The notes beneath the pieces are model-generated. The model ran no database searches. It was not told the origin of the DNA and saw only the letters and a program-made list of their open reading frames with translations. 64,000 bases of DNA, taken from assembly GCA_030584065.1 (NCBI GenBank), contig CP129489.1, positions 504,797 through 568,796 on the forward strand, given 5' to 3'. The translations under genes and the position numbers were made by a program. The stretch comes from Flavobacteriales bacterium. Its GTDB lineage: Bacteria; Bacteroidota; Bacteroidia; Flavobacteriales_F; PHOS-HE28. Shown piece after piece: positions 1 to 64,000 of this stretch. Every line of letters starts with the position of its first letter. Positions within the stretch are counted from its first letter, which is position 1.

Positions 1-149
1 ACGGCCATCATGCACGCGGCCATGCGTTCGCGTCTTCGCAAAGGTTCACCTTCGACCGGAATGCCAACGGAAGCCAGAATATCCAAGGCCTCGTTCAGTA
101 CTTTTCTCACTGCACGGCTCTTCGCGCTCTCCGGCAAATAGTCCTTCAT
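1..149 (-). CDS. Probable type II restriction endonuclease, N-terminal fragment (runs off window)
   Basis: An ATG at 147-149 on the minus strand opens a frame of 49 codons that continues past base 1. The methyltransferase upstream stops with TGA at 149-151, so stop and start share one base (TGATG), which implies translational coupling. The visible peptide begins MKDYLPESAKSRAVRKV and then has a helical stretch around LDILASVGIPVEG followed by RRRERMAA. This resembles the N-terminal helical domain of BsuBI/PstI- or SacI-type restriction enzymes, which commonly lie directly beside their C5 methyltransferase. The position and the fragment agree, but only about 50 residues are visible, so the family is an inference. 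Confidence 0.5.
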   Translation of the reverse strand, partial: MKDYLPESAKSRAVRKVLNEALDILASVGIPVEGEPLRRRERMAACMMA

Positions 150-1162
150 CAGAACAAAGAAAGTTCACGGTTGGGCTTCACCTTGCTCCGCTTGATGGCC
201 TTGGCATCACCGGCCGGAAGAGCGTAGCATGCTTTCACCGCTTGGGCGATATGGTATGCGAGCATCGGTGGCACGGCATTTCCGATCTGGTTGAACTGCT
301 GCGTTTCGTTGCCTTTGAACTCGAAGTGGTCCGGGAAGCTCTGAAGGCGGGCAGCTTCGCGAACAATGACGCGACGACGACGACCGTCGGGCAAACGCAC
401 ACGGTGCATGTCGCCGGTGGCGCCTGCGAGATTGCGACACGTCAAGGTGCGGGCCGGACGATCGGCGTAGAGGTCGCGCGGGTTGATGCAGTGCGATGCC
501 TTCTCATACTTGGCCACGTAAGCGTCCATTGTGGCATTGAGGAACTTGCTCTCGGGTGGCGTGGTATGCATCAGGTCTCCGATGGCCTCGCCGACAGTGA
601 TCTTGTGCTTTTCCTTGGCTGGGAAGGTGAACGATGAGCGATGCCCCACGACGAAGAGCCGCTCACGGTTCTGCGGCACGCCGTGGTTGACGGCGTTGAG
701 CAGCTTGTAGTCCACGAGGTAGCCCAGCTTGGCGAACTCCTCCAAGATCAGCTCGAAGTACCACTTGTTGCTGTAGAGTAGCCCGCGCACGTTCTCGAAC
801 ATGAACACTTTCGGCTGCAATCGCTTTACCGCATCGATGAAAATGGGAAAGCCGTCACGGGCGTCTTCCATGCCGCGTTGATGACCACCCACGCTGAATG
901 GCTGACAAGGTGGGCCACCAATGATTATATCTGCTTGTGGAAAATCGAACCCCACCTCCAACTTCACTGCATGACATTCACTGCCCAAGTTGTGGCGGTA
1001 GCTCATCGCAGCCGGGCCATTCATCTCAAAGCCAATGGTCTTGAAGCCAGCGGCCTCGAAACCCAAGGCCAAGCCGCCGCAGCCTGCGAACAAGTCTAGG
1101 ACCACCGCCTTTTCAGTGTGGCGTGGTATCAGTGTCGTGTTGATCTCTTCAATGTACCCCAT
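149..1162 (-). CDS. DNA (cytosine-5) methyltransferase of a type II restriction-modification system
   Basis: Transfers a methyl group from S-adenosylmethionine to C5 of cytosine in the target site, protecting the host from the partner nuclease. The conserved C5-MTase motifs occur in order: DLFAGCGGL (motif I, about residues 23-31), GGPPCQPFS with the catalytic cysteine near residue 86 (IV), ENVRGL (VI), QNRERLFVVG (VIII) and GNAVPP (X, near 294). The start MGYIEEI at 1162 gives 337 residues, normal for a small enzyme. A longer in-frame reading to 1372 adds 70 low-complexity, Arg/Ser-rich residues before motif I and is rejected. The target recognition region lies between VIII and X and does not reveal the sequence specificity. 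Likely co-transcribed with the fragment at 1-149. Confidence 0.9.
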   Translation of the reverse strand: MGYIEEINTTLIPRHTEKAVVLDLFAGCGGLALGFEAAGFKTIGFEMNGPAAMSYRHNLGSECHAVKLEVGFDFPQADIIIGGPPCQPFSVGGHQRGMEDARDGFPIFIDAVKRLQPKVFMFENVRGLLYSNKWYFELILEEFAKLGYLVDYKLLNAVNHGVPQNRERLFVVGHRSSFTFPAKEKHKITVGEAIGDLMHTTPPESKFLNATMDAYVAKYEKASHCINPRDLYADRPARTLTCRNLAGATGDMHRVRLPDGRRRRVIVREAARLQSFPDHFEFKGNETQQFNQIGNAVPPMLAYHIAQAVKACYALPAGDAKAIKRSKVKPNRELSLF

Positions 1163-1395
1163 CTCACGTTGCCGATTTCCTTGGCACTTGGCGAGGTGAC
1201 AAAGTAACACCTTTGGCCATACGTCTAATTTGAAACCAAGTGTTCTGCGTGAGGGACATGAGCGGAAAGCCCGGAGCCGGTAATCCGGCGAGGACTTGGA
1301 GCGGTTGGCCCGACCCGGCTGCTCCCGAGCGAAGGCTCTGCGAAGCGAAGGGATGAGCCGGGGCACGCCCAAACAACATCAGCGAAGAAGGACCT

Positions 1396-4300
1396 TCATC
1401 GCTTCCTCAACGCCTCAATGATCCCCTTCGCCGCCACCGGGATCTTCGTCCCCGGCCCGTACACATCGAAACACCCGGCCTGTTTCAGGAAGTCGAAGTC
1501 GTTCGGCGGGATCACGCCACCAGCCACCACCAGGATGTCGGGGCGCTTATACACCTCGCGCAAGGTTCCTATCACCTCGGGCACGAGCGTCTTGTGGCCG
1601 CCGGCGAGGCTGCTGATGCCCAGCACGTGCACGTCGTTCTCGATGGCCTGCTTCGCCACCTCCTGCGGGGTCTGGAACAGCGGACCGATGTCCACGTCGA
1701 AGCCGATGTCGGCGAAGCTGGTGGCGATCACTTTGGCGCCGCGGTCGTGCCCGTCCTGGCCCATCTTGGCCACGAGGATGCGCGGGCGGCGGCCTTCGGC
1801 CTTCGCGAATTCATCGGCGAGGCGCATGGCCTCCTTCATCTCGGGGTCCTGCATGCTTTCGGCTGAGTAAACACCGCTGATGCTGCGGATCACCGCGCTG
1901 TAGCGGCCGTAGGCTTTTTCGAGAGCGTCGGAGATCTCTCCGAGCGTTGCCCTGTGGCGGGCGGCGATGACGGCTAGCTCTAGAAGGTTGTCTTGGTGAA
2001 TGGTATTTGGCGACTGGTGACTGGGGCGCTCACCATTCGCCAATGACCATTCGCCATTCGCCTTTGCGGCCTGCGTCAGTGCGCTAAGTGCTTCGGCAAC
2101 GGCGACCTCGTTCCGTGCCGCCTTCATCGCATTGAGCCGTGCGATCTGCTGCTCCCGCACCTTCGCGTTGTCCACCTCCAGCAGTTCGATGGTGGTCTCT
2201 TCCTCCACCGGGAACGCGTTCACGCCGATGATCCTGTCCTTGCCGGTGTCGATGCGGGCCTGGCGTTTCGCGGCGGCTTCCTCGATGCGCATCTTGGGCA
2301 GGCCGGTCTCGATGGCCTTGCTCATGCCGCCGAGCTCCTCCACCTCCTTGATGCGCGCCCACGCCTTGTGCACCAGCTCGTGCGTGAGGCATTCCACGTA
2401 GTAGCTGCCGCCGAGCGGGTCGATCCACTTCGTGATGCCGCTGTTCTTCTGCAGGTAGAGCTGTGTGTCGCGGGCGATCTTGGCGCTGAAGTCGGTGGGC
2501 AGGGCGATGGCCTCGTCCAGCGAGTTGGTGTGCAGGCTTTGCGTGCCGCCGAGCACGGCCGCGAGCGCTTCCACTGTGGTACGCGCCACGTTATTGAACG
2601 GGTCCTGCGCAGTGAGGCTCCAGCCGCTGGTCTGGCAGTGCGTGCGCAGCGCGAGGCTCTTGGGGCTGGAGGCGCCGATCTCCTTCAGCAGCTTGGCCCA
2701 CAGCAGACGGCCCGCGCGCATCTTGGCCACTTCCATGAAGAGGTCCATGCCGATCCCCCAAAAAAAGCTGAGGCGGTTGGCGAATTCGTCCACCTGCATG
2801 CCGGCGGCCATGCCCGTGCGCACGTACTCGATGCCATCCGCGAGCGTGTAGGCGAGCTCCAGGTCCGCCGGCGCACCGGCCTCGTGCATGTGGTAGCCGC
2901 TGATGCTGATGCTGTTGAACTTGGGCATCTTCTTCGCGCAATAGCTGAAGATGTCGCCTACGATGCGCATGCTGGGCCCCGGCGGGTAGATGTAGGTGTT
3001 GCGCACCATGAACTCCTTCAGGATGTCGTTCTGGATGGTGCCCTGCAACTGTTCGGGTGGTACGCCCTGTTCCTCCGCCGCCACGATGAAGAAGGCCATG
3101 ATGGGCAGCACGGCGCCGTTCATGGTCATGCTCACGCTCATCTTGTCCAGCGGGATGCTGTCGAAGAGGACCTTCATGTCCTCCACGCTGCTGATGGCCA
3201 CGCCGGCCTTGCCCACGTCGCCCTTCACCCGGGGGTGGTCGCTGTCGTAGCCGCGGTGGGTGGCCAGGTCGAAGGCGACGCTGAGGCCCATCTGCCCGGC
3301 GGCGAGGTTGCGGCGGTAGAAGGCGTTGCTCTCCTCGGCCGTGCTGAAGCCCGCGTACTGCCGGATGGTCCAGGGGCGGATGGCGTACATGCTGCCGTAG
3401 GGTCCGCGGAGGTAGGGCGGGATGCCGGCGGCGTAGTGCAGGTGCTCCAGCTGCTCGGTGTCGACGGGCGTGTAGAAGGACTTGAGTGGGATCTCTTCTC
3501 TGTTCGGAATGCCGGCCACGGGCTGCGGGCCATGGGCTTCGGGCTGGTCGGCGGACTGGCCCGAGGCCCGGAGCCCGAGGCCCGAAGCCATCTGGTGAAG
3601 CAATGTTGTCGTTAATGTCTCCACCGTGTAGCTCCCGCCAATGGGATCGGCCACCCGCCCAAGGAAGCTCTCATCGCGCAGCAGGTTGTGGATGTTGCGG
3701 ACGATGCGGCGCGCCAAGGCATCGCCTTCGGGCAGGGCAGGAGTGGGGATGGTGAGCCCATCGCAGCCGCCGGTGATCGCGGACACGGCCTGCAGCGTGG
3801 CGCGGATCAGGTTCGTGTAAGGCGGGGTGTCAGTCCGAGCGGAGTCGAGGACGACCACCGCCTGGATCCATGTCGTGTGCGAGCAGTCGTGCTCCGGCTT
3901 GAATTCATCCACCACGGCGGCCCAGGCCTCGCGGAAGGCACGCAGGCGGGCTACTTCCAGGAACAGGTCGTCGCTGAGGTGCAGGCGGAACTGGAGGCGG
4001 GCGCAGGCGTCATCGATGGTGTAGCCTTGTTCCAGCAGGCGCTGCAGCAGCATCCGGCCTTGCTCAAGGGCTTCCTGCGTGTTCCGCGAAGCGCCATCGC
4101 TCACGCTGAAGAGCCGGATGCGCGGGTGCTTGGCGGTGCGGTCCTTCAGGTCGCGCACGTCGGCATCGTGCGGCAGACCCAGGCAAAGGCTGAGGTCGGT
4201 GGGCGCCACCTGTTGTTCAGCGGCGCGCTTCAGCAGCAGCCCCAGCGTGCCGTGCTCGCCATCCACCTGCAGGTCGATGCCCGCGAGCAGTACATCATCC

Positions 4301-4629
4301 AATACCGGCGTCAGGTCCGTCAGGCGGCCGTACACCTCCACGGCATCCGCGCCGCCCATCAGGGCCTCCAGGAGCTTGTCGTTTGCATCGGCATCGATCG
4401 CGTCCACGCCCACGGTGGCGCGCCAGGGGTTGCCGTCCCGCTTCACGCCACGGCGCCGGCTTTCTTCAGCACCAGCTTCCCCGGCCATGTGGAAGGGTGG
4501 CACTTGGGCGCCCTCCACCTCCACGAACAGCGTGGACAGTTCCTTGTCCTTGAGTTCCTTCTTGATCACGGCCTCCCATTGCTCGCGCGTGGCGGGGGGG
4601 AAGGCGGAGAAGAGTCGTTCAGTGGCCAT
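1396..4629 (-). CDS. Methylmalonyl-CoA mutase, small and large subunits fused in one chain
   Basis: Adenosylcobalamin-dependent isomerisation of methylmalonyl-CoA and succinyl-CoA. Residues about 1-340 resemble the small (MutA-like) subunit and about 380-850 the catalytic large subunit, with the barrel segment [18 protein letters not shown] and HTNSLDEAI. About 940-1077 is the B12-binding domain with GQDGHDRG (cobalt-ligating His in DxHxxG near 958). There is no G-protein domain, so it is not IcmF. Two low-complexity segments at about 344-377 and 859-879 are coded by palindromic inserts (entered separately) and fall in linkers. I prefer the start [12 protein letters not shown] at 4629 (1077 residues). 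The longer frame to 4680 would leave only 9 bases to the divergent porin and no room for promoters. The B12 demand is shared with the ribonucleotide reductase at 21440. Confidence 0.92.
1995..2055. repeat. Palindromic insert inside the mutase gene (copy A)
   Basis: Two 26-base arms (1995-2020 and 2030-2055) pair at 22 of 26 positions around a 9-base spacer, built from repeats of the type GGYGAATGGT. The element is in frame and codes for part of a segment like [16 protein letters not shown], quite unlike the mutase domains on either side. It sits in the linker before the B12-binding domain. It looks like a mobile palindromic repeat tolerated inside a coding sequence. Confidence 0.7.
3535..3589. 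repeat. Inverted-repeat insert inside the mutase gene (copy B)
   Basis: Perfect 10-base arms GGCTTCGGGC (3535-3544) and GCCCGAAGCC (3580-3589) enclose GC-rich repeats of GGCCCGAGGCC type. The coding product is a low-complexity Gly/Ser/Pro segment ([17 protein letters not shown]) between the small- and large-subunit halves. It is unrelated in sequence to copy A, so the gene carries two different inserts, both in linkers. Confidence 0.6.
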
Positions 4630-4689
4630 CGGCGCGAAGATCGCAGTCGGAGTGATGCCGTGATCCGGGCCGATACCCATCTTTGATTC

Positions 4690-5766
4690 ATGTTCCCATC
4701 GCGCTACTGGCCGGTTTCAGCGGTGCTGGCCCTGCTTGCCGGGGACGCCGGCGCGCAGGATTCCGCAGCGGTGCGGTTCTCCGGCTATGCCGAGGTGTAC
4801 TATGCCTATGACTTCGCCCAGCCCGGCAGCGGCGAGCGACCTTCCTTCCTCTACAACCACAAGCGGCACAATGAGGTGAATGCGAACCTGCTGCTGCTGC
4901 GCGCGGAGCTGAAGCGGGATGCCTTCCGCGGTGCGGTGGGGCTGATGGGCGGCACCTATGCTCAGTACAACTTGTCCAGCGAGCCGGACATGTTGCGCAA
5001 CGTGTACGAGGCGCAGGTCGGTGCGCGGCTCTCCGCCAGGGGCGATGTCTGGGTGGATGCGGGCATCTTCCCCTCGCACATCGGCTTCGAGAGCGCGATC
5101 GGCATGGATTGCCCGAATCTGACCCGCAGCCTGGTGGCGGAGAACACGCCCTACTACGAGGCCGGGGCCCGATTGAGCGCAAGGCCCTCGAAGCGCTTGG
5201 AGGTGGCCGGCCTGCTGCTCAACGGCTGGCAGCGCATCCAACGGGAACCAGGCAATCAGCGGCCCGCTTTCGGCACGCAGGTGCGCTATGATGATGGTGC
5301 GGGGCTCGTCCTGAACTGGAGCACCTTCGTGGGCAGCATGGGTCCCGATTCCATCGGGGAGCGCCGTTGGTACAGCAATCTCTACGCGCAACTGGAAGGC
5401 GACGCCTCGCTCATCGTGATCGGATTCGATGCCGGTGTGCAGGAGAACCGCGGATGGCGCGCCATCCGTGGTGAGTATGCGTCTTGTATGAGCGCGGTGG
5501 GCGCCTTCCGGCAGCGGGTCAAGGGGCGCTGGTGGGTGAATGGCCGTGCCGAGGTGTTCCTCGATGACTACTGGCTCAACCTGCCGCTCGGCATGGATGC
5601 GCTGCTTGGTGCCAGCGCCGGGGTGGATTGCCGCATCAGCGAGCAGGCCTGGTGGCGCGCCGAATACCGGTTGCTGCGCGCGCCGGATGGGGGGTTCGTT
5701 GATGCGCAAGGCGCGCCGTCGGCCACGAACATGGTGCTCACCACCGCGCTTTGCCTGCGGCTGTGA
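4690..5766 (+). CDS. Outer-membrane beta-barrel porin, OmpL/bbp2-like
   Basis: A 358-residue protein with an N-terminal signal peptide ending near GDAGAQ. After it come alternating amphipathic strands rich in Tyr, Trp and Gly ([28 protein letters not shown]), as in the putative beta-barrel porin-2 family of Bacteroidota. The periodic strand and turn pattern continues to the C-terminus, which ends [10 protein letters not shown], a plausible last strand. Divergent from the mutase and followed after 80 bases by the metal-efflux operon. The substrate cannot be read from the sequence. Confidence 0.7.
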
Positions 5767-5833
5767 GCAAGGGAGGCCGACGGTCGTGGTCGCAGCATGA
5801 CTTTACTCACGATCTCATGAGACCGCCTTCCTG

Positions 5834-5841
5834 TACATTCG
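5834..5841 (+). promoter_or_regulatory. Possible -7 element of the metal-efflux operon
   Basis: TACATTCG is close to the Bacteroidota TAnnTTTG element and lies just before the GTG start at 5846. A TGA-N6-TCA sequence is present at 5798-5809 with its centre 37.5 bases before the last G, but its inner bases do not match the TGAY-N4-RTCA dyads seen elsewhere. Weak evidence; transcription might begin at the start codon. Confidence 0.3.
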
Positions 5842-5845
5842 CTGC

Positions 5846-6217
5846 GTGAAAGCCCTCGGCCACTGGTTCCTGATCGCCTTCATGGCGCTGAATCTCACGT
5901 GGGGCCACGATTGGGTGCATCTACCGCAGTTCTGGAGCCACTATCAGGAGCATCAGGCCGCGGAGGGCGATATCGCTCTCCTGGATTTCATCGTGCTCCA
6001 CTACGCCGACCGGGATCATGCCGAGAGCGACGGTTCGCACAACGAACTGCCATTCCAGCATCATAAGGACCATGGCGGCGTTGACCATGCCTTCTTTGCG
6101 CCGATGATGAAGGGCCACACGCTGCACTTGCCAACGACCATGGCGGGTGCGATGGCCCGCGTGGACGAGCCGCTCGAAGGTCATCGTCCTGCTCGGTTGC
6201 AGCCCCCAAGGGCTTGA
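5846..6217 (+). CDS. Small exported His-rich protein heading the metal-efflux operon
   Basis: 123 residues with a GTG start: one N-terminal hydrophobic segment (about residues 4-20, a signal peptide or anchor), then a region rich in His, Asp and Glu (HYADRDHAESDG, FQHHKDHGGVDH) that could bind metal in the periplasm. No enzymatic motif was recognised. It is 110 bases upstream of the CzcA-type pump on the same strand, so a metal-sensing or chaperone role is inferred from content and position only. An internal ATG at 5881 would remove most of the hydrophobic segment. Confidence 0.6.
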   Translation: MKALGHWFLIAFMALNLTWGHDWVHLPQFWSHYQEHQAAEGDIALLDFIVLHYADRDHAESDGSHNELPFQHHKDHGGVDHAFFAPMMKGHTLHLPTTMAGAMARVDEPLEGHRPARLQPPRA

Positions 6218-6327
6218 TGACGGCGCGGCCTTCGCCCGCCACTCCCTGCTGAAGCGCGGCTGCGGTCCCGCGCTGCGATGCCGGTGCATCCTTTTCCTGT
6301 CCGCTCCCATCAACCAATCCCACCGCC

Positions 6328-10652
<4,325 letters not shown>

Positions 10653-10656
<4 letters not shown>

Positions 10657-11813
10657 AGCGCATCGCATTCATCTTTTCCCTTCTCGCACTGGCCGCATGC
10701 TCCACGCCCGCGCCGGAGGCGGCCACTGCCGAACACGCGCACGACCATGCGCATGCCGATGAAGTGGTGCTGGACAGCGCCCAGCAGGCCACCCTCGGCA
10801 TCACCACCATACGGCCGGAGCGCCGCAGCATGGAGGGCACGGTGAAGCTCACCGGGCGTGTCACCACCTCGCCCGTGAGCAAGGCCCAGCTCACCAGCCC
10901 CATCGGCGCCAAGGTGGTGGCCGTGCTGGTGGACGAAGGCGCGCACGTGCGCAAGGGCCAACCCTTGGTGGCCCTCAGCGACATGGCTTTCATCAAGATG
11001 CAGGAGGAGTATGTGGCCGTGAGCGCCCAGGCCGAGCGCGCCGATGCCGAACTGCGCCGCCAGCGCACCCTGCTGGCCGGGGAGGCCACCGCGCAGAAGC
11101 AGCTGGAGCAGGCGGAGGCGGACTTCAAGGTGATGCAGGCCCGCAGGGAGTCGCTTGGGCACCAGCTCACCACGCTGGGCGTGGACCTGAAGAAGCTGAT
11201 CGCCTCTGGCTTGGAGGACCGCTTCACCCTGCGCAGCCCCATCGATGGCCGCGTGAACGGCATCCGCATCTTCCTCGATGCTCGCGTGGAGCCCACCACC
11301 GTGTTGCTGGAGGTGATCGACCTGCACCACTTCCACGTGCACCTCAACGCCTACGAACGCGACCTGGCGCTGCTGACGGAAGGGGTGCTCTTCGACTTCC
11401 AGGTGCTGAACATGCCGGGCAAGCGGTTCAAGGGCGAACTCTTCAGCATCGGTCGCACCTTCGATGCCGATGGCCGCAGCATCCCCGTGCATGCGCACGT
11501 GGAGGAGGGCAGCGAGCAGCTCATCGAGGGCATGAGCGTGGTGGCCTTCGTGCCCACGGGCGCCGCCGAGCAGCTGGTGGTGCCCGATGCGGCCCTGCAG
11601 CGCAGCGGCGACAAGGGATTTCTCTTCCTGCTGATGGAGAGGGAGCCAGGCCGCACTGTCTTCCAGCGCATCGAGGTGGTGCCCGGCGTGAGCCGCGATG
11701 GGTACGCGGCGGTCTCGCCGTTGGAACCCTTGCCGCAGCATGCGGAATTCGCGGCTGACAAGGTGTACTACCTGTGGAGCATGCTGGAGAATGAGGGCGG
11801 GCATGAGCATTGA
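10653..11813 (+). CDS. Efflux RND periplasmic adaptor (CzcB/CusB type), lipoprotein
   Basis: 386-residue membrane-fusion protein linking the pump to the outer-membrane channel. The N-terminus is a lipoprotein signal, LLALAACS, followed by a His/Asp-rich tract (EHAHDHAHADE) suited to metal binding. Then come the biotinyl-lipoyl hairpin (GAKVVAVLVDEGAHVRKGQ), a coiled coil with many Ala/Glu/Gln and beta-barrel domains. It starts inside the end of the pump gene, and the operon probably ends with this gene. Confidence 0.9.
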
Positions 11814-11865
11814 TCGGGTGCCCTAGCCATCTTCGCTTCCTTTAATCAGCAAACGCACAGGGGGC

Positions 11866-12147
11866 ATGCCGGATTGGATTGCCGAGCAAGAGGGGGCCAT
11901 CATCCTCTCCGTGCATGCGCAGCCGGGCGCCAAGCGCACCGAGGTGGCCGGCGTGCACGGCGATGCCTTGAGGATCCGTCTCGCCGCGCCGCCCGTGGAT
12001 GGCCAGGCCAACGAGGCGCTCATCACCTTCCTGGCCGGGGCCTTCGGGGTGCCCAAGCGGCAGGTGGATTTGCTCAGCGGGCACGCGAGCCGGAGCAAAC
12101 GGGTGCGGGTGAATGGCGCCACCAAGCGCCCCGATCGACAGTGGTGA
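11866..12147 (+). CDS. DUF167/YggU-family protein
   Basis: 93 residues matching the small, widespread DUF167 family, whose function is unknown. The characteristic parts are the N-terminal QPGAKRTEV strand and RLAAPPVDGQANEALI followed by SRSKRVRV. Length is typical for the family. It lies alone between the metal-efflux operon and the convergent membrane protein gene. Confidence 0.85.
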   Translation: MPDWIAEQEGAIILSVHAQPGAKRTEVAGVHGDALRIRLAAPPVDGQANEALITFLAGAFGVPKRQVDLLSGHASRSKRVRVNGATKRPDRQW

Positions 12148-12166
12148 CGAGCAGGCGCTGAAGCCT

Positions 12167-13381
12167 TCAGGATGCAGCGGTCCCGGTGGACCGCCTGGAG
12201 CGTGCGGCCAGCAACAGCGCGACTCCTGCGGGCATGAGCGCTGAGGCGATGGCCAAGTGCCAGTAGTGGCCGGGCATCATTCCCCAGCCGGCCCAGAACA
12301 GGGTGCCCTGCGCGAAGAGCAGCAGTTCGCTGCCGATGATGCCCGCAACCAGCAGGAAGAGACCGGCCCGCACCATCGGCCGGTCCGTCGTCCACCACCC
12401 ATAGGTGATTGCATAGGCCAGCAGCAGCGTGGTCATTGTACCCAGCGTGTTCATGTGGATGAAGCCCATGACGTAGTGGCGGATGGTGAAGGCCATGACG
12501 GCGACGGCAGGCACCGCCACGGCGGCTTGCACCAGCACCTTCATCGCCATGCTCACCAAGGCCACGCCGATCAGGATCCGCGCCCACGGCGGGAAACGCT
12601 CGTAAGCCTGTGACCGCAGGCGCTGGAGCATGCGCAGGGTGCGCACCGCCGCCCATGCCTGGAGCGCCACGGCGACCGATACCGTGGCGAAGACCCCGGG
12701 GTGCGGCTCGCTCCAGGCGATTGCGAGCGCATAGGTGAGCACGGCCGAGACGACCCACAGCAGGATGGTCAGTGCATCGAGGCGAAGGGAGAAGCCTGTG
12801 CGCTCGGCCCAACGAGCGCCGATGGCCATGGCGGCGAACCAGAACCAGCCGTTGAACTGGAAGTGGAGGAAGAACTGCACGGACCAGTAGTAGATCTCCT
12901 TGCCCTGCAGGCCCAGCGCGATGATGGGCCCGATTGTTAGGATGCCCAAGGTGGAGAGGCCGAACATGGCCATGGCGATGCGCGCGAGCAGCCGGCTGCC
13001 GGCCGCGGGCCACTCCGCCGAAGCGTGCCAGATGTGCCTGAGGAGGGCGAAGGCCAGCACCAAGTGCACTGTGCTGGCGGTGATGGACACCGCGCCATAG
13101 CCTTGGAGCGGGAAGCTGATGAGCATGGCCGCCACCGCCGCCTGCAGGCCCGTCAGCAGCCAGCGCACGCCGCGCGAGAGGCCGCCGCGGCCGCCATCGT
13201 GCAGGAGCACCACCGCCACGCCGATGAAAAGCCAGCCGAGCAGTGCCGTGTGCGAATGGCCATGCAGCCAGGGCCTGAACCGGATGAACGGCAGTTCCGT
13301 GATGTACACCACGCGGAGCAGGGCGCCGATGATGCCTGCCGCGAGCAGGTTGAGAAGAGCGATGCGGAACCAGCGACTCAT
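12167..13381 (-). CDS. Multi-pass membrane protein, NnrS or haem-copper-oxidase-like
   Basis: 404 residues with roughly eleven or twelve hydrophobic segments. His-containing motifs at membrane edges (WLHGHSHTALLGWLF near residue 38 and MGFIHMNTLGTM near 300) recall haem-copper oxidase subunit I or the NnrS family, which protects denitrifiers against nitrogen oxides. The full oxidase ligand set (adjacent His pair plus cross-linked Tyr) is not evident, so catalysis is not claimed. It is divergent from the nos operon across a 145-base gap containing the nos promoter, which supports a role connected with denitrification. Confidence 0.55.
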   Translation of the reverse strand: MSRWFRIALLNLLAAGIIGALLRVVYITELPFIRFRPWLHGHSHTALLGWLFIGVAVVLLHDGGRGGLSRGVRWLLTGLQAAVAAMLISFPLQGYGAVSITASTVHLVLAFALLRHIWHASAEWPAAGSRLLARIAMAMFGLSTLGILTIGPIIALGLQGKEIYYWSVQFFLHFQFNGWFWFAAMAIGARWAERTGFSLRLDALTILLWVVSAVLTYALAIAWSEPHPGVFATVSVAVALQAWAAVRTLRMLQRLRSQAYERFPPWARILIGVALVSMAMKVLVQAAVAVPAVAVMAFTIRHYVMGFIHMNTLGTMTTLLLAYAITYGWWTTDRPMVRAGLFLLVAGIIGSELLLFAQGTLFWAGWGMMPGHYWHLAIASALMPAGVALLLAARSRRSTGTAAS

Positions 13382-13450
13382 GCCTTGATGCGTTCGCGAA
13401 GATGGTTGATTGCGCGCTGCAACGTAGCTTCGGCAGCCTGACCAAGGTCC

Positions 13451-13493
13451 TGACGCTCGTCATAAACCAGACAAACGCATCCGTGGATATTTG
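13451..13493 (+). promoter_or_regulatory. CRP/FNR-type dyad and -7 element upstream of the nos operon
   Basis: TGACGCTCGTCA (13451-13462) is a TGAY-N4-RTCA dyad with perfect 5-base arms. GATATTTG at 13486-13493 resembles the Bacteroidota -7 element. The dyad centre is 36.5 bases before the last G, placing it near -41.5 of the likely transcription start, the class II activator position. The same geometry recurs at 20451, 21376, 28430 and 45588. Confidence 0.65.
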
Positions 13494-13526
13494 GCCCCCG
13501 AAAGGGCTCCTACTAACAAACACACC

Positions 13527-13994
13527 ATGAAGACGAACCTGATCGCTGGCGGCCTGCTGATGGCTGTCATTTCCCTGCTCTCCGCCTGCGGTGGCGGTGC
13601 CGATAATGCCAATGCCGGCCCTCCGGGCGCAGCCGGATCCCCTCCGGGCGCAGCGGCCCCGGGAAAGAGCGAGGCGGGGCTGTTCACCGCTGCGGACATC
13701 ACCTTGGGTGATATCGACCAGGGCATGGTGGAGAAGGGCCGCTCCACATACGATGTGAAGTGCCAGGCCTGCCACAGCACAGGTCCGAACCGCGTGGTCG
13801 GGCCGGGCTGGAAGGGCATCACCGAGCGCCGCCAGCCGGAGTGGATCATGAACATGATCCTGAACATCGATGCGATGCTCGAGAGCGATCCGGAGGCCCA
13901 GAAGGCCTTGGAGGAGTGCCTCGTCCGCATGCCCAACCAAGGCCTTTCCAAGGAGGAAGGCCGCGAGGTGCTCGAATTCATGCGCACGCTCTGA
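13527..13994 (+). CDS. Lipoprotein c-type cytochrome of the nos cluster
   Basis: 155 residues from ATG 13527, 34 bases after the putative -7 element. A lipoprotein signal with Cys (LLSACGG) is followed by a Gly/Ala/Pro-rich linker and one cytochrome c domain with the haem-binding motif CQACH and a candidate Met ligand in VRMPNQG. It probably carries electrons in the periplasm to nitrous oxide reductase, which starts 36 bases downstream. Clade II nos clusters often encode such a cytochrome next to nosZ. An earlier start at 13491 would overlap the promoter and is rejected. Confidence 0.85.
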   Translation: MKTNLIAGGLLMAVISLLSACGGGADNANAGPPGAAGSPPGAAAPGKSEAGLFTAADITLGDIDQGMVEKGRSTYDVKCQACHSTGPNRVVGPGWKGITERRQPEWIMNMILNIDAMLESDPEAQKALEECLVRMPNQGLSKEEGREVLEFMRTL

Positions 13995-14029
13995 GACCTG
14001 AACCCGCCCCCATCACCAACATACCATCC

Positions 14030-16024
14030 ATGAAACGTCCACTTTCCATGACAGCGGCCCTGCTCGGCGCAGCCGGGGTCGCCTTCCTGGCCATCAATAC
14101 CATGCCGGGTTGCAAGCCCAACACCACCAAGACCATGGTCACCGGCGATGCCGCGAGCAAGGTCTATGTGAAGCCCGGAACCCACGACGAGTTCTACAAC
14201 TTCGTCAGCGGCGGCTTCAGCGGGCAACTGGCCGTGTACGGCCTGCCCAGCGGCCGCCTGTTCCGCGAGATCCCTGTGTTCAGCGTGGATCCCGAGAGCG
14301 GCTATGGCTACAGCGAGGAGACCAAGGGCATGCTGATGACCAGCTACGGCTTCATCCCTTGGGATGACAGCCACCACCCCGAGCTCTCGCAGAGCAACGG
14401 CGTTCCCGATGGCAAATGGTGCTTCATCAACGGCAACAACACGCCGCGCATCGCCTTGGTGGACCTCGGGACCTTCCGTACGAAGAGCATCATCGAGATC
14501 CCGAACAGCGCGGGCAACCACAGCTCACCATTCACCACGGGCAACAGCGAGTACGTGGTGGCCGGCACCCGCTTCAGCGTGCCCATGGGCGACGATGCTT
14601 CCCGCGATGTGTCCATCAAGACCTACAAGGAGAACTTCAAGGGCAACGTGAGCTTCATCCACCCCGATCCCGAGTCGGGCAGGATGAGCATCGCCTTCCA
14701 GATCGCCACCCCGGGCGTGAACTTCGACCTGAGCCACGCCGGCAAAGGCCCCAGCGAAGGCTGGTTCTTCTTCAGCTGCTACAACACCGAGCAGGCCTAC
14801 AGCCTGTTGGAGGTGAACGCCAGCCAGCGCGACAAGGACTTCATCATGGCCGTGAACTGGAAGCTGGCCGAGCAACTGGCCAAGGACGGCAAGGGCAAGC
14901 GCGTGCCCGGCAAGCACTACAGCAATTGGTGGAACGAGGAAACGCACAGCGCCGAGACGACGGTTTACGAGGACGTCCTGCAACTGGACCCCAAGGACCA
15001 CCCCGGCCTGCTCTACTTCATGCCCTGCCCCAAGAGCCCGCACGGCTGTGACGTGGACCCCACGGGCAAGTACATCGTGGGCAGCGGCAAGCTGGCCGCG
15101 CTCATCCCCGTGTTCAGCTTCGAGAAGATCCAGCAGGCCATCGCCGCCAATGATGTGGAAGGCGACTTCGGCGGCATCCCGGTGCTGAAGTACGAGAGCG
15201 TGCTGCATGGCGAGGTGAAGAAGCCCGGTCTCGGGCCCCTGCACACCGAGTTCGACGCGAACGGGAATGCCTACACCAGCTTCTTCGTGAGCAGCGAGAT
15301 CGTGAAGTGGAACGTGGAGAAACTGGAGGTGGTGGACCGCGTACCCACCTACTACAGCATCGGCCACCTGTGCGTGCCAGGCGGCGACAGCAAGCAGCCC
15401 TGGGGCAAGTATGTGATCGCCTACAACAAGATCACCAAGGACCGCTACCTGCCCACCGGCCCGGAGCTGACGCAGAGCGCCCAGCTGTACAGCATCGAGG
15501 GCGACAAGATGGAGCTGCTGCTGGACTTCCCCACCACGGGTGAGCCCCACTACGCACAGGCCATCCCAGCCGAGCTGGTGAAGCCGCGCGAGGTGAAGTT
15601 CTTCAAGATCGAGGAGAACAAGCACCCCTTCGTGGCCAAGGGCGAGAAGGAGACCCGCGTGGAGCGCCGCGGCAAGGAGGTGCACGTGTGGATGACCACC
15701 ATCCGCTCGCACTTCGCCCCCGACAACATCGAAGGCGTGAAGCTCGGCGACGAGGTGTACTTCCACGTGACGAACCTGGAGCAGGATTGGGACGTGCCGC
15801 ATGGCTTCGCCATCAAGGGTGCCGCCAATGCCGAATTGCTGATCATGCCGGGTGAGACCCAGACGCTGAAGTGGATCCCGACGCGCGTGGGCGTGTGGCC
15901 GATGTACTGCACGGACTTCTGCTCGGCCCTCCACCAGGAGATGCAGGGCTATGTGCGCGTATCGCCCGCCAACAGCAACGTGCCCCTGGAGGCCTACACG
16001 CTGAGCGTGGACGCCGAACTTTGA
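14030..16024 (+). CDS. nosZ: Nitrous oxide reductase, clade II (Sec-dependent)
   Basis: Reduces N2O to N2 in the periplasm. 664 residues from ATG 14030. The N-terminus is a Sec-type signal (MTAALLGAAGVAFLA) without a twin-arginine motif, the hallmark of clade II enzymes. A seven-bladed propeller follows with CuZ-type histidines (WDDSHHPEL near residue 110, PHGCDVDP, GPLHTEFD). The C-terminal cupredoxin domain has the CuA motif CTDFCSALHQEM (about 626-637) with two Cys, His and Met. Length and order match full NosZ, so it appears functional. An 18-bp hairpin immediately downstream separates it from the accessory genes. Confidence 0.97.
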   Translation: MKRPLSMTAALLGAAGVAFLAINTMPGCKPNTTKTMVTGDAASKVYVKPGTHDEFYNFVSGGFSGQLAVYGLPSGRLFREIPVFSVDPESGYGYSEETKGMLMTSYGFIPWDDSHHPELSQSNGVPDGKWCFINGNNTPRIALVDLGTFRTKSIIEIPNSAGNHSSPFTTGNSEYVVAGTRFSVPMGDDASRDVSIKTYKENFKGNVSFIHPDPESGRMSIAFQIATPGVNFDLSHAGKGPSEGWFFFSCYNTEQAYSLLEVNASQRDKDFIMAVNWKLAEQLAKDGKGKRVPGKHYSNWWNEETHSAETTVYEDVLQLDPKDHPGLLYFMPCPKSPHGCDVDPTGKYIVGSGKLAALIPVFSFEKIQQAIAANDVEGDFGGIPVLKYESVLHGEVKKPGLGPLHTEFDANGNAYTSFFVSSEIVKWNVEKLEVVDRVPTYYSIGHLCVPGGDSKQPWGKYVIAYNKITKDRYLPTGPELTQSAQLYSIEGDKMELLLDFPTTGEPHYAQAIPAELVKPREVKFFKIEENKHPFVAKGEKETRVERRGKEVHVWMTTIRSHFAPDNIEGVKLGDEVYFHVTNLEQDWDVPHGFAIKGAANAELLIMPGETQTLKWIPTRVGVWPMYCTDFCSALHQEMQGYVRVSPANSNVPLEAYTLSVDAEL

Positions 16025-16050
16025 ACCAACCCGGACGTTCCTCCGGTGAA

Positions 16051-16091
16051 CAGCGGCACGGCCCCGGCATCGCGCCGGGGCCGTGCCGCTG
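16051..16091 (+). terminator. 18-bp perfect hairpin between nosZ and the accessory genes
   Basis: CAGCGGCACGGCCCCGGC (16051-16068) pairs perfectly with 16074-16091 across the 5-base loop ATCGC. No T-tract follows. Lying 26 bases after the nosZ stop and 14 bases before the next start, it more likely reduces transcription into the downstream genes or protects the nosZ mRNA 3' end than ends the operon completely. Confidence 0.75.
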
Positions 16092-16104
16092 AAGGAGGGC
16101 GCCC

Positions 16105-16725
16105 ATGGAAGACAACCGCATCATGAGACCCATATCCAGAGTGATGATCGCGCTTTCGGCCCTGGCGCTGCTGGCGCTGCTGTTCGTGCCCATCTGGCGC
16201 ATAGACCTGGCGGCCCCGCAATACCCCGAGGGGCTGTACATGCAGATCTGGGCCGATCATTTCTCCGGCGATACCGAGAAGATCAACGGCCTCAACCACT
16301 ACATCGGCATGGCCCACATCAAGGACGAGATGTTCACCGAGTTCAGGATCCTGCCCAAGGTGATCATGGTGCTCGCTGCACTGGGCATCGTTGCCGCGGC
16401 CTGGGGCCGGCGCATCCTGCTCGTGGGCGGCCTGGTCACGCTGTCCCTCTTCGGCGCATGGGCGCTCTGGCGGATGTGGGATTGGGGCTACAAGTACGGG
16501 CATGAGCTCGACCCCAAGGCCGCGATCAAGGTGGAGGGCATGGCCTATCAGCCCCCGCTCATCGGGCACAAGCAGCTGCTGAACTTCGACGCATGGTCCA
16601 CCCCTGATATCGGCGGATGGATCCTTTTCGGGGTGATGGCGCTGCTGGCCGGGGTCTATTTCCTGGAGGTGCGCGATCTCCGCAGCAAGCTGAAGGCGCG
16701 CGCCAAAGCATCCCCTGCATCATGA
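16105..16725 (+). CDS. nosB: NosB-like membrane protein of the clade II nos cluster
   Basis: 206 residues with about four membrane segments: one at the N-terminus (ALSALALLALLFVPIW), two in the middle and one near the C-terminus. The long first loop carries WADHFSGDTEKINGLNHYIGM. A protein of this layout follows nosZ in clade II clusters and is called NosB in Wolinella; its exact role is unknown. The start at 16105 has an unusually clear Shine-Dalgarno (AAGGAGG, 6 bases upstream). Overlaps nosL by 4 bases. Confidence 0.75.
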   Translation: MEDNRIMRPISRVMIALSALALLALLFVPIWRIDLAAPQYPEGLYMQIWADHFSGDTEKINGLNHYIGMAHIKDEMFTEFRILPKVIMVLAALGIVAAAWGRRILLVGGLVTLSLFGAWALWRMWDWGYKYGHELDPKAAIKVEGMAYQPPLIGHKQLLNFDAWSTPDIGGWILFGVMALLAGVYFLEVRDLRSKLKARAKASPAS

Positions 16726-17168
16726 GGCTGCGGTCGGGTTCGCTTTCCTTGCTCCTGCTGCTGCTGACCTTTTGGTCATGCGGCCAGCAGCCTCCGCGCA
16801 TCGATTTCGGGAAGGCCGAATGCGCCCATTGCCGGATGAATGTCGTGGACGATAAGTTCGGTGCGGCCATCATCACGATGAAGGGCCGGCAATACGTCTT
16901 CGATGACATCGCGTGCATGGTGCATTTCGTGGCCAAGGGCACAGTGGCCGAGGACCAGGTGGCCGGCTGGTACGTCTGCGACCATGCTCATCCGGGTGCG
17001 CTGATCGATGCCACCACGGCGCGCTACCTGCACGGGCCGTCTTTCCGCAGCCCCATGCGGGGTGATGTGGCGGCTTTCGCAACCGATGGCGACCGGGACA
17101 GGGCCGCCGCCGGACAGGATGCACACCCCTTGGACTGGGCCGGTGCCCGTGCGCTGCTGGAAGAGTGA
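16722..17168 (+). CDS. nosL: NosL copper-binding lipoprotein
   Basis: 148 residues starting inside the nosB stop (ATGA). A lipoprotein signal ends at FWSC. The NosL copper site is seen in AECAHCRMNVVDDKFGA, with a Cys-x2-Cys-x-Met arrangement. A second conserved part is FDDIACMVHF. NosL delivers Cu(I) for NosZ copper-centre assembly. Its stop overlaps the nosD start by one base. Confidence 0.93.
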   Translation: MRLRSGSLSLLLLLLTFWSCGQQPPRIDFGKAECAHCRMNVVDDKFGAAIITMKGRQYVFDDIACMVHFVAKGTVAEDQVAGWYVCDHAHPGALIDATTARYLHGPSFRSPMRGDVAAFATDGDRDRAAAGQDAHPLDWAGARALLEE

Positions 17169-18460
17169 TGCGGAAGCTGCTGTTGCTCCTGGCGGTACTG
17201 GCCCTTTCGGTGCCCTTGAAAGCGCGCACCTGGCTGCATCGCGGAGGCGGCAGCCCCACGCTGAAAAGCCTGCTGGCCGGCGCATCGCCCGGTGACACCA
17301 TCATCATCGATGGCACCGTGGCGGAAGGCGCCCTGGTCATCGACAAGCGACTGGTATTGCTGGGCCGTGCCGGTGCGGTGATCGATGGCCTGAGCGAGAA
17401 CGATGCCCTTCTGGTGAAGGCCGACAGCGTGGAAGTGCGCGGGCTCATCTTCCGCAACCCTCGGCGCAGCAACCTCGACGACATGGCCGCGCTCAAGGTG
17501 ACCAACTGCACGGGCGCCCGCATCATGGACAACCGGTTCGATCATTGCTTCTTCGCCATCTACCTCAGCGGCGCGAAGGGCGCCCTGGTGGAGGGCAACA
17601 TCGTACTGGGCCGCCCCGGCGAGGAGGAGTCCATGGCCAACGGCATCCACCTGTGGAAGTGCAGCGGGGCCACCATCCGCAACAACCGCGTGGAGCACCA
17701 CCGTGACGGCATCTACTTCGAGTTCGTCACCGGCTCCACGATCGAGCGCAACACCACGCGCCACAACCTCCGCTATGGGCTGCACTTCATGTTCAGCAAT
17801 AACGATGCATACACGGACAACCACTTCGAGAGCAACGGCGCCGGGGTGGCGGTGATGTTCAGCAAGGAGATCGTGATGAAGCGCAACCGCTTCCTGGCCA
17901 ATCGGGGCGCCAGCGCCTACGGGCTGCTGCTGAAGGAGATCAACGACGGGGAGATCGAGGGCAATCTCTTCACCGACAACACCACGGGCATCATGGTGGA
18001 CGGCTGCAACCGTCTGCAGGTGCGCTCCAACCTCTTCCTCACCAACGGCTGGGCGCTGCGGTTGTTCGCCAATGCGACCGCCTGCCATTTCACCGGGAAC
18101 TCATTCGCCGGCAACACCTTCGACATGAGCACCAACGGGTCGATCATGCTGAATACGCTCGAGGGCAACTACTGGGACCGCTACACCGGTTACGACCTGG
18201 ACCGTGATGGGACGGGCGATGTGCCTCACCGGCCGCTGGGCTTCTTCGCCCTGCTCGTGGAGCGGCAGCCCTACGCCATGGTGTTCTCGCGGAGCCTCTT
18301 CGTATCGCTCCTTGACCGGGCGGAGCGCCTGCTGCCGTCCCTCACCCCCGAGGCCATGAAGGATGACCGCCCCTTGATGCGGCCGCCCACGCCCCTTCTT
18401 TCCGGCGATGCCCGTGCTGGCCGCGGGGCCCCAGTTCCTATCCTTGCCGGTCATGGGTGA
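17168..18460 (+). CDS. nosD: NosD periplasmic copper-processing protein
   Basis: 430 residues with a signal peptide (LLLLLAVLALSVPLKA) and a long right-handed beta-helix of repeats such as NRFDHCFFAIYL, NNRVEHHRDGIYF and NLFTDNTTGIMV, the CASH-domain pattern of NosD. It works with the NosFY ABC transporter in CuZ maturation. I use the ATG at 17168; the preceding GTG at 17165 is also in frame. Its last codons overlap the start of nosF by 8 bases. Confidence 0.93.
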   Translation: MRKLLLLLAVLALSVPLKARTWLHRGGGSPTLKSLLAGASPGDTIIIDGTVAEGALVIDKRLVLLGRAGAVIDGLSENDALLVKADSVEVRGLIFRNPRRSNLDDMAALKVTNCTGARIMDNRFDHCFFAIYLSGAKGALVEGNIVLGRPGEEESMANGIHLWKCSGATIRNNRVEHHRDGIYFEFVTGSTIERNTTRHNLRYGLHFMFSNNDAYTDNHFESNGAGVAVMFSKEIVMKRNRFLANRGASAYGLLLKEINDGEIEGNLFTDNTTGIMVDGCNRLQVRSNLFLTNGWALRLFANATACHFTGNSFAGNTFDMSTNGSIMLNTLEGNYWDRYTGYDLDRDGTGDVPHRPLGFFALLVERQPYAMVFSRSLFVSLLDRAERLLPSLTPEAMKDDRPLMRPPTPLLSGDARAGRGAPVPILAGHG

Positions 18461-19217
18461 AGAGCGCATCACCTGCTCCGGCATCGGCAAGCGCTATGGC
18501 CGCCTTTGGGCCCTGCGCAACGTGGACCTCTCCTTCCAGGCCGGCGAGGTGGTCATGCTCATCGGCCCCAACGCCAGCGGCAAGACCACGCTGATCAAAT
18601 GCCTGCTCGGCCTGGTGCACCCCACCGAGGGGCGGCTCACCGTGGAAGGCACCGTGATCGACGCGCGAGGCCGTTCGCCGCATCCGGCGTACAGGAGCAG
18701 CATCGGGTACATGCCGCAGATCTCGCAGTTCCCGCCTTCCCTCACCATTGAGCAGCTGTTCGCGATGATGGCCGATGTTCGCGGATTGGCCCCGGAGCGG
18801 CTGGACGACCGGCTCATCGCCGAGTTGGGGCTCGATGCGCAGCTGGACAAGCGGCTTTCCGCCCTGAGCGGCGGAACACGCCAGAAGGTGAGCGCCGTGC
18901 TGGCCTTCCGGGCCCGCCCATCCATCCTGGTGATGGATGAGCCGACCGCCGGCCTCGACCCTGTGAGCGCGGCCAGGGTGCTGAAGGAAGCCGGTGCGCT
19001 CCGCGATCGCGGAGGCACCGTGCTCATCACTTCGCACCTCATGGAGGAGGTGGAGGCCCTGGCCGACCGGGTGGCCTATCTCGAGGATGGGCGCCTGCGC
19101 TTCCTGCTCCCTGTGCAGGCCATCCTGCAACGCACGGGAGCGCAACGGCTGTCGCAGGGCCTGCCTAGGCTGCTGGAAGAAATGAACACCGGGCGGCTCG
19201 CCCAAGTGAATCCCTGA
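18453..19217 (+). CDS. nosF: NosF ABC transporter ATP-binding protein
   Basis: 254 residues from ATG 18453 (MGEERITCSG), overlapping nosD. It has Walker A GPNASGKTT, signature LSGGTRQKV, Walker B ILVMDEPTAGLD and the switch His in LITSHLMEE. Forms the ATPase of the NosDFY complex that supplies sulfur or copper handling for nitrous oxide reductase. A longer frame beginning at 18408 adds 15 residues overlapping nosD and is not needed. Confidence 0.93.
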   Translation: MGEERITCSGIGKRYGRLWALRNVDLSFQAGEVVMLIGPNASGKTTLIKCLLGLVHPTEGRLTVEGTVIDARGRSPHPAYRSSIGYMPQISQFPPSLTIEQLFAMMADVRGLAPERLDDRLIAELGLDAQLDKRLSALSGGTRQKVSAVLAFRARPSILVMDEPTAGLDPVSAARVLKEAGALRDRGGTVLITSHLMEEVEALADRVAYLEDGRLRFLLPVQAILQRTGAQRLSQGLPRLLEEMNTGRLAQVNP

Positions 19218-19223
19218 CCGGCG

Positions 19224-19991
19224 ATGGGCAAGGTCTACAAGTACACATTGATCGACCTGGCGCGGAACCGGTTCGTAATGGGCTATGCACTGCTGCTGCT
19301 CGCCCTTTCACAGGGGCTCTTCGTCCTGGAGGACGATCCCATGAAGGCCATGCTGAGCCTGGTGCAGGTGGTGCTCGTGCTCGTTCCGCTCATCGCCCTG
19401 ATCTTCACGGTGGTCTACCTCTACGACATCCAGGAGTTCACGCAGCTGCTCGCGGTGCAGCCCATCGGCCGCAAGGCCATCCTGGCCGGCCAGCTGATGG
19501 CCTTGGCCACGGCATTGCTGCTGGCGCAGGGCTTCGGACTGGGGCTCCCCTTGCTGGTGAATGCGCCCGGGCCGTCGGCCGTGGTCCTTTCGCTGGCGGG
19601 CTCGGCGCTTGTGCTCGTCTTCGCCGCGCTGGGAGCGCTCATCGCCCTCAGGCAGCGCGAGAAGGCCCGGGGGGTGGGCCTGGCGCTTGTCCTCTGGCTC
19701 GGATTCGTGCTGGTCTACGATGCGGTGCTGATGTGGCTGATGTTCGTCACCAGCGAATACCCCATCGAGCCCTTCGTCGTTCCGCTCGCAGCGCTCAATC
19801 CCGTCGATCTGGCGCGCATCATGGTGATGCTGGAGATCGACCTGGCGGCGATGATGGGCTACAGCGGCGCCGTGTACAAGAGCTTCTTCGGCAGCGCCGC
19901 AGGCATGGCCATGGCTGCGGCCATCCTGTCCCTATGGGTGGTCCTCCCCGCATGGGGCGGTTTCCGCGTATTCGGGAAGAAGGACCTCTAG
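19224..19991 (+). CDS. nosY: NosY ABC transporter permease
   Basis: 255 residues with six predicted membrane segments (for example FVMGYALLLLALSQGLFV, VVLVLVPLIALIFTVVYLY and GLALVLWLGFVLVYDAVL). This is the usual size for NosY, which pairs with NosF. It follows nosF by six bases and ends five bases before the next, disrupted gene. Confidence 0.9.
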   Translation: MGKVYKYTLIDLARNRFVMGYALLLLALSQGLFVLEDDPMKAMLSLVQVVLVLVPLIALIFTVVYLYDIQEFTQLLAVQPIGRKAILAGQLMALATALLLAQGFGLGLPLLVNAPGPSAVVLSLAGSALVLVFAALGALIALRQREKARGVGLALVLWLGFVLVYDAVLMWLMFVTSEYPIEPFVVPLAALNPVDLARIMVMLEIDLAAMMGYSGAVYKSFFGSAAGMAMAAAILSLWVVLPAWGGFRVFGKKDL

Positions 19992-19995
19992 GGCA

Positions 19996-20428
19996 TGCCC
20001 CATACCTGGCTGCTCATACTGCATCTGCTCGGGGCCTCCATCTGGGTGGGCGGGCACCTGGTGCTGCTGCTCACGGTGCTTCCCGGGGCCTTGAAGGCGA
20101 GGGATGCGGAGCGCATCCTGGCCTTCGAGCGGGGTAGGAGCGGATCGGCATCCCGGCGCTGATCGTTCAGGCGGTTACCGGGCTTATGCTTGCGCACCAT
20201 TACGTGCCTGGAATCATCAATGCCTTCACGTTCAGCGACCGGGTCCAGGCCATCGTGGCCGCGAAGATCCTCCTGCTCTCGGCCACCGCGCTTGTCGGGA
20301 CCCATGCCCGGCTGCGGGTCATCCCGCGCCTCACTCCGGACCGCCTGCGCGGCCATGCGGTGCATATCTCCCTGGTCACCGCCCTGGCCGTGGCCTTGCT
20401 GGTCCACGGCTCCTTGGTCCGGGCCTGA
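19996..20428 (+). pseudogene. Frameshifted CopD-like membrane protein
   Basis: Translation from ATG 19996 begins MPHTWLLILHLLGASIWVGG, a typical first helix of CopD-type copper-resistance membrane proteins, but stops at 20160-20162. The rest of the protein (ERIGIPALIVQAVTGLMLA ... LLVHGSLVRA, ending at 20428) continues in another frame. The joint is near 20130-20140, at CGGGGTAGGAGC, where one base appears to be missing and a TAG results. The total span of 433 bases is one more than a multiple of three. Either a real inactivating mutation or a sequencing or assembly error. About four membrane helices are encoded overall. As the last gene of the nos operon it may handle copper. Confidence 0.7.
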
Positions 20429-20450
20429 GCGAGCATTTTTCCTCGTAGGC

Positions 20451-20493
20451 TGATATGAGTCATGAAACGGATAGAAGGGTCCCTTGATATTCG
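20451..20493 (+). promoter_or_regulatory. CRP/FNR-type dyad and -7 element upstream of the fasciclin gene
   Basis: TGATATGAGTCA (20451-20462) fits TGAY-N4-RTCA. GATATTCG lies at 20486-20493. Centre to last G is 36.5 bases, identical to the nos promoter. The expected transcript starts near 20499, 25 bases before the ATG. Confidence 0.62.
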
Positions 20494-20523
20494 TGGCATC
20501 AGACAGTCACCAAACCCGAACCC

Positions 20524-21084
20524 ATGAAACCGAAGACCTACCGAATTCCCTTGCACCTGATGGGGTTGCTCCTGTTCGCCGCGTGCGGAGCTCCCGCCGA
20601 GGAGGCCGCTGCGCCTGTTGAGTCCGGAGCCCCAGCTGCGGGCCAGAGCGCTGTCGTAGACGAGACCAGCAAGCCTACTGTTGTCGGGGTGGCGGTTAAG
20701 TCACCCGACCATAAGACGCTGGTGGCGGCGGTGCAGCATGTCAAGTACGAGGATGTGCTCTCCAATGCAGGGCCTTTCACCGTGTATGCGCCTACGGATG
20801 CTGCCTTCAATGCGCTGCCTGCCGGTACGCTGGATGAGCTGCTGAAGCCCGAGAACAAGGAGAAGCTGCAGGACATCCTGGAGTATCATGTTGCCTTGGG
20901 TGTGTTCTCCCCCGAGAGGATGACCAACGGCCGCAAGCTGAACATGGCCAACCTCAAGGACACGAAGTTCTCCGTGGCGGAGGATGGCAGCGTGATGATC
21001 AACGACGCCAAGGTGCTGGGCACCGCGGAAGCGGCCAATGGGCTTGTCGTTGTCATCGACAAGGTGCTCCTGCCACCGCAGTGA
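20524..21084 (+). CDS. Fasciclin-domain lipoprotein
   Basis: 186 residues. Lipoprotein signal ending LLLFAACG, an Ala/Glu/Pro-rich linker, then one FAS1 domain (about 55-186) with the family motifs FTVYAPTDAAFNALPAG and ILEYHVALGVF. FAS1 lipoproteins are secreted or surface-attached and are linked to adhesion; no enzymatic role is known. Here it is preceded by a dyad promoter matching those of denitrification genes, so it is probably expressed under low oxygen. Codon usage is more relaxed than in its neighbours. Confidence 0.88.
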   Translation: MKPKTYRIPLHLMGLLLFAACGAPAEEAAAPVESGAPAAGQSAVVDETSKPTVVGVAVKSPDHKTLVAAVQHVKYEDVLSNAGPFTVYAPTDAAFNALPAGTLDELLKPENKEKLQDILEYHVALGVFSPERMTNGRKLNMANLKDTKFSVAEDGSVMINDAKVLGTAEAANGLVVVIDKVLLPPQ

Positions 21085-21136
21085 GCGGATCGCAAACGCC
21101 GTTCCCGTGAGTGGTATCCCGGAGCGGTGAAAGTCG

Positions 21137-21164
21137 GCGAAGGCGCCCCACGGGGCGCCTTCGC
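21137..21164 (+). terminator. Hairpin downstream of the fasciclin gene
   Basis: GCGAAGGCGCCCC (21137-21149) pairs with GGGGCGCCTTCGC (21152-21164), a 13-bp perfect inverted repeat with a very short loop. It is 53 bases after the stop and is followed by only a few T residues (TGGTTC). Probably a transcription terminator that also insulates the nrdJ promoter. Confidence 0.6.
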
Positions 21165-21375
21165 TGGTTCGGTGCGGTTCGCCGGGAGACCGTAGTTTTC
21201 AACACCCCGGTTCTTGCACCATGCGCATGTGCGCGTGCATGCCGCATCTAACTTGGCAGTGCCGGGCCGGAGCCCCGTCCTGCGCGGCGTATCCGCCATT
21301 CCTGACCGGATGGCCGCAACCGCTGGGGCTTCGCGCGCACGTTGAAAACCCTGTTGATGGATGAGATGGTGAATA

Positions 21376-21418
21376 TGACATGAATCATGATCGTGGGTCG
21401 GGGCCGCCGGGAGTTTTG
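21376..21418 (+). promoter_or_regulatory. CRP/FNR-type dyad and -7 element upstream of nrdJ
   Basis: TGACATGAATCA (21376-21387) fits TGAY-N4-RTCA. GAGTTTTG lies at 21411-21418. Centre to last G is 36.5 bases. It overlaps the upstream in-frame ATG at 21380, which argues that nrdJ starts at 21440. Confidence 0.62.
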
Positions 21419-21439
21419 CCGGCCTTCAACCTTCCGATC

Positions 21440-24001
21440 ATGCAGACCATCACCGCCCCGCAGCGCCTAGCCATGACAGAGCAGCCGATAGCCCCGTTGA
21501 GCAAGGAGGAGGTCCAGGAGCGGGCGCTCGCCTATTTCCAGGGCGATGACCTGGCGGCCAGCACATGGGCCAACAAGTACGCGCTCCGCGACCCGGAGGG
21601 CCGGTTCCTGGAGGCCACGCCGGCGGATATGCACCGACGCATGGCCAGGGAGTTCGCGCGCATCGAAGCCGCCTACGGAGCGGTTCCAGCCGCCAAGCGC
21701 GGCCTGCTCTCCGCCTATGGGCAGCGGCGCCACCGGCTCGATGAGGACCGCATCTTCCGCCTCTTCGATGGATTCGGCGACGTGGTCCCCCAAGGCAGCG
21801 TCATGGCCTCCTTGGGCGACCCCTACCGGCTGGCCTCACTCAGCAACTGCGTCGTAGTCCCATCGCCGCTCGACAGCTACGGGGGGATCTTCCGCAACGA
21901 CCAGCAGCTGGCGCAGCTCTTCAAGCGGCGCTGCGGCGTCGGGTTCGACCTGAGCACCCTGCGCCCCGAGGGCGCCGTGGTGAGCAACGCGGCCCGCACG
22001 AGCACGGGCGCGGTGAGCTTCATGGAGCGCTTCAGCAACACCACCCGGGAAGTGGCGCAGAAGGGCAGGAGAGGGGCGCTCATGCTCACCATGGACATCG
22101 CGCATCCGGATGTGGAGCGCTTCATCACCATCAAGCAGGACCTCAGCAAGGTGACCGGCGCGAACATCAGCGTGCGGGTCAGCGATGAGTTCCTCCGGGC
22201 GGTCGAGGCCGATGGGGAGTTCGCGCTGCGGTGGCCGATCGATGCAGCTGTGCCGTCGGTCACCCGCACGGTGAAGGCGCGCGACCTGTGGGCCACGCTC
22301 ATCCAATGCGCGCACCGCACGGCTGAGCCCGGAATCATCCTCTGGGACCGCCAGCACCGGTACTCCACCAGTTCAGTGTATCCGGGGTTCCGCAATGAGA
22401 GCACGAATCCGTGCAGCGAGATCGCCATGCAGGGCGGCGACAGCTGCCGGCTCATGGCCATCAACCTCTACAGCTTCGTCAACGACCCCTTCACGGTGCG
22501 CGCCTGGTTCGACCACGAGCGCTTCGCCGCAGTCGCCTACGAGGCGCAGCGGCTGATGGATGACCTGGTGGACCTGGAGCTGGAGGCCGTGGACCGCATC
22601 CTGGCCAAAGTGGAGAGCGACCCCGAGCCCGATGATGTGAAGCGCGTAGAGCGCGAGACCTGGCAGCTGCTGCGGGAGACAGGGCGCAAGGGGCGTCGGA
22701 CCGGGCTTGGCTTCACGGGGCTGGCCGATGCATTGGCGGCGCTCAACCTGAAGTACGACAGCGACGCGGCCATCGAGGCCGCGGAGGACATCATGCGTAC
22801 CAAATGCCGCGCGGAGTTCGACAGCAGCATCGATATGGCCATCGAGCGGGGCGCCTTCGAGGGCTTCGATCCCGCCATCGAGCGCACCTCGGAGTTCGTC
22901 GGCATGCTGGAGCGTGAACTGCCGGAGGTGCATGACCGCATGATGCGGCACGGCAGGCGGAACATCAGCCTGAGCACGGTGGCGCCCACGGGCACGCTGA
23001 GCCTGCTCACGCGCACCAGCAGCGGGATCGAGCCGGTGTACATGCTGGGCTATACGCGGCGCCGCAAGGTGGTGCCGGGCGATCCCAAGGCCAAGGTGAG
23101 CTTCACCGATGCGCTCGGGGACCAGTGGGAGGAGTTCACGGTGCACCACCCTCGGCTGCTGGACTGGATGAAGGCGACCGGAAGGACCGATGGAAAGGAG
23201 AGCCCTTACGCCGGAGCCACGGCGAACGACATCGACTGGCACAGGCGCGTGAGGATGCAGGCCGTGGTGCAGAAGTACACCACGCATTCCATCAGCAGCA
23301 CCATCAACCTGCCTTCAACGGCGACGGTGGAGGAGGTGGGCGGCATCTACCTGGAGGCCTGGCATCAAGGATTGAAGGGCATCACGGTGTACAGGGATGG
23401 CAGCCGGAGCGGTGTCCTCGTCTCCACCGATGAGAAGAAGGACGAGGCGCACCAGCCGGTGAAGCGCCCCGAGCGCCTCGAGGCCGATGTGCTGCGCTTC
23501 CATAACGAGACCGAGCCGTGGATCGCCGTGGTGGGGCTCCTTGACGGCAAGCCCTACGAGATATTCACGGGCAAGGCGAATGGCGGGTTCGAGCTGCCCA
23601 AATGGGTGAGCCGCGGATGGGTGGTGAAACGCCGCGACCCCAAGCGCGACAAGAGCATCTACGACTTGGAGTACGCCGATGCGGACGATTACAGGGTCAC
23701 GGTGCAGGGCTTGAGCCGGACCTTCAATCCGGAGTTCTGGAACTACGCCATCCTCATCAGCGGCATGCTGCGGCAGGGGATGCCGTTGCCCCAGGTGGTG
23801 GACGTGGTGGCCAATCTCCATCTCTATGATGCCACGCTGAACACCTGGAAGAACGGGGTGGTGAGGGCGCTGCAGCGCTACATCCCCGATGGCACGCAGG
23901 CAAAGGGGCGGACCTGTCCGGATTGCGGCGACACGGAGGGGCTCTACTACGAGGAGGGCTGCCTGAAGTGCCGGAGCTGCGGGAGCACGAAGTGCGGATA
24001 G
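21440..24001 (+). CDS. nrdJ: Adenosylcobalamin-dependent (class II) ribonucleoside-diphosphate reductase
   Basis: Reduces ribonucleotides to deoxyribonucleotides with B12 as the radical source, needing no oxygen. 853 residues from ATG 21440; 21473 is an alternative. Conserved parts include SNCVVVPSP near residue 135 (first active-site Cys), FSNTTREVAQKGRRGALML, NPCSEIAMQ near 323 (catalytic Cys and Glu), STVAPTGTLSLLTRTSSG, and a C-terminal zinc-ribbon-like tail with two CxxC pairs (CPDCGDTE and CLKCRSCG). The tail Cys pairs probably re-reduce the active site. The gene is monocistronic by spacing and lies between two promoters of the same dyad type. Confidence 0.95.
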   Translation: MQTITAPQRLAMTEQPIAPLSKEEVQERALAYFQGDDLAASTWANKYALRDPEGRFLEATPADMHRRMAREFARIEAAYGAVPAAKRGLLSAYGQRRHRLDEDRIFRLFDGFGDVVPQGSVMASLGDPYRLASLSNCVVVPSPLDSYGGIFRNDQQLAQLFKRRCGVGFDLSTLRPEGAVVSNAARTSTGAVSFMERFSNTTREVAQKGRRGALMLTMDIAHPDVERFITIKQDLSKVTGANISVRVSDEFLRAVEADGEFALRWPIDAAVPSVTRTVKARDLWATLIQCAHRTAEPGIILWDRQHRYSTSSVYPGFRNESTNPCSEIAMQGGDSCRLMAINLYSFVNDPFTVRAWFDHERFAAVAYEAQRLMDDLVDLELEAVDRILAKVESDPEPDDVKRVERETWQLLRETGRKGRRTGLGFTGLADALAALNLKYDSDAAIEAAEDIMRTKCRAEFDSSIDMAIERGAFEGFDPAIERTSEFVGMLERELPEVHDRMMRHGRRNISLSTVAPTGTLSLLTRTSSGIEPVYMLGYTRRRKVVPGDPKAKVSFTDALGDQWEEFTVHHPRLLDWMKATGRTDGKESPYAGATANDIDWHRRVRMQAVVQKYTTHSISSTINLPSTATVEEVGGIYLEAWHQGLKGITVYRDGSRSGVLVSTDEKKDEAHQPVKRPERLEADVLRFHNETEPWIAVVGLLDGKPYEIFTGKANGGFELPKWVSRGWVVKRRDPKRDKSIYDLEYADADDYRVTVQGLSRTFNPEFWNYAILISGMLRQGMPLPQVVDVVANLHLYDATLNTWKNGVVRALQRYIPDGTQAKGRTCPDCGDTEGLYYEEGCLKCRSCGSTKCG

Positions 24002-24003
24002 CC

Positions 24004-24045
24004 TGATATCGGTCATCATATACGGATGGGAAAGTCCGATATTTG
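24004..24045 (+). promoter_or_regulatory. CRP/FNR-type dyad and -7 element upstream of the nor-nad operon
   Basis: TGATATCGGTCA (24004-24015) fits TGAY-N4-RTCA. GATATTTG lies at 24038-24045. Centre to last G is 35.5 bases, one base shorter than in the nos, nrdJ and ric promoters. The dyad starts two bases after the nrdJ stop codon. The predicted leader before ATG 24060 is short. Confidence 0.6.
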
Positions 24046-24059
24046 CGGTCATCACCGCC

Positions 24060-24455
24060 ATGTGGAAGCGTCATGTCCTCATCGGTCTGCTCGTCGCCTA
24101 TGGCGCCGGGTCATGGTTCGCCTACCAGGGCAGCGGGCGGAGCGACATCGCTGGCGCGGAGGTCCGGTCCGGGATGCGGGTGTGGCAGGAGAGCAACTGC
24201 GTGGGCTGCCACCAGCTCTACGGGCTCGGTGGATACATGGGCCCGGACCTTACCAATGCGCACGGCGACCAAGGCCCCGAGCGCATACGGACCTTCGTCC
24301 GCTACGGCACCGGGCGAATGCCGGCGCATGACCTCGATGACCGTGAGCTGGATGACCTGGTCGCCTTCCTGGCCTGGGTGGACCGGTCGGGCCGCAGCCG
24401 CGTCCCGGCTGAGGCGGTGCATTGGACGGGCACCTATATCCTGGAGCCGCGATGA
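24060..24455 (+). CDS. norC: Nitric oxide reductase cytochrome c subunit
   Basis: 131 residues: one N-terminal membrane anchor (HVLIGLLVAYGAGSWFAY), then a cytochrome c domain with the haem motif CVGCHQLYG and the axial Met in TGRMPAHD. Receives electrons in the periplasm and passes them to NorB. Overlaps norB by 4 bases (ATGA). Confidence 0.93.
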   Translation: MWKRHVLIGLLVAYGAGSWFAYQGSGRSDIAGAEVRSGMRVWQESNCVGCHQLYGLGGYMGPDLTNAHGDQGPERIRTFVRYGTGRMPAHDLDDRELDDLVAFLAWVDRSGRSRVPAEAVHWTGTYILEPR

Positions 24456-25818
24456 CGGGCGTTGTCCGCTGGCATGTCACGCTCGCCCTGGCGATGCTCC
24501 TTGTGGCGCTCGTGCTCGGGGTGGTGGCCGCGCTCGCTTACCTGTCGCCTGAGGCGGCTGCTGTGCTGCCGTTCCAGCAATTACGGCCGATGCATGTGTC
24601 AGCGGCGCTGTTCTGGATCATCACCGGTGCGTCAGCCGTGGTGATGCGCTTCAAGGACGATGCTTTCGGAGCTGCGCGGTCCACGGCACTGCACACGGCC
24701 TTCCTGGTCGTCTGGTCGGTGTCGCTCGTGCTGGTCTTCGGCTCCTACGGCGCCATGCGCTTCGGCGGGCGCGAGTACTGGGAGTTCCCGCCGGTGATCG
24801 CTCTCCCGCTCCTGGGGGCCTGGCTGTTGCTGCTCCTGGACTACATGCGGAGCTGGTACCGACGTGATTCCGATCCGCCGCTCTACGTATGGATGTGGAC
24901 CACGGGAGTGGTGTTCTTCCTAATCACCTTCGTGGAGCAGAATCTCTGGCAGATCCCCTGGTTCAGGGAGAATTACATGCGTGAGCTCATCGTGCAATGG
25001 AAGTCCAACGGCGCCATGGTGGGCGCCTGGAACCAGATGATCTACGGCACGGCGCTCTACCTGATGGTGCGCATCAGCGGGGATGAGGGCCTGGCGCGTG
25101 GCCCGCGGGCCTTCGCCTTCTGGTTCCTCGGTCTCTCGAACCTCATGTTCAACTGGGGCCATCATCTCTACAACGCGCCCACGGCCTCGTGGATACGACA
25201 CCTGGCCTATGGGATCAGCATGGCGGAATGGGTCCTGCTCATCGGCATCGTGCGGGGGTTCCGCGCCAAGCTGGCCGAGCGCGGCCGCTTTGGGCACCGG
25301 GTCGCCTATCGCTTCCTGTTCGCGGCGGAGGTGTGGGTGTTCCTCAACCTCTTCCTCGCGCTCCTCATGTCGATTCCCGCGATCAACCGCTACACGCACG
25401 GCACGCACATCACTGTGGCGCATGCCATGGGAGCGACCATCGGCATCAATACCATGATCCTGCTGGGCGCGCTGGCCCACCTGCTGCATGCCGGCGTCAG
25501 AGGGGTTGGGGAGCGATGGATCGACCTCGGACGCCGGTTGGCCATGGGCAGCCTGCTCATCTTCTGGCTGGCGCTGCTCGCGACAGGGGCCATCAAGGGC
25601 TGGCGATCCACGGCGTTGGGCATCACCGATCACCAAGCGCTGATGCAGCCGCTGCAGCCGCTGCTCATTGCCTTCGCCGTGGCGGGTGTGGGCGTGATGA
25701 CCGGCTTGGGTGCCGTGGCCGTGGCCTTGCTCCGCGCGGCCTGGTCGCCACGCCTCCTCCAGAGCGCTCAGCATGAACCCCTCGTGCAGGGGGCGGCCCG
25801 CACAGGGGAATCAAGGCC

Positions 25819-25822
<4 letters not shown>
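24452..25822 (+). CDS. norB: Nitric oxide reductase catalytic subunit
   Basis: 456 residues, about twelve membrane helices. Reduces NO to N2O at a haem b3/non-haem iron centre. It shows the FeB histidine pair in NWGHHLYNAP, further ligands in THGTHITVAHAMG and HVSAALFWI, and Glu residues of the NOR type (VEQNLWQIPW). It lacks an N-terminal quinol-oxidase extension, so it belongs to the cytochrome-c-dependent type, consistent with norC. The product N2O is the substrate of the nos operon upstream. The stop overlaps nadA by 4 bases. Confidence 0.95.
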
Positions 25823-26789
<967 letters not shown>

Positions 26790-26793
<4 letters not shown>

Positions 26794-28337
26794 GACCGAG
26801 GGAGGTGATCGTGGTGGGGGGCGGGATCGCAGGCATGGCTTGCGCGGCCCGACTGGCACTGACGGCCGGGCATGGCGGTATGTCCATCGTGATGCTCACC
26901 AAGGCACCGGTCCAGGGTAGCAGCTCCTACGCCGCTCAAGGGGGGGTGGCGGCCGTGATGGACGGGGGGGACAGCTTCGAGCGGCATATCGGGGATACCC
27001 TCCGGGTGGGTGAGGGGCGGAATGACCGGAGGATCGTGGAGCTCGTGGTTCGCCAGGCGCCGGCGGTGATCAGGGAATTGCTCGCCCAAGGGGCGCGCTT
27101 CGATGCCGATGCCGATGGCCACCTGCTTCTGGCGCGGGAGGGTGGGCACAGCGCTGCCCGCGTGGTGCATCATCTCGACCGCACCGGTGAGGAGATCGTA
27201 AGGGTGCTGCGCCGTCAAGTGCGCGATGAGCCTTCAGTCACGTTGATGGAAGGGCAGCGCGTGGTCGACCTCCTGGTGAGGGAGGGCGACGAGAGGCGGT
27301 GCATCGGTGTGCGCGCCATCGACCTGGCCACGGGCGACATGCACGACCGGTTCGCTGATGCGGTGGTGCTGGCCACCGGAGGGATCGGACAGGTCTTCAT
27401 GCACACAACCAATCCGCCGGATGCAACGGGTGATGGCATCGCGATGGCGGTGCGCGCCGGCGTCCCGGTGCGCGACATGGCCTTCGTCCAGTTCCACCCC
27501 ACTGCGCTGCACACCGGTGCGCAGGGTCAGGTGCCGCTCATCAGCGAAGCGGTGCGGGGTGCGGGCGCACGCCTGCTGCGCCACGATGGCCGGCCGCTGA
27601 TGGATGGCGTGCATCCATCTGGCGACCTTGCGCCGCGCAATGTGGTGGCCCGCGCGATACAGGAGGAGATGAGGCGATCGGGATTGCCGTATGCACTGCT
27701 CGATGCCGGTCCCATCGGCACCGCCCGCTTCATGCGGGAGTTCCCTGCCATCGACCGCGATTGCCGACGGATCGGCCTGGTGCCCGGGCGCGATCCGCTT
27801 CCGGTGATGCCGGCAGCGCATTACCTCTGCGGCGGCATCGCCACCGACGACAGCGGGCGTACCGCCCTGAGCGGGCTCTACGCACTGGGGGAATGCGCTG
27901 GCACCGGACTGCATGGTGCGGATCGCCTGGCGTCGAATTCGCTGCTCGAAGCGCTCGTGATGCCGCGCCGCGCCGCCGATGCCATCCGTGAAGCACCGCA
28001 TTGCGAGGGAGGCTCGCTGCCACGGCGCCAATGGCCATCGAAGCTGTCGAGGTCGGCGCCAACGGGCGCACTGCGCGCCATTTCCGCGCTGCGTCATGCC
28101 ATGTCCATGCATGCCGGCACGTTGCGCGATCCCGAGGGGCTGGCGATGGCCATGCGGATGGTGGCCAGGTGCGAGCGTGCCTTGGGGCCGATGTGGGTGC
28201 GCCGACGCTGGTCGCTGGAGCTCATCAATCTGCGGGATTTGGCCGCAGTGGCTCGAGCGGTGCTCGAAGGAGCCCTGGCAGAGCCTGTCAGCGCAGGCAC
28301 CCATCACCTGGTGGACCGGAAGCCCGTTGAGCTGTGA
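26790..28337 (+). CDS. nadB: L-aspartate oxidase
   Basis: 515 residues. Flavoprotein that oxidises aspartate to iminoaspartate and feeds NadA; with fumarate as acceptor it can work without oxygen. It shows the FAD-binding VVGGGIAGMACA, GSSSYAAQGGVAA, FVQFHPTAL, and the C-terminal YALGECAGTGLHGADRLAS typical of NadB and fumarate reductase flavoproteins. Last gene of the nor-nad operon; 139 bases without a gene follow. Confidence 0.95.
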
Positions 28338-28429
28338 TGGCACGGGGAGAGCCGGCCATTGCGGGGCATGGTGCGGTTACAGTGCCCGCCGGTGCGGGGC
28401 GATCCTCATCAGGAATGATCGCAGGAATA

Positions 28430-28472
28430 TGATGCGAATCAGTTCCGGTGATGAAGCTCCCCAGGAACTTCG
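28430..28472 (+). promoter_or_regulatory. CRP/FNR-type dyad and -7 element upstream of the unknown gene and tpl
   Basis: TGATGCGAATCA (28430-28441) fits TGAY-N4-RTCA. GAACTTCG lies at 28465-28472. Centre to last G is 36.5 bases. The predicted transcript start falls on the ATG at 28477, suggesting a leaderless or near-leaderless message. Confidence 0.58.
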
Positions 28473-28476
28473 CGTG

Positions 28477-31720
<3,244 letters not shown>

Positions 31721-31730
31721 CGGCGGCCTC

Positions 31731-32084
31731 TCAGTCGCAGTTCTCCATCTCCAGGATGAAATAGCCCTGGCGGCGGATGTCGGCCTCCCATTGGGGGGGC
31801 AGTGCACGCACGTGGCAGAAGCGGCACTCCTTCGACGTGAGCGACTGTCCGCCCTGTCCCTTGCTTTCCAGGTACGCCCGTCCGTAGCCGTGGATCACGG
31901 CCGTGTCGCGCTGGCTACTGGGTGCGATGATGTCGAAGTGCATCACCCGGCCGTCCTTGCGGGTGACATAGGTGTCCCATACGGCCACTTCGGCCGTTCT
32001 CGCGTTGTCGTTCATGTTCGTGCGTTGTTGGGCATGCAGGCCGCTCCACAAAAGAAGGCCGGTCAGGAGGAGGGTCGTGCGCAT
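31731..32084 (-). CDS. DUF2024-family protein, possibly exported
   Basis: 117 residues from ATG 32084. The core VAVWDTYVTRKDGRVMHFDI, KECRFCHV and YFILEMENCD matches DUF2024, a small family of unknown function. The first about 18 residues (MRTTLLLTGLLLWSGLHA) look like a signal peptide, unusual for the family. An internal ATG at 32015 would give about 94 residues, the normal family length, without it. The CxxC pair could bind metal. Convergent with tpl and divergent from the glutaredoxin-like gene. Confidence 0.75.
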   Translation of the reverse strand: MRTTLLLTGLLLWSGLHAQQRTNMNDNARTAEVAVWDTYVTRKDGRVMHFDIIAPSSQRDTAVIHGYGRAYLESKGQGGQSLTSKECRFCHVRALPPQWEADIRRQGYFILEMENCD

Positions 32085-32125
32085 CGGGATGTTGTCGGTG
32101 CGGGTCAAAGGTAAGGAAGCCTAAC

Positions 32126-32133
32126 TATATTTG
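32126..32133 (+). promoter_or_regulatory. -7 element of the glutaredoxin-like gene
   Basis: TATATTTG is a full match to the Bacteroidota TAnnTTTG element, 52 bases before the start at 32185. No TGAY-N4-RTCA dyad lies at the matching upstream position, so this looks like a housekeeping promoter. Confidence 0.5.
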
Positions 32134-32184
32134 TCCCCGGGAGGACGTTCCCGCCCGATCACATCAACCCCTAACCCCAACAAC

Positions 32185-32421
32185 ATGGAAAAGGCAGTCT
32201 TCTACCATGCCGGTTGCCCGGTATGCATCAACGCGGAGGATCGGATCACCGAACTGGTGGACCGCAGCAGGTTCGAGGTGGAGCACGTTCATCTGGGCCA
32301 GGACCGCGGCCGCATTGCCGAGGCCGAGGCCGCCGGCGTGAAGAGCGTGCCCGCCCTGGTCATCGGCAGCGATGTGCTGCACATCAACCACGGCGCGAGC
32401 ATGGCCGAGGTGAAGGGCTGA
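32185..32421 (+). CDS. Small glutaredoxin/thioredoxin-fold protein
   Basis: 78 residues beginning MEKAVFYHAGCPVCINAED, with the redox CPVC motif at the end of the first strand, and VKSVPALVIG containing the cis-proline of the thioredoxin fold. A minimal thioredoxin-like domain, probably a cytosolic thiol reductant or metal-binding protein. It is followed by a terminator and then a MarR gene. Confidence 0.8.
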   Translation: MEKAVFYHAGCPVCINAEDRITELVDRSRFEVEHVHLGQDRGRIAEAEAAGVKSVPALVIGSDVLHINHGASMAEVKG

Positions 32422-32441
32422 GGAGGCCCGGTTGAACAGCA

Positions 32442-32472
32442 GGGGACCCGGCCGTGCGTGCCGGGTCCCTTT
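32442..32472 (+). terminator. Rho-independent terminator after the glutaredoxin-like gene
   Basis: GGGACCCGGC (32443-32452) pairs with GCCGGGTCCC (32460-32469) and is followed by TTT. It is placed 21 bases after the stop codon. The MarR gene starts 20 bases later, with TACCTTTC just before it as a possible separate promoter. Confidence 0.75.
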
Positions 32473-32492
32473 GTTCACGATACCTTTCGACC

Positions 32493-33077
32493 ATGGCCCG
32501 GAAACACGCCGCTGATGAAGCGCTGGATGCGCACCTGGCCCGGTTGCTGGAGCGCATCGGGGAGGTGGCGCGTGCCCTGCGTTGGCAGCAGGCCACGGGC
32601 GCCGGGCTCAGCCCCCTGCAGATCCGCATCCTGGGTTTCGTGTCCGACCACCCCGGTGAGCCCGTGGGCGTGGCGCGTTTGGCGGAAGAGCTGCAGGTGA
32701 CACGGCCCACGGTGAGCGACAGTGTGGCGCTCCTGGTGGAACGCGGCCTGCTGCTGCGGAAGCCCGATCCGCACGATGGCCGCAGCCATGCGCTGCGGCT
32801 CACGGCGGCCGGGAGGCGCTGGCTGCCTGCGGGTGGGCCCTTCACCGAGGCGCTGGCCACCCTGCCCCTGCATGAACGCGAGACCCTGTTGCTGGCCTTG
32901 ATGCGCCTGCTGGCGTCGCTGCTTGAAAGTGGTGATGTGCAGGTGCAACGCATGTGCTGGACCTGCGCACACTACCGCGGCGATCGCAAGGGCCGGCACC
33001 ACTGCCAGTTGTTGGGAACGGACCTGGCCGTGGCCGAGCTGCGCACCGATTGCCCGGAGCACGAGGCGGCGGCCTGA
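32493..33077 (+). CDS. MarR-family regulator with a C-terminal cysteine cluster
   Basis: 194 residues from ATG 32493. Winged-helix DNA-binding domain in the middle (LAEELQVTRPTVSDSVALL, then the wing RKPDPHDGRSHALRLT). The last about 40 residues carry Cys at CWTCAHYRG, HHCQLLG and TDCPEH, four in all, enough for a zinc or Fe-S site; this is not part of the standard MarR fold. Gene order suggests it could regulate the convergent RND operon at 33149-38893 or the adjacent glutaredoxin, but no operator was identified. Confidence 0.82.
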   Translation: MARKHAADEALDAHLARLLERIGEVARALRWQQATGAGLSPLQIRILGFVSDHPGEPVGVARLAEELQVTRPTVSDSVALLVERGLLLRKPDPHDGRSHALRLTAAGRRWLPAGGPFTEALATLPLHERETLLLALMRLLASLLESGDVQVQRMCWTCAHYRGDRKGRHHCQLLGTDLAVAELRTDCPEHEAAA

Positions 33078-33148
33078 TCGCCGCGCGCCACGTTCACCCA
33101 GCCGGCGTGCCAGGCTTTACCTACGGGCCGGCCGGGCCACCAGCACGA

Positions 33149-34597
33149 TCACGGACGCCGATCGGACCATCCGCCGCCCAGGGCCTTGTACAGGTCCACC
33201 AAGGCGAAGCGCTGCCGCTTCTGCACCTCCACCAGTTCCAGGTTCGCGGAAAGGGCGTTCTGTTGGGCCAGCAACACCTCGATGTAGCCGGCCTTCGCAT
33301 TGCGGTAAAGCTCGCGCGATACGTCCACCGAGGCTTGCAGCACGTCGTTCCGTTGACGACGCAGGTCACCTGCCTCGCGCAATTTGCCCAGGTTGCTCAG
33401 CTCGTTCATCACCTCCACATGGCCGGTGATGATGCGTTGCTGGTAGGCGGACACGGCGGCGAGCTGCTGGGCGCTGGCCTCGCGGAAGCGTGCCTTGAGG
33501 GCGTTGCGGTTCAGCAGTGGGGTGAACAGGCCCCCCACCAAATGATAGGCAATGGATGAGGGGCTCTCGAACAGCAATGTCGGGTCGAAGGCCTGGTAGC
33601 CATAGCCCGCCGTGATGTTGAGGTTGGGCAGGAAGCCGGCACGCGCGGCCTTCAGGTCGAAGCGTGCGGCCATCAACTCCAGTTCGGCGGCGCGGATGTC
33701 GGGCCGGTTGCGCAGCAGTTGGGCGGGCAGGCCCACGGCGGGATCGGCGGGCAGCGGGCCGGCCAGGCCGGCGGCGTTGCGCTGCACGGGTTGCGGAAAA
33801 CGGCCGAGCAGCAGGTTGATGAGGTTCTCGGTGGCCACGATGCGCTGTTCGATCTCCTTCTGCAGCGCCTTGGTGCCCAGGAGCTGTGCCTCGAACTGCT
33901 GCACGGCCAGCTCGTTCGCGCGTCCGGCGTCCTTCTGCCGCTCGATCACGTTCAGCGCCTCCTCCTGGCGCACCACCGTTTCGCGGAGGATGGCCAGTTC
34001 GTTGTCCAGCGCCACCAGTTCGTAGTAGGCCACCGCCACGTCGGCCACCACGTTGGTCATCACCAGGTGGGCGCCCTCCTGGCTGGCGAGCATGCGCGAA
34101 ACGGCCGCTTTGCGCTGGTTGCGCAGGCGTCCCCAGATGTCCACCTCCCAGGTGGCCTGCAGGGCGATGTAGAGGTCGGGCAGGTCGATGGGCACGATCT
34201 TGCCGGGCACGATCTCGGTGACGATGTTGCCGGCCCCGTCCATGGTGTAGAGGCCGAAGCGGCGCATGGCGGCCGTGGTGTTGAGGCCCACGGTGGGGAG
34301 CTGCGCACCGCGCGCGGCACGGGCCCCGGCGCGGGCCATCTCCACGCGCTGCAGCGCCATCTGCAGGTCGAGGTTGCGGGCCAGCGCGGTGTCGATCAGC
34401 TGCACCAGCAGCGGGTCGTTGAAGTAGGTGCGCCAGTCGGTGGTGCCGGCGTTGGCCGTGTCAGCGGTGGTGCCGGCAAAGGACGCGGGCTGCGCCTGCT
34501 GCGGGGCCTTCAGCGGATCATCCAGGGAGGCACAACCGGTGAAGAGGGCGGCACCGAGGGCCAGGGCGGGAAGGTGGATGCGGGCCATGGTGCTCAA
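33149..34597 (-). CDS. RND efflux outer-membrane lipoprotein (OprM/NodT type)
   Basis: 482 residues, lipoprotein signal LFTGCASLDDP. Two repeats of the outer-membrane efflux protein domain with long coiled coils (ALQRVEMARAGARAARGAQ; QQLAAVSAYQQRIITGH). Forms the trimeric exit channel for the RND pump encoded upstream, whose stop overlaps this start by 4 bases. A start at 34588 (MARIHLP) is also possible. Last gene of the operon, convergent with MarR. Confidence 0.93.
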   Translation of the reverse strand: MSTMARIHLPALALGAALFTGCASLDDPLKAPQQAQPASFAGTTADTANAGTTDWRTYFNDPLLVQLIDTALARNLDLQMALQRVEMARAGARAARGAQLPTVGLNTTAAMRRFGLYTMDGAGNIVTEIVPGKIVPIDLPDLYIALQATWEVDIWGRLRNQRKAAVSRMLASQEGAHLVMTNVVADVAVAYYELVALDNELAILRETVVRQEEALNVIERQKDAGRANELAVQQFEAQLLGTKALQKEIEQRIVATENLINLLLGRFPQPVQRNAAGLAGPLPADPAVGLPAQLLRNRPDIRAAELELMAARFDLKAARAGFLPNLNITAGYGYQAFDPTLLFESPSSIAYHLVGGLFTPLLNRNALKARFREASAQQLAAVSAYQQRIITGHVEVMNELSNLGKLREAGDLRRQRNDVLQASVDVSRELYRNAKAGYIEVLLAQQNALSANLELVEVQKRQRFALVDLYKALGGGWSDRRP

Positions 34598-37500
34598 AGC
34601 GTTTCGGTGAAGGCGATCTCGTCCTTGCGGCCGGTGCGTTTCAGGCGGTCGGACAGGGTGGCGAACACCACGTAGAGCCCGGGCACCACGATCACGCCGA
34701 AGATGGTGCCGAAGAGCATGCCCCCTGCGGCCGCGGAGCCGATGGTGTTGTTGCCGATCTTGCCCGCGCCGCTGGCCATCATCAGGGGGATCAGGCCCGC
34801 GATGAAGGCGAAACTGGTCATCAGGATGGGGCGGAGGCGGTCGTTGGCGGCCTCCACGGCGGCATCGAACGCGCTGGCGCCGGCGCGGTGGCGCAGGGTG
34901 GCGAACTCGATGATGAGGATGGCGTTCTTGCCCAGGATGCCGATCAGCATCACCATGGCGATCTGCGCGTAGATGTTGTTCTCCAGCCCCATGATGAGCA
35001 GGAAGAAGAGCGCGCCGAAGATGCCCACGGGCAGCGACAGCAGCACCGGCAGCGGCAGCAGGAAGCTCTCGTACTGCGCGGCCAGCAGCAGGTACACGAA
35101 GAGCAGGCTGATGGCGAAGATGATGATGGCCTGGTTGCCCGCGTTGGCCTGGTCGCGGGAGGAGCCGGCCCAGTCGTAGCCGTAGCCGCGGGGCAGCACC
35201 TCCGCCGTCACCTCGCGGATCGCCTGGATCGCATCGCCGCTGCTGTAGCCCGGAGCGGGCTGGCCGTTCACCATGGCCGAGGGGTACATGTTGTAGCGCG
35301 TGATCTGCTCGGGACCGTACACCTTCTCGATGCGCAGGAAGGTGCTGTAGGGCACCAGTTCGCCCTTGTCGTTCCTCAGGTAGAGCTTCAGGATGTCATC
35401 GGGTTCGGCGCGGTACTCCGGATCGGCCTGCACCATTACGCGGTACATCTGCGCGAAGCGGATGAAGTTGGTGGCGTATTCGCTGCCGATCATCGTCTGC
35501 AGGGTGCTCATCGCGTTCTCCACGGTGATGCCCTTCTCGGCGGCCAGGTCCATGTCCAGGTGCAGCAGGTACTGCGGGAAGCTGGCGTTGAACGTGGTGA
35601 AGGCGTTGTTGATCTCGGGCCGCTGGTTCAGCGCGCGCACCAGGTCATTGGCCACCTGCTGCAGCGCGTTGAGGTCGTCGCTTCCGGTCTGGTCGAGCAG
35701 GCGCAGTTCGAAGCCGCTGGAGTTGCCATAGCCGGGCACGGGCGGCGGGGTGAAGAACTCGATCTCGCCGTCCTTGATGTGCTTGGTGCGTTCGATCAGC
35801 TCGGCGATCACCTCCTGGTCGCTTTGTGCGCGGTCCTCCCAGTTCTTCAGGCTGATCAGGTTCATGCCATAGGTGGCGCCGGTGCCTTCGCTGAGCAGGC
35901 TGTAGCCGGCCAGGCTGCTCACGTTGTCCACAGCGTCCAGGCTGTCGGCCACCTGCTGGATCTCGTCGGCCACGCGTTCGGTGCGGTCGATGGTGGCGCC
36001 GTTCGGTGCGTTGATGTTGGCGTAGATGGTGCCCTGGTCCTCGTTGGGGATGAAACCCGTGGGCACGAGCGAGCCGGTGAGGCCGGCCGCCACGGAGAAG
36101 CCGATCAGCAGGCCCCAGGTCACCGTGCGCCGGTTGGCGATGGCCCCCACCAGGGTCTTGTACCGGGCGCCGAGGCCGTCGTACCAGGTGTTGAAGCCGG
36201 TGAAGAAGCGGCCCAGACGGCCGGGGCGAGGAGCGTGGTGGTCCACCTTCTTCAGGAAGGAGGCGCACAGCGCCGGTGTGAGGGTGAGCGCCGTGATGCC
36301 GCTGAGCACGATGGAGATGGCCATGGTGAGGCTGAACTCGCGGTAGAAGATGCCGGAGGGGCCTTCCATGAAGGATACCGGGATGAACACGGCGGACATC
36401 ACCAGGGTGATGGCGATGATGGCCCCGCTGATCTCCTTCATCGCGGCTTCCGTGGCCTCCCGCGGACCGAGTCCCGACCGCTCCATCTTGGCGTGCACGG
36501 CCTCGATCACCACGATGGCGTTGTCCACCACGATGCCGATGGCCAGCACCAGGGCGAACAGCGTGATCAGGTTCAGCGAGAAGCCGAGCAGGTCCATGAA
36601 GAAGAAGGTGCCCACCAGCGACACCGGGATGGCGATGATCGGGATGAGCGTACTGCGCAGGTCCTGCAGGAAGATGTAGACCACGAGCGCCACCAGGATG
36701 AAGGCCTCGAGCAGGGTCCAGAGCACGCTGCTGATCGAGGCGTCCAGGAACTGGCTCACGTCGTAGCTGAAGGTGTAGGTCATGCCCGGCGGGAACGACG
36801 TGGCCTGGATGCGCGCCATGGTGGCCTTGATGTCGTCGATCACCTCCTTGGCGTTGGTGCCGGGGCGCTGCTTCAGCATGATGGCGGCGGAGGGCCGTCC
36901 GTTCTCCTTGCTCAGCACGTTGTAGTCCTGCGAGTCGAACTCCACGTCGGCGATGTCCTTCAGGCGCACGAGCTCGCCCTCGTCGGTGGCGCGCACCACG
37001 ATGTTGGCATACTCCTCCGGGGTGTTGAACTTGCCCGTGTAGCGCAGTACGTACTGCAGGGTGCGCGCCCGTTTGCCGGAGCTCTCACCGATCTTGCCGG
37101 GCGCGGCCTCCACGTTCTGCTGGCGCAGACGGTTCACCACGTCCTGCGCATCGATGTCATAGAAGCGCATGCGGTCGGGCTTCAGCCACACGCGCATGGC
37201 ATATTCGCGCACGCCGAGGATGTCGGCGAAGCCCACGCCCTCGATCCGCTTGATCTCCTTGAGGACGTTGATATCCGCGAAATTGTAGAGGAACTTCTCG
37301 TCGTGCGTGGGGTCGGTGCTCAGCACGTTGATGTAGAGCAGCATGCTGTTCTGCACCTTCTCCACCACCACACCGCTCTTGGTCACCTCCTCGGGCAGTT
37401 CGTCCAGGGTGGTGCTCACCCGGTTCTGCACGTTCACGGCGGCGAGGTCGGGGTCGATGCCGGGCTTGAAGATGATCTGGATGATGCTCTCGCCGTCGTT

Positions 37501-37749
37501 GCCGCTCACGCTGTTCATGTACTGCATGCCCGGCACGCCGTTGATGGCGCGCTCCAGCGTGGTCACCACGGCCTTCACGCTGGTCTCGGCGTTGGCCCCG
37601 GTGTAGTTGGTGGTCACGTTCACCTCGGGCGGTGCGATGTCGGGGAACTGCGTGATGGGCAGCTGCTGCAGGCCGATGAGTCCCAGCACCACGATGATGA
37701 CCGAGACGACGATGGAAAGGACGGGTCGGTGGATGAAGCGGGCGAACAT
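34594..37749 (-). CDS. RND multidrug efflux pump (AcrB/MexF, HAE1 class)
   Basis: 1051 residues, twelve predicted membrane helices and two large periplasmic loops. Proton-relay motif AIGIVVDNAIVVIE in TM4 places it in the hydrophobe/amphiphile class rather than metal export. Other conserved parts: QLPITQFPDIAPPEVNV, ISVSLVGTFFFMDLLG-type segments and GKNAILIIEFA. Central gene of a three-gene adaptor-pump-channel operon, 10 bases after the adaptor stop. Confidence 0.95.
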   Translation of the reverse strand: MFARFIHRPVLSIVVSVIIVVLGLIGLQQLPITQFPDIAPPEVNVTTNYTGANAETSVKAVVTTLERAINGVPGMQYMNSVSGNDGESIIQIIFKPGIDPDLAAVNVQNRVSTTLDELPEEVTKSGVVVEKVQNSMLLYINVLSTDPTHDEKFLYNFADINVLKEIKRIEGVGFADILGVREYAMRVWLKPDRMRFYDIDAQDVVNRLRQQNVEAAPGKIGESSGKRARTLQYVLRYTGKFNTPEEYANIVVRATDEGELVRLKDIADVEFDSQDYNVLSKENGRPSAAIMLKQRPGTNAKEVIDDIKATMARIQATSFPPGMTYTFSYDVSQFLDASISSVLWTLLEAFILVALVVYIFLQDLRSTLIPIIAIPVSLVGTFFFMDLLGFSLNLITLFALVLAIGIVVDNAIVVIEAVHAKMERSGLGPREATEAAMKEISGAIIAITLVMSAVFIPVSFMEGPSGIFYREFSLTMAISIVLSGITALTLTPALCASFLKKVDHHAPRPGRLGRFFTGFNTWYDGLGARYKTLVGAIANRRTVTWGLLIGFSVAAGLTGSLVPTGFIPNEDQGTIYANINAPNGATIDRTERVADEIQQVADSLDAVDNVSSLAGYSLLSEGTGATYGMNLISLKNWEDRAQSDQEVIAELIERTKHIKDGEIEFFTPPPVPGYGNSSGFELRLLDQTGSDDLNALQQVANDLVRALNQRPEINNAFTTFNASFPQYLLHLDMDLAAEKGITVENAMSTLQTMIGSEYATNFIRFAQMYRVMVQADPEYRAEPDDILKLYLRNDKGELVPYSTFLRIEKVYGPEQITRYNMYPSAMVNGQPAPGYSSGDAIQAIREVTAEVLPRGYGYDWAGSSRDQANAGNQAIIIFAISLLFVYLLLAAQYESFLLPLPVLLSLPVGIFGALFFLLIMGLENNIYAQIAMVMLIGILGKNAILIIEFATLRHRAGASAFDAAVEAANDRLRPILMTSFAFIAGLIPLMMASGAGKIGNNTIGSAAAGGMLFGTIFGVIVVPGLYVVFATLSDRLKRTGRKDEIAFTETL

Positions 37750-37759
37750 GGCGGCGCGG

Positions 37760-38893
37760 TCAGTGGTTGCCGATCTTGTTCAACACCTCCTCCCGGCCCA
37801 CCGGTGCGGGCACGATGCGGTCATCGTGCCGCAGCCGTTGCACGCCCTCGAACACGATGCGTTCATCGGGCTTCAGGCCGCTCTGCACCACGTAGAGGTC
37901 GGGCAGGCGGAATGAAGCGGTGATGCTGCGCTGCTCCACGGTGCTGTCCGGCCGCACCACCATCACGTACAGTTTGTCCTGCACCTCGAAGGTGGAGCGC
38001 TGCGGCACCATCAGCGCATCCTTCAGCGGACGGCGCACCACGATGTTGGCGTTGGCGCCGTGCTTCAGCATGCCGTCCGGATTGGGGAAGCGCGCACGGA
38101 TGGCGATGTTGCCGGTCGCGCGGTCGAACTCGCTCTCGGCCACCTCGATGCGGCCCTGGTGTTCATAGGTCTCGCCGCTGGTCAGCAGCAGGGTCACCCG
38201 GCGCAGGGTGGTGTCGCGGAACAGGTTGCGCAGCTGCAGGTAATCCAGCTCCGACAAGTGGAAGTAGGCGAACATCTCGCTGTTGTCGGTGATGGTGGTG
38301 AGCACATCGGCCTCCTGCACGATGCTGCCGGTCTTGAACGGGATGCGGTTGATCTTGCCGCGGTAAGGGGCCTTGATGAGCGAATAGGACAGGTTCAGCG
38401 CGGCGTGGTCGCGTGCGGAGGCGGCCTCCTCCACCCGGGCGCGCAGGGCGTCCACGCGGGCACGGGTCAGGTCCAGTTCGGCCTGTGAGGAGATGTTCTG
38501 CTGCACCAGGGCGGCGGTGTTGCGGAGCTCCACCTCGGCGGCGGCGAGCTCGGCCTGCACCACTTTCAGCGCGGCGTTGGCGCGTTGCAGTTCCAGGCCG
38601 CGGTCCGCGCTGCTCACGTCGAAGAGCGGTTGTCCGGCGTTCACCAGCTGTCCTTCATCCACGTGGATCCGTTCGATGTAGCCCCCGATGTGGCTGCGCA
38701 CCTCCACGAACTGCACGCTGTGGACCTCGGCAACGTAGTCCTTCGCGATCGCGGTGTCGCCCACCAGGGGTGCGGTCACGGGGAAGCGGTCCGGTGCGGG
38801 CGGCGGTGCTGACGGGGAGCAGCCTGACGTGGCCCGCACCACAGCGAAGAGGATGCCGGGCAGGATGGATGATGGAAGGAAGCGTGAGTTCAA
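37760..38893 (-). CDS. RND efflux periplasmic adaptor (AcrA/MexE type), lipoprotein
   Basis: 377 residues. Lipoprotein signal with Cys in ATSGCSPS, lipoyl hairpin (EVRSHIGGYIERIHVDEGQ and LIKAPYRGKINRI), then alpha-hairpin and barrel domains. Bridges the pump and channel encoded by the next two genes. First gene of this operon. The 98-base gap upstream holds only a hairpin and no clear promoter. Confidence 0.92.
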   Translation of the reverse strand: MNSRFLPSSILPGILFAVVRATSGCSPSAPPPAPDRFPVTAPLVGDTAIAKDYVAEVHSVQFVEVRSHIGGYIERIHVDEGQLVNAGQPLFDVSSADRGLELQRANAALKVVQAELAAAEVELRNTAALVQQNISSQAELDLTRARVDALRARVEEAASARDHAALNLSYSLIKAPYRGKINRIPFKTGSIVQEADVLTTITDNSEMFAYFHLSELDYLQLRNLFRDTTLRRVTLLLTSGETYEHQGRIEVAESEFDRATGNIAIRARFPNPDGMLKHGANANIVVRRPLKDALMVPQRSTFEVQDKLYVMVVRPDSTVEQRSITASFRLPDLYVVQSGLKPDERIVFEGVQRLRHDDRIVPAPVGREEVLNKIGNH

Positions 38894-38917
38894 GATGTGG
38901 GGAAGGAATGATGTGGA

Positions 38918-38955
38918 GGAGGGAGCATTGCTGCCGTGGCAGCAACGCTCCCTCC
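38918..38955 (-). terminator. Hairpin between the gdhA-pnt operon and the RND operon
   Basis: 38918-38935 and 38938-38955 form 17 of 18 base pairs (GGAGGGAGC... with ...GCTCCCTCC) with a very tight turn. It lies between the stop of the GreA-like gene (38992) and the adaptor start (38893). No T-tract in either direction; probably ends the preceding operon. Confidence 0.6.
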
Positions 38956-38991
38956 AACTGGTCTGTTCGATGATGCGGTCCTCCGTGGATG

Positions 38992-39405
38992 TTACTCCCT
39001 CAAGGCTTCCACATCGCAGCGGGAGTTGTCAACCTTCTCGAGCGTGATGGTCTGGTCGCCCAGGGGCAGCTTCCACACGATGGTGGCGCCTTGGCGGTAG
39101 CCGATCAGTGCAGAGCCGAGGACGGACAACACCGAGAGCTTGTTCTGCTTGAGGTCGGCATCGGCGTGCATCACCAGTTGCAGGCCGTTCTTGCGGCCGG
39201 CGGGCATGCCCACGTCCACGATGCTGCATACGCGCACCACATCATGGGGCATGTCCTCTTCCTTGCGCACGTCGGCGGTGTCCAGTTCCTTGTACAGCCG
39301 GTCAAGGCTGTTGCGTACCTGGATGTCGGGTGCGGTGTGGCCGATGATCCAGGAGCGCATCAGGTCGCGCTCCTTCTCGGAAACGATCAGGCGGGGGTTC
39401 TCCAT
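38992..39405 (-). CDS. GreA/GreB C-terminal-domain protein (Rnk-like)
   Basis: 137 residues from ATG 39405 (MENPRLIVSEKER). The N-terminal part is a short charged helix, much shorter than the GreA coiled coil, and lacks its acidic tip. The C-terminal part NKLSVLSVLGSALIGYRQG is the FKBP-like domain that binds RNA polymerase in GreA, GreB and Rnk. Likely modulates RNA polymerase rather than cleaving transcripts. Two bases after pntB, so part of the gdhA-pnt operon. A shorter relative lies at 61137. Confidence 0.85.
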   Translation of the reverse strand: MENPRLIVSEKERDLMRSWIIGHTAPDIQVRNSLDRLYKELDTADVRKEEDMPHDVVRVCSIVDVGMPAGRKNGLQLVMHADADLKQNKLSVLSVLGSALIGYRQGATIVWKLPLGDQTITLEKVDNSRCDVEALRE

Positions 39406-39407
39406 GG

Positions 39408-40787
39408 TCAGATGCGTTTGAGTTCGTCGATGATGGCCTTCACGCTCTCCTTGGCATCGCCGAAGAGCACGCGGCAATTGGGTCGTTCGAAGAGGAGGTT
39501 GCGTTCGCCGGAATAGCCTTTGGCCATGCCGCGCTTGAACACCACCACCTGCTTGGCCTTGTAGGCGCGGATGATCGGCATTCCGTGGATGCTGGAATCC
39601 GGATCGGACTCGGCGGCGGGGTTCACCACGTCGTTGGCGCCGATCACGAGCACCACATCGTAACGGTCCATATGATCGTTGACCTCCTCCATGCCGTGGA
39701 TGCTGGCGTAGGGCACGTTGGCCTCTGCGAGCAGCACGTTCATGTGGCCGGGCATGCGGCCCGCCACCGGGTGGATGATGTAGTGCACACCCGCGCCCAT
39801 GCGCTGCAGCAGGCCCTGCATCTCGTAGACGGCCTGCTGGGCCTGGCTTACGGCCATGCCATAGCCGGGCACGATGGCGATGTGCTTGCTGAAGGCGAGC
39901 ATGGAGGCGGTTTCCACGGCGGTCACCGGCCGCACCTGCTCCTCGCTTTCCGCTGCGCCACCGCGGGCGCTCTTGATGGAGCCGGCCAGCACGCTCCGCA
40001 GGGTGCGGTTCATGGCCTTGCTCATCTGTGCGGTGAGAATCAGGCCTGTGGCGCCCACCAGGATGCCGCCGATGAGCATCACCGGGTCCTTGAAGATGAG
40101 GCCGGCCAGCAGGGTGGCCACCCCGGTGAGCGCGTTGAGCAGGGCGATGAGCACCGGCATGTCGGCACCGCCGATGGGAAGGGTGAACAGGATGCCGTAG
40201 ACCAAGGAGGCAACGGCCACCAGCATCAGCAACAGGGCGAGGGACCCGGAGGCATCGGGCAGCACCCAAAGCAGCGCCAGTGCCAGCAGCATGCCCAGCA
40301 GCAGCAGGCGCGCACCAAGCCTATGGAGGCGGTTCCCGCGTGGAAGCTTGCGGCCGTCCAGCTTCAGGTAGGCCACCATGCTGCCGGTGAAGGCCAGCCC
40401 GCCGAGGGCCACACCGAGCATGAGAACGGTGGAGCCGAAGCGGTTCGCGGGCAGGATGCCCATGGCAAGCACTTGGTTCACACCCAGCAGCACGGCGCTG
40501 AGGCCCCCCAGCGCGTTGAAGATGGATACCAGCTGGGGCATCGATGTCATCGGCACGCGGTAGCTCCACACACGGCCAATCACCGTTGCGGCCACAAGCA
40601 GCAGCACCAGCAGGACCAGATGTGCGCCCACGGTTTCAGGACGGTAGCAGGCCCATGTAATGGCCGCCAAGGCCAACAACGCACTTGCGGCGGCCAGCAG
40701 GTTGCCGGTACGCGCACGCGAAGGCTCGCCCATGAGCTTCAGGCCCTGGACCAGGCCCAGGGTGGCAAGGAGGTATAGGATGCCCAC
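39408..40787 (-). CDS. pntB: NAD(P) transhydrogenase subunit beta
   Basis: 459 residues: about nine membrane helices, then the NADP-binding domain III with IVPGYGMAVSQAQ and VHYIIHPVAGRMPGHMNVLL. Couples hydride transfer from NADH to NADP+ with proton entry, supplying NADPH. Translated 2 bases after the small alpha-2 subunit gene. Normal full length. Confidence 0.95.
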   Translation of the reverse strand: MGILYLLATLGLVQGLKLMGEPSRARTGNLLAAASALLALAAITWACYRPETVGAHLVLLVLLLVAATVIGRVWSYRVPMTSMPQLVSIFNALGGLSAVLLGVNQVLAMGILPANRFGSTVLMLGVALGGLAFTGSMVAYLKLDGRKLPRGNRLHRLGARLLLLGMLLALALLWVLPDASGSLALLLMLVAVASLVYGILFTLPIGGADMPVLIALLNALTGVATLLAGLIFKDPVMLIGGILVGATGLILTAQMSKAMNRTLRSVLAGSIKSARGGAAESEEQVRPVTAVETASMLAFSKHIAIVPGYGMAVSQAQQAVYEMQGLLQRMGAGVHYIIHPVAGRMPGHMNVLLAEANVPYASIHGMEEVNDHMDRYDVVLVIGANDVVNPAAESDPDSSIHGMPIIRAYKAKQVVVFKRGMAKGYSGERNLLFERPNCRVLFGDAKESVKAIIDELKRI

Positions 40788-40789
40788 GG

Positions 40790-41113
40790 TCAGTGCTCGG
40801 TATTACGCTTGCTCGTGGCGCGGAACATGTCCAGCATGCGATGGGTGACGAAGAAGCCGCCGGCCATGTTCACCGCACCAAGCAGGATGGCCAGCGATGA
40901 GAGCACCACCACCAGGATCTCTCCCGGCCCGGCGGCGAGCAGCTGGGTGATGCCTCCGAAGAGGATGATGCCGCTGATGGCGTTGGAGCCGGACATGAGC
41001 GGGGTGTGCAGCACCGCGGGCACGTTGCGGATCACCTCGAAGCCCAGCAGCAGGCTCAAGGCGAGCACGAACACGCCGTCGATGTCGGTGAGTTGGTAGT
41101 GAAGCTCGTTCAT
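40790..41113 (-). CDS. pntAB: NAD(P) transhydrogenase subunit alpha, membrane part
   Basis: 107 residues with three membrane helices (VFVLALSLLLGFEVI, AISGIILFGGITQLLAAG and EILVVVLSSLAILLGAV) and PAVLHTPLMSGSNAISG, characteristic of the split alpha-2 chain. Sits between pntAA and pntB with gaps of 4 and 2 bases. Confidence 0.93.
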   Translation of the reverse strand: MNELHYQLTDIDGVFVLALSLLLGFEVIRNVPAVLHTPLMSGSNAISGIILFGGITQLLAAGPGEILVVVLSSLAILLGAVNMAGGFFVTHRMLDMFRATSKRNTEH

Positions 41114-41117
41114 GGGT

Positions 41118-42233
41118 TCAGGCGGTTGCGGCCAGGGCCAGGTAGCGTTCGTTCACCACTTCGCCATCCTCCACCACGCGGGTGGCCTTGAGGATCTCGT
41201 CGGCCGGGTTGCCCGCGTTCTTCAGCAGGTGCTCGATGAAGGTGGTGTAGTTGTTGGAGAGCAGGAAGGAAGTGGAATGTGCGCAGCCGCATTCGATGGC
41301 GGTGGGGCCCATGATGGTCACCTCGTCGGCCATCACGGTGGCATCGGGCTCGGTGAGGGCGCAGTTGCCACCGGTGGCAGCGGCAAGGTCCACCACCACG
41401 GCGCCAGGCTTCATGGCGCGCACCATGTCCTCGGTGATCAGCAGGGGCGCCCTTCGGCCGGGGATGCGCGCGGTGGTGATGATTACATCCGCCTGGGCGG
41501 CCTCCTCGTGGATCACCTTGCGGATACGCTCCAGGTGCTCGGGGGTCTGCTCCACGGCATAGCCGCCCGCCTTGCGGTCCTCCACGGCACCCTCCACCTC
41601 GATGAAGGTGGCGCCAAGGCTCTCCACCTCGGTACGCGACGCGGAACGCACGTCATAGGCACGCACGATGGCGCCCAGACGGCGCGCGGTGGCGATGGCC
41701 TGCAGGCCCGACACACCGGCCCCCATGATGAGGAAGCGTGCCGGACGCAAGGTGCCACCCGCGCTGGTGATCATCGGCACGGTGGCCAGGGAGCGCTCGG
41801 CGGCGAGCAGCACGGCCTGGTAGCCGCTGATGGAGGCCACTGACGAGAGCACGTCCATGGCCTGCGCCAGGGTGGTACGTGGGATGAGGTCGACGCTGTG
41901 GAGCGTGATGCCCGGCCTGCGGTAGTGTTCCACCACGGCACGGTCGTTCAGCACGTTGAGGAAGCCGATGAAGGTCTTCGGCTTGCCGATGTCCTCGCCG
42001 CGATAATGGTTGTCGTGGCCGAGGATCACATCACAGTTGCGAAGAATGTCGTCGCGGTGACCCACCAAGGTGGCGCCTGCTTCCTCATAGGCCTCATCGG
42101 AGAAGCCCGCCGCCCTGCCGGCGCCGCGCTGCACGGTCACACGGAAATGACCCGCAAGGCGCTTCACGCCTGCAGGGGCGAGCGCCACCAGCCGGCGGCG
42201 CTCGCTTTCCTTCAGTACACCCAGGTGCTGCAT
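41118..42233 (-). CDS. pntAA: NAD(P) transhydrogenase subunit alpha, NAD-binding part
   Basis: 371 residues. Rossmann domain with GAGVSGLQAIATARRLGA binding NAD(H), and an alanine-dehydrogenase-like N-terminal part (GRAAGFSDEAYEEAGATLVG). One base after the gdhA stop, so glutamate dehydrogenase and transhydrogenase are co-expressed, linking glutamate turnover to the NADH/NADPH balance. Confidence 0.95.
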   Translation of the reverse strand: MQHLGVLKESERRRLVALAPAGVKRLAGHFRVTVQRGAGRAAGFSDEAYEEAGATLVGHRDDILRNCDVILGHDNHYRGEDIGKPKTFIGFLNVLNDRAVVEHYRRPGITLHSVDLIPRTTLAQAMDVLSSVASISGYQAVLLAAERSLATVPMITSAGGTLRPARFLIMGAGVSGLQAIATARRLGAIVRAYDVRSASRTEVESLGATFIEVEGAVEDRKAGGYAVEQTPEHLERIRKVIHEEAAQADVIITTARIPGRRAPLLITEDMVRAMKPGAVVVDLAAATGGNCALTEPDATVMADEVTIMGPTAIECGCAHSTSFLLSNNYTTFIEHLLKNAGNPADEILKATRVVEDGEVVNERYLALAATA

Positions 42234-42234
42234 G

Positions 42235-43527
42235 CTACGGGAAGATGCCGCGTTCCTTGTAGGTCTTCTCCAATCGTCGCAGGGCCACGATGTAGGCGCT
42301 GTCGCGCCAGTTCACCTCGAACTCCTCGGCGGTGGTGACCACCTTGTCGAAGGCGGTGTCGATCTTGTCCTGGATCATCTCCAGCACCTGGTCGATCTTC
42401 CAGATCTCGCTGCGCTTGTTCTGGAGCCACTCGTAGTAGCTGCCGATCACGCCGCCGCTGTTGCAGAGGATGTCCGGGATGATGTCCACGCCGTTGGCGC
42501 GCAGGATGGCTTCGCCTTCGGTGTCCGTGGGCCCGTTGGCGCCTTCGGCCACCACGTTGGCCTTGATGCTTCCGGCGTTGGCCGCGGTGATCTGGTTGCC
42601 CAGGGCAGCGGGCACCACGATGTCGCAGGGCAGTCCGAAGAATTCCTCGGGTGCCATAGTGCCGGCCTTGGCGTAGCCTGAGATGCTGCGGTTGTTGGCC
42701 TCCACGTGTCGGTTCAGGTCCTCGGGGTCGATGCCGTTCACGTTGTGGATGGTGGCACTGGCGTCCTGTACGGCGATGAGCACGGCACCTTCCTCAGCCA
42801 GGAAGTGCGAGGTCCAATAGCCTACGTTGCCGAAGCCCTGCACGATGTAGCGCATGCCCTTCAGGGGCTTGCCGGTGCGCTTGGACCATGACTTGAGGGT
42901 GGCCACCACGCCGAATCCGGTGGCGCGGTCACGGCCTTCCAGTCCGCCGGCGCCCAGGGGCTTGCCGGTCACCACGTGCAGGTTGGCGAAGCGCGTGGCG
43001 GGCGACTTGGTGCTGGAGTAGGTGTCCGCGATCCAGGCCATGATCTGCGGGTTGGTGTTCACATCGGGCGCCGGGATGTCCAGGTCGGGCCCGATGTTGT
43101 CGCCCAGCGCATAGGTGAAGCGGCGGGTGATGCGCTCCAGCTCGCCCTGCGAGTAGAGCTTGGGATTGATCTCCACGCCGCCCTTGCCGCCGCCATAGGG
43201 CAGTCCGGCGAGCGCGGTCTTCCAGGTCATCCAGATGGCCAGGGCGCGGGCGGAGTCGATGTCCACGGTCTGGTGGTAGCGCAGGCCGCCCTTGTAGGGC
43301 CCGAGCGCGTTGTTGTGCTGCACGCGGTAGCCGGTGAAGACCTCGATGGAGCCGTCGTCCAGCTTCACGGGGAAGTGGACCACGATCTCGCTGTTGGTCT
43401 TGGCCAGGATCTTCCGCACGCCGGGGTCCAGGCCCATGATGTCGGCCGCACGTTCGAACTGGTCCATGACCACCTTGTACATGCCTTGCCGTTGCTCGGC
43501 TTTCTTTTCCATCGTCGGAGTATGCAT
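42235..43527 (-). CDS. gdhA: Glutamate dehydrogenase, copy 1
   Basis: 430 residues. Interconverts glutamate and 2-oxoglutarate plus ammonia. Catalytic lysine region LPYGGGKGGVEINP, substrate-binding YHQTVDIDSARALA-type segment, and the dinucleotide-binding VQGFGNVGYWTS. It differs from copy 2 (61393-62685) at five residues only: positions 2 and 3 plus S/A, E/G and D/E further on. A shorter start at 43512 (MEKKAEQ) is possible. 22 bases after the small Cys-rich gene and 1 base before pntAA. Confidence 0.96.
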   Translation of the reverse strand: MHTPTMEKKAEQRQGMYKVVMDQFERAADIMGLDPGVRKILAKTNSEIVVHFPVKLDDGSIEVFTGYRVQHNNALGPYKGGLRYHQTVDIDSARALAIWMTWKTALAGLPYGGGKGGVEINPKLYSQGELERITRRFTYALGDNIGPDLDIPAPDVNTNPQIMAWIADTYSSTKSPATRFANLHVVTGKPLGAGGLEGRDRATGFGVVATLKSWSKRTGKPLKGMRYIVQGFGNVGYWTSHFLAEEGAVLIAVQDASATIHNVNGIDPEDLNRHVEANNRSISGYAKAGTMAPEEFFGLPCDIVVPAALGNQITAANAGSIKANVVAEGANGPTDTEGEAILRANGVDIIPDILCNSGGVIGSYYEWLQNKRSEIWKIDQVLEMIQDKIDTAFDKVVTTAEEFEVNWRDSAYIVALRRLEKTYKERGIFP

Positions 43528-43549
43528 GGTGCCTTGTTGGTTCGGTGTT

Positions 43550-43819
43550 CTATTGGTAGTGTTCGCAGTGCAGGATGATGCGGTCCGCCGAGCGGAGCGC
43601 GCAATGGTCGCGGTGGTCGCAGGTGGCGCAGAGACCGGCCCCGGTTTCGAGGGGCATATTCGGGCGTGTCGGCCGTTGTGCCTGGGCGGTCACCGTTGGC
43701 AATTCATGCAGCTCGCAGTGGAATACCGGGCCGGTGGCCTGCCGCTCGTAGGCGCAGGCACCCTTGTGCAGGCAATTCACGCAAAGCGAAAGGGATGGTC
43801 GGTGATTGGTCGGTGGCAT
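43550..43819 (-). CDS. Small eight-cysteine protein upstream of glutamate dehydrogenase 1
   Basis: 89 residues consisting of two similar halves, each Leu-Cys-x2-Cys-x5-Cys-x11/12-Cys-Glu: LCVNCLHKGAC ... HCELHE and LCATCDHRDHC ... LHCEHY. The eight Cys and adjacent His suggest two zinc or iron sites. No signal peptide. Similar short CxxC domains occur in other bacteria without known function. A paralogue of the same layout precedes the second gdhA (62701-62967), so the association is conserved even though the two Cys-rich proteins have diverged far more than the dehydrogenases. Confidence 0.75.
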   Translation of the reverse strand: MPPTNHRPSLSLCVNCLHKGACAYERQATGPVFHCELHELPTVTAQAQRPTRPNMPLETGAGLCATCDHRDHCALRSADRIILHCEHYQ

Positions 43820-43843
43820 GGTTGCGGCTTGCGAACCGCCGTT

Positions 43844-43859
43844 GCCAAGGCCTGTGCCA
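43844..43859 (-). promoter_or_regulatory. TGGCACAG-N3-TTGGC element, sigma-54-like, before the Cys-rich gene 1
   Basis: Read on the minus strand, TGGCACAGGCCTTGGC begins with a perfect -24-type TGGCAC, but the -12 part reads TTGGC instead of TTGC. It lies 25 bases upstream of the ATG, exactly as in the second cluster, although the leader between element and ATG has diverged. Could be a sigma-54 promoter variant or a regulator site. Confidence 0.4.
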
Positions 43860-43968
43860 ATCGGACCGGGTGGACCTGCATCCTTGCAGGCCGGGAGGTG
43901 TGATCCATTGGATTGCAGCGCCTTACAGATGGTTCAGCGGAGGTGCCGAGCCCGACACGGGGCAACGG

Positions 43969-44017
43969 GGGGCAATCCGCACCGGGGCGGTTCGCCCCGG
44001 CCGGGGCGGATTGCCCC
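43969..44017. terminator. Nested hairpin upstream of the gdhA cluster
   Basis: Outer arms GGGGCAATCCGC (43969-43980) and GCGGATTGCCCC (44006-44017) are perfect, and an inner CCGGGGCG/CGCCCCGG pair (43982-43989, 43993-44000) stacks inside. No T-tract. Probably ends transcription coming from the hemerythrin gene before the gdhA operon. Confidence 0.6.
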
Positions 44018-44403
44018 TAGCCTCTTCGCTTCACCCAGGTGGCCTTGCAATCGATGACCGTGATTCCAGAGGACCGGGCACTCCAGCATGCACAGGATGC
44101 GCTGGTGCCCCATCCTCGGCCTGGCTCACCCGTGCGCTCGGCGTTGTGGCCTGTGGTACGTGCATCCTCCAGTGGGGCGAGCCGGCCGTCCTTGCCCGCG
44201 CACCATCTTTCGGAATCACCAGCCGGTGCCCCATGAGCCCCGGCTTGCATGGCTGGAAGAGGCACTCGCGGTTCACGTTGTGTTCCGCCAATGTGGCCGC
44301 CCCGGTGGTGAACCTCTCGTGGATCTGTGCCTGATGCGGCAGGTCATTCGGCCCACTGCCATCGGTCTGCAACGAGCAGGGTGCCCGCAAGCCGGCCTGC
44401 CGC
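44018..44403. other. Gene-free stretch between hemerythrin gene and gdhA cluster
   Basis: About 390 bases with no convincing coding region: open frames on both strands lack conserved motifs and sensible starts. No further repeat or promoter was recognised. A minus-strand frame containing LAEHNVNRECLFQPCKPGL could be the decayed remnant of a gene, but nothing familiar matches it. Confidence 0.4.
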
Positions 44404-44832
44404 TTACGTCTCGGCCAGCAACCCGTGCAACCGGTCGATCCGTTCCAGCTGCTCCTCCGTGGCCACGGCCTGGATGCGGGGGAAGAGCACGCGCTCCTCG
44501 AAACGGATGTGCGCTTCCAGCTCATCCTCGATCCGGGAGAGGTCGCGCAACGGGTCGTCCGATGAAAGGAAGAGGCGCGTGAGCCTGCGGTGCTCGCTGA
44601 TGGCGCGCTTCACCAGGGGGTCGCCCGCGCCCAGTACCGGGAACACGGCCTCCTCCTCGATGGCGAAGTGGGGCAGGAGATGGCGGTGGTAGAACGCCAC
44701 GCTGCTCTGCATCTGCGCGACGGGGTCGCGCGCTTCGGCCAGGGCACGCCGGATCTGCCAGCAGAAGAGGAGCCCCTCATGGTGCTCCCGGCTCACCGGC
44801 CGCAGCAGGGCGTGCCGTTCAAGCGGTGGCAT
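44404..44832 (-). CDS. Hemerythrin HHE-domain protein
   Basis: 142 residues from ATG 44832, overlapping the end of ric by 14 bases. Di-iron-type His and Glu residues in VSREHHEGLLF, HRHLLPHFAIEEEAVFP, SEHRRLTRLF and HIRFEERVLFP form the four-helix hemerythrin pattern. It probably binds O2 or NO or helps repair iron centres with Ric. Confidence 0.88.
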   Translation of the reverse strand: MPPLERHALLRPVSREHHEGLLFCWQIRRALAEARDPVAQMQSSVAFYHRHLLPHFAIEEEAVFPVLGAGDPLVKRAISEHRRLTRLFLSSDDPLRDLSRIEDELEAHIRFEERVLFPRIQAVATEEQLERIDRLHGLLAET

Positions 44833-45559
44833 GGCGCAGTTCCTTCTCCAGCGCCTTGGCGCGCGGGAAGAGGATGTTGTTCTCCAGGTGGATGTGGCGG
44901 TGCAGGTCCTCCTCGAACTCGCGCAGCATGGCGTAGGCCGTGCCATAGGTCGTGCAGCCGTCGGGCGGGTTGGTGTAGTTGCCGCTCAGTTCGGCGATGC
45001 GGCGGAAGCGCTCACCCTCGGCGTCGTGCTCGTGCTCCATCATGGTGATGGGGTTCTCCACGGTGCCGAAATGCGGGGTGGGGGCGGGCAGGTCGTGCAG
45101 CCGGGCCTTCTCCAGTTGGTTGATGAAGGGGAAGAGGACCAGCTCCTCCTTCTTCATATGGGCGGCCATGGCCTGGGCGCAGGCGTGGAATTCCTCGCGG
45201 ATGGCGAAGAGCTCCGGGTGGCGGTCCCCATGCACGGTGCAGAGCTTGTTGAGGAATTGCATCAGGGTGGTGGAGCGGGACTCCACGTAGCGGTGATGCA
45301 CGCGCTCGATGTGCTCGATCAAGCGGCTCAGGGGCCATTGCTTCACATCGTCCGCCGTGCCGCCATCGCGTTCAATGGCCTGGCGGATCTCGGCCTCCAA
45401 GGTGTCCGGTTCAATGGCCTTGGCCCGGCATACCTCGGCAATGGTGCGGCCACCCTTGCAGCAGAAGTCGATGCCATGGGCGTTGAAGACGGCGGCGGTG
45501 CGGTAGTCATCGGCCACGATGGAGCCGACGGTCCGGTCGAGGGTGAAGGGGATCGACAT
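44819..45559 (-). CDS. ric: Iron-sulfur cluster repair di-iron protein (Ric/ScdA/YtfE)
   Basis: 246 residues. N-terminal ScdA domain with the Cys pair in HGIDFCCKGGRTIAEVC, followed by a hemerythrin-like domain (HIERVHHRYVE, CAQAMAAHMKKEELVLFP, MEHEHDAEGERF and LHRHIHLENNILFP). Repairs Fe-S clusters damaged by NO or peroxide. Preceded by its own dyad promoter, with a 24-base predicted leader; hemerythrin follows in the same operon. Confidence 0.93.
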   Translation of the reverse strand: MSIPFTLDRTVGSIVADDYRTAAVFNAHGIDFCCKGGRTIAEVCRAKAIEPDTLEAEIRQAIERDGGTADDVKQWPLSRLIEHIERVHHRYVESRSTTLMQFLNKLCTVHGDRHPELFAIREEFHACAQAMAAHMKKEELVLFPFINQLEKARLHDLPAPTPHFGTVENPITMMEHEHDAEGERFRRIAELSGNYTNPPDGCTTYGTAYAMLREFEEDLHRHIHLENNILFPRAKALEKELRHATA

Positions 45560-45587
45560 GGTGTTCAGGTGCTTTCAGGTGTGACGC

Positions 45588-45630
45588 AAAGAAAAGGACA
45601 ATAATGTCCGTAAATGAATGACCTGTGTCA
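45588..45630 (-). promoter_or_regulatory. CRP/FNR-type dyad and -7 element upstream of ric
   Basis: TGACCTGTGTCA (45619-45630) fits TGAY-N4-RTCA. On the minus strand TTTCTTTG lies at 45595-45588. Centre to last G is 36.5 bases, as for nos and nrdJ. The dyad overlaps the stop codon of the upstream membrane-protein gene, so ric can be induced separately from the oxidase cluster. Confidence 0.62.
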
Positions 45631-46074
45631 TCCTTGCACGGTGGTGACACGGACCAGCCGGGTGCCGAGGATGACCAGTGCGGCCACCTTCACCACCTCG
45701 CCGACCACGTAGAGGAGATGCAGGTGCGACGGGCCCGGCAGGTGACCATGGATGGCGAGCAGTGCACGTTCATCGAGCGCCGGCAGCAGCCAGAGGCTTT
45801 GGATGAAGAGGATGAGCACGGGCAGCACGATGAGCCCGCGGGGAGGCCAGGCCACCCTGCGCCACAGCAGGTCGGCGAGCACGGCCACGGCCAGCGCCCA
45901 TTCCACCCGGTTCAAGGCCTGGAACACGAGCCGCCCGATGCCCAGACCGATCGGCAGGGTGACGCCGTAGGCGCGGAACTTCAGCCAGGCCTCCATGAAG
46001 CTGATGGCGCACACGAAGCCCACCCACACGAAGGCGCAGATGAGCGCGATGGGGTGGTGCAGCCGGTAGTTCAC
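45628..46074 (-). CDS. Four-helix membrane protein of the oxidase cluster
   Basis: 148 residues from a GTG at 46074 overlapping the globin stop (a longer frame begins upstream but is coded inside the globin gene). Four hydrophobic segments: IALICAFVWVGFVCAI, a second near residues 45-65, LIVLPVLILFIQSLWLL and YVVGEVVKVAALVIL. Conserved His near the membrane (HGHLPGPSHLHLLY). Function unknown; position suggests a role in respiration or haem handling. Confidence 0.65.
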   Translation of the reverse strand: MNYRLHHPIALICAFVWVGFVCAISFMEAWLKFRAYGVTLPIGLGIGRLVFQALNRVEWALAVAVLADLLWRRVAWPPRGLIVLPVLILFIQSLWLLPALDERALLAIHGHLPGPSHLHLLYVVGEVVKVAALVILGTRLVRVTTVQG

Positions 46075-46472
46075 TGGATGAAGTCCTGCGGACGCGTCCG
46101 GTACCGCTCGATGCGCTCCTGGAACATGTCCGCCATGCGGTCGGCGTTGCGGTGGGCCAGTTGTGCCACGGGACCTTCGAAGAGCTCGTCCACCGTGGCA
46201 TGGAAGAGTTGCAGCCACCGCCCGAAATGCGCCGCACCGATCGGCATGTCCAGGTGGGGCCGCAACGGGGTGCCCGTGTACGATCCCTCGTTGATCAGTA
46301 CGGTGCCCCAAAAGCGGTGCATCTTCTCCAGGTGCTCGGGCCAGCGGTCGCCGATGATGCCGTTGAAGATGGCCCCGAGCAGGTCGTCGTTGCGGACCTT
46401 GCCATAGAAGGTGTCCACCAACAGCACGATGTGATCGTGGTGCCGGATGTCAGCGCGCGGTGCGGGTGTCAT
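46071..46472 (-). CDS. Group III truncated haemoglobin
   Basis: 133 residues from ATG 46472. Globin-like 2/2 fold with distal region LVDTFYGKVRNDDLL and proximal His in GAAHFGRWLQLFHATVDE, typical of group III. Probably handles NO or O2 near the oxidase. Overlaps the genes on both sides by 2 to 4 bases. Confidence 0.88.
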   Translation of the reverse strand: MTPAPRADIRHHDHIVLLVDTFYGKVRNDDLLGAIFNGIIGDRWPEHLEKMHRFWGTVLINEGSYTGTPLRPHLDMPIGAAHFGRWLQLFHATVDELFEGPVAQLAHRNADRMADMFQERIERYRTRPQDFIQ

Positions 46473-46882
46473 GCTGCGGGCGGCACGTGCCAGTATTGGA
46501 TGAAGTAGAACAGGGCGAAGCCGAGGAAGGTGATGAGCAGGGCCCACACCCAGGCGGGGATGCCCTTGGGCGTTTCCGAGCCGGTGACCAGGAACCGATC
46601 GGCGCGCTCGCTGCCATAGGCGTTGATGGTGATGGGCATGCGGCCGTCCACCACGTCGCCATCATCGAGGCCCACCACGGCGATGTCCGGACCATTGCGA
46701 ACCTCGAAGGGCACATGGCGCACCCCTTCCACGCCGCTGGTGGAGCGCGCCACCACACGCAGGATATGCGGTCCGTCGGGTAGTCGGGTGGTGTCCAGCA
46801 CGAACTTCACCGGCGGCTCGAACTCGGCGAAAGGCTCCCGGTCATCATCGATGTAGAGGCGGACAAGGCGTTCAGGTTCCAT
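46469..46882 (-). CDS. Tail-anchored protein of the oxidase cluster
   Basis: 137 residues from ATG 46882. A soluble beta-rich N-terminal part with strands such as FVLDTTRLPDGPHILRVVA, suggesting an Ig-like domain, and one C-terminal membrane helix (WALLITFLGFALFYFIQYW). Probably periplasmic and assembled with the cbb3 complex. No catalytic motif. Overlaps the next upstream gene by 11 bases. Confidence 0.6.
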   Translation of the reverse strand: MEPERLVRLYIDDDREPFAEFEPPVKFVLDTTRLPDGPHILRVVARSTSGVEGVRHVPFEVRNGPDIAVVGLDDGDVVDGRMPITINAYGSERADRFLVTGSETPKGIPAWVWALLITFLGFALFYFIQYWHVPPAA

Positions 46883-47147
46883 GGGGAATGGATGGGTCGT
46901 GGAGGATGATGCGCTTGATGTGCCCGTCATGCCCTTCCCCCGGCCTCAGCAGCATGCGCAGGGCGAGGACCAGGGTGATGGTCACGATGCCCCCAGCGCC
47001 CCACACGATGACCAGGTCCCACTGGCTCTGGGGGCCCGTGCCATGGGTGATGCCGCGCAGCGGGGCGGGTTGGTTCTTCTGGCACACATCGCAGGCCCAC
47101 ACGGCCACGCCGGTGGCGGAGAACAGGAATGTGAGGAGCGCGCGCAT
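46872..47147 (-). CDS. Small two-helix membrane protein of the oxidase cluster
   Basis: 91 residues: N-terminal hydrophobic segment (LLTFLFSATGVAVWA), a CDVCQKNQP motif with two Cys facing the periplasm, and a second helix (LVIVWGAGGIVTITLVLAL). The Cys pair suggests metal or haem binding. Function unknown. Its start shares one base with the stop of the cytochrome gene. Confidence 0.6.
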   Translation of the reverse strand: MRALLTFLFSATGVAVWACDVCQKNQPAPLRGITHGTGPQSQWDLVIVWGAGGIVTITLVLALRMLLRPGEGHDGHIKRIILHDPSIPHGT

Positions 47148-48160
47148 CAGGGCATCAGGGTGGTGGCCGGTGCCACCGTGGAGCGCACGGCGCGGACGGC
47201 ATCGGTGGTAGTGGCGGGCGCCTCGTTGCCGAAGGCACTGCGCAGGTAGTTGGCGATGGCCGCGACCTCCGCGTCCGACAATCGCTCGGCCTGCGCGGGC
47301 ATCACGCCGTACTCCGCCCGCGCATCATAGCCACCGAGGATGATCGAGAGCATCAGGGTGGGATCGGGGTCGTTCACCACCGGGCTGCCGGCCAGGGGAG
47401 GGAAGGCACCCGCCAGACCCTTGCCTTCCGCGCCATGGCAGGCGGAGCAGGTCTGCACGAAGAGGTCGGCGCCGTTGGGTAGGTCGCCGGCGCTTGGCTT
47501 TGCTTCCGCCTCGCTGCGCGCCCCTGGCGAGGGCAGGAAGACCGGATCAGCACCGCCGGGCAGGGGCGCTTGCTTCAGGGTGAGCAGGTAGGCCACCAGG
47601 TCCTGTGCGCGCTGGGAGGCCACCAGCACCTTGTTGCTGTCGCGCAGGCGTTCCTTGGGCACCGGCACCACCACCGCATCCTCCGCGGGCGTGTCGGTCT
47701 CCTCGAAGAGCCAGGGGTAGCGCGGCATGATGGAACCCTTCACCACCATGCGCGGATCATAGAGGTGCAGTAAGTGCCATTGCGCACCGGGCTGTCGCCG
47801 GCCAGTGTTGGTGAGGTCCGGACCGGTGCGCTCACTGCCCAGCAGGGAGGGCGATTGCCGCCACACGTCCAGGCGCTGCTTGCTGTAGTGGTAGTCGCTG
47901 GGGATGCTCGGCCGCTCGCCCCACATGCGGTCCATCTCAATGTTGCGCACCTGTTGCGTGTGGCAGGCGGCGCAGCCTTCGGCCACGTATACTTCCAGCC
48001 CACGTCGTTCGCTCGCCGTCATCGGCGGCAGGTCCGGCAGGGGCGCGTTGTTCAGGGCCAGTTCGTTGGCGGGGATCACGGCCACGCCCATGCTCAGCAG
48101 CACGAACACCACGAGCGCGACATTGACCAGGTTCTGGTGGTCCTTGTGGAAGTTGAGCAT
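47147..48160 (-). CDS. ccoO: cbb3-type oxidase cytochrome subunit, CcoO fused to a second cytochrome c domain
   Basis: 337 residues. One N-terminal membrane helix (LVNVALVVFVLLSMGVAVI), a CcoO-type domain with haem motif CAACHTQQVRNIE and Met in SIMPRYPWL, and a second cytochrome c domain with CSACHGAEG and GVMPAQA. Thus CcoO and CcoP-like functions are combined in one chain. Passes electrons to CcoN. Confidence 0.88.
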   Translation of the reverse strand: MLNFHKDHQNLVNVALVVFVLLSMGVAVIPANELALNNAPLPDLPPMTASERRGLEVYVAEGCAACHTQQVRNIEMDRMWGERPSIPSDYHYSKQRLDVWRQSPSLLGSERTGPDLTNTGRRQPGAQWHLLHLYDPRMVVKGSIMPRYPWLFEETDTPAEDAVVVPVPKERLRDSNKVLVASQRAQDLVAYLLTLKQAPLPGGADPVFLPSPGARSEAEAKPSAGDLPNGADLFVQTCSACHGAEGKGLAGAFPPLAGSPVVNDPDPTLMLSIILGGYDARAEYGVMPAQAERLSDAEVAAIANYLRSAFGNEAPATTTDAVRAVRSTVAPATTLMP

Positions 48161-48164
48161 GGCG

Positions 48165-49868
48165 TCAGGCGATGGTGGGAGTGGGGGTCGCTGAGGTTGC
48201 CGTGTTCGCCGCGGGTCGGCGTACCATGGTGATGAAGTTCCAGGCGAAGAGCAGATGCGAGACGAACATCAGGGAACCACCGATGGCGCGCCAGATCCAG
48301 TAGGGCCGTGAGCCGATCACCCCATCGATGAAGGGGCGGCCCTCCAGCCATTGCAGCCCTTTGAAGGTGCCGCCGGCCATCATGCTGATCATGTAGGCGA
48401 AGAGGCCGATGAAGGCCAGCCAGAAGTGGGCGCCCACCAGCAGCTGCGCCGGTTCGCGCCCCGTGAGCCGCGGCACGATGGCGTACATGCAGGCCCACAG
48501 CGCGAAGGTGATGATGCCGTACATGGTCATGTGCGAGTGCGCCACGTTGAAGTCCGTGAAGTGCCAGAGGTGGTTGGTGAAGCGGAAGGCCTGGAAGCTG
48601 CCCTGCGTGCTGCCCACGAAGTAGAAGACCACGGCCACCAGGAAGAAGGGCAGCACGTAGCTGCGGCCGATCGCAGACCAGCTGCCGCGCATGGTCATCA
48701 GGAAGTTGGTGGTGCCCGCCACCACGGGGATGAACATGCCCGCGCTGAACACGATGGCCACCGTCTGCAGCCACCACGGCAGCGGCGCGAACACGAAGTG
48801 GTGCGTGCCGATGAGGGTGTAGAAGAGCATCTGCGTCCAGAAGGCCAGCACGCCGAGGGAGTAGGAGTAGATGGGCCTGTTGAACGCCGAGGGCAGGTAG
48901 TAGTAGAGCAGGCCGAGGGTGAAGGTCATGAACCACATGCCCACGCCCTGGTGCATGTAGTAGCCCTGGATCACGGTCTCGCCCAGGCCGTCCTGGTACC
49001 AGGGCAGGTAGCCGATGGTCACCAGTACGAGAGTCCAGACGAGCGCGGCCAGCATGTACCAGTTGCTGATGTAGATCTCGCCGATGGTGCGGCGCTTCAC
49101 CGTGCCATAGAAGTTGCGGAAGGTGAGGAAGAGCCCCCAGGCGAAGGGCAGCACGGCCGGCCAGATGTACTCGCGGTACTCGCCGCCGCCGTTGTTGATG
49201 CCGGCCATCAGGAAGAGGTTGCCGGAGAGGATGCCCAGGTTCATCCAACCCAGCGCGCGCCAGCCGCGGCGCAGGCTGGGGATGGCTGCGGCCGAGGTGC
49301 GCGCCACCACGAAGTAGCCCAGCCCGATCATGGCCAGCGAGGCCCAACCCCAGAACACGGTGTTGGTGTGCACCGGTCGCAGGCGGCCGAACGACAGCCA
49401 GGACTGCTGGTCCATGTCGGGCCACACGAACTTCATGCCCACGTACTGGCCGATCAGGGTGCCGATCACCAGCCAGCTCACCGCACAGCCCAGGTACCAC
49501 ACGATCATCCGGCGCAGGCCGGGCTGCACCTCCAGCACCATTTCCTGGGACTTCTTCTCATCCACCAAGGGGTTGTCGGGTTCGTTGCTGTAGGTGCTCA
49601 CCAGGCCGCGCTCGCCGAGCCGGGCCATCGCGCCGTCCCCGGCACCCTTGCGGCGAAGTGAACGCAGCAACCGGTCCACCTTCGCGCTCACCACCAGGGC
49701 GGCCACCAGAAGTACGATGCCCAGAAGCACCAGGGTGCCCACCACCCCCGGGCTGGAGAGCCAGCCAGCGGTGCCGCTTTGTGCAAGGAGCGGCGTGGGG
49801 GCGATCATGGCCATGCCCACCGCCAGCGGGGTGGCCTTGGACCGGAGCGGGAACGTGCGATGATGCAT
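48165..49868 (-). CDS. ccoN: cbb3-type cytochrome c oxidase subunit I
   Basis: 567 residues, about fourteen hydrophobic segments including an N-terminal extra helix. The CuB His is in YYMHQGVGMWF and the His pair in IGTHHFVFAPLP. The C-type catalytic Tyr falls 44 residues after the first His (MLFYTLIG), exactly as in known cbb3 oxidases, and haem ligands are in FNVAHSHMTMYG. The conserved Tyr argues for an oxygen reductase rather than a NO reductase. First gene of a cluster of six. High-affinity O2 respiration is the expected role. Confidence 0.92.
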   Translation of the reverse strand: MHHRTFPLRSKATPLAVGMAMIAPTPLLAQSGTAGWLSSPGVVGTLVLLGIVLLVAALVVSAKVDRLLRSLRRKGAGDGAMARLGERGLVSTYSNEPDNPLVDEKKSQEMVLEVQPGLRRMIVWYLGCAVSWLVIGTLIGQYVGMKFVWPDMDQQSWLSFGRLRPVHTNTVFWGWASLAMIGLGYFVVARTSAAAIPSLRRGWRALGWMNLGILSGNLFLMAGINNGGGEYREYIWPAVLPFAWGLFLTFRNFYGTVKRRTIGEIYISNWYMLAALVWTLVLVTIGYLPWYQDGLGETVIQGYYMHQGVGMWFMTFTLGLLYYYLPSAFNRPIYSYSLGVLAFWTQMLFYTLIGTHHFVFAPLPWWLQTVAIVFSAGMFIPVVAGTTNFLMTMRGSWSAIGRSYVLPFFLVAVVFYFVGSTQGSFQAFRFTNHLWHFTDFNVAHSHMTMYGIITFALWACMYAIVPRLTGREPAQLLVGAHFWLAFIGLFAYMISMMAGGTFKGLQWLEGRPFIDGVIGSRPYWIWRAIGGSLMFVSHLLFAWNFITMVRRPAANTATSATPTPTIA

Positions 49869-49915
49869 GACGGCAGCTATGGTTCGGGAAGGGAGGCTTG
49901 AGGGTTAGAACTGGA

Positions 49916-49923
49916 CAAAAGTA
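49916..49923 (-). promoter_or_regulatory. -7 element upstream of ccoN
   Basis: On the minus strand TACTTTTG is a full TAnnTTTG match, 48 bases before the start codon. Surrounding sequence is AT-rich (49918-49965), unlike the rest of the window. No TGAY-N4-RTCA dyad is found at the matching position, so the oxidase appears to be regulated differently. Confidence 0.55.
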
Positions 49924-50002
49924 TCCATAAAATAGAATAACAGATAAAATGGTCGATAATTAGACTGTGCTCGGATTCCGGCGCTACCGCGGGGAGGCCG
50001 GC

Positions 50003-50437
50003 TCAGCGCTTCAGGATGATCTTCTCAAGGGGTACGCCGTCCACTACGTCGTGCAGGGTGGTGCCCTCCAGCATGCGGCGCAGGTCGGCCCGCACCTTGG
50101 CGAACTGGTCGTGCAGCGGGCAGGGCTTGCGGGCGTCGCAGGCGTCGAGGCCCAGGCCGCAGCCCTTGTAGACGGAGTCGCCGTCGATGAGGTCCACGAT
50201 GCGGCTGATGCGGATCTTCTTCGCCTGTTCGGGGGTGATGAGGAAACCGCCGTTGGGTCCGCGCTGCGAATCGATCAGCCCGCCTTCCACCAGCTTGCGC
50301 AGCACCTTGGCGGTGAAGGCCTCGGGCGAGCCGGTGCGCTCGGCCACTTCATGCAGACCCAGCCGCTCGCCGGTGCGACCGCAGGAGGCGATGCACATGG
50401 AGGCACGGATGCCGTATTCACAGGCCTTGGAGAACAT
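50003..50437 (-). CDS. Rrf2-family regulator with three cluster-ligand cysteines
   Basis: 144 residues from ATG 50437 (MFSKACEYGIRAS). Winged-helix N-terminal domain (HEVAERTGSPEAFTAKVL) and three Cys in GCGLGLDACDARKPCPLHD, the arrangement that holds a [2Fe-2S] or [4Fe-4S] cluster in IscR and NsrR. Likely senses NO or Fe-S status and is well placed to control ccoN (same strand, downstream) or tnaA (divergent). An earlier start at 50485 is less likely, since CACATTTG at 50490-50483 could be its -7 element. Confidence 0.88.
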   Translation of the reverse strand: MFSKACEYGIRASMCIASCGRTGERLGLHEVAERTGSPEAFTAKVLRKLVEGGLIDSQRGPNGGFLITPEQAKKIRISRIVDLIDGDSVYKGCGLGLDACDARKPCPLHDQFAKVRADLRRMLEGTTLHDVVDGVPLEKIILKR

Positions 50438-50512
50438 GGGTCGACCGTTCGGCGCGTGAAAGTACATGGCCGCACAGTCCGCCAAATGTGAGCGGCGTCA
50501 GTTCCATGATCA

Positions 50513-50540
50513 TGCCACCGTTGCTATGGCACTGGTGGCA
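50513..50540. promoter_or_regulatory. Inverted repeat between the Rrf2 gene and tnaA
   Basis: TGCCACC (50513-50519) and GGTGGCA (50534-50540) are perfect arms around a 14-base spacer, one and a half helical turns apart. The position between divergent genes suggests a regulator-binding site, perhaps of the Rrf2 protein itself. Could also be chance. Confidence 0.35.
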
Positions 50541-50566
50541 GTTGATTATACATCTCCCATGCAGGG

Positions 50567-50607
50567 TGATGGTCGTCATGCGAGGTCCCGATGGCAACGG
50601 ACAGTTT
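50567..50607 (+). promoter_or_regulatory. CRP/FNR-type dyad and -7 element upstream of tnaA
   Basis: TGATGGTCGTCA (50567-50578) fits TGAY-N4-RTCA. CAGTTTTG lies at 50600-50607. Centre to last G is 34.5 bases, two short of the usual 36.5, so this is the weakest of the seven. The -7 region also sits in a small palindrome, GGACA-N4-TGTCC (50597-50610). Confidence 0.45.
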
Positions 50608-50644
50608 TGTCCACTTCGGCCCGACAATCAGGCCCTGCAACCTC

Positions 50645-52018
50645 ATGAAGCACCGCACCATCATCGAACCCTTCCGCATCAAGAGCGTGGAACCCATCGG
50701 CCTCAGCACGGAGGCGGAACGCGTGGAGTATCTCAAGGAGGCCCACTACAATCCGTTCCTGCTCCGGTCGCGTGATGTGATCATCGACCTGATGACCGAC
50801 AGCGGCACCAGCGCCATGAGCGCGCACCAATGGGCGGGCATGATGGAGGGCGACGAGGCCTACGCCGGTTCGCGCAGCTGGGAGCGCATGCTCGCCGAGG
50901 TGCAGGACCTCACCGGCATGGAGCATGTGCTGCCCACCCACCAGGGCCGCGCCGCCGAACGCATCCTCTACGGCCATTTGGGCGGTCCGGGCAAGGTCTT
51001 CATCAGCAACACCCACTTCGACACCACCCGCGCCAACATCGAGTTCACCGGTGCCACCGCCATCGACATCCCCATTGCCGAAGGCCGCGACCCTGCTCTC
51101 ATGCATCCCTTCAAGGGGAACATGGACGTGGCCGAGCTGGACCATCTGCTCAAGGAGCACAAGGGCAACGTGGGCGCCGTCATCCTCACCGTCACCAACA
51201 ACAGCGGCGGCGGACAACCGGTGAGCCTGGCCAATGCCGAGGGCGTGGCCGCCATCTGCAAACGCCACGGGGTACCCTTCCTGCTCGATTGCTGCCGCAT
51301 CGCGGAGAATAGCTGGTTCATCAAGGACCGCGAGGAGGGCATGGAGGGCTTGTCCTACCGCCAGATCGCGCAACGGCTGTTCGCCCTGGCCGATGGGGCC
51401 ATCATGAGCGCCAAGAAGGATGCGCTGGTGAACATGGGCGGCTTCCTCTCCGTGCGTGATGCAGCGCTGGCCGAGGCCTGCATCAACCTGCTCATCATCA
51501 CCGAGGGCTTCACCACCTACGGCGGCCTCAGCGGGCGTGACATGGAGGCCATCGCCATCGGCCTGCAGGAGGTCTTCGATCCCCACTACCTGGACTACCG
51601 CATCAAGAGCACCACCTTCGTGGGCCGCAAGCTGCATGAACTGGGCGTTCCGCTGATGCGTCCCATCGGGGGCCATGCGGTGTACATCGATGCCAAGGCG
51701 CTCTATCCGCACATCCCGCCGGACCAGTACCCCGGGCAGGCGCTGGTGTGCGAGCTCTACCGGCTGGGCGGCATCCGCAGCGTGGAGATCGGCTCGGTCA
51801 TGTTCGGCACCTACCTGCCCGATGGCTCGCTGAAGCCCTCACCCATGGAGCTGGTGCGCCTGGCCATCCCGCGCCGCGTGTACACCCAGAGCCACATGGA
51901 GTACGTGGCCGAGACCTTCGAGGAGATCATGCGCACGCGCGAGCAGGTGCGCGGCTACCGCATCATCAAGGAGCCGCGTTTCCTACGGCACTTCACGGCG
52001 CATTTCGAGGAGATATAG
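50645..52018 (+). CDS. tnaA: Tryptophanase
   Basis: 457 residues from ATG 50645 (MKHRTIIEPFRIKSVEP); an earlier in-frame start at 50591 overlaps the promoter. PLP-dependent conversion of L-tryptophan to indole, pyruvate and ammonia. The PLP lysine is in [14 protein letters not shown] near residue 257. The region GGIRSVEIGSVMFGTYLPDG has the hydrophobic residue expected in tryptophanase where the lyase at 30338 has Arg. A truncated relative of its C-terminal third is at 60276-60720. Confidence 0.93.
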   Translation: MKHRTIIEPFRIKSVEPIGLSTEAERVEYLKEAHYNPFLLRSRDVIIDLMTDSGTSAMSAHQWAGMMEGDEAYAGSRSWERMLAEVQDLTGMEHVLPTHQGRAAERILYGHLGGPGKVFISNTHFDTTRANIEFTGATAIDIPIAEGRDPALMHPFKGNMDVAELDHLLKEHKGNVGAVILTVTNNSGGGQPVSLANAEGVAAICKRHGVPFLLDCCRIAENSWFIKDREEGMEGLSYRQIAQRLFALADGAIMSAKKDALVNMGGFLSVRDAALAEACINLLIITEGFTTYGGLSGRDMEAIAIGLQEVFDPHYLDYRIKSTTFVGRKLHELGVPLMRPIGGHAVYIDAKALYPHIPPDQYPGQALVCELYRLGGIRSVEIGSVMFGTYLPDGSLKPSPMELVRLAIPRRVYTQSHMEYVAETFEEIMRTREQVRGYRIIKEPRFLRHFTAHFEEI

Positions 52019-52039
52019 CGCGCCTTGGTCCCCTTCGGG

Positions 52040-52144
52040 TCACAGCTCGCCTTTCTCGCCATTCACCCAGCGCTGCATCATCACACGTTCGGCAGGCGAC
52101 TGCTCGAAGGGAATGGCTCCTGCGATAACGTTGAGCACACGGTC
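52040..52144 (-). other. In-frame coding-like extension beyond the stop of the 208-residue protein
   Basis: After the TGA at 52145-52147 the same frame stays open for 34 codons, ending at the next TGA (52040-52042), and reads VLNVIAGAIPFEQSPAERV then MMQRWVNGEKGEL. The composition looks like protein rather than noise. It may be the lost C-terminus of the upstream gene after a nonsense mutation, or a separate short frame with a GTG start. Confidence 0.4.
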
Positions 52145-52771
52145 TCAAAGGTTCGCCTGCTTGCCGGCTTCCTCCTTGATGGCCTGCATGGCTTCGAGGT
52201 AGTCGCGCTCGTAGCGTTCGGCCTCGGCGATGGAGTACTTGTGGGGGATGTATTTGAGGATGGTGGCGGTGAGCTCGTCCGCCTTTGCGGCACCCAGCTC
52301 GGCGAGGAGATGCGCTTTGAAGTAAGCGGCAGTGCAGATGCCGCGGATCGCCTCCAGATCAGCTGCCATCACCTGCCACAGGGTATGCCAATCGCCTTGT
52401 TCGGCACTGTCAGCGGCGCCAAGGGGGAGCGAGGCCATGTCCCTGAAGTGTGTGGAGACCAGTTGGAGCTGTTCCTGCATCAACGGCCAGTTCACCTCGG
52501 GTGAAGCGCCGTCCATGAGGAGATCCGCAGCATTCTTCAACAGGTCCATGACCTGCTGCTGTGGAAGGCGGAGCAGCTGGAGCTGTGCGTCGAACGCCGC
52601 GCGGAAGGCGGCATCCCCATGGAGCGCGGCGAGTTCTTCCGCCTGCTTCAGTTTCCCGGCCATGCGTTCCCGGGCCTGGTCGATCATGGCCCGATCGCTT
52701 CGGATGGCATCGGACAGGTGGCGGAATTTGATCGCGGCGCGCAGGGTGGGGTTCGTCGTAGTGGTGGACAT
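52145..52771 (-). CDS. Helical protein of unknown function at the end of the TetR-RND operon
   Basis: 208 residues, almost entirely predicted alpha-helix, rich in Ala, Leu, Glu and Gln (KQAEELAALHGDAAFRAAF; LRLPQQQVMDLLKNAADLL), without signal peptide or membrane segment. No family recognised. The gene starts 38 bases after the RND pump gene. See 52040-52144 for a possible lost C-terminus. Confidence 0.6.
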   Translation of the reverse strand: MSTTTTNPTLRAAIKFRHLSDAIRSDRAMIDQARERMAGKLKQAEELAALHGDAAFRAAFDAQLQLLRLPQQQVMDLLKNAADLLMDGASPEVNWPLMQEQLQLVSTHFRDMASLPLGAADSAEQGDWHTLWQVMAADLEAIRGICTAAYFKAHLLAELGAAKADELTATILKYIPHKYSIAEAERYERDYLEAMQAIKEEAGKQANL

Positions 52772-52808
52772 GGTCTTGAGGTGTTGTTGTTCGATGATCG
52801 ATCGTTGT

Positions 52809-55800
52809 TCAGGGGGCGGCTGCCGACCTGTTCGATGAGGCGATGCGCCAGCCTGCCACGGTGTTCTTCGCTCCTTCCAGCAGGTGGTACATCACCGGAA
52901 CCAGGTACACGGTGAGCAGCATGCTGCTGGTGAGGCCGCCGATGATGACCCAGGCCAGGCCGTTCTTCCATTCGCTGCCGGTGCCGGTGGCCAGTGCGAT
53001 GGGCAGCATTCCGAAGACCATGGCGATGGTGGTCATGAGGATGGGGCGCAGGCGGGTGCGGCCGGCCTCCACCAGCGCTTCCACGTAGTGCATGCCCTCG
53101 GCCTTCAGCTGGTTGGTACGGTCCACGATGAGGATGGCGTTCTTGGCCACCAGGCCCAGCAGCATGATGAGCCCCAGCAGCGTGAACAGGCTGAGCGAAG
53201 ACAGGCTGAGATTGAGCGCGAGGAAGGCACCGATGACGGCCACGGGGATGCTGAAGAGCACCACGAAAGGGTAGAGGAAGCTGTCATAGAGGGCCACCAT
53301 CACTAGGTAGACGAGGATGAAGGAGATGAGCAGTGCGCCGCCCAGTGCGCCGAAGCTGTCGTTCTGCCGCTTCACATCGCTGCCCCAGGTGAGGCGCACC
53401 TCTTCGGGCAAGGGATTGTTGCCCAGGTAGGCCACCACATCATCGGCCACGCTGCCCGAACCTCGACCCAGGGCATCGGCGGTGAGGGTCACGGCGCTCA
53501 TGCGGTCCAGGCGCTCCACCATGGCAGGCGGTTCGTGACGTTCCACGGTGGCGAACTGCGCCAGCCGCACGGGCATACCGGCCGCGTTCACGAAGAGGAG
53601 GCGCTCCATGTCCTGCGCATCGCGCCGTTGAATGTCGTCCACGCGAACGCGGATGGGGTACTCAGTGCCATCCTGGAAGAGGCGCGCATCATCGTTGCCG
53701 GCGAGGGCATTGCGCAGGGTGGCGCCCACGGCAGCGGTGCCAAGGCCTAGCTGCGCCATGCGGTCGCGGTCCAGGTGTACCTGCAGCTCAGGAGCGCCGC
53801 TTTCGATGCTCAGGCGCACGTTGTTGGCGCCGGGTATGCCAGCGAGGGTGTCCTTCAGGATGTGGGCCGTGCGCATCACCAGGTCCCTGTTAGCGCCGCT
53901 CAGGGTGATCTCCACCGGGGCGCTGCGCGGCACCAGGCCGATGGTGGCCATCGTGATGTCCACACCAGGGAAGTGCTGAAGCAGATCTTCGCGAAGCATC
54001 ATCATGGTGGCTTCGGTACTGCGGCCGTCGCGCTGGGCCTTAGGCACCAGGTCGATGGTGAGCTCACTGCGGTATTCGGCACCCACGCCCATGCTGCCGA
54101 TGCCGGTGCTGGGGCCACCTACGTTGCTGAAGACATTGGCCACCTCGGGCCGTTGCAACATATGCTCCTCCAGCGCGCGGCTGCGCAGGTTGTTCTCCTG
54201 CAAAGGCACTTGTTTGTCGTATTCCAAGGTGAGGCGGAAGATGCCTTGGTCGCCGGTGGCGATGAGCTCCTTGGTCATGATGCCTTGCTTGATGATGGCT
54301 CCCATGGCCGCGAATAGTAGCAGCACGATGCCAAGGAAGGCGGCCCGGTGCGTCAACACCCAGCGGAGCTGACGGGCATACCATTCGTTCAGTTGGTCCA
54401 GGCCATGCTCGAAGCGGAGCAGGGCGCGGGCCCAACTGGTGGTGGGCTTCAGGTCCTCGCGCTGGCCCATGCGCGAGGCCAGCCATGGAGTGAGCGTGAA
54501 ACTGACGAAGAGGCTCATAAGGGTGGAGACCACCACCACCACGCTGAACTGCTTGAGCAGGTCGGCCACGAAGACCTGCACGAAGATGATGGGGAGAAAG
54601 ACCACCACATCCACGAGGGTGATGGACAAGGCCGAGAAGCCGATCTCCGCGCGGCCGATGAGTGCGGCCTGGCGCTTATCCAGACCCTTGTCCAGGTAGC
54701 GCTGGATGTTCTCCAGGATCACGATGCTGTCATCCACCAGGATGCCGATGATGAGCGACATGGCCAGCAGCGTCATCAGATTGAGTGTGTAGCCGAAGAG
54801 GCCCATGGCCACGAATGCGCTCACGAGCGAGGCCGGGATGGCCACCAGTACGATGAGCGAGTTGCGCAGGCTGCGCAGGAACAGGAGCATGACGATGCTG
54901 ACGAGCACGATGGCCAGGCCCAGGTCGAAGAGCACGGCGTTCACCGCCTCCATGGTGGTGTCGGTGCTGTCCGATGCGATGATGAAGCGCGTGCCGAAGG
55001 CGGCTTCCTCGGCTTCGATGCGAGCCAGTTCCGCGCGCACGGCGGCGCTCACGTCCACCGCGTTCGCATCGCCCTGTTTCTTGATGAGCAGGCCGATGCC
55101 TTCACGACCGTTGTAGCGGCTCACCGAAGTGGGGTCGGCCACGCCATCCACCACCATGGCCACGTCCTTCACGCGCACCACGGACCCCGGGGCGGGCATG
55201 GATATCACCACTTCCTCCACATCCTGCACAGTGTGCAGCTTGCCAGCGAGCTTCACGGTGAGCTGTCCATCCGTGGTGCGCACAGCACCTGCCGGCACTT
55301 CCCGCCCGGCGCGAAGAATGGCCTCGCTCACCTGCGGCAGAGCCACCTTGTGCAACAACAGGCGTTCCTGGTCAACCTTTACTTGCACCTCGCGCTGTTC
55401 ACCGCCCAACAGGGTGATCTCCGCCACGCCCTTCAGTTGCTGGATACGGGGCAGCAGCTGGTCCACCAGGTGCTGGTGGAATTCCGGGGCAGACCTGTCG
55501 CTGAGCACACTGAGGCTCATGATGGGCAGGTCGTTCGGGGAGACCTTCGACATCACCGGTGGCTGAAGGCCTTCGGGGAGGTCTTTCCGGATATTGTCGA
55601 TGCGGCGTTGGGCATCCTGCATGGCCAGGTCCAGGTCGGCGCCGTACTTGAAGTTGACAATGACTATGGAGGCGTTGGCCAGGGATCGGCTGCTGATGAA
55701 GTCCACCCGTTCCAAGGCGCTCAGAGCATCCTCCACCGGCCGGGTCACGCTGTTGGCCACTTCCTCGGGCGCGGCCCCCGGGTACATGGTGCGGATGGTG

Positions 55801-55934
55801 ATCACCGGCTGGCTGAAGTCGGGCATCATTTCCACGCCCAGGCCCTTGTAGGCCACGATGCCGCCGAGGAAGAGCACACCAAAGAGGACGATGATGAGCG
55901 ACGGGCGCTCGATGGCGATGCGGGTAAGGTTCAT
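52809..55934 (-). CDS. RND efflux pump (HAE1-like), second multidrug-type system
   Basis: 1041 residues, twelve helices and two periplasmic loops. TM4 motif SLIIGILVDDSIVILENIQ, N-terminal GLGVEMMPDFSQPVITI, and GLVAKNAILIVDRTNQ. The central charged residues differ from both the metal pump at 6328 and the AcrB-like pump at 34594, so the three pumps are not recent duplicates. The preceding adaptor gene ends 22 bases upstream. Confidence 0.94.
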   Translation of the reverse strand: MNLTRIAIERPSLIIVLFGVLFLGGIVAYKGLGVEMMPDFSQPVITIRTMYPGAAPEEVANSVTRPVEDALSALERVDFISSRSLANASIVIVNFKYGADLDLAMQDAQRRIDNIRKDLPEGLQPPVMSKVSPNDLPIMSLSVLSDRSAPEFHQHLVDQLLPRIQQLKGVAEITLLGGEQREVQVKVDQERLLLHKVALPQVSEAILRAGREVPAGAVRTTDGQLTVKLAGKLHTVQDVEEVVISMPAPGSVVRVKDVAMVVDGVADPTSVSRYNGREGIGLLIKKQGDANAVDVSAAVRAELARIEAEEAAFGTRFIIASDSTDTTMEAVNAVLFDLGLAIVLVSIVMLLFLRSLRNSLIVLVAIPASLVSAFVAMGLFGYTLNLMTLLAMSLIIGILVDDSIVILENIQRYLDKGLDKRQAALIGRAEIGFSALSITLVDVVVFLPIIFVQVFVADLLKQFSVVVVVSTLMSLFVSFTLTPWLASRMGQREDLKPTTSWARALLRFEHGLDQLNEWYARQLRWVLTHRAAFLGIVLLLFAAMGAIIKQGIMTKELIATGDQGIFRLTLEYDKQVPLQENNLRSRALEEHMLQRPEVANVFSNVGGPSTGIGSMGVGAEYRSELTIDLVPKAQRDGRSTEATMMMLREDLLQHFPGVDITMATIGLVPRSAPVEITLSGANRDLVMRTAHILKDTLAGIPGANNVRLSIESGAPELQVHLDRDRMAQLGLGTAAVGATLRNALAGNDDARLFQDGTEYPIRVRVDDIQRRDAQDMERLLFVNAAGMPVRLAQFATVERHEPPAMVERLDRMSAVTLTADALGRGSGSVADDVVAYLGNNPLPEEVRLTWGSDVKRQNDSFGALGGALLISFILVYLVMVALYDSFLYPFVVLFSIPVAVIGAFLALNLSLSSLSLFTLLGLIMLLGLVAKNAILIVDRTNQLKAEGMHYVEALVEAGRTRLRPILMTTIAMVFGMLPIALATGTGSEWKNGLAWVIIGGLTSSMLLTVYLVPVMYHLLEGAKNTVAGWRIASSNRSAAAP

Positions 55935-55956
55935 GGCCTTGCGGGATGCGCGTTGT

Positions 55957-56997
55957 TCATCGGTAGGTCACACGGGCGCCATCGTGCAGGCTCACGGCAC
56001 CGCTGGTCACAACGAGGTCGCCTGCCGTAAGCCCCCGCTGCACGATCATCCTTCCATCGCCGGCGGTGGCCACCGCAATGGGCATGCGGCGGGCCACACT
56101 GTCGCGCACCACATACACCTCCGGTTCGATGGCGGAGCCCAAAAGAGCACGGGCCGGAATGGTAACCTGATCAACTGTTGTGGAGTTGGGCAGTATCACC
56201 GTTGTGGACATCCCGGCCACGATGCGGGTGTCGGCCGACAGTGCGATGCGCACGGGGAAACGGTTCGCCACATCGCCTCGCCGGCCGATGCTGTGTACCG
56301 TACCGGTGAATGGTGTGGACCGATCACCCATGGTCACCTGCACGGTCTGTCCATGCTGGAACTGGGCGACATCCTTCTCGTTGACGTGGAGCAGCACCTC
56401 CAACTCGCGCGGGTCACTGAGCGTGGCCACGGGCATGGACGGCGCCACCACCGAACCCTCCTGCACCAACAGTTGGGTCACCTCGCCATCGAAGGGCGCG
56501 CGGATGGTGGTGCGTTGGAGCTGCTCGGTAACGTTTGCCAGTTGGATGCGCGCACTGTGCAGGGCCTGTTCGGTCTTCTCCAGCTGAACTCCTTGCACCG
56601 CATCAGCGGCGGTGAGCACGCGATAGCGCGCTAGGTCCTTTTCAAGCGCCGCCACCTGGACCAGTGCCGCTTCCTGCTGTAGGCGCAGGAATTCACCGTC
56701 GAGCTGTGCGAGCAGGTCGCCCTTGCGCACCTGCTGACCCTCGCGGACGGCAACGTGTAGCACGCGACCTGGCACCTCGGCCATTACGCGTCCTTCGCGC
56801 ACCGGCACAATGGTGCCGCCATATCGCGGCCCTTGCCCACCTCTCCCTGCCAGCACGGCTTCAACAGTTACATGCACGGGGGCGTGCTTGTCGTGCCGGT
56901 ACACGCGTTCGATCACCGTCCGCTTGTTCAGGGCCAGTTTCACCACGGTGAGCGCCAGCAAGGCGATCAATCCGATCCAGAGCATCCAGCGTTTCAT
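55957..56997 (-). CDS. RND efflux periplasmic adaptor
   Basis: 346 residues with one N-terminal hydrophobic segment (MLWIGLIALLALTVVKLAL), not a lipoprotein. Lipoyl halves GRVLHVAVREGQQVRKGD and TIRAPFDGEVTQLLVQEG, then barrel and membrane-proximal domains. Start overlaps the stop of the outer-membrane channel gene by 4 bases. Confidence 0.92.
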   Translation of the reverse strand: MKRWMLWIGLIALLALTVVKLALNKRTVIERVYRHDKHAPVHVTVEAVLAGRGGQGPRYGGTIVPVREGRVMAEVPGRVLHVAVREGQQVRKGDLLAQLDGEFLRLQQEAALVQVAALEKDLARYRVLTAADAVQGVQLEKTEQALHSARIQLANVTEQLQRTTIRAPFDGEVTQLLVQEGSVVAPSMPVATLSDPRELEVLLHVNEKDVAQFQHGQTVQVTMGDRSTPFTGTVHSIGRRGDVANRFPVRIALSADTRIVAGMSTTVILPNSTTVDQVTIPARALLGSAIEPEVYVVRDSVARRMPIAVATAGDGRMIVQRGLTAGDLVVTSGAVSLHDGARVTYR

Positions 56998-58331
56998 GGG
57001 CGTTCGTTCAGCAGCGTGCCGTTGAGGCGCGCCAGTTCCAGTTGGGCCTTGCGCAGTTGCACCAAGGCATCGATGTACAGCTGTTGGCCTTCACGCACGG
57101 CCTGGTCGGCCAGCAGCAGGTCGGTGAGCGTTGCCACCCCTTCCGCATGTTGCAGCAGGGTGCTGCGGCGGATGCGGTCAGCCAGTGTGAGCTGCGCTTC
57201 CGCATCAGCGAGCGTACGGAAGGCAAGGGCCTCGTCACGCGCGGCGCGTCGTTGTTCCAAGCCTTCACGGTCGGCCACCGCATCGCGCAGCAGACCGGCG
57301 CGTTCCAACTCCAGTTCCTTCTGTGCCACCTTGCGGGTGATCACCGTGCCATTGAAGAGAGGCACTTGCAGGGTGGCTCCGAAGTAGCTTACGGGATAGA
57401 AGTCGTAGCGACCCTCGCTGCCGATGGGGCCGAAGCCGGTGTTGCCCAGCAAACCATAGCCTTGGAGGGAAGGCAGGCGCGATCGTTTCAACAGGCGGAT
57501 CTCCGCATGACGGAGCAGCATGGTCTGTTCGGCGAGGCGCAGTCCGGCGGTGGGTCTTGGTGTTGCCGGTGCAGGGTTCGCGGACGGTGAAGCAGGTTCT
57601 GTGGCCAACGGCGCATCGGCGGGGAGGCCCGTCATCAGGCGCATGAGGTCGAGCACCTGTTCCTGTTGGGCCCCCACGCGTTCAAGCTGGGTGCGCAATT
57701 GGTCGCGTTGCAGTCGTAGCCGATCTACATCGGTGCCCCGCGCCAGCAGTTGCGCGTGGAGCAGTTCCACGTTCCGGAGCATGGCCTCGGTGCTCTGCAG
57801 GTTGCTGTCCAGGAACGTGCGGCGTGCCTGGAGCACCTGGGCATTGTAGTACGCATTGCTCACATCCAGCACCACCTCTTCGCGGCCGCGTTCGCGTTGG
57901 ATGCCAGCCAGGCGTTCCGCCTCGCGCGCCACATGGATGCTCTCCCAGCTACCTACATCCACCAAAGGCAACTGGGCCTGCACGTTCATGGAAATGTTGT
58001 CCGGTGTGCCGAACTGGATCTCGCGGTACACGCCTTCGGGACCACCGAAGAAGGAAGAGGGAAGCAGTTGATAGGGCAACTGCGCATAGTGCCGCATATC
58101 CGCCAGCGCCCGCACCTTGGGCAACAGGCCGGCGCGTTGCTCGTCCACCCGCGCCCCGGCCATGCGTTGGTCGATCTCCGCAGCGCGCACACGTTGGTCG
58201 TTGACCAGCGCCTGGTCGATGCACGCCTGCAGCGACAGCACGGAGGTGGGTTGCTGTGCAGTGGCAACGAGTGACCAGGCTAACATCGCCGCGCCCAGGA
58301 AGGGCCGTATGGAGCTGACCAGGCGCATCAT
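56994..58331 (-). CDS. TolC-family outer-membrane channel
   Basis: 445 residues with signal peptide (FLGAAMLAWSLVATAQQ) and two outer-membrane efflux protein repeats with coiled coils (QRVRAAEIDQRMAGARVDE; LVQLRKAQLELARLNG). Unlike the channel at 33149 it is not a lipoprotein. A Pro/Ala-rich segment near the middle (PSANPAPATPRPTAG) is an uncommon loop insertion. Exit duct of the second multidrug-type system. Confidence 0.92.
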   Translation of the reverse strand: MMRLVSSIRPFLGAAMLAWSLVATAQQPTSVLSLQACIDQALVNDQRVRAAEIDQRMAGARVDEQRAGLLPKVRALADMRHYAQLPYQLLPSSFFGGPEGVYREIQFGTPDNISMNVQAQLPLVDVGSWESIHVAREAERLAGIQRERGREEVVLDVSNAYYNAQVLQARRTFLDSNLQSTEAMLRNVELLHAQLLARGTDVDRLRLQRDQLRTQLERVGAQQEQVLDLMRLMTGLPADAPLATEPASPSANPAPATPRPTAGLRLAEQTMLLRHAEIRLLKRSRLPSLQGYGLLGNTGFGPIGSEGRYDFYPVSYFGATLQVPLFNGTVITRKVAQKELELERAGLLRDAVADREGLEQRRAARDEALAFRTLADAEAQLTLADRIRRSTLLQHAEGVATLTDLLLADQAVREGQQLYIDALVQLRKAQLELARLNGTLLNERP

Positions 58332-58783
58332 TCAAAGTAGTTGCCGTACGCTGCCAAGTGCTCGCCCAAGGCGTTGCGTTGTACGTCGGTGGCCTCAAAC
58401 TCGCGCAGCTGGTGGTGGATGGGTAGTAAGTAGTTGTGCAACTGGTTGTGCGCTTCGCCGGTCATGGTGCAACGCTCGGAAATGAGCCCGAACTCCTCCT
58501 CCAGTGCGGCCTTCAGCGCCTTGGGGTCACCGGTCGATGGATCGTAGGCAGCGAGTATGCCCACCATGTTGGCAATGCCCGCGGTGGTCTCCGGATTGGC
58601 TTGCCAGCGCAGGCCGTTGTTGAGGGTAACGGGGGGCAGTGCGTCGTGGTCCGTAGCCGGGGTGCTGTCCGCTGGGCTGGTCGTGTGGTCGGCGTGTGCA
58701 GCGGCCTCGTGGGTGTGTTCACCACAGCTGCCATAGAACGCGGCGGTCGCCAGGAGGAGGAGGGGAAGTAAGATGCGGTTCAT
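58328..58783 (-). CDS. His-rich periplasmic lipoprotein of the TetR-RND operon
   Basis: 151 residues. Lipoprotein signal FYGSCGEHTH and an N-terminal stretch full of His, Asp and Ala (HEAAAHADHTTSPADS), then a helical domain (LKAALEEEFGLISERCTM; HNQLHNYLLPIHHQLREF). Might bind metal ions or the drug exported by the pump. Overlaps the channel gene by 4 bases. Confidence 0.7.
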   Translation of the reverse strand: MNRILLPLLLLATAAFYGSCGEHTHEAAAHADHTTSPADSTPATDHDALPPVTLNNGLRWQANPETTAGIANMVGILAAYDPSTGDPKALKAALEEEFGLISERCTMTGEAHNQLHNYLLPIHHQLREFEATDVQRNALGEHLAAYGNYFE

Positions 58784-59196
58784 GCGTGGAAGCGTTCAGC
58801 AGGTTGTTCAGTGTGGCACAAGGCCCGGCGCGCCAGGAGGTGGAAGGCCCACGTGAGCAGCGTCCGGAACGTGAGCGCTCCAATGGTGGCCGTGCGGTAT
58901 GCACCGCCTTCCGTGACATGCAAGGCGAGAATCAAGGCGCCCACGAGCAGCACGCCCACAGCAGCGGCCAGCAGCGGGGCCGACCAGCGTCGCTTCATCA
59001 GCAGGCCTGCACCGGCAGGTAGGTACAGAAGGGACGCGAACAGGTTGGCGATCACCACCGCAGGCACATAAGGCGACTCGCGTTCGCGGATACCGAAGAG
59101 GTCCAGCAGCACGGAGGCGCTCAGGAAGAGTGTGAGCGCGCCGAACGCGATGACCACTAGGCCGAGGGCGATGCGTGTAAGCTTACTGATTCCCAT
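58780..59196 (-). CDS. Small integral membrane protein of the TetR-RND operon
   Basis: 138 residues with four hydrophobic segments (IALGLVVIAFGALTLFL; AVVIANLFASLLYLPAGAG; APLLAAAVGVLLVGALILAL; TLLTWAFHLLA). No motif recognised. It lies between the TetR gene (6-base gap) and the His-rich lipoprotein (4-base overlap). Confidence 0.65.
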   Translation of the reverse strand: MGISKLTRIALGLVVIAFGALTLFLSASVLLDLFGIRERESPYVPAVVIANLFASLLYLPAGAGLLMKRRWSAPLLAAAVGVLLVGALILALHVTEGGAYRTATIGALTFRTLLTWAFHLLARRALCHTEQPAERFHA

Positions 59197-59202
59197 GGCG
59201 GC

Positions 59203-59784
59203 TCAGCACGTGATGAGGTTCAGGGTGGCAACGATGAGGGACATGCCTTTCCGGCGCACATCGAAGGAGCGGCCGCTCATGCGCCATTGCAGCATGTGCA
59301 GGCGGAAGGTGCCCATGAGGATGTGACCGAGCGTTTCGGCCGTGTGGTCCGAGGTGAAGACACCCGATCGTTGCCCGTCCTTGATGGCGTTGAGCAGGTG
59401 GCGGCGCTTTACCACCATGATGCGCTCGATGCCGGTATCGATGCCGTGTGAGGCTTCCAGCATCCCCGTGGCGAAAATGGCCATCAGGTATTGCGGGTTC
59501 TTCTGGAAGTAGGTGAACTGGCTGTCGAACATGGCCCGGACGCGCTCCACCGGGTCCGCATGCTCGTCGGCCAAATGCCCAAGCCGCTCATCGATGTTCT
59601 CAGCAAGGTGGTTCAACATGGTCACCAGGATCTCCTCCTTGCTCTTGAAGTGCCGGTAGAGCGCCGCTTCGGTAAAGTGCATGCGTTCAGCCAGGCGCTT
59701 GGTGGTGAGCGCTGCGAAACCATCTTCGGTCACCAGTTGTCCGGCGGCTTCGATGATCTCCAGTTGGCGCGGCTTAATGTCCAT
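59203..59784 (-). CDS. TetR-family transcriptional regulator
   Basis: 193 residues. N-terminal helix-turn-helix (AAGQLVTEDGFAALTTKRLA and MHFTEAALYRHFKSKEE) and a ligand-binding C-terminal helical domain ending with a Cys. Presumably represses the operon it belongs to, releasing it when the pump substrate binds. The gene starts 10 bases inside the end of the preceding membrane protein gene. Confidence 0.9.
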   Translation of the reverse strand: MDIKPRQLEIIEAAGQLVTEDGFAALTTKRLAERMHFTEAALYRHFKSKEEILVTMLNHLAENIDERLGHLADEHADPVERVRAMFDSQFTYFQKNPQYLMAIFATGMLEASHGIDTGIERIMVVKRRHLLNAIKDGQRSGVFTSDHTAETLGHILMGTFRLHMLQWRMSGRSFDVRRKGMSLIVATLNLITC

Positions 59785-60187
59785 GGTGTGGCTTGAGGTG
59801 GAAGAAGGCTGTGCCGAGCAGGAAGACCGAAGCGGTCATGGCCAGCGCGCCGATGAGGACGAACACGGGAGGTGCACCCAGATAAACTTCAGCGAGGATG
59901 CCGAGGGGCATCAGGAGGCCGATGAGCCCCAGCCAGGACGTGAGCGCGGACCATCGCAGCCGTTCGCCGAAGTGGAGCAGCAGGTAGCCCATCACCACAT
60001 TGAGGAAGGCGAAGAGGTTGCCATGCACATGGGCCAGGCGTGCCTCGAAGTGCTTGCCCACACTGTAGCTGTCCACCCACGCCTGCTTGTCGGGGGCGAA
60101 GTCGCGCAGGTAGATGAGCAGGAAGCCGTAGAGCATGAAGGCCCCCATGGTGAGGAAGCCGATGGCGATGTTCCGTTGTCCGTTCAT
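59774..60187 (-). CDS. Four-helix membrane protein, first gene of the TetR-RND operon
   Basis: 137 residues from ATG 60187 (MNGQRNIAIGFLTMGAF). Four hydrophobic helices with His residues at one face (ARLAHVHGNLFAFLNVV and the terminal HLKPHHGH), which recall haem-binding membrane proteins. Function unknown. It is directly downstream of the palindromic operator candidate. Confidence 0.65.
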   Translation of the reverse strand: MNGQRNIAIGFLTMGAFMLYGFLLIYLRDFAPDKQAWVDSYSVGKHFEARLAHVHGNLFAFLNVVMGYLLLHFGERLRWSALTSWLGLIGLLMPLGILAEVYLGAPPVFVLIGALAMTASVFLLGTAFFHLKPHHGH

Positions 60188-60214
60188 GATCGTGATCTGT
60201 TTGAACGGCACAAA

Positions 60215-60230
60215 GTAAGTGAACATTAAC
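60215..60230. promoter_or_regulatory. Candidate TetR operator overlapping the promoter
   Basis: GTAAGTGAACATTAAC is an imperfect palindrome, GTnAnTG-n2-CAnTnAC (10 of 16 bases symmetric). On the minus strand TTACTTTG (60218-60211) overlaps it as a -7-like element, 24 bases before the ATG at 60187. A repressor bound here would block the operon that contains its own gene. Confidence 0.5.
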
Positions 60231-60275
60231 ATACCTGTACGGTGACATTGGCCACCTCGGCGGATCGGCCTGATG

Positions 60276-60720
60276 CCCACTGCCTGGACTACCGCAACCA
60301 CAGCACCACTTGGCAGGGCGAGCAGTTGCTTCCATGGGGGTACCGCCATTTCGCTCCGCAGCGGGCCATGCGGTGTACATCGATGCCAAGTCCCTCTATC
60401 CGCACATCCCGCCGCAGCAGTATCCCGGCCAGGCGCTCGTGTGCGAGCTCTACCGCCTGGGCGGCATCCGCAGCGTGGAGATCGGCTCTGTCATGTTCGG
60501 CACCTATCTCCCCGATGGTTCACTGAAGCCCTCGCCCATGGAACTGGTGCGCCTGGCCATCCCGCGCCGCGTGTACACCCAAAGCCACATGGAATACGTG
60601 GCCGAGACCTTCGAGGAGATCATGCGCACCCGCGGGCAGGTGAGGGGCTACCGCATCATCAGGGAGCCGCGTTTCCTCAGGCACTTCACCGCGCATTTCG
60701 AGCGCATCGAGCAGGCCTGA
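60276..60720 (+). pseudogene. Truncated tryptophanase (C-terminal remnant)
   Basis: Matches tnaA (50645-52018) from about its residue 315 to the end. The first 80 bases are recognisable (CACTGCCTGGACTACCGCA against CACTACCTGGACTACCGCA) but scrambled and frame-broken. From 60367 on the match is close (GHAVYIDAKSLYPHIPP, GGIRSVEIGSVMFGTYLPDG), ending FERIEQA. It lacks the whole N-terminal part including the PLP lysine, so it cannot be an active lyase. Differences from tnaA are mostly synonymous, so the source was a functional, somewhat diverged gene rather than a fresh copy. Confidence 0.88.
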
Positions 60721-61136
60721 GCCCTGAGCTGCCGGTAGCCGCATGCAGCCGTGTTCGATTCCGTCATGGAGGGATTTTCGGGTAACCTCCGAGGCACGCC
60801 TAGGACTCATGATATCGGTGCTCACGCTGATGTCCGGTGCCGGAAGGCACGGACGCCGCGCTTTACAGTGGCGGGTGCGGCGAGGCCGTTGGGCTGGAGA
60901 CCGTGCGGTGGCATCGGATCAATGCATGAGCGCGAGCGGATCCGTGCGGGCTGGGATGCGGATCGGTCGTGATCGGCACCGAGGGGGACTGAGGGGGGCA
61001 CCGGCGTGAAGGAGAGAGCCCCGGGCGATTGCCCAGGGCTCCAGATCGAGGGGGCGGGCCGGTCATCGGCACCGGCCCAGCGCTTCCCAGGACGCCCCCC
61101 TCTTTCCTTCCAGGATCATTGTCGGCCGCTTGCCCG
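60721..61136. other. Gene-free stretch with one hairpin
   Basis: About 415 bases between the tryptophanase remnant and the GreA-like gene. No coding region is convincing. GAGCCCCGGGC (61016-61026) pairs with GCCCAGGGCTC (61031-61041) at 10 of 11 positions around GATT, without a T-tract, and may end transcription of the second gdhA cluster on the minus strand. Confidence 0.5.
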
Positions 61137-61391
61137 TCATGCCGGCAGGAGCCCCGGGTTGCAGCGTGCGTTGTCCAAGCGGTCAAGTCGGATTACCACT
61201 TCACCCTTCGGCAGCTGCCAGGCGATCCGAGCGCCTTGGCGGTAGCCGATGCGTGCGGAGCCCATCACGGAGAGCACCGACAGCTTGTTCCGCCTCAGGT
61301 CGGCATGCATCACCAGCTGCAGGCCATGGCGGCGGTCCACAGGGGTATCTGCATTCACCACACTCCGGATCCGCACGACATCGGACGGCAT
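61137..61391 (-). CDS. Short GreA/GreB C-terminal-domain protein, copy 2
   Basis: 84 residues from ATG 61391 (MPSDVVRIRSVVNADTP), 2 bases before it the gdhA stop. Related to the protein at 38992-39405 in its C-terminal domain (NKLSVLSVMGSARIGYRQG against NKLSVLSVLGSALIGYRQG), but the first about 50 residues of that protein are missing. Without the N-terminal helix it may be a decayed copy or a minimal RNA polymerase-binding domain. An alternative start at 61409 overlaps gdhA. Confidence 0.7.
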   Translation of the reverse strand: MPSDVVRIRSVVNADTPVDRRHGLQLVMHADLRRNKLSVLSVMGSARIGYRQGARIAWQLPKGEVVIRLDRLDNARCNPGLLPA

Positions 61392-61392
61392 G

Positions 61393-62685
61393 TTAGGGGA
61401 AGATGCCACGTTCCTTGTAGGTCTTCTCCAGTCGTCGCAGGGCCACGATGTAGGCGCTGTCGCGCCAGTTCACTTCGAACTCCTCGGCGGTGGTGACCAC
61501 CTTGTCGAAGGCGGTGTCGATCTTCTCCTGGATCATCTCCAGCACCTGGTCGATCTTCCAGATCTCGCTGCGCTTGTTCTGGAGCCACTCGTAGTAGCTG
61601 CCGATCACGCCGCCGCTGTTGCAGAGGATGTCGGGGATGATGTCCACGCCGTTGGCGCGCAGGATGGCCTCGCCCTCGGTGTCCGTGGGCCCGTTGGCGC
61701 CTTCGGCCACCACGTTGGCCTTGATGCTTCCGGCGTTGGCCGCGGTGATCTGGTTGCCGAGCGCGGCGGGCACCACGATGTCGCAGGGCAGGCCGAAGAA
61801 CTCTCCGGGTGCCATGGTGCCGGCCTTGGCGTAACCGGCGATGCTGCGGTTGTTGGCCTCCACGTGTCGGTTCAGGTCCTCGGGGTCGATGCCGTTCACG
61901 TTGTGGATGGTGGCACTGGCGTCCTGTACGGCGATGAGCACGGCACCTTCCTCAGCCAGGAAGTGCGAGGTCCAATAGCCTACGTTGCCGAAGCCCTGCA
62001 CGATGTAGCGCATGCCCTTCAGGGGCTTGCCGGTGCGCTTGGACCATGACTTGAGGGTGGCCACCACGCCGAATCCGGTGGCGCGGTCACGGCCTTCCAG
62101 TCCGCCGGCGCCCAGGGGCTTGCCGGTCACCACGTGCAGGTTGGCGAAGCGCGTGGCGGGCGACTTGGTGCTGGAGTAGGTGTCCGCGATCCAGGCCATG
62201 ATCTGCGGGTTGGTGTTCACATCGGGCGCCGGGATGTCCAGGTCGGGCCCGATGTTGTCGCCCAGCGCATAGGTGAAGCGGCGGGTGATGCGCTCCAGCT
62301 CGCCCTGCGAGTAGAGCTTGGGATTGATCTCCACGCCGCCCTTGCCGCCGCCATAGGGCAGTCCGGCGAGCGCGGTCTTCCAGGTCATCCAGATGGCCAG
62401 GGCGCGGGCGGAGTCGATGTCCACGGTCTGGTGGTAGCGCAGGCCGCCCTTGTAGGGCCCGAGCGCGTTGTTGTGCTGCACGCGGTAGCCGGTGAAGACC
62501 TCGATGGAGCCGTCGTCCAGCTTCACGGGGAAGTGGACCACGATCTCGCTGTTGGTCTTGGCCAGGATCTTCCGCACGCCGGGGTCCAGGCCCATGATGT
62601 CGGCCGCACGTTCGAACTGGTCCATGACCACCTTGTACATGCCTTGCCGTTGCTCGGCTTTCTTTTCCATCGTCGGGGATTGCAT
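61393..62685 (-). CDS. Glutamate dehydrogenase, copy 2
   Basis: 430 residues, 425 identical to copy 1 at 42235-43527. Catalytic GGGKGG and dinucleotide VQGFGNVGYW are intact. DNA identity is very high over the coding region and drops sharply outside it. Such identity between copies with diverged flanking genes points to recent duplication or gene conversion. Unlike copy 1 no transhydrogenase follows; the GreA-like gene comes directly after. Confidence 0.95.
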   Translation of the reverse strand: MQSPTMEKKAEQRQGMYKVVMDQFERAADIMGLDPGVRKILAKTNSEIVVHFPVKLDDGSIEVFTGYRVQHNNALGPYKGGLRYHQTVDIDSARALAIWMTWKTALAGLPYGGGKGGVEINPKLYSQGELERITRRFTYALGDNIGPDLDIPAPDVNTNPQIMAWIADTYSSTKSPATRFANLHVVTGKPLGAGGLEGRDRATGFGVVATLKSWSKRTGKPLKGMRYIVQGFGNVGYWTSHFLAEEGAVLIAVQDASATIHNVNGIDPEDLNRHVEANNRSIAGYAKAGTMAPGEFFGLPCDIVVPAALGNQITAANAGSIKANVVAEGANGPTDTEGEAILRANGVDIIPDILCNSGGVIGSYYEWLQNKRSEIWKIDQVLEMIQEKIDTAFDKVVTTAEEFEVNWRDSAYIVALRRLEKTYKERGIFP

Positions 62686-62700
62686 TGGTGTGCTTGTGGG

Positions 62701-62967
62701 TTACTCGAAGTGATCGCATTGCAGCACGAGGCGCTCCCTGCTGCGCAGGCTGCAGTGGGCGCGGTGGTCGCAGGTGGTGCACAGGCCGTAGGGAGCTGAT
62801 GCGGTCCGCGCAATACGGACATGGCCTGTGACCGTGTTGACGGCCGCGCCCATCGCTTCATGGGCCTCGCAGTGCAGCATGGGCCGAATGGCTTGATGCT
62901 CGAACTGGCATCCGCCCCGGTATCGGCAATTCATGCAGAGGGAGACGGCGGTGCGTACCTGGGCCAT
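62701..62967 (-). CDS. Small eight-cysteine protein upstream of glutamate dehydrogenase 2
   Basis: 88 residues from ATG 62967 ([14 protein letters not shown]). Same two-half layout as the protein at 43550-43819: [11 protein letters not shown] ... LHCEAHE and [11 protein letters not shown] ... LQCDHFE. Cys spacing is kept while most other residues differ, so the Cys frame is under selection. A longer frame to 63012 would run through the conserved promoter-like element. Confidence 0.75.
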
Positions 62968-62991
62968 GGGAATCGCTTCCACAGCAACCAC

Positions 62992-63007
62992 GCCAATGGC
63001 TGTGCCA
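62992..63007 (-). promoter_or_regulatory. TGGCACAG-N3-TTGGC element before the Cys-rich gene 2
   Basis: Minus strand TGGCACAGCCATTGGC. Same length and fixed bases as at 43844-43859 and the same 25-base distance to the ATG. The middle bases and the leader differ between copies, so the element looks selected rather than merely copied. Confidence 0.4.
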
Positions 63008-63135
63008 TGCACTCCATCGCGCGGTCTCTGAATGGGGAGGGTGCCGCATCAGCTGCTGGCTATGAACGCATTAAGGCGACTATGCAAGGGCGGTCGGCTC
63101 GGTTTCCGTCGCTGGCCATGTTGCGCGGCGCCGGT

Positions 63136-64000
63136 TCAGGACTCCCCGCCCGGGGTGATATGCCCCGGCTCTTTCAGTTTCTCCCGCAGCGTCTTGCGAT
63201 CGATTCCGAGCACGGCGGCGGCTTTCGTCTTGTTGTTGCCGGTGGCTTCCAGCACGCGTTGGATGTGCCGGCGCTCCATTTCCGCCAGGGTGACAAGCGG
63301 TCCCGCATCGGTTCCGCGTGGCGGCTCCATCTTCAGGTGGGGCGGAAGGTCGTCCATCTCCACAGAGCCGCCCTTCAGGATCACAAGGCGGTGCACGAGG
63401 TTCTCCAGTTCGCGCACATTGCCGGGCCACGGGTAGGCGATCAGGGCATCCATGATGCGCGCGGGGATGCGCAGCGGCCGCTGGCCCTGCTCCTTGCTGA
63501 ACCGGGCATTGAAATGGTCCACGAGGAGCGGGATGTCCTCCACGCGCTCGCGGAGGGGCGGTATGTGGATGTTGATCAGGTTGATGCGGTAATACAGGTC
63601 CTCTCGGAAGGTGCCTTGCCGGATCATGGCCTGGAGGTCGGTGTTGGCGGCGGAGATCAGGCGCACCTCCACGCGCTGCGGCTTGGTGGAGCCCAGCATG
63701 GTGACCTCCTTCTCCTGGATGGCGCGCAGCATTTTGGCCTGCACGGCAGGGGTGGCGTTCCCGATCTCGTCGAGGAAGAGCGTGCCGCCATCGGCCGCCT
63801 GGAAGAAGCCAACACGATTGGTGGCGGCCCCGGTGAAGGCACCCTTCACATGACCGAAGAGCTCGCTCTCCAGCAGCTGGTCCGGGATCGCCCCGCAGTT
63901 GACGGCGATGAAGGGCGCGGAGGCGAACGTGCTGTTGTAATGGATGGCGCGCGCCACCATCTCCTTGCCCGTGCCGCTCTCGCCGGTCACCAGCACCGTG
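63136..64000 (-). CDS. Sigma-54-dependent transcriptional activator, C-terminal part (runs off window)
   Basis: AAA+ domain beginning with Walker [18 protein letters not shown], the sigma-54 contact loop [10 protein letters not shown], Walker [10 protein letters not shown], and a Fis-type helix-turn-helix at the end ([19 protein letters not shown]). The N-terminal sensory or receiver domain lies beyond base 64000, so the signal is unknown. It activates promoters used by sigma-54 RNA polymerase. It is upstream of and on the same strand as the second Cys-rich and gdhA pair. Confidence 0.92.

Follow-up and report, generated by a model that had tools for sequence, protein, structure and literature searches.

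Does the haem-copper enzyme encoded in this window (the whole stretch of DNA analysed, 64,000 nucleotides) reduce O2 or NO? A sequence-only reading had described the locus as a unit for respiring O2 in the presence of NO. We narrowly favor, on sequence grounds, an NO-reducing or NO/O2-bifunctional enzyme over an oxidase that works despite NO, because nosZ is associated with the cluster and 17 carriers of nirK and nosZ have no other NOR-type haem-copper enzyme.

A conserved gene cluster in Bacteroidota

All of the genes named in the sequence-only reading are present on the minus strand, where it had placed them, and the small proteins and the globin do follow in overlapping order (Table 1), with overlaps of 1 bp (ccoO/sm91), 11 bp (sm91/tail137), 4 bp (tail137/globin) and 4 bp (globin/4TM). 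A 4 bp gap separates ccoN from ccoO, and 68 bp lie between 4TM and the ric/hemerythrin pair, which overlaps by 14 bp. The cluster starts one gene before the limit drawn in that reading, at the Rrf2 regulator.

Table 1. Genes of the cluster and operator-like palindromes in the window.
Feature	Position	Strand	Remarks
operator-like palindrome GGACAGTTTTGTCC	50599..50612		between rrf2 and a divergent tryptophanase-like gene, 5′ of both; exact to GGACANNNNTGTCC
Rrf2-family regulator	50003..50437	-	144 aa; PF02082 E 3e-22; TIGR00738 above cut-off
operator-like palindrome GGACAAAAGTATCC	49913..49926		5′ of ccoN; 1 mismatch to strict form, exact to GGAYANNNNTRTCC
ccoN-like catalytic subunit	48165..49868	-	567 aa; C-family haem-copper enzyme, separate Bacteroidota branch
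ccoO-like mono-haem subunit with fused second cytochrome c domain	47147..48160	-	337 aa; PF02433 and PF00034
sm91, small membrane protein	46872..47147	-	91 aa; no known family
tail137	46469..46882	-	137 aa; no known family
group III truncated haemoglobin	46071..46472	-	133 aa; PF01152
4TM, four-helix membrane protein	45628..46074	-	148 aa; GTG start; optional; no known family
operator-like palindrome GGACAATAATGTCC	45596..45609		5′ of ric; exact match
ric/ScdA/YtfE-type iron-sulfur cluster repair di-iron protein	44819..45559	-	246 aa; TIGR03652
hemerythrin HHE-domain protein	44404..44832	-	142 aa; PF01814 E 6e-13

Conservation was assessed in 80 related Bacteroidota loci, in which neighbors were counted both anywhere in the locus and in a recount of the genes adjoining ccoN. 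In 78 of the 80 loci, the first 3 kb behind ccoN contain the ccoO–cytochrome c fusion, sm91 and tail137, which excludes a chance grouping: the cluster is real and conserved. The two exceptions to this order are L010, where the contig stops shortly past ccoN, and L007, where a convergent gene lies behind it. An rrf2 relative is found immediately 5′ of ccoN in 62/80 loci. Past tail137 the gene order is variable, and many loci have no ric, hemerythrin or globin: the globin occurs anywhere in 52/80 loci (behind ccoN in 51, directly behind tail137 in 50), ric in 42/80 (37 within 7 kb behind ccoN), hemerythrin in 34/80 (32 within the same distance) and an HTHP-like haem protein in 32. The grouping of three small membrane proteins with the oxidase thus holds across relatives for sm91 and tail137, while 4TM, found in 31/80 loci, is optional.

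Searches of Pfam and NCBIfam gave nothing at E≤0.1 for sm91, tail137 or 4TM. Alignment of sm91 (A2, n=28) revealed an invariant CxxC...QP...H pattern and a hydrophobic stretch, read by eye as a TM helix. tail137 (A1, n=33) features a strand-containing domain, an invariant RNGP and a C-terminal helix; its predicted model has a mean pLDDT of 65, with the helix at 110–130 and blocks 111–130 above 90. Assignment of tail137 as a bacterial Ig-like domain, made by eye and from recall, was rejected (PDB profile search E 0.95, middle of the model poor), and no tail137 relatives were confirmed in viral contigs. The predicted 4TM model (A3, n=20) comprises four long helices at pLDDT 88, and a fold search of the PDB with it returned nothing significant (best E 0.78). 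In the PDB the globin is best matched, at E 1e-19, by 2ig3, a truncated haemoglobin of group III (Campylobacter jejuni Ctb), and the next matches, of HbN and GlbN types, have E≥0.007, which indicates group III rather than group I; the two proteins are alike in sequence, although here the gene sits within an oxidase-like cluster. The ric product scores 227.6 bits against the NCBIfam RIC equivalog TIGR03652, above its cut-off of 204.7.

The Rrf2 regulator and its putative operator

In the window, rrf2, ccoN and ric each have the palindrome GGAYAnnnnTRTCC in front of them, an element that the sequence-only reading did not mention. The pattern GGAYANNNNTRTCC has 10 sites in the 3.9 Mb genome, and inspection of the surrounding ORFs by eye showed a clear connection with NO genes only for the three of the cluster. 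Among the related loci, the exact core was found near 24/63 rrf2 starts (mean of Markov shuffles, 0.0), before 11/79 ccoN starts and before 4/37 ric starts, and this palindrome precedes rrf2 or ccoN in many of them. The exact core was found in none of 14 fetched loci that carry other haem-copper enzymes, NORs included. GGAYAnnnnTRTCC is probably the operator of the Rrf2 protein, and this protein is probably the repressor of the cluster. Membership of the Rrf2 family, palindromic operators and ric-type targets are shared with NsrR- and IscR-type regulons; however, the protein scores under both equivalog cut-offs (for NsrR, 35.7 bits against 182), and its operator is GGAYAnnnnTRTCC, of which TTCGGATAAATTTGTCCGAA is a common form.

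Ahead of ric, where the sequence-only reading had placed an NO/anaerobic-type promoter, the element identified is the palindrome also found 5′ of ccoN and rrf2, and no promoter of that type was confirmed. An operator placed over a promoter with a TAnnTTTG −7 box was considered and rejected. Although 31 of 75 sites carry TAnnTTTG in register, 0/31 have a TTG 18–23 nt upstream (shuffles, about 11%), and this promoter reading is therefore not claimed.

Active site and K-channel of the catalytic subunit

CcoN matches PF00115 (E 6e-76) and the PDB chain 3mk7_A (P. stutzeri; E 2e-58), with the Tyr of CcoN aligned at Y251. The metal ligands and Tyr-II (H60, H207, Y251, H257, H258, H345 and H347) are kept in all 81 sequences compared, as are R57, E122 and E125. 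The catalytic Tyr noted from the window was thus confirmed in 81/81 sequences, and so was the fusion in CcoO, where FixO covers residues 10–155 and the second cytochrome c domain residues 229–308. Relative to canonical CcoN, the changes T215M, S240G, H243A, S283V and E323Q are found in 81/81, at five positions counted among the polar residues of the canonical K-channel. Y237, N289 and Y317 are kept and Q247 is new in 81/81, so that the K-channel may have been rebuilt rather than lost.

By sequence, the enzyme forms a branch of its own within the C-family haem-copper enzymes. It shares the fold family, the haem/CuB ligands, Tyr-II, the R57/E122/E125 cavity and a mono-haem CcoO with canonical cbb3 CcoNOP/CcoNO (3mk7, 9g6b and the own-genome CcoNO of L082 and L169), but differs in its score against the curated NCBIfam ccoN model TIGR00780 (232.6 bits, under the cut-off of 583.15), in the five replacements, in the single extra cytochrome c domain on CcoO and in two clade-specific small proteins. 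When own-genome accessory proteins, with names assigned by eye, were used as phmmer queries (E≤1e-5) from 3 kb upstream to 7 kb downstream of ccoN in the 80 loci, no relative of the CcoP-, CcoG-, CcoH- or CcoS-like proteins was found, and a CcoI-like relative only in L007. cNOR and qNOR share with the enzyme the haem-copper superfamily, a periplasmic cavity, the NO setting and, for cNOR, a cytochrome c donor. In contrast to these, it lacks the H-x-Arom-x-E motif, with HQGVG at the position of HLWVE in cNOR, and keeps the Tyr whose cross-linked form is absent as a NOR trait.

Plasmid-borne CcoN-CcoO-cytochrome c relatives are found in the Proteobacteria Azoarcus KH32C, Paraburkholderia aromaticivorans, Cupriavidus metallidurans and Paracoccus versutus. 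These share the change of E323 to Q, that of S283 to V and the loss of H243 with the cluster enzyme, but are only 33–35% identical to it and keep T215 and S240. In the two annotated ones the cytochrome c is a separate gene behind CcoO, and no NO gene could be recognized there by product name. Their placement as a sister branch is weakly supported (80/74) and was flagged as a long-branch join.

Denitrification genes and the substrate of the enzyme

The cluster is carried by 57 distinct genomes, which are not independent samples. nosZ is present in 48/57 carriers and nirK in 33/57, with both in 27/57; 24/57 have no nirK and 9/57 no nosZ. A NirS search gave 0/57, and likewise 0 in controls. Exactly three COX1-family proteins (E≤1e-8) occur in 17 of the 27 nirK+nosZ carriers, and aa3 and CcoNO are listed for each of these; since the third is the cluster enzyme, these 17 have no NOR-type haem-copper enzyme, a count that covers haem-copper enzymes, as distinct from NO reductases of the flavodiiron, Hcp and Hmp types. 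Cultured isolates stand behind six carriers of this kind, G302, G304, G314, G323, G324 and G327: Pricia antarctica, Arenibacter certesii, Gelidibacter gilvus, G. pelagius, G. maritimus and Bizionia myxarmorum. The COX1-family search, from which NOR absence was read, does detect NORs (cNOR 205–219 bits, qNOR-like 150–213, the window's NorB-like protein 89–94). NOR class was assigned by motif for fetched sequences and otherwise by length and score. Several carriers also have a cNOR, qNOR or NorB-like protein. The window's own genome has the NorB-like protein and no nirK match; this protein and its relative in G144 lack the usual active-site His and Glu. As a query for counting NORs it was rejected: it missed true cNORs and lacks these residues, so its counts were used for the NorB-like subfamily only.

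A class draw of 295 genomes comprised 13 carriers and 282 others. nosZ was found in 11/13 carriers and 83/282 others (Fisher p 9e-5, with carriers that are not independent), and outside the genus of the window in 5/7 carriers and 80/277 others (p 0.027); nirK, in 3/13 and 23/282, did not differ significantly (p 0.096). Among the 17 NirK+NosZ+ genomes of the draw, 10 have a NorB-like protein of unsure NOR status, three a true cNOR and four no NOR-type enzyme (G154, G263, G110 and G140), with the cluster only in G154 and G263. Of 39 genomes for which both coordinates are known, 9 have nosZ no more than 20 kb away from the cluster, and qNOR-like genes are found within 4 kb of it in G308, G309, G317 and G337.

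The Rrf2 protein with its shared palindrome, ric, hemerythrin, the group III globin, the HTHP-like protein, the nearby qNOR-like genes and the nosZ association all support a role in NO handling. This part of the sequence-only reading stands, while O2 respiration despite NO becomes one possibility: an altered O2 reductase, induced by NO, could sustain respiration when NO blocks aa3 and canonical cbb3, with accessory proteins that scavenge NO and repair damage. We regard this as plausible, if clearly short of an even chance. It would account for the complete oxidase-type active site, Tyr-II included, the NO-linked neighbors and the fact that the matching solved structures are cbb3 oxidases; orphan CcoN4 isoforms of P. 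aeruginosa tolerate NO and cyanide better. The Tyr kept in 81/81 argues against an NO reductase, the cross-linked Tyr being described as missing from NORs (PMC3084760). However, two other O2 reductases are mostly there (aa3 in 55/57 and canonical CcoNO in 54/57 carriers), replacements that never vary at K-channel positions are unexpected in a proton-pumping oxidase, and the 17 NirK+NosZ+ carriers without a NOR would be left unexplained. For these reasons NO reduction explains the cluster no less well.

It is unlikely that the enzyme is just another high-affinity auxiliary oxidase, placed by chance beside nitrosative-stress genes of a separate regulon. The variable order past tail137, the loci that lack ric, hemerythrin and globin, and the few exact operator cores before ccoN and ric fit such an arrangement, but the palindrome that rrf2, ccoN and ric share in the window, its recurrence before rrf2 or ccoN elsewhere and the nosZ association do not. 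Still less probable, to the point of being remote, is a non-respiratory complex that acts as a sensor or buffer of NO/O2, with the CxxC of sm91 and the globin as signaling parts; small proteins of no known family, a CxxC that never varies and the presence of several haem proteins could suit this, whereas the retention of all haem/CuB ligands and of a second cytochrome c domain points to turnover.

We return to NO reduction, and propose, with confidence that falls just below even, that the product of the cluster is a respiratory enzyme from a distinct C-family branch, regulated by NO and dependent on cytochrome c, and that it mainly reduces NO. A mechanism can be envisaged where the Rrf2 repressor, an Fe-S NO sensor by analogy, leaves its GGAYAnnnnTRTCC operators once NO appears, which would allow rrf2, ccoN and ric to be transcribed. 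Electrons delivered in the periplasm would travel by way of both cytochrome c domains of CcoO to haems b and b3/CuB, where mainly NO would be turned into N2O with protons drawn from the periplasm via the retained R57/E122/E125 cavity; the retained Tyr could preserve some O2 reductase activity. According to PMC3431322, cbb3 takes periplasmic protons when reducing NO, and the cavity is common to cNOR. sm91 and tail137 would serve as constant additional subunits or as assembly factors, and may stand in for the CcoP/CcoQ/CcoH helices, and the globin, HTHP, ric and hemerythrin would bind NO or repair NO damage.

In carriers that combine NirK with NosZ and lack cNOR/qNOR, the enzyme would close the denitrification chain, and it may fill a reported gap in Bacteroidota. 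PMC4250227 reports nir and nosZ without nor for a third of nirK+nosZ Bacteroidetes and attributes this to Flavobacteriales, and a 2025 survey (PMC12569097) gives this combination for 9% of Bacteroidota genomes with denitrification genes, its authors suggesting reliance on other organisms or Nor-independent routes. No description of the cluster was recognized by title or start of abstract, a scope outside which lie subscription papers such as that of Murali et al. on NOR diversity (cited in PMC12569097). Somewhat more tentative than the outline above is its full form: a NOR that keeps an oxidase-type CuB-Tyr site, uses periplasmic protons because the cytoplasmic route is rebuilt or closed, requires two new small membrane subunits and is the overlooked step at which those NirK+NosZ+ Bacteroidota that are classed as nor-less reduce NO. 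If this is true, gene surveys restricted to known nor genes would give a wrong picture of NO release, and of N2O production and consumption, by such bacteria. Whatever its substrate, a C-family branch with an altered proton route and an intact active site would help to define the difference between O2 and NO reductases, and the cluster is a concrete candidate in cultured carriers, such as the strains of Gelidibacter, Arenibacter, Bizionia and Pricia represented among the loci.

Composition and conservation of the cluster

The cluster consists of nine genes, all on the minus strand, in which adjacent genes from ccoO through 4TM share 1 to 11 bases, 4 bases separate ccoN from ccoO, and a 68-base gap precedes the ric start. 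The small membrane proteins sm91, tail137 and 4TM (91, 137 and 148 aa) had no match at E≤0.1 in Pfam or NCBIfam. The cluster CcoN scores 233 bits against the curated NCBIfam ccoN model, far under the cut-off of 583, thus indicating a C-family protein that is not a standard CcoN.

Cluster genes and associated palindromes, in window positions
Feature	Position	Strand	Basis of name or location
rrf2	50003-50437	minus	Pfam and NCBIfam name
ccoN	48165-49868	minus	Pfam and NCBIfam name
ccoO fused to cytochrome c	47147-48160	minus	Pfam and NCBIfam name
sm91	46872-47147	minus	without Pfam or NCBIfam match
tail137	46469-46882	minus	without Pfam or NCBIfam match
group III truncated globin	46071-46472	minus	Pfam name
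4TM, four-helix protein	45628-46074	minus	without Pfam or NCBIfam match
ric	44819-45559	minus	Pfam and NCBIfam name
hemerythrin	44404-44832	minus	Pfam name
palindrome GGACAATAATGTCC			upstream of ric
palindrome GGACAAAAGTATCC			upstream of ccoN
palindrome GGACAGTTTTGTCC	50599-50612		upstream of rrf2

A CcoN scan of genome contigs gave 361 relatives, the best 80 of which were retained as loci; their titles all name Bacteroidota or genera that we take to be Bacteroidota. The nine window proteins were compared by phmmer with the ORFs of these loci (up to 10 kb on each side). Anywhere in the best 80 of 361 loci, ccoO-cytochrome c, sm91 and tail137 were each found in 78; the counts for the other genes were rrf2 63, globin 52, ric 42, hemerythrin 34 and 4TM 31. 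The first three all lie ≤3 kb behind ccoN in 78/80 loci, the exceptions being L010, where the contig ends, and L007, in which ccoN stands alone and is followed by a convergent gene. Within 7 kb behind ccoN are globin (51), ric (37), hemerythrin (32), 4TM (31), and ric or hemerythrin (50); rrf2 is directly upstream of ccoN in 62/80 loci and globin directly follows tail137 in 50/80. In 32/80 loci a protein of ~78 aa is encoded close to the ccoO-sm91 gap; one member tested identifies it as HTHP, a hexameric tyrosine-coordinated haem protein (PF11534, E 1e-34). The neighbours at the canonical CcoNO locus of the same genome (L169) were classed by eye as CcoP-, CcoG-, CcoH-, CcoS- and CcoI-like; within -3/+7 kb of the cluster ccoN in the 80 loci, no relatives of the first four were found, and a relative of the CcoI-like protein occurs only in L007. 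We recognised no description of the cluster in the openly accessible literature searched.

Ten residues of sm91 are invariant in 28/28 aligned sequences (C19, C22, Q26, P27, H35, G36, G38, D44, H76 and K78). Its CxxC differs from a CxxCH haem site, so a metal or redox role would be a guess. The RNGP motif of tail137 is kept in 33/33 aligned sequences and its C-terminal helix is confident in the predicted structure. The model of 4TM shows four long helices (pLDDT 88).

The catalytic subunit

We compared 81 members of this CcoN family with 25 canonical CcoNO (the one from the same genome and 24 from other Bacteroidota, of which L156 is misaligned), using P. stutzeri numbering. All 81 keep R57, H60, E122, E125, H207, Y237, Y251, H257, H258, N289, Y317, H345 and H347, and all 81 carry T215M, S240G, H243A, S283V, T321S and E323Q, with Q at position 247. 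T215, S240, H243 and E323 are canonical in five PDB CcoN chains, read by eye; the first three are presumably K-channel residues. The part of PMC3084760 consulted describes the C-type K-channel solely as Tyr-II, a Ser and a Tyr. Judged from this pattern of kept and replaced residues, the family has an oxidase-like active site, and its proton route from the cytoplasm appears altered, lost or rebuilt.

In a small tree of 25 rows, eight family members form one clade (support 100/100), and its sisters are plasmid-borne proteobacterial CcoN relatives in a weakly supported join (80/74) flagged for long branches. These relatives (L165, L166, L167 and L168), a divergent C-family type, have E323Q and S283V in common with the family but retain T215 and S240. 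CcoN is adjoined in two annotated loci among them by CcoO, cytochrome c and SCO, MsrAB or a P-type ATPase.

Denitrification genes and possible NO reduction

With tail137 as marker, a class draw of 295 genomes contained 13 carriers of the cluster, six from the window's genus (window genome included). nosZ is present in 11/13 carriers versus 83/282 other genomes (p 9e-5), and outside the window's genus in 5/7 versus 80/277 (p 0.027); for nirK the counts are 3/13 and 23/282 (p 0.096). A further 44 distinct genomes were reached through 49 of the 80 loci, chosen with preference for isolates (47 genomes obtained, three repeating the class draw). Among the resulting 57 carriers, 48 have nosZ, 33 nirK and 27 both. 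Exactly three COX1-family proteins (E≤1e-8) occur in 17 of these 27, each with aa3 and CcoNO among the matches listed, so the third must be the cluster family, whose protein is itself among the matches listed for some of the 17, not all. The remaining ten have four or more: the extra enzyme is a NorB-like protein in G002, and cNOR, qNOR-like or further haem-copper types in the other nine (NOR motif confirmed in the six cNORs and three qNOR-like proteins fetched, other assignments by length and score). Over all 57, aa3 is among the matches listed in at least 55 and CcoNO in at least 54. Where both coordinates are known, nosZ lies ≤20 kb from the cluster in 9/39 genomes and nirK in 4/25; a qNOR-like gene lies ≤4 kb away in G308, G309, G317 and G337.

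Graf et al. 2014 (PMC4250227) described a third of nirK+nosZ Bacteroidetes as being without norB, which they attributed to Flavobacteriales. A survey from 2025, whose reference set spans seven NOR classes (PMC12569097), calls genomes of this kind initiator-terminators and puts them at 9% of the Bacteroidota that have denitrification genes; it suggests that they depend on other organisms or use routes independent of Nor.

According to PMC3431322, cNOR takes its protons from the periplasm, as does cbb3 during NO reduction; the two share a cavity of R57, E122 and E125, and NO reduction is faster in cbb3 than in ba3 and absent in aa3. The kept cavity and changed cytoplasmic side would be as expected if a C-family enzyme had shifted towards NO reduction. 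However, the family also keeps the cross-linked Tyr, described in PMC3084760 as absent from NORs, which argues against an NO reductase. Weighing these features, we tentatively put NO reduction, possibly by a bifunctional enzyme, at just short of an even chance; NO-tolerant O2 reduction, as in the sequence-only reading of a unit respiring O2 in the presence of NO, comes only narrowly behind, and weaker views take the rest. Counting against NO reduction, the 17 NirK+NosZ+ class-draw genomes comprise ten with a NorB-like protein, three with a true cNOR and four with no NOR-type enzyme, only two of which carry the cluster, and 24/57 carriers have no nirK match and 9/57 no nosZ match.

Putative operators and neighbouring genes

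Allowing one mismatch, the strict palindrome occurs six times in the window versus a chance mean of 2.25 (4/100 shuffles reach six). Exact GGAYANNNNTRTCC was scanned in -300..+60 around gene starts of the loci, with Markov shuffles as control, and found at 24/63 rrf2, 11/79 ccoN and 4/37 ric starts (shuffle means 0.0) and at 1/34 hemerythrin starts (0.2), with none at starts of ccoO, sm91, tail137, globin or 4TM; the full form commonly seen is TTCGGATAAATTTGTCCGAA. The window's genome has ten exact sites (control pattern two), three at the cluster. The 80 loci hold 55 exact sites, 40 of them upstream of cluster genes by automatic label; four of the 15 others precede cupin-like genes, assigned by eye, in Gelidibacter loci (L036, L054, L056 and L059). 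We infer that Rrf2 binds the palindromes and responds to NO. The putative operator of rrf2 is located in a divergent gap that also precedes a tryptophanase-like gene with a probable start at 50645; this gene may thus share the regulation.

A nos gene cluster (13760-19991, plus strand), ~33 kb from the oxidase-like cluster, contains nosZ (PF18764), followed by nosL-, nosD-, nosF- and nosY-like genes, named by eye. The stretch 24060-25822 (plus) encodes a NorC-like cytochrome c together with a NorB-like haem-copper protein. The motif of the latter, KSNGAMVGAWNQ, is without the His and Glu of cNOR, and the protein matched nothing in the PDB at E≤0.01 and no NCBIfam model; its subfamily, found in 59/295 class-draw genomes, is possibly, at a guess, one of the newer NOR classes. 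True cNOR NorB genes (~450 aa) lie within ~7 kb of nirK in L125 (G171), L126 (G278), L127 (G221) and L128 (G320). A 404-aa membrane protein (12167-13381, minus) that matched neither Pfam nor NCBIfam resembles haem-copper or NnrS proteins by eye; it shares 27% identity (362 residues, E 2e-31) with L033 17534-18757, from a group near ccoN in 10/80 loci. Glutamate dehydrogenase-like genes at 42235-43527 and 61393-62685 (98.8% identity over 430 aa) and a tryptophanase-like fragment at 60310-60720 (87% identity with the 50591-52018 gene over 133 aa) suggest a segmental duplication around the cluster.
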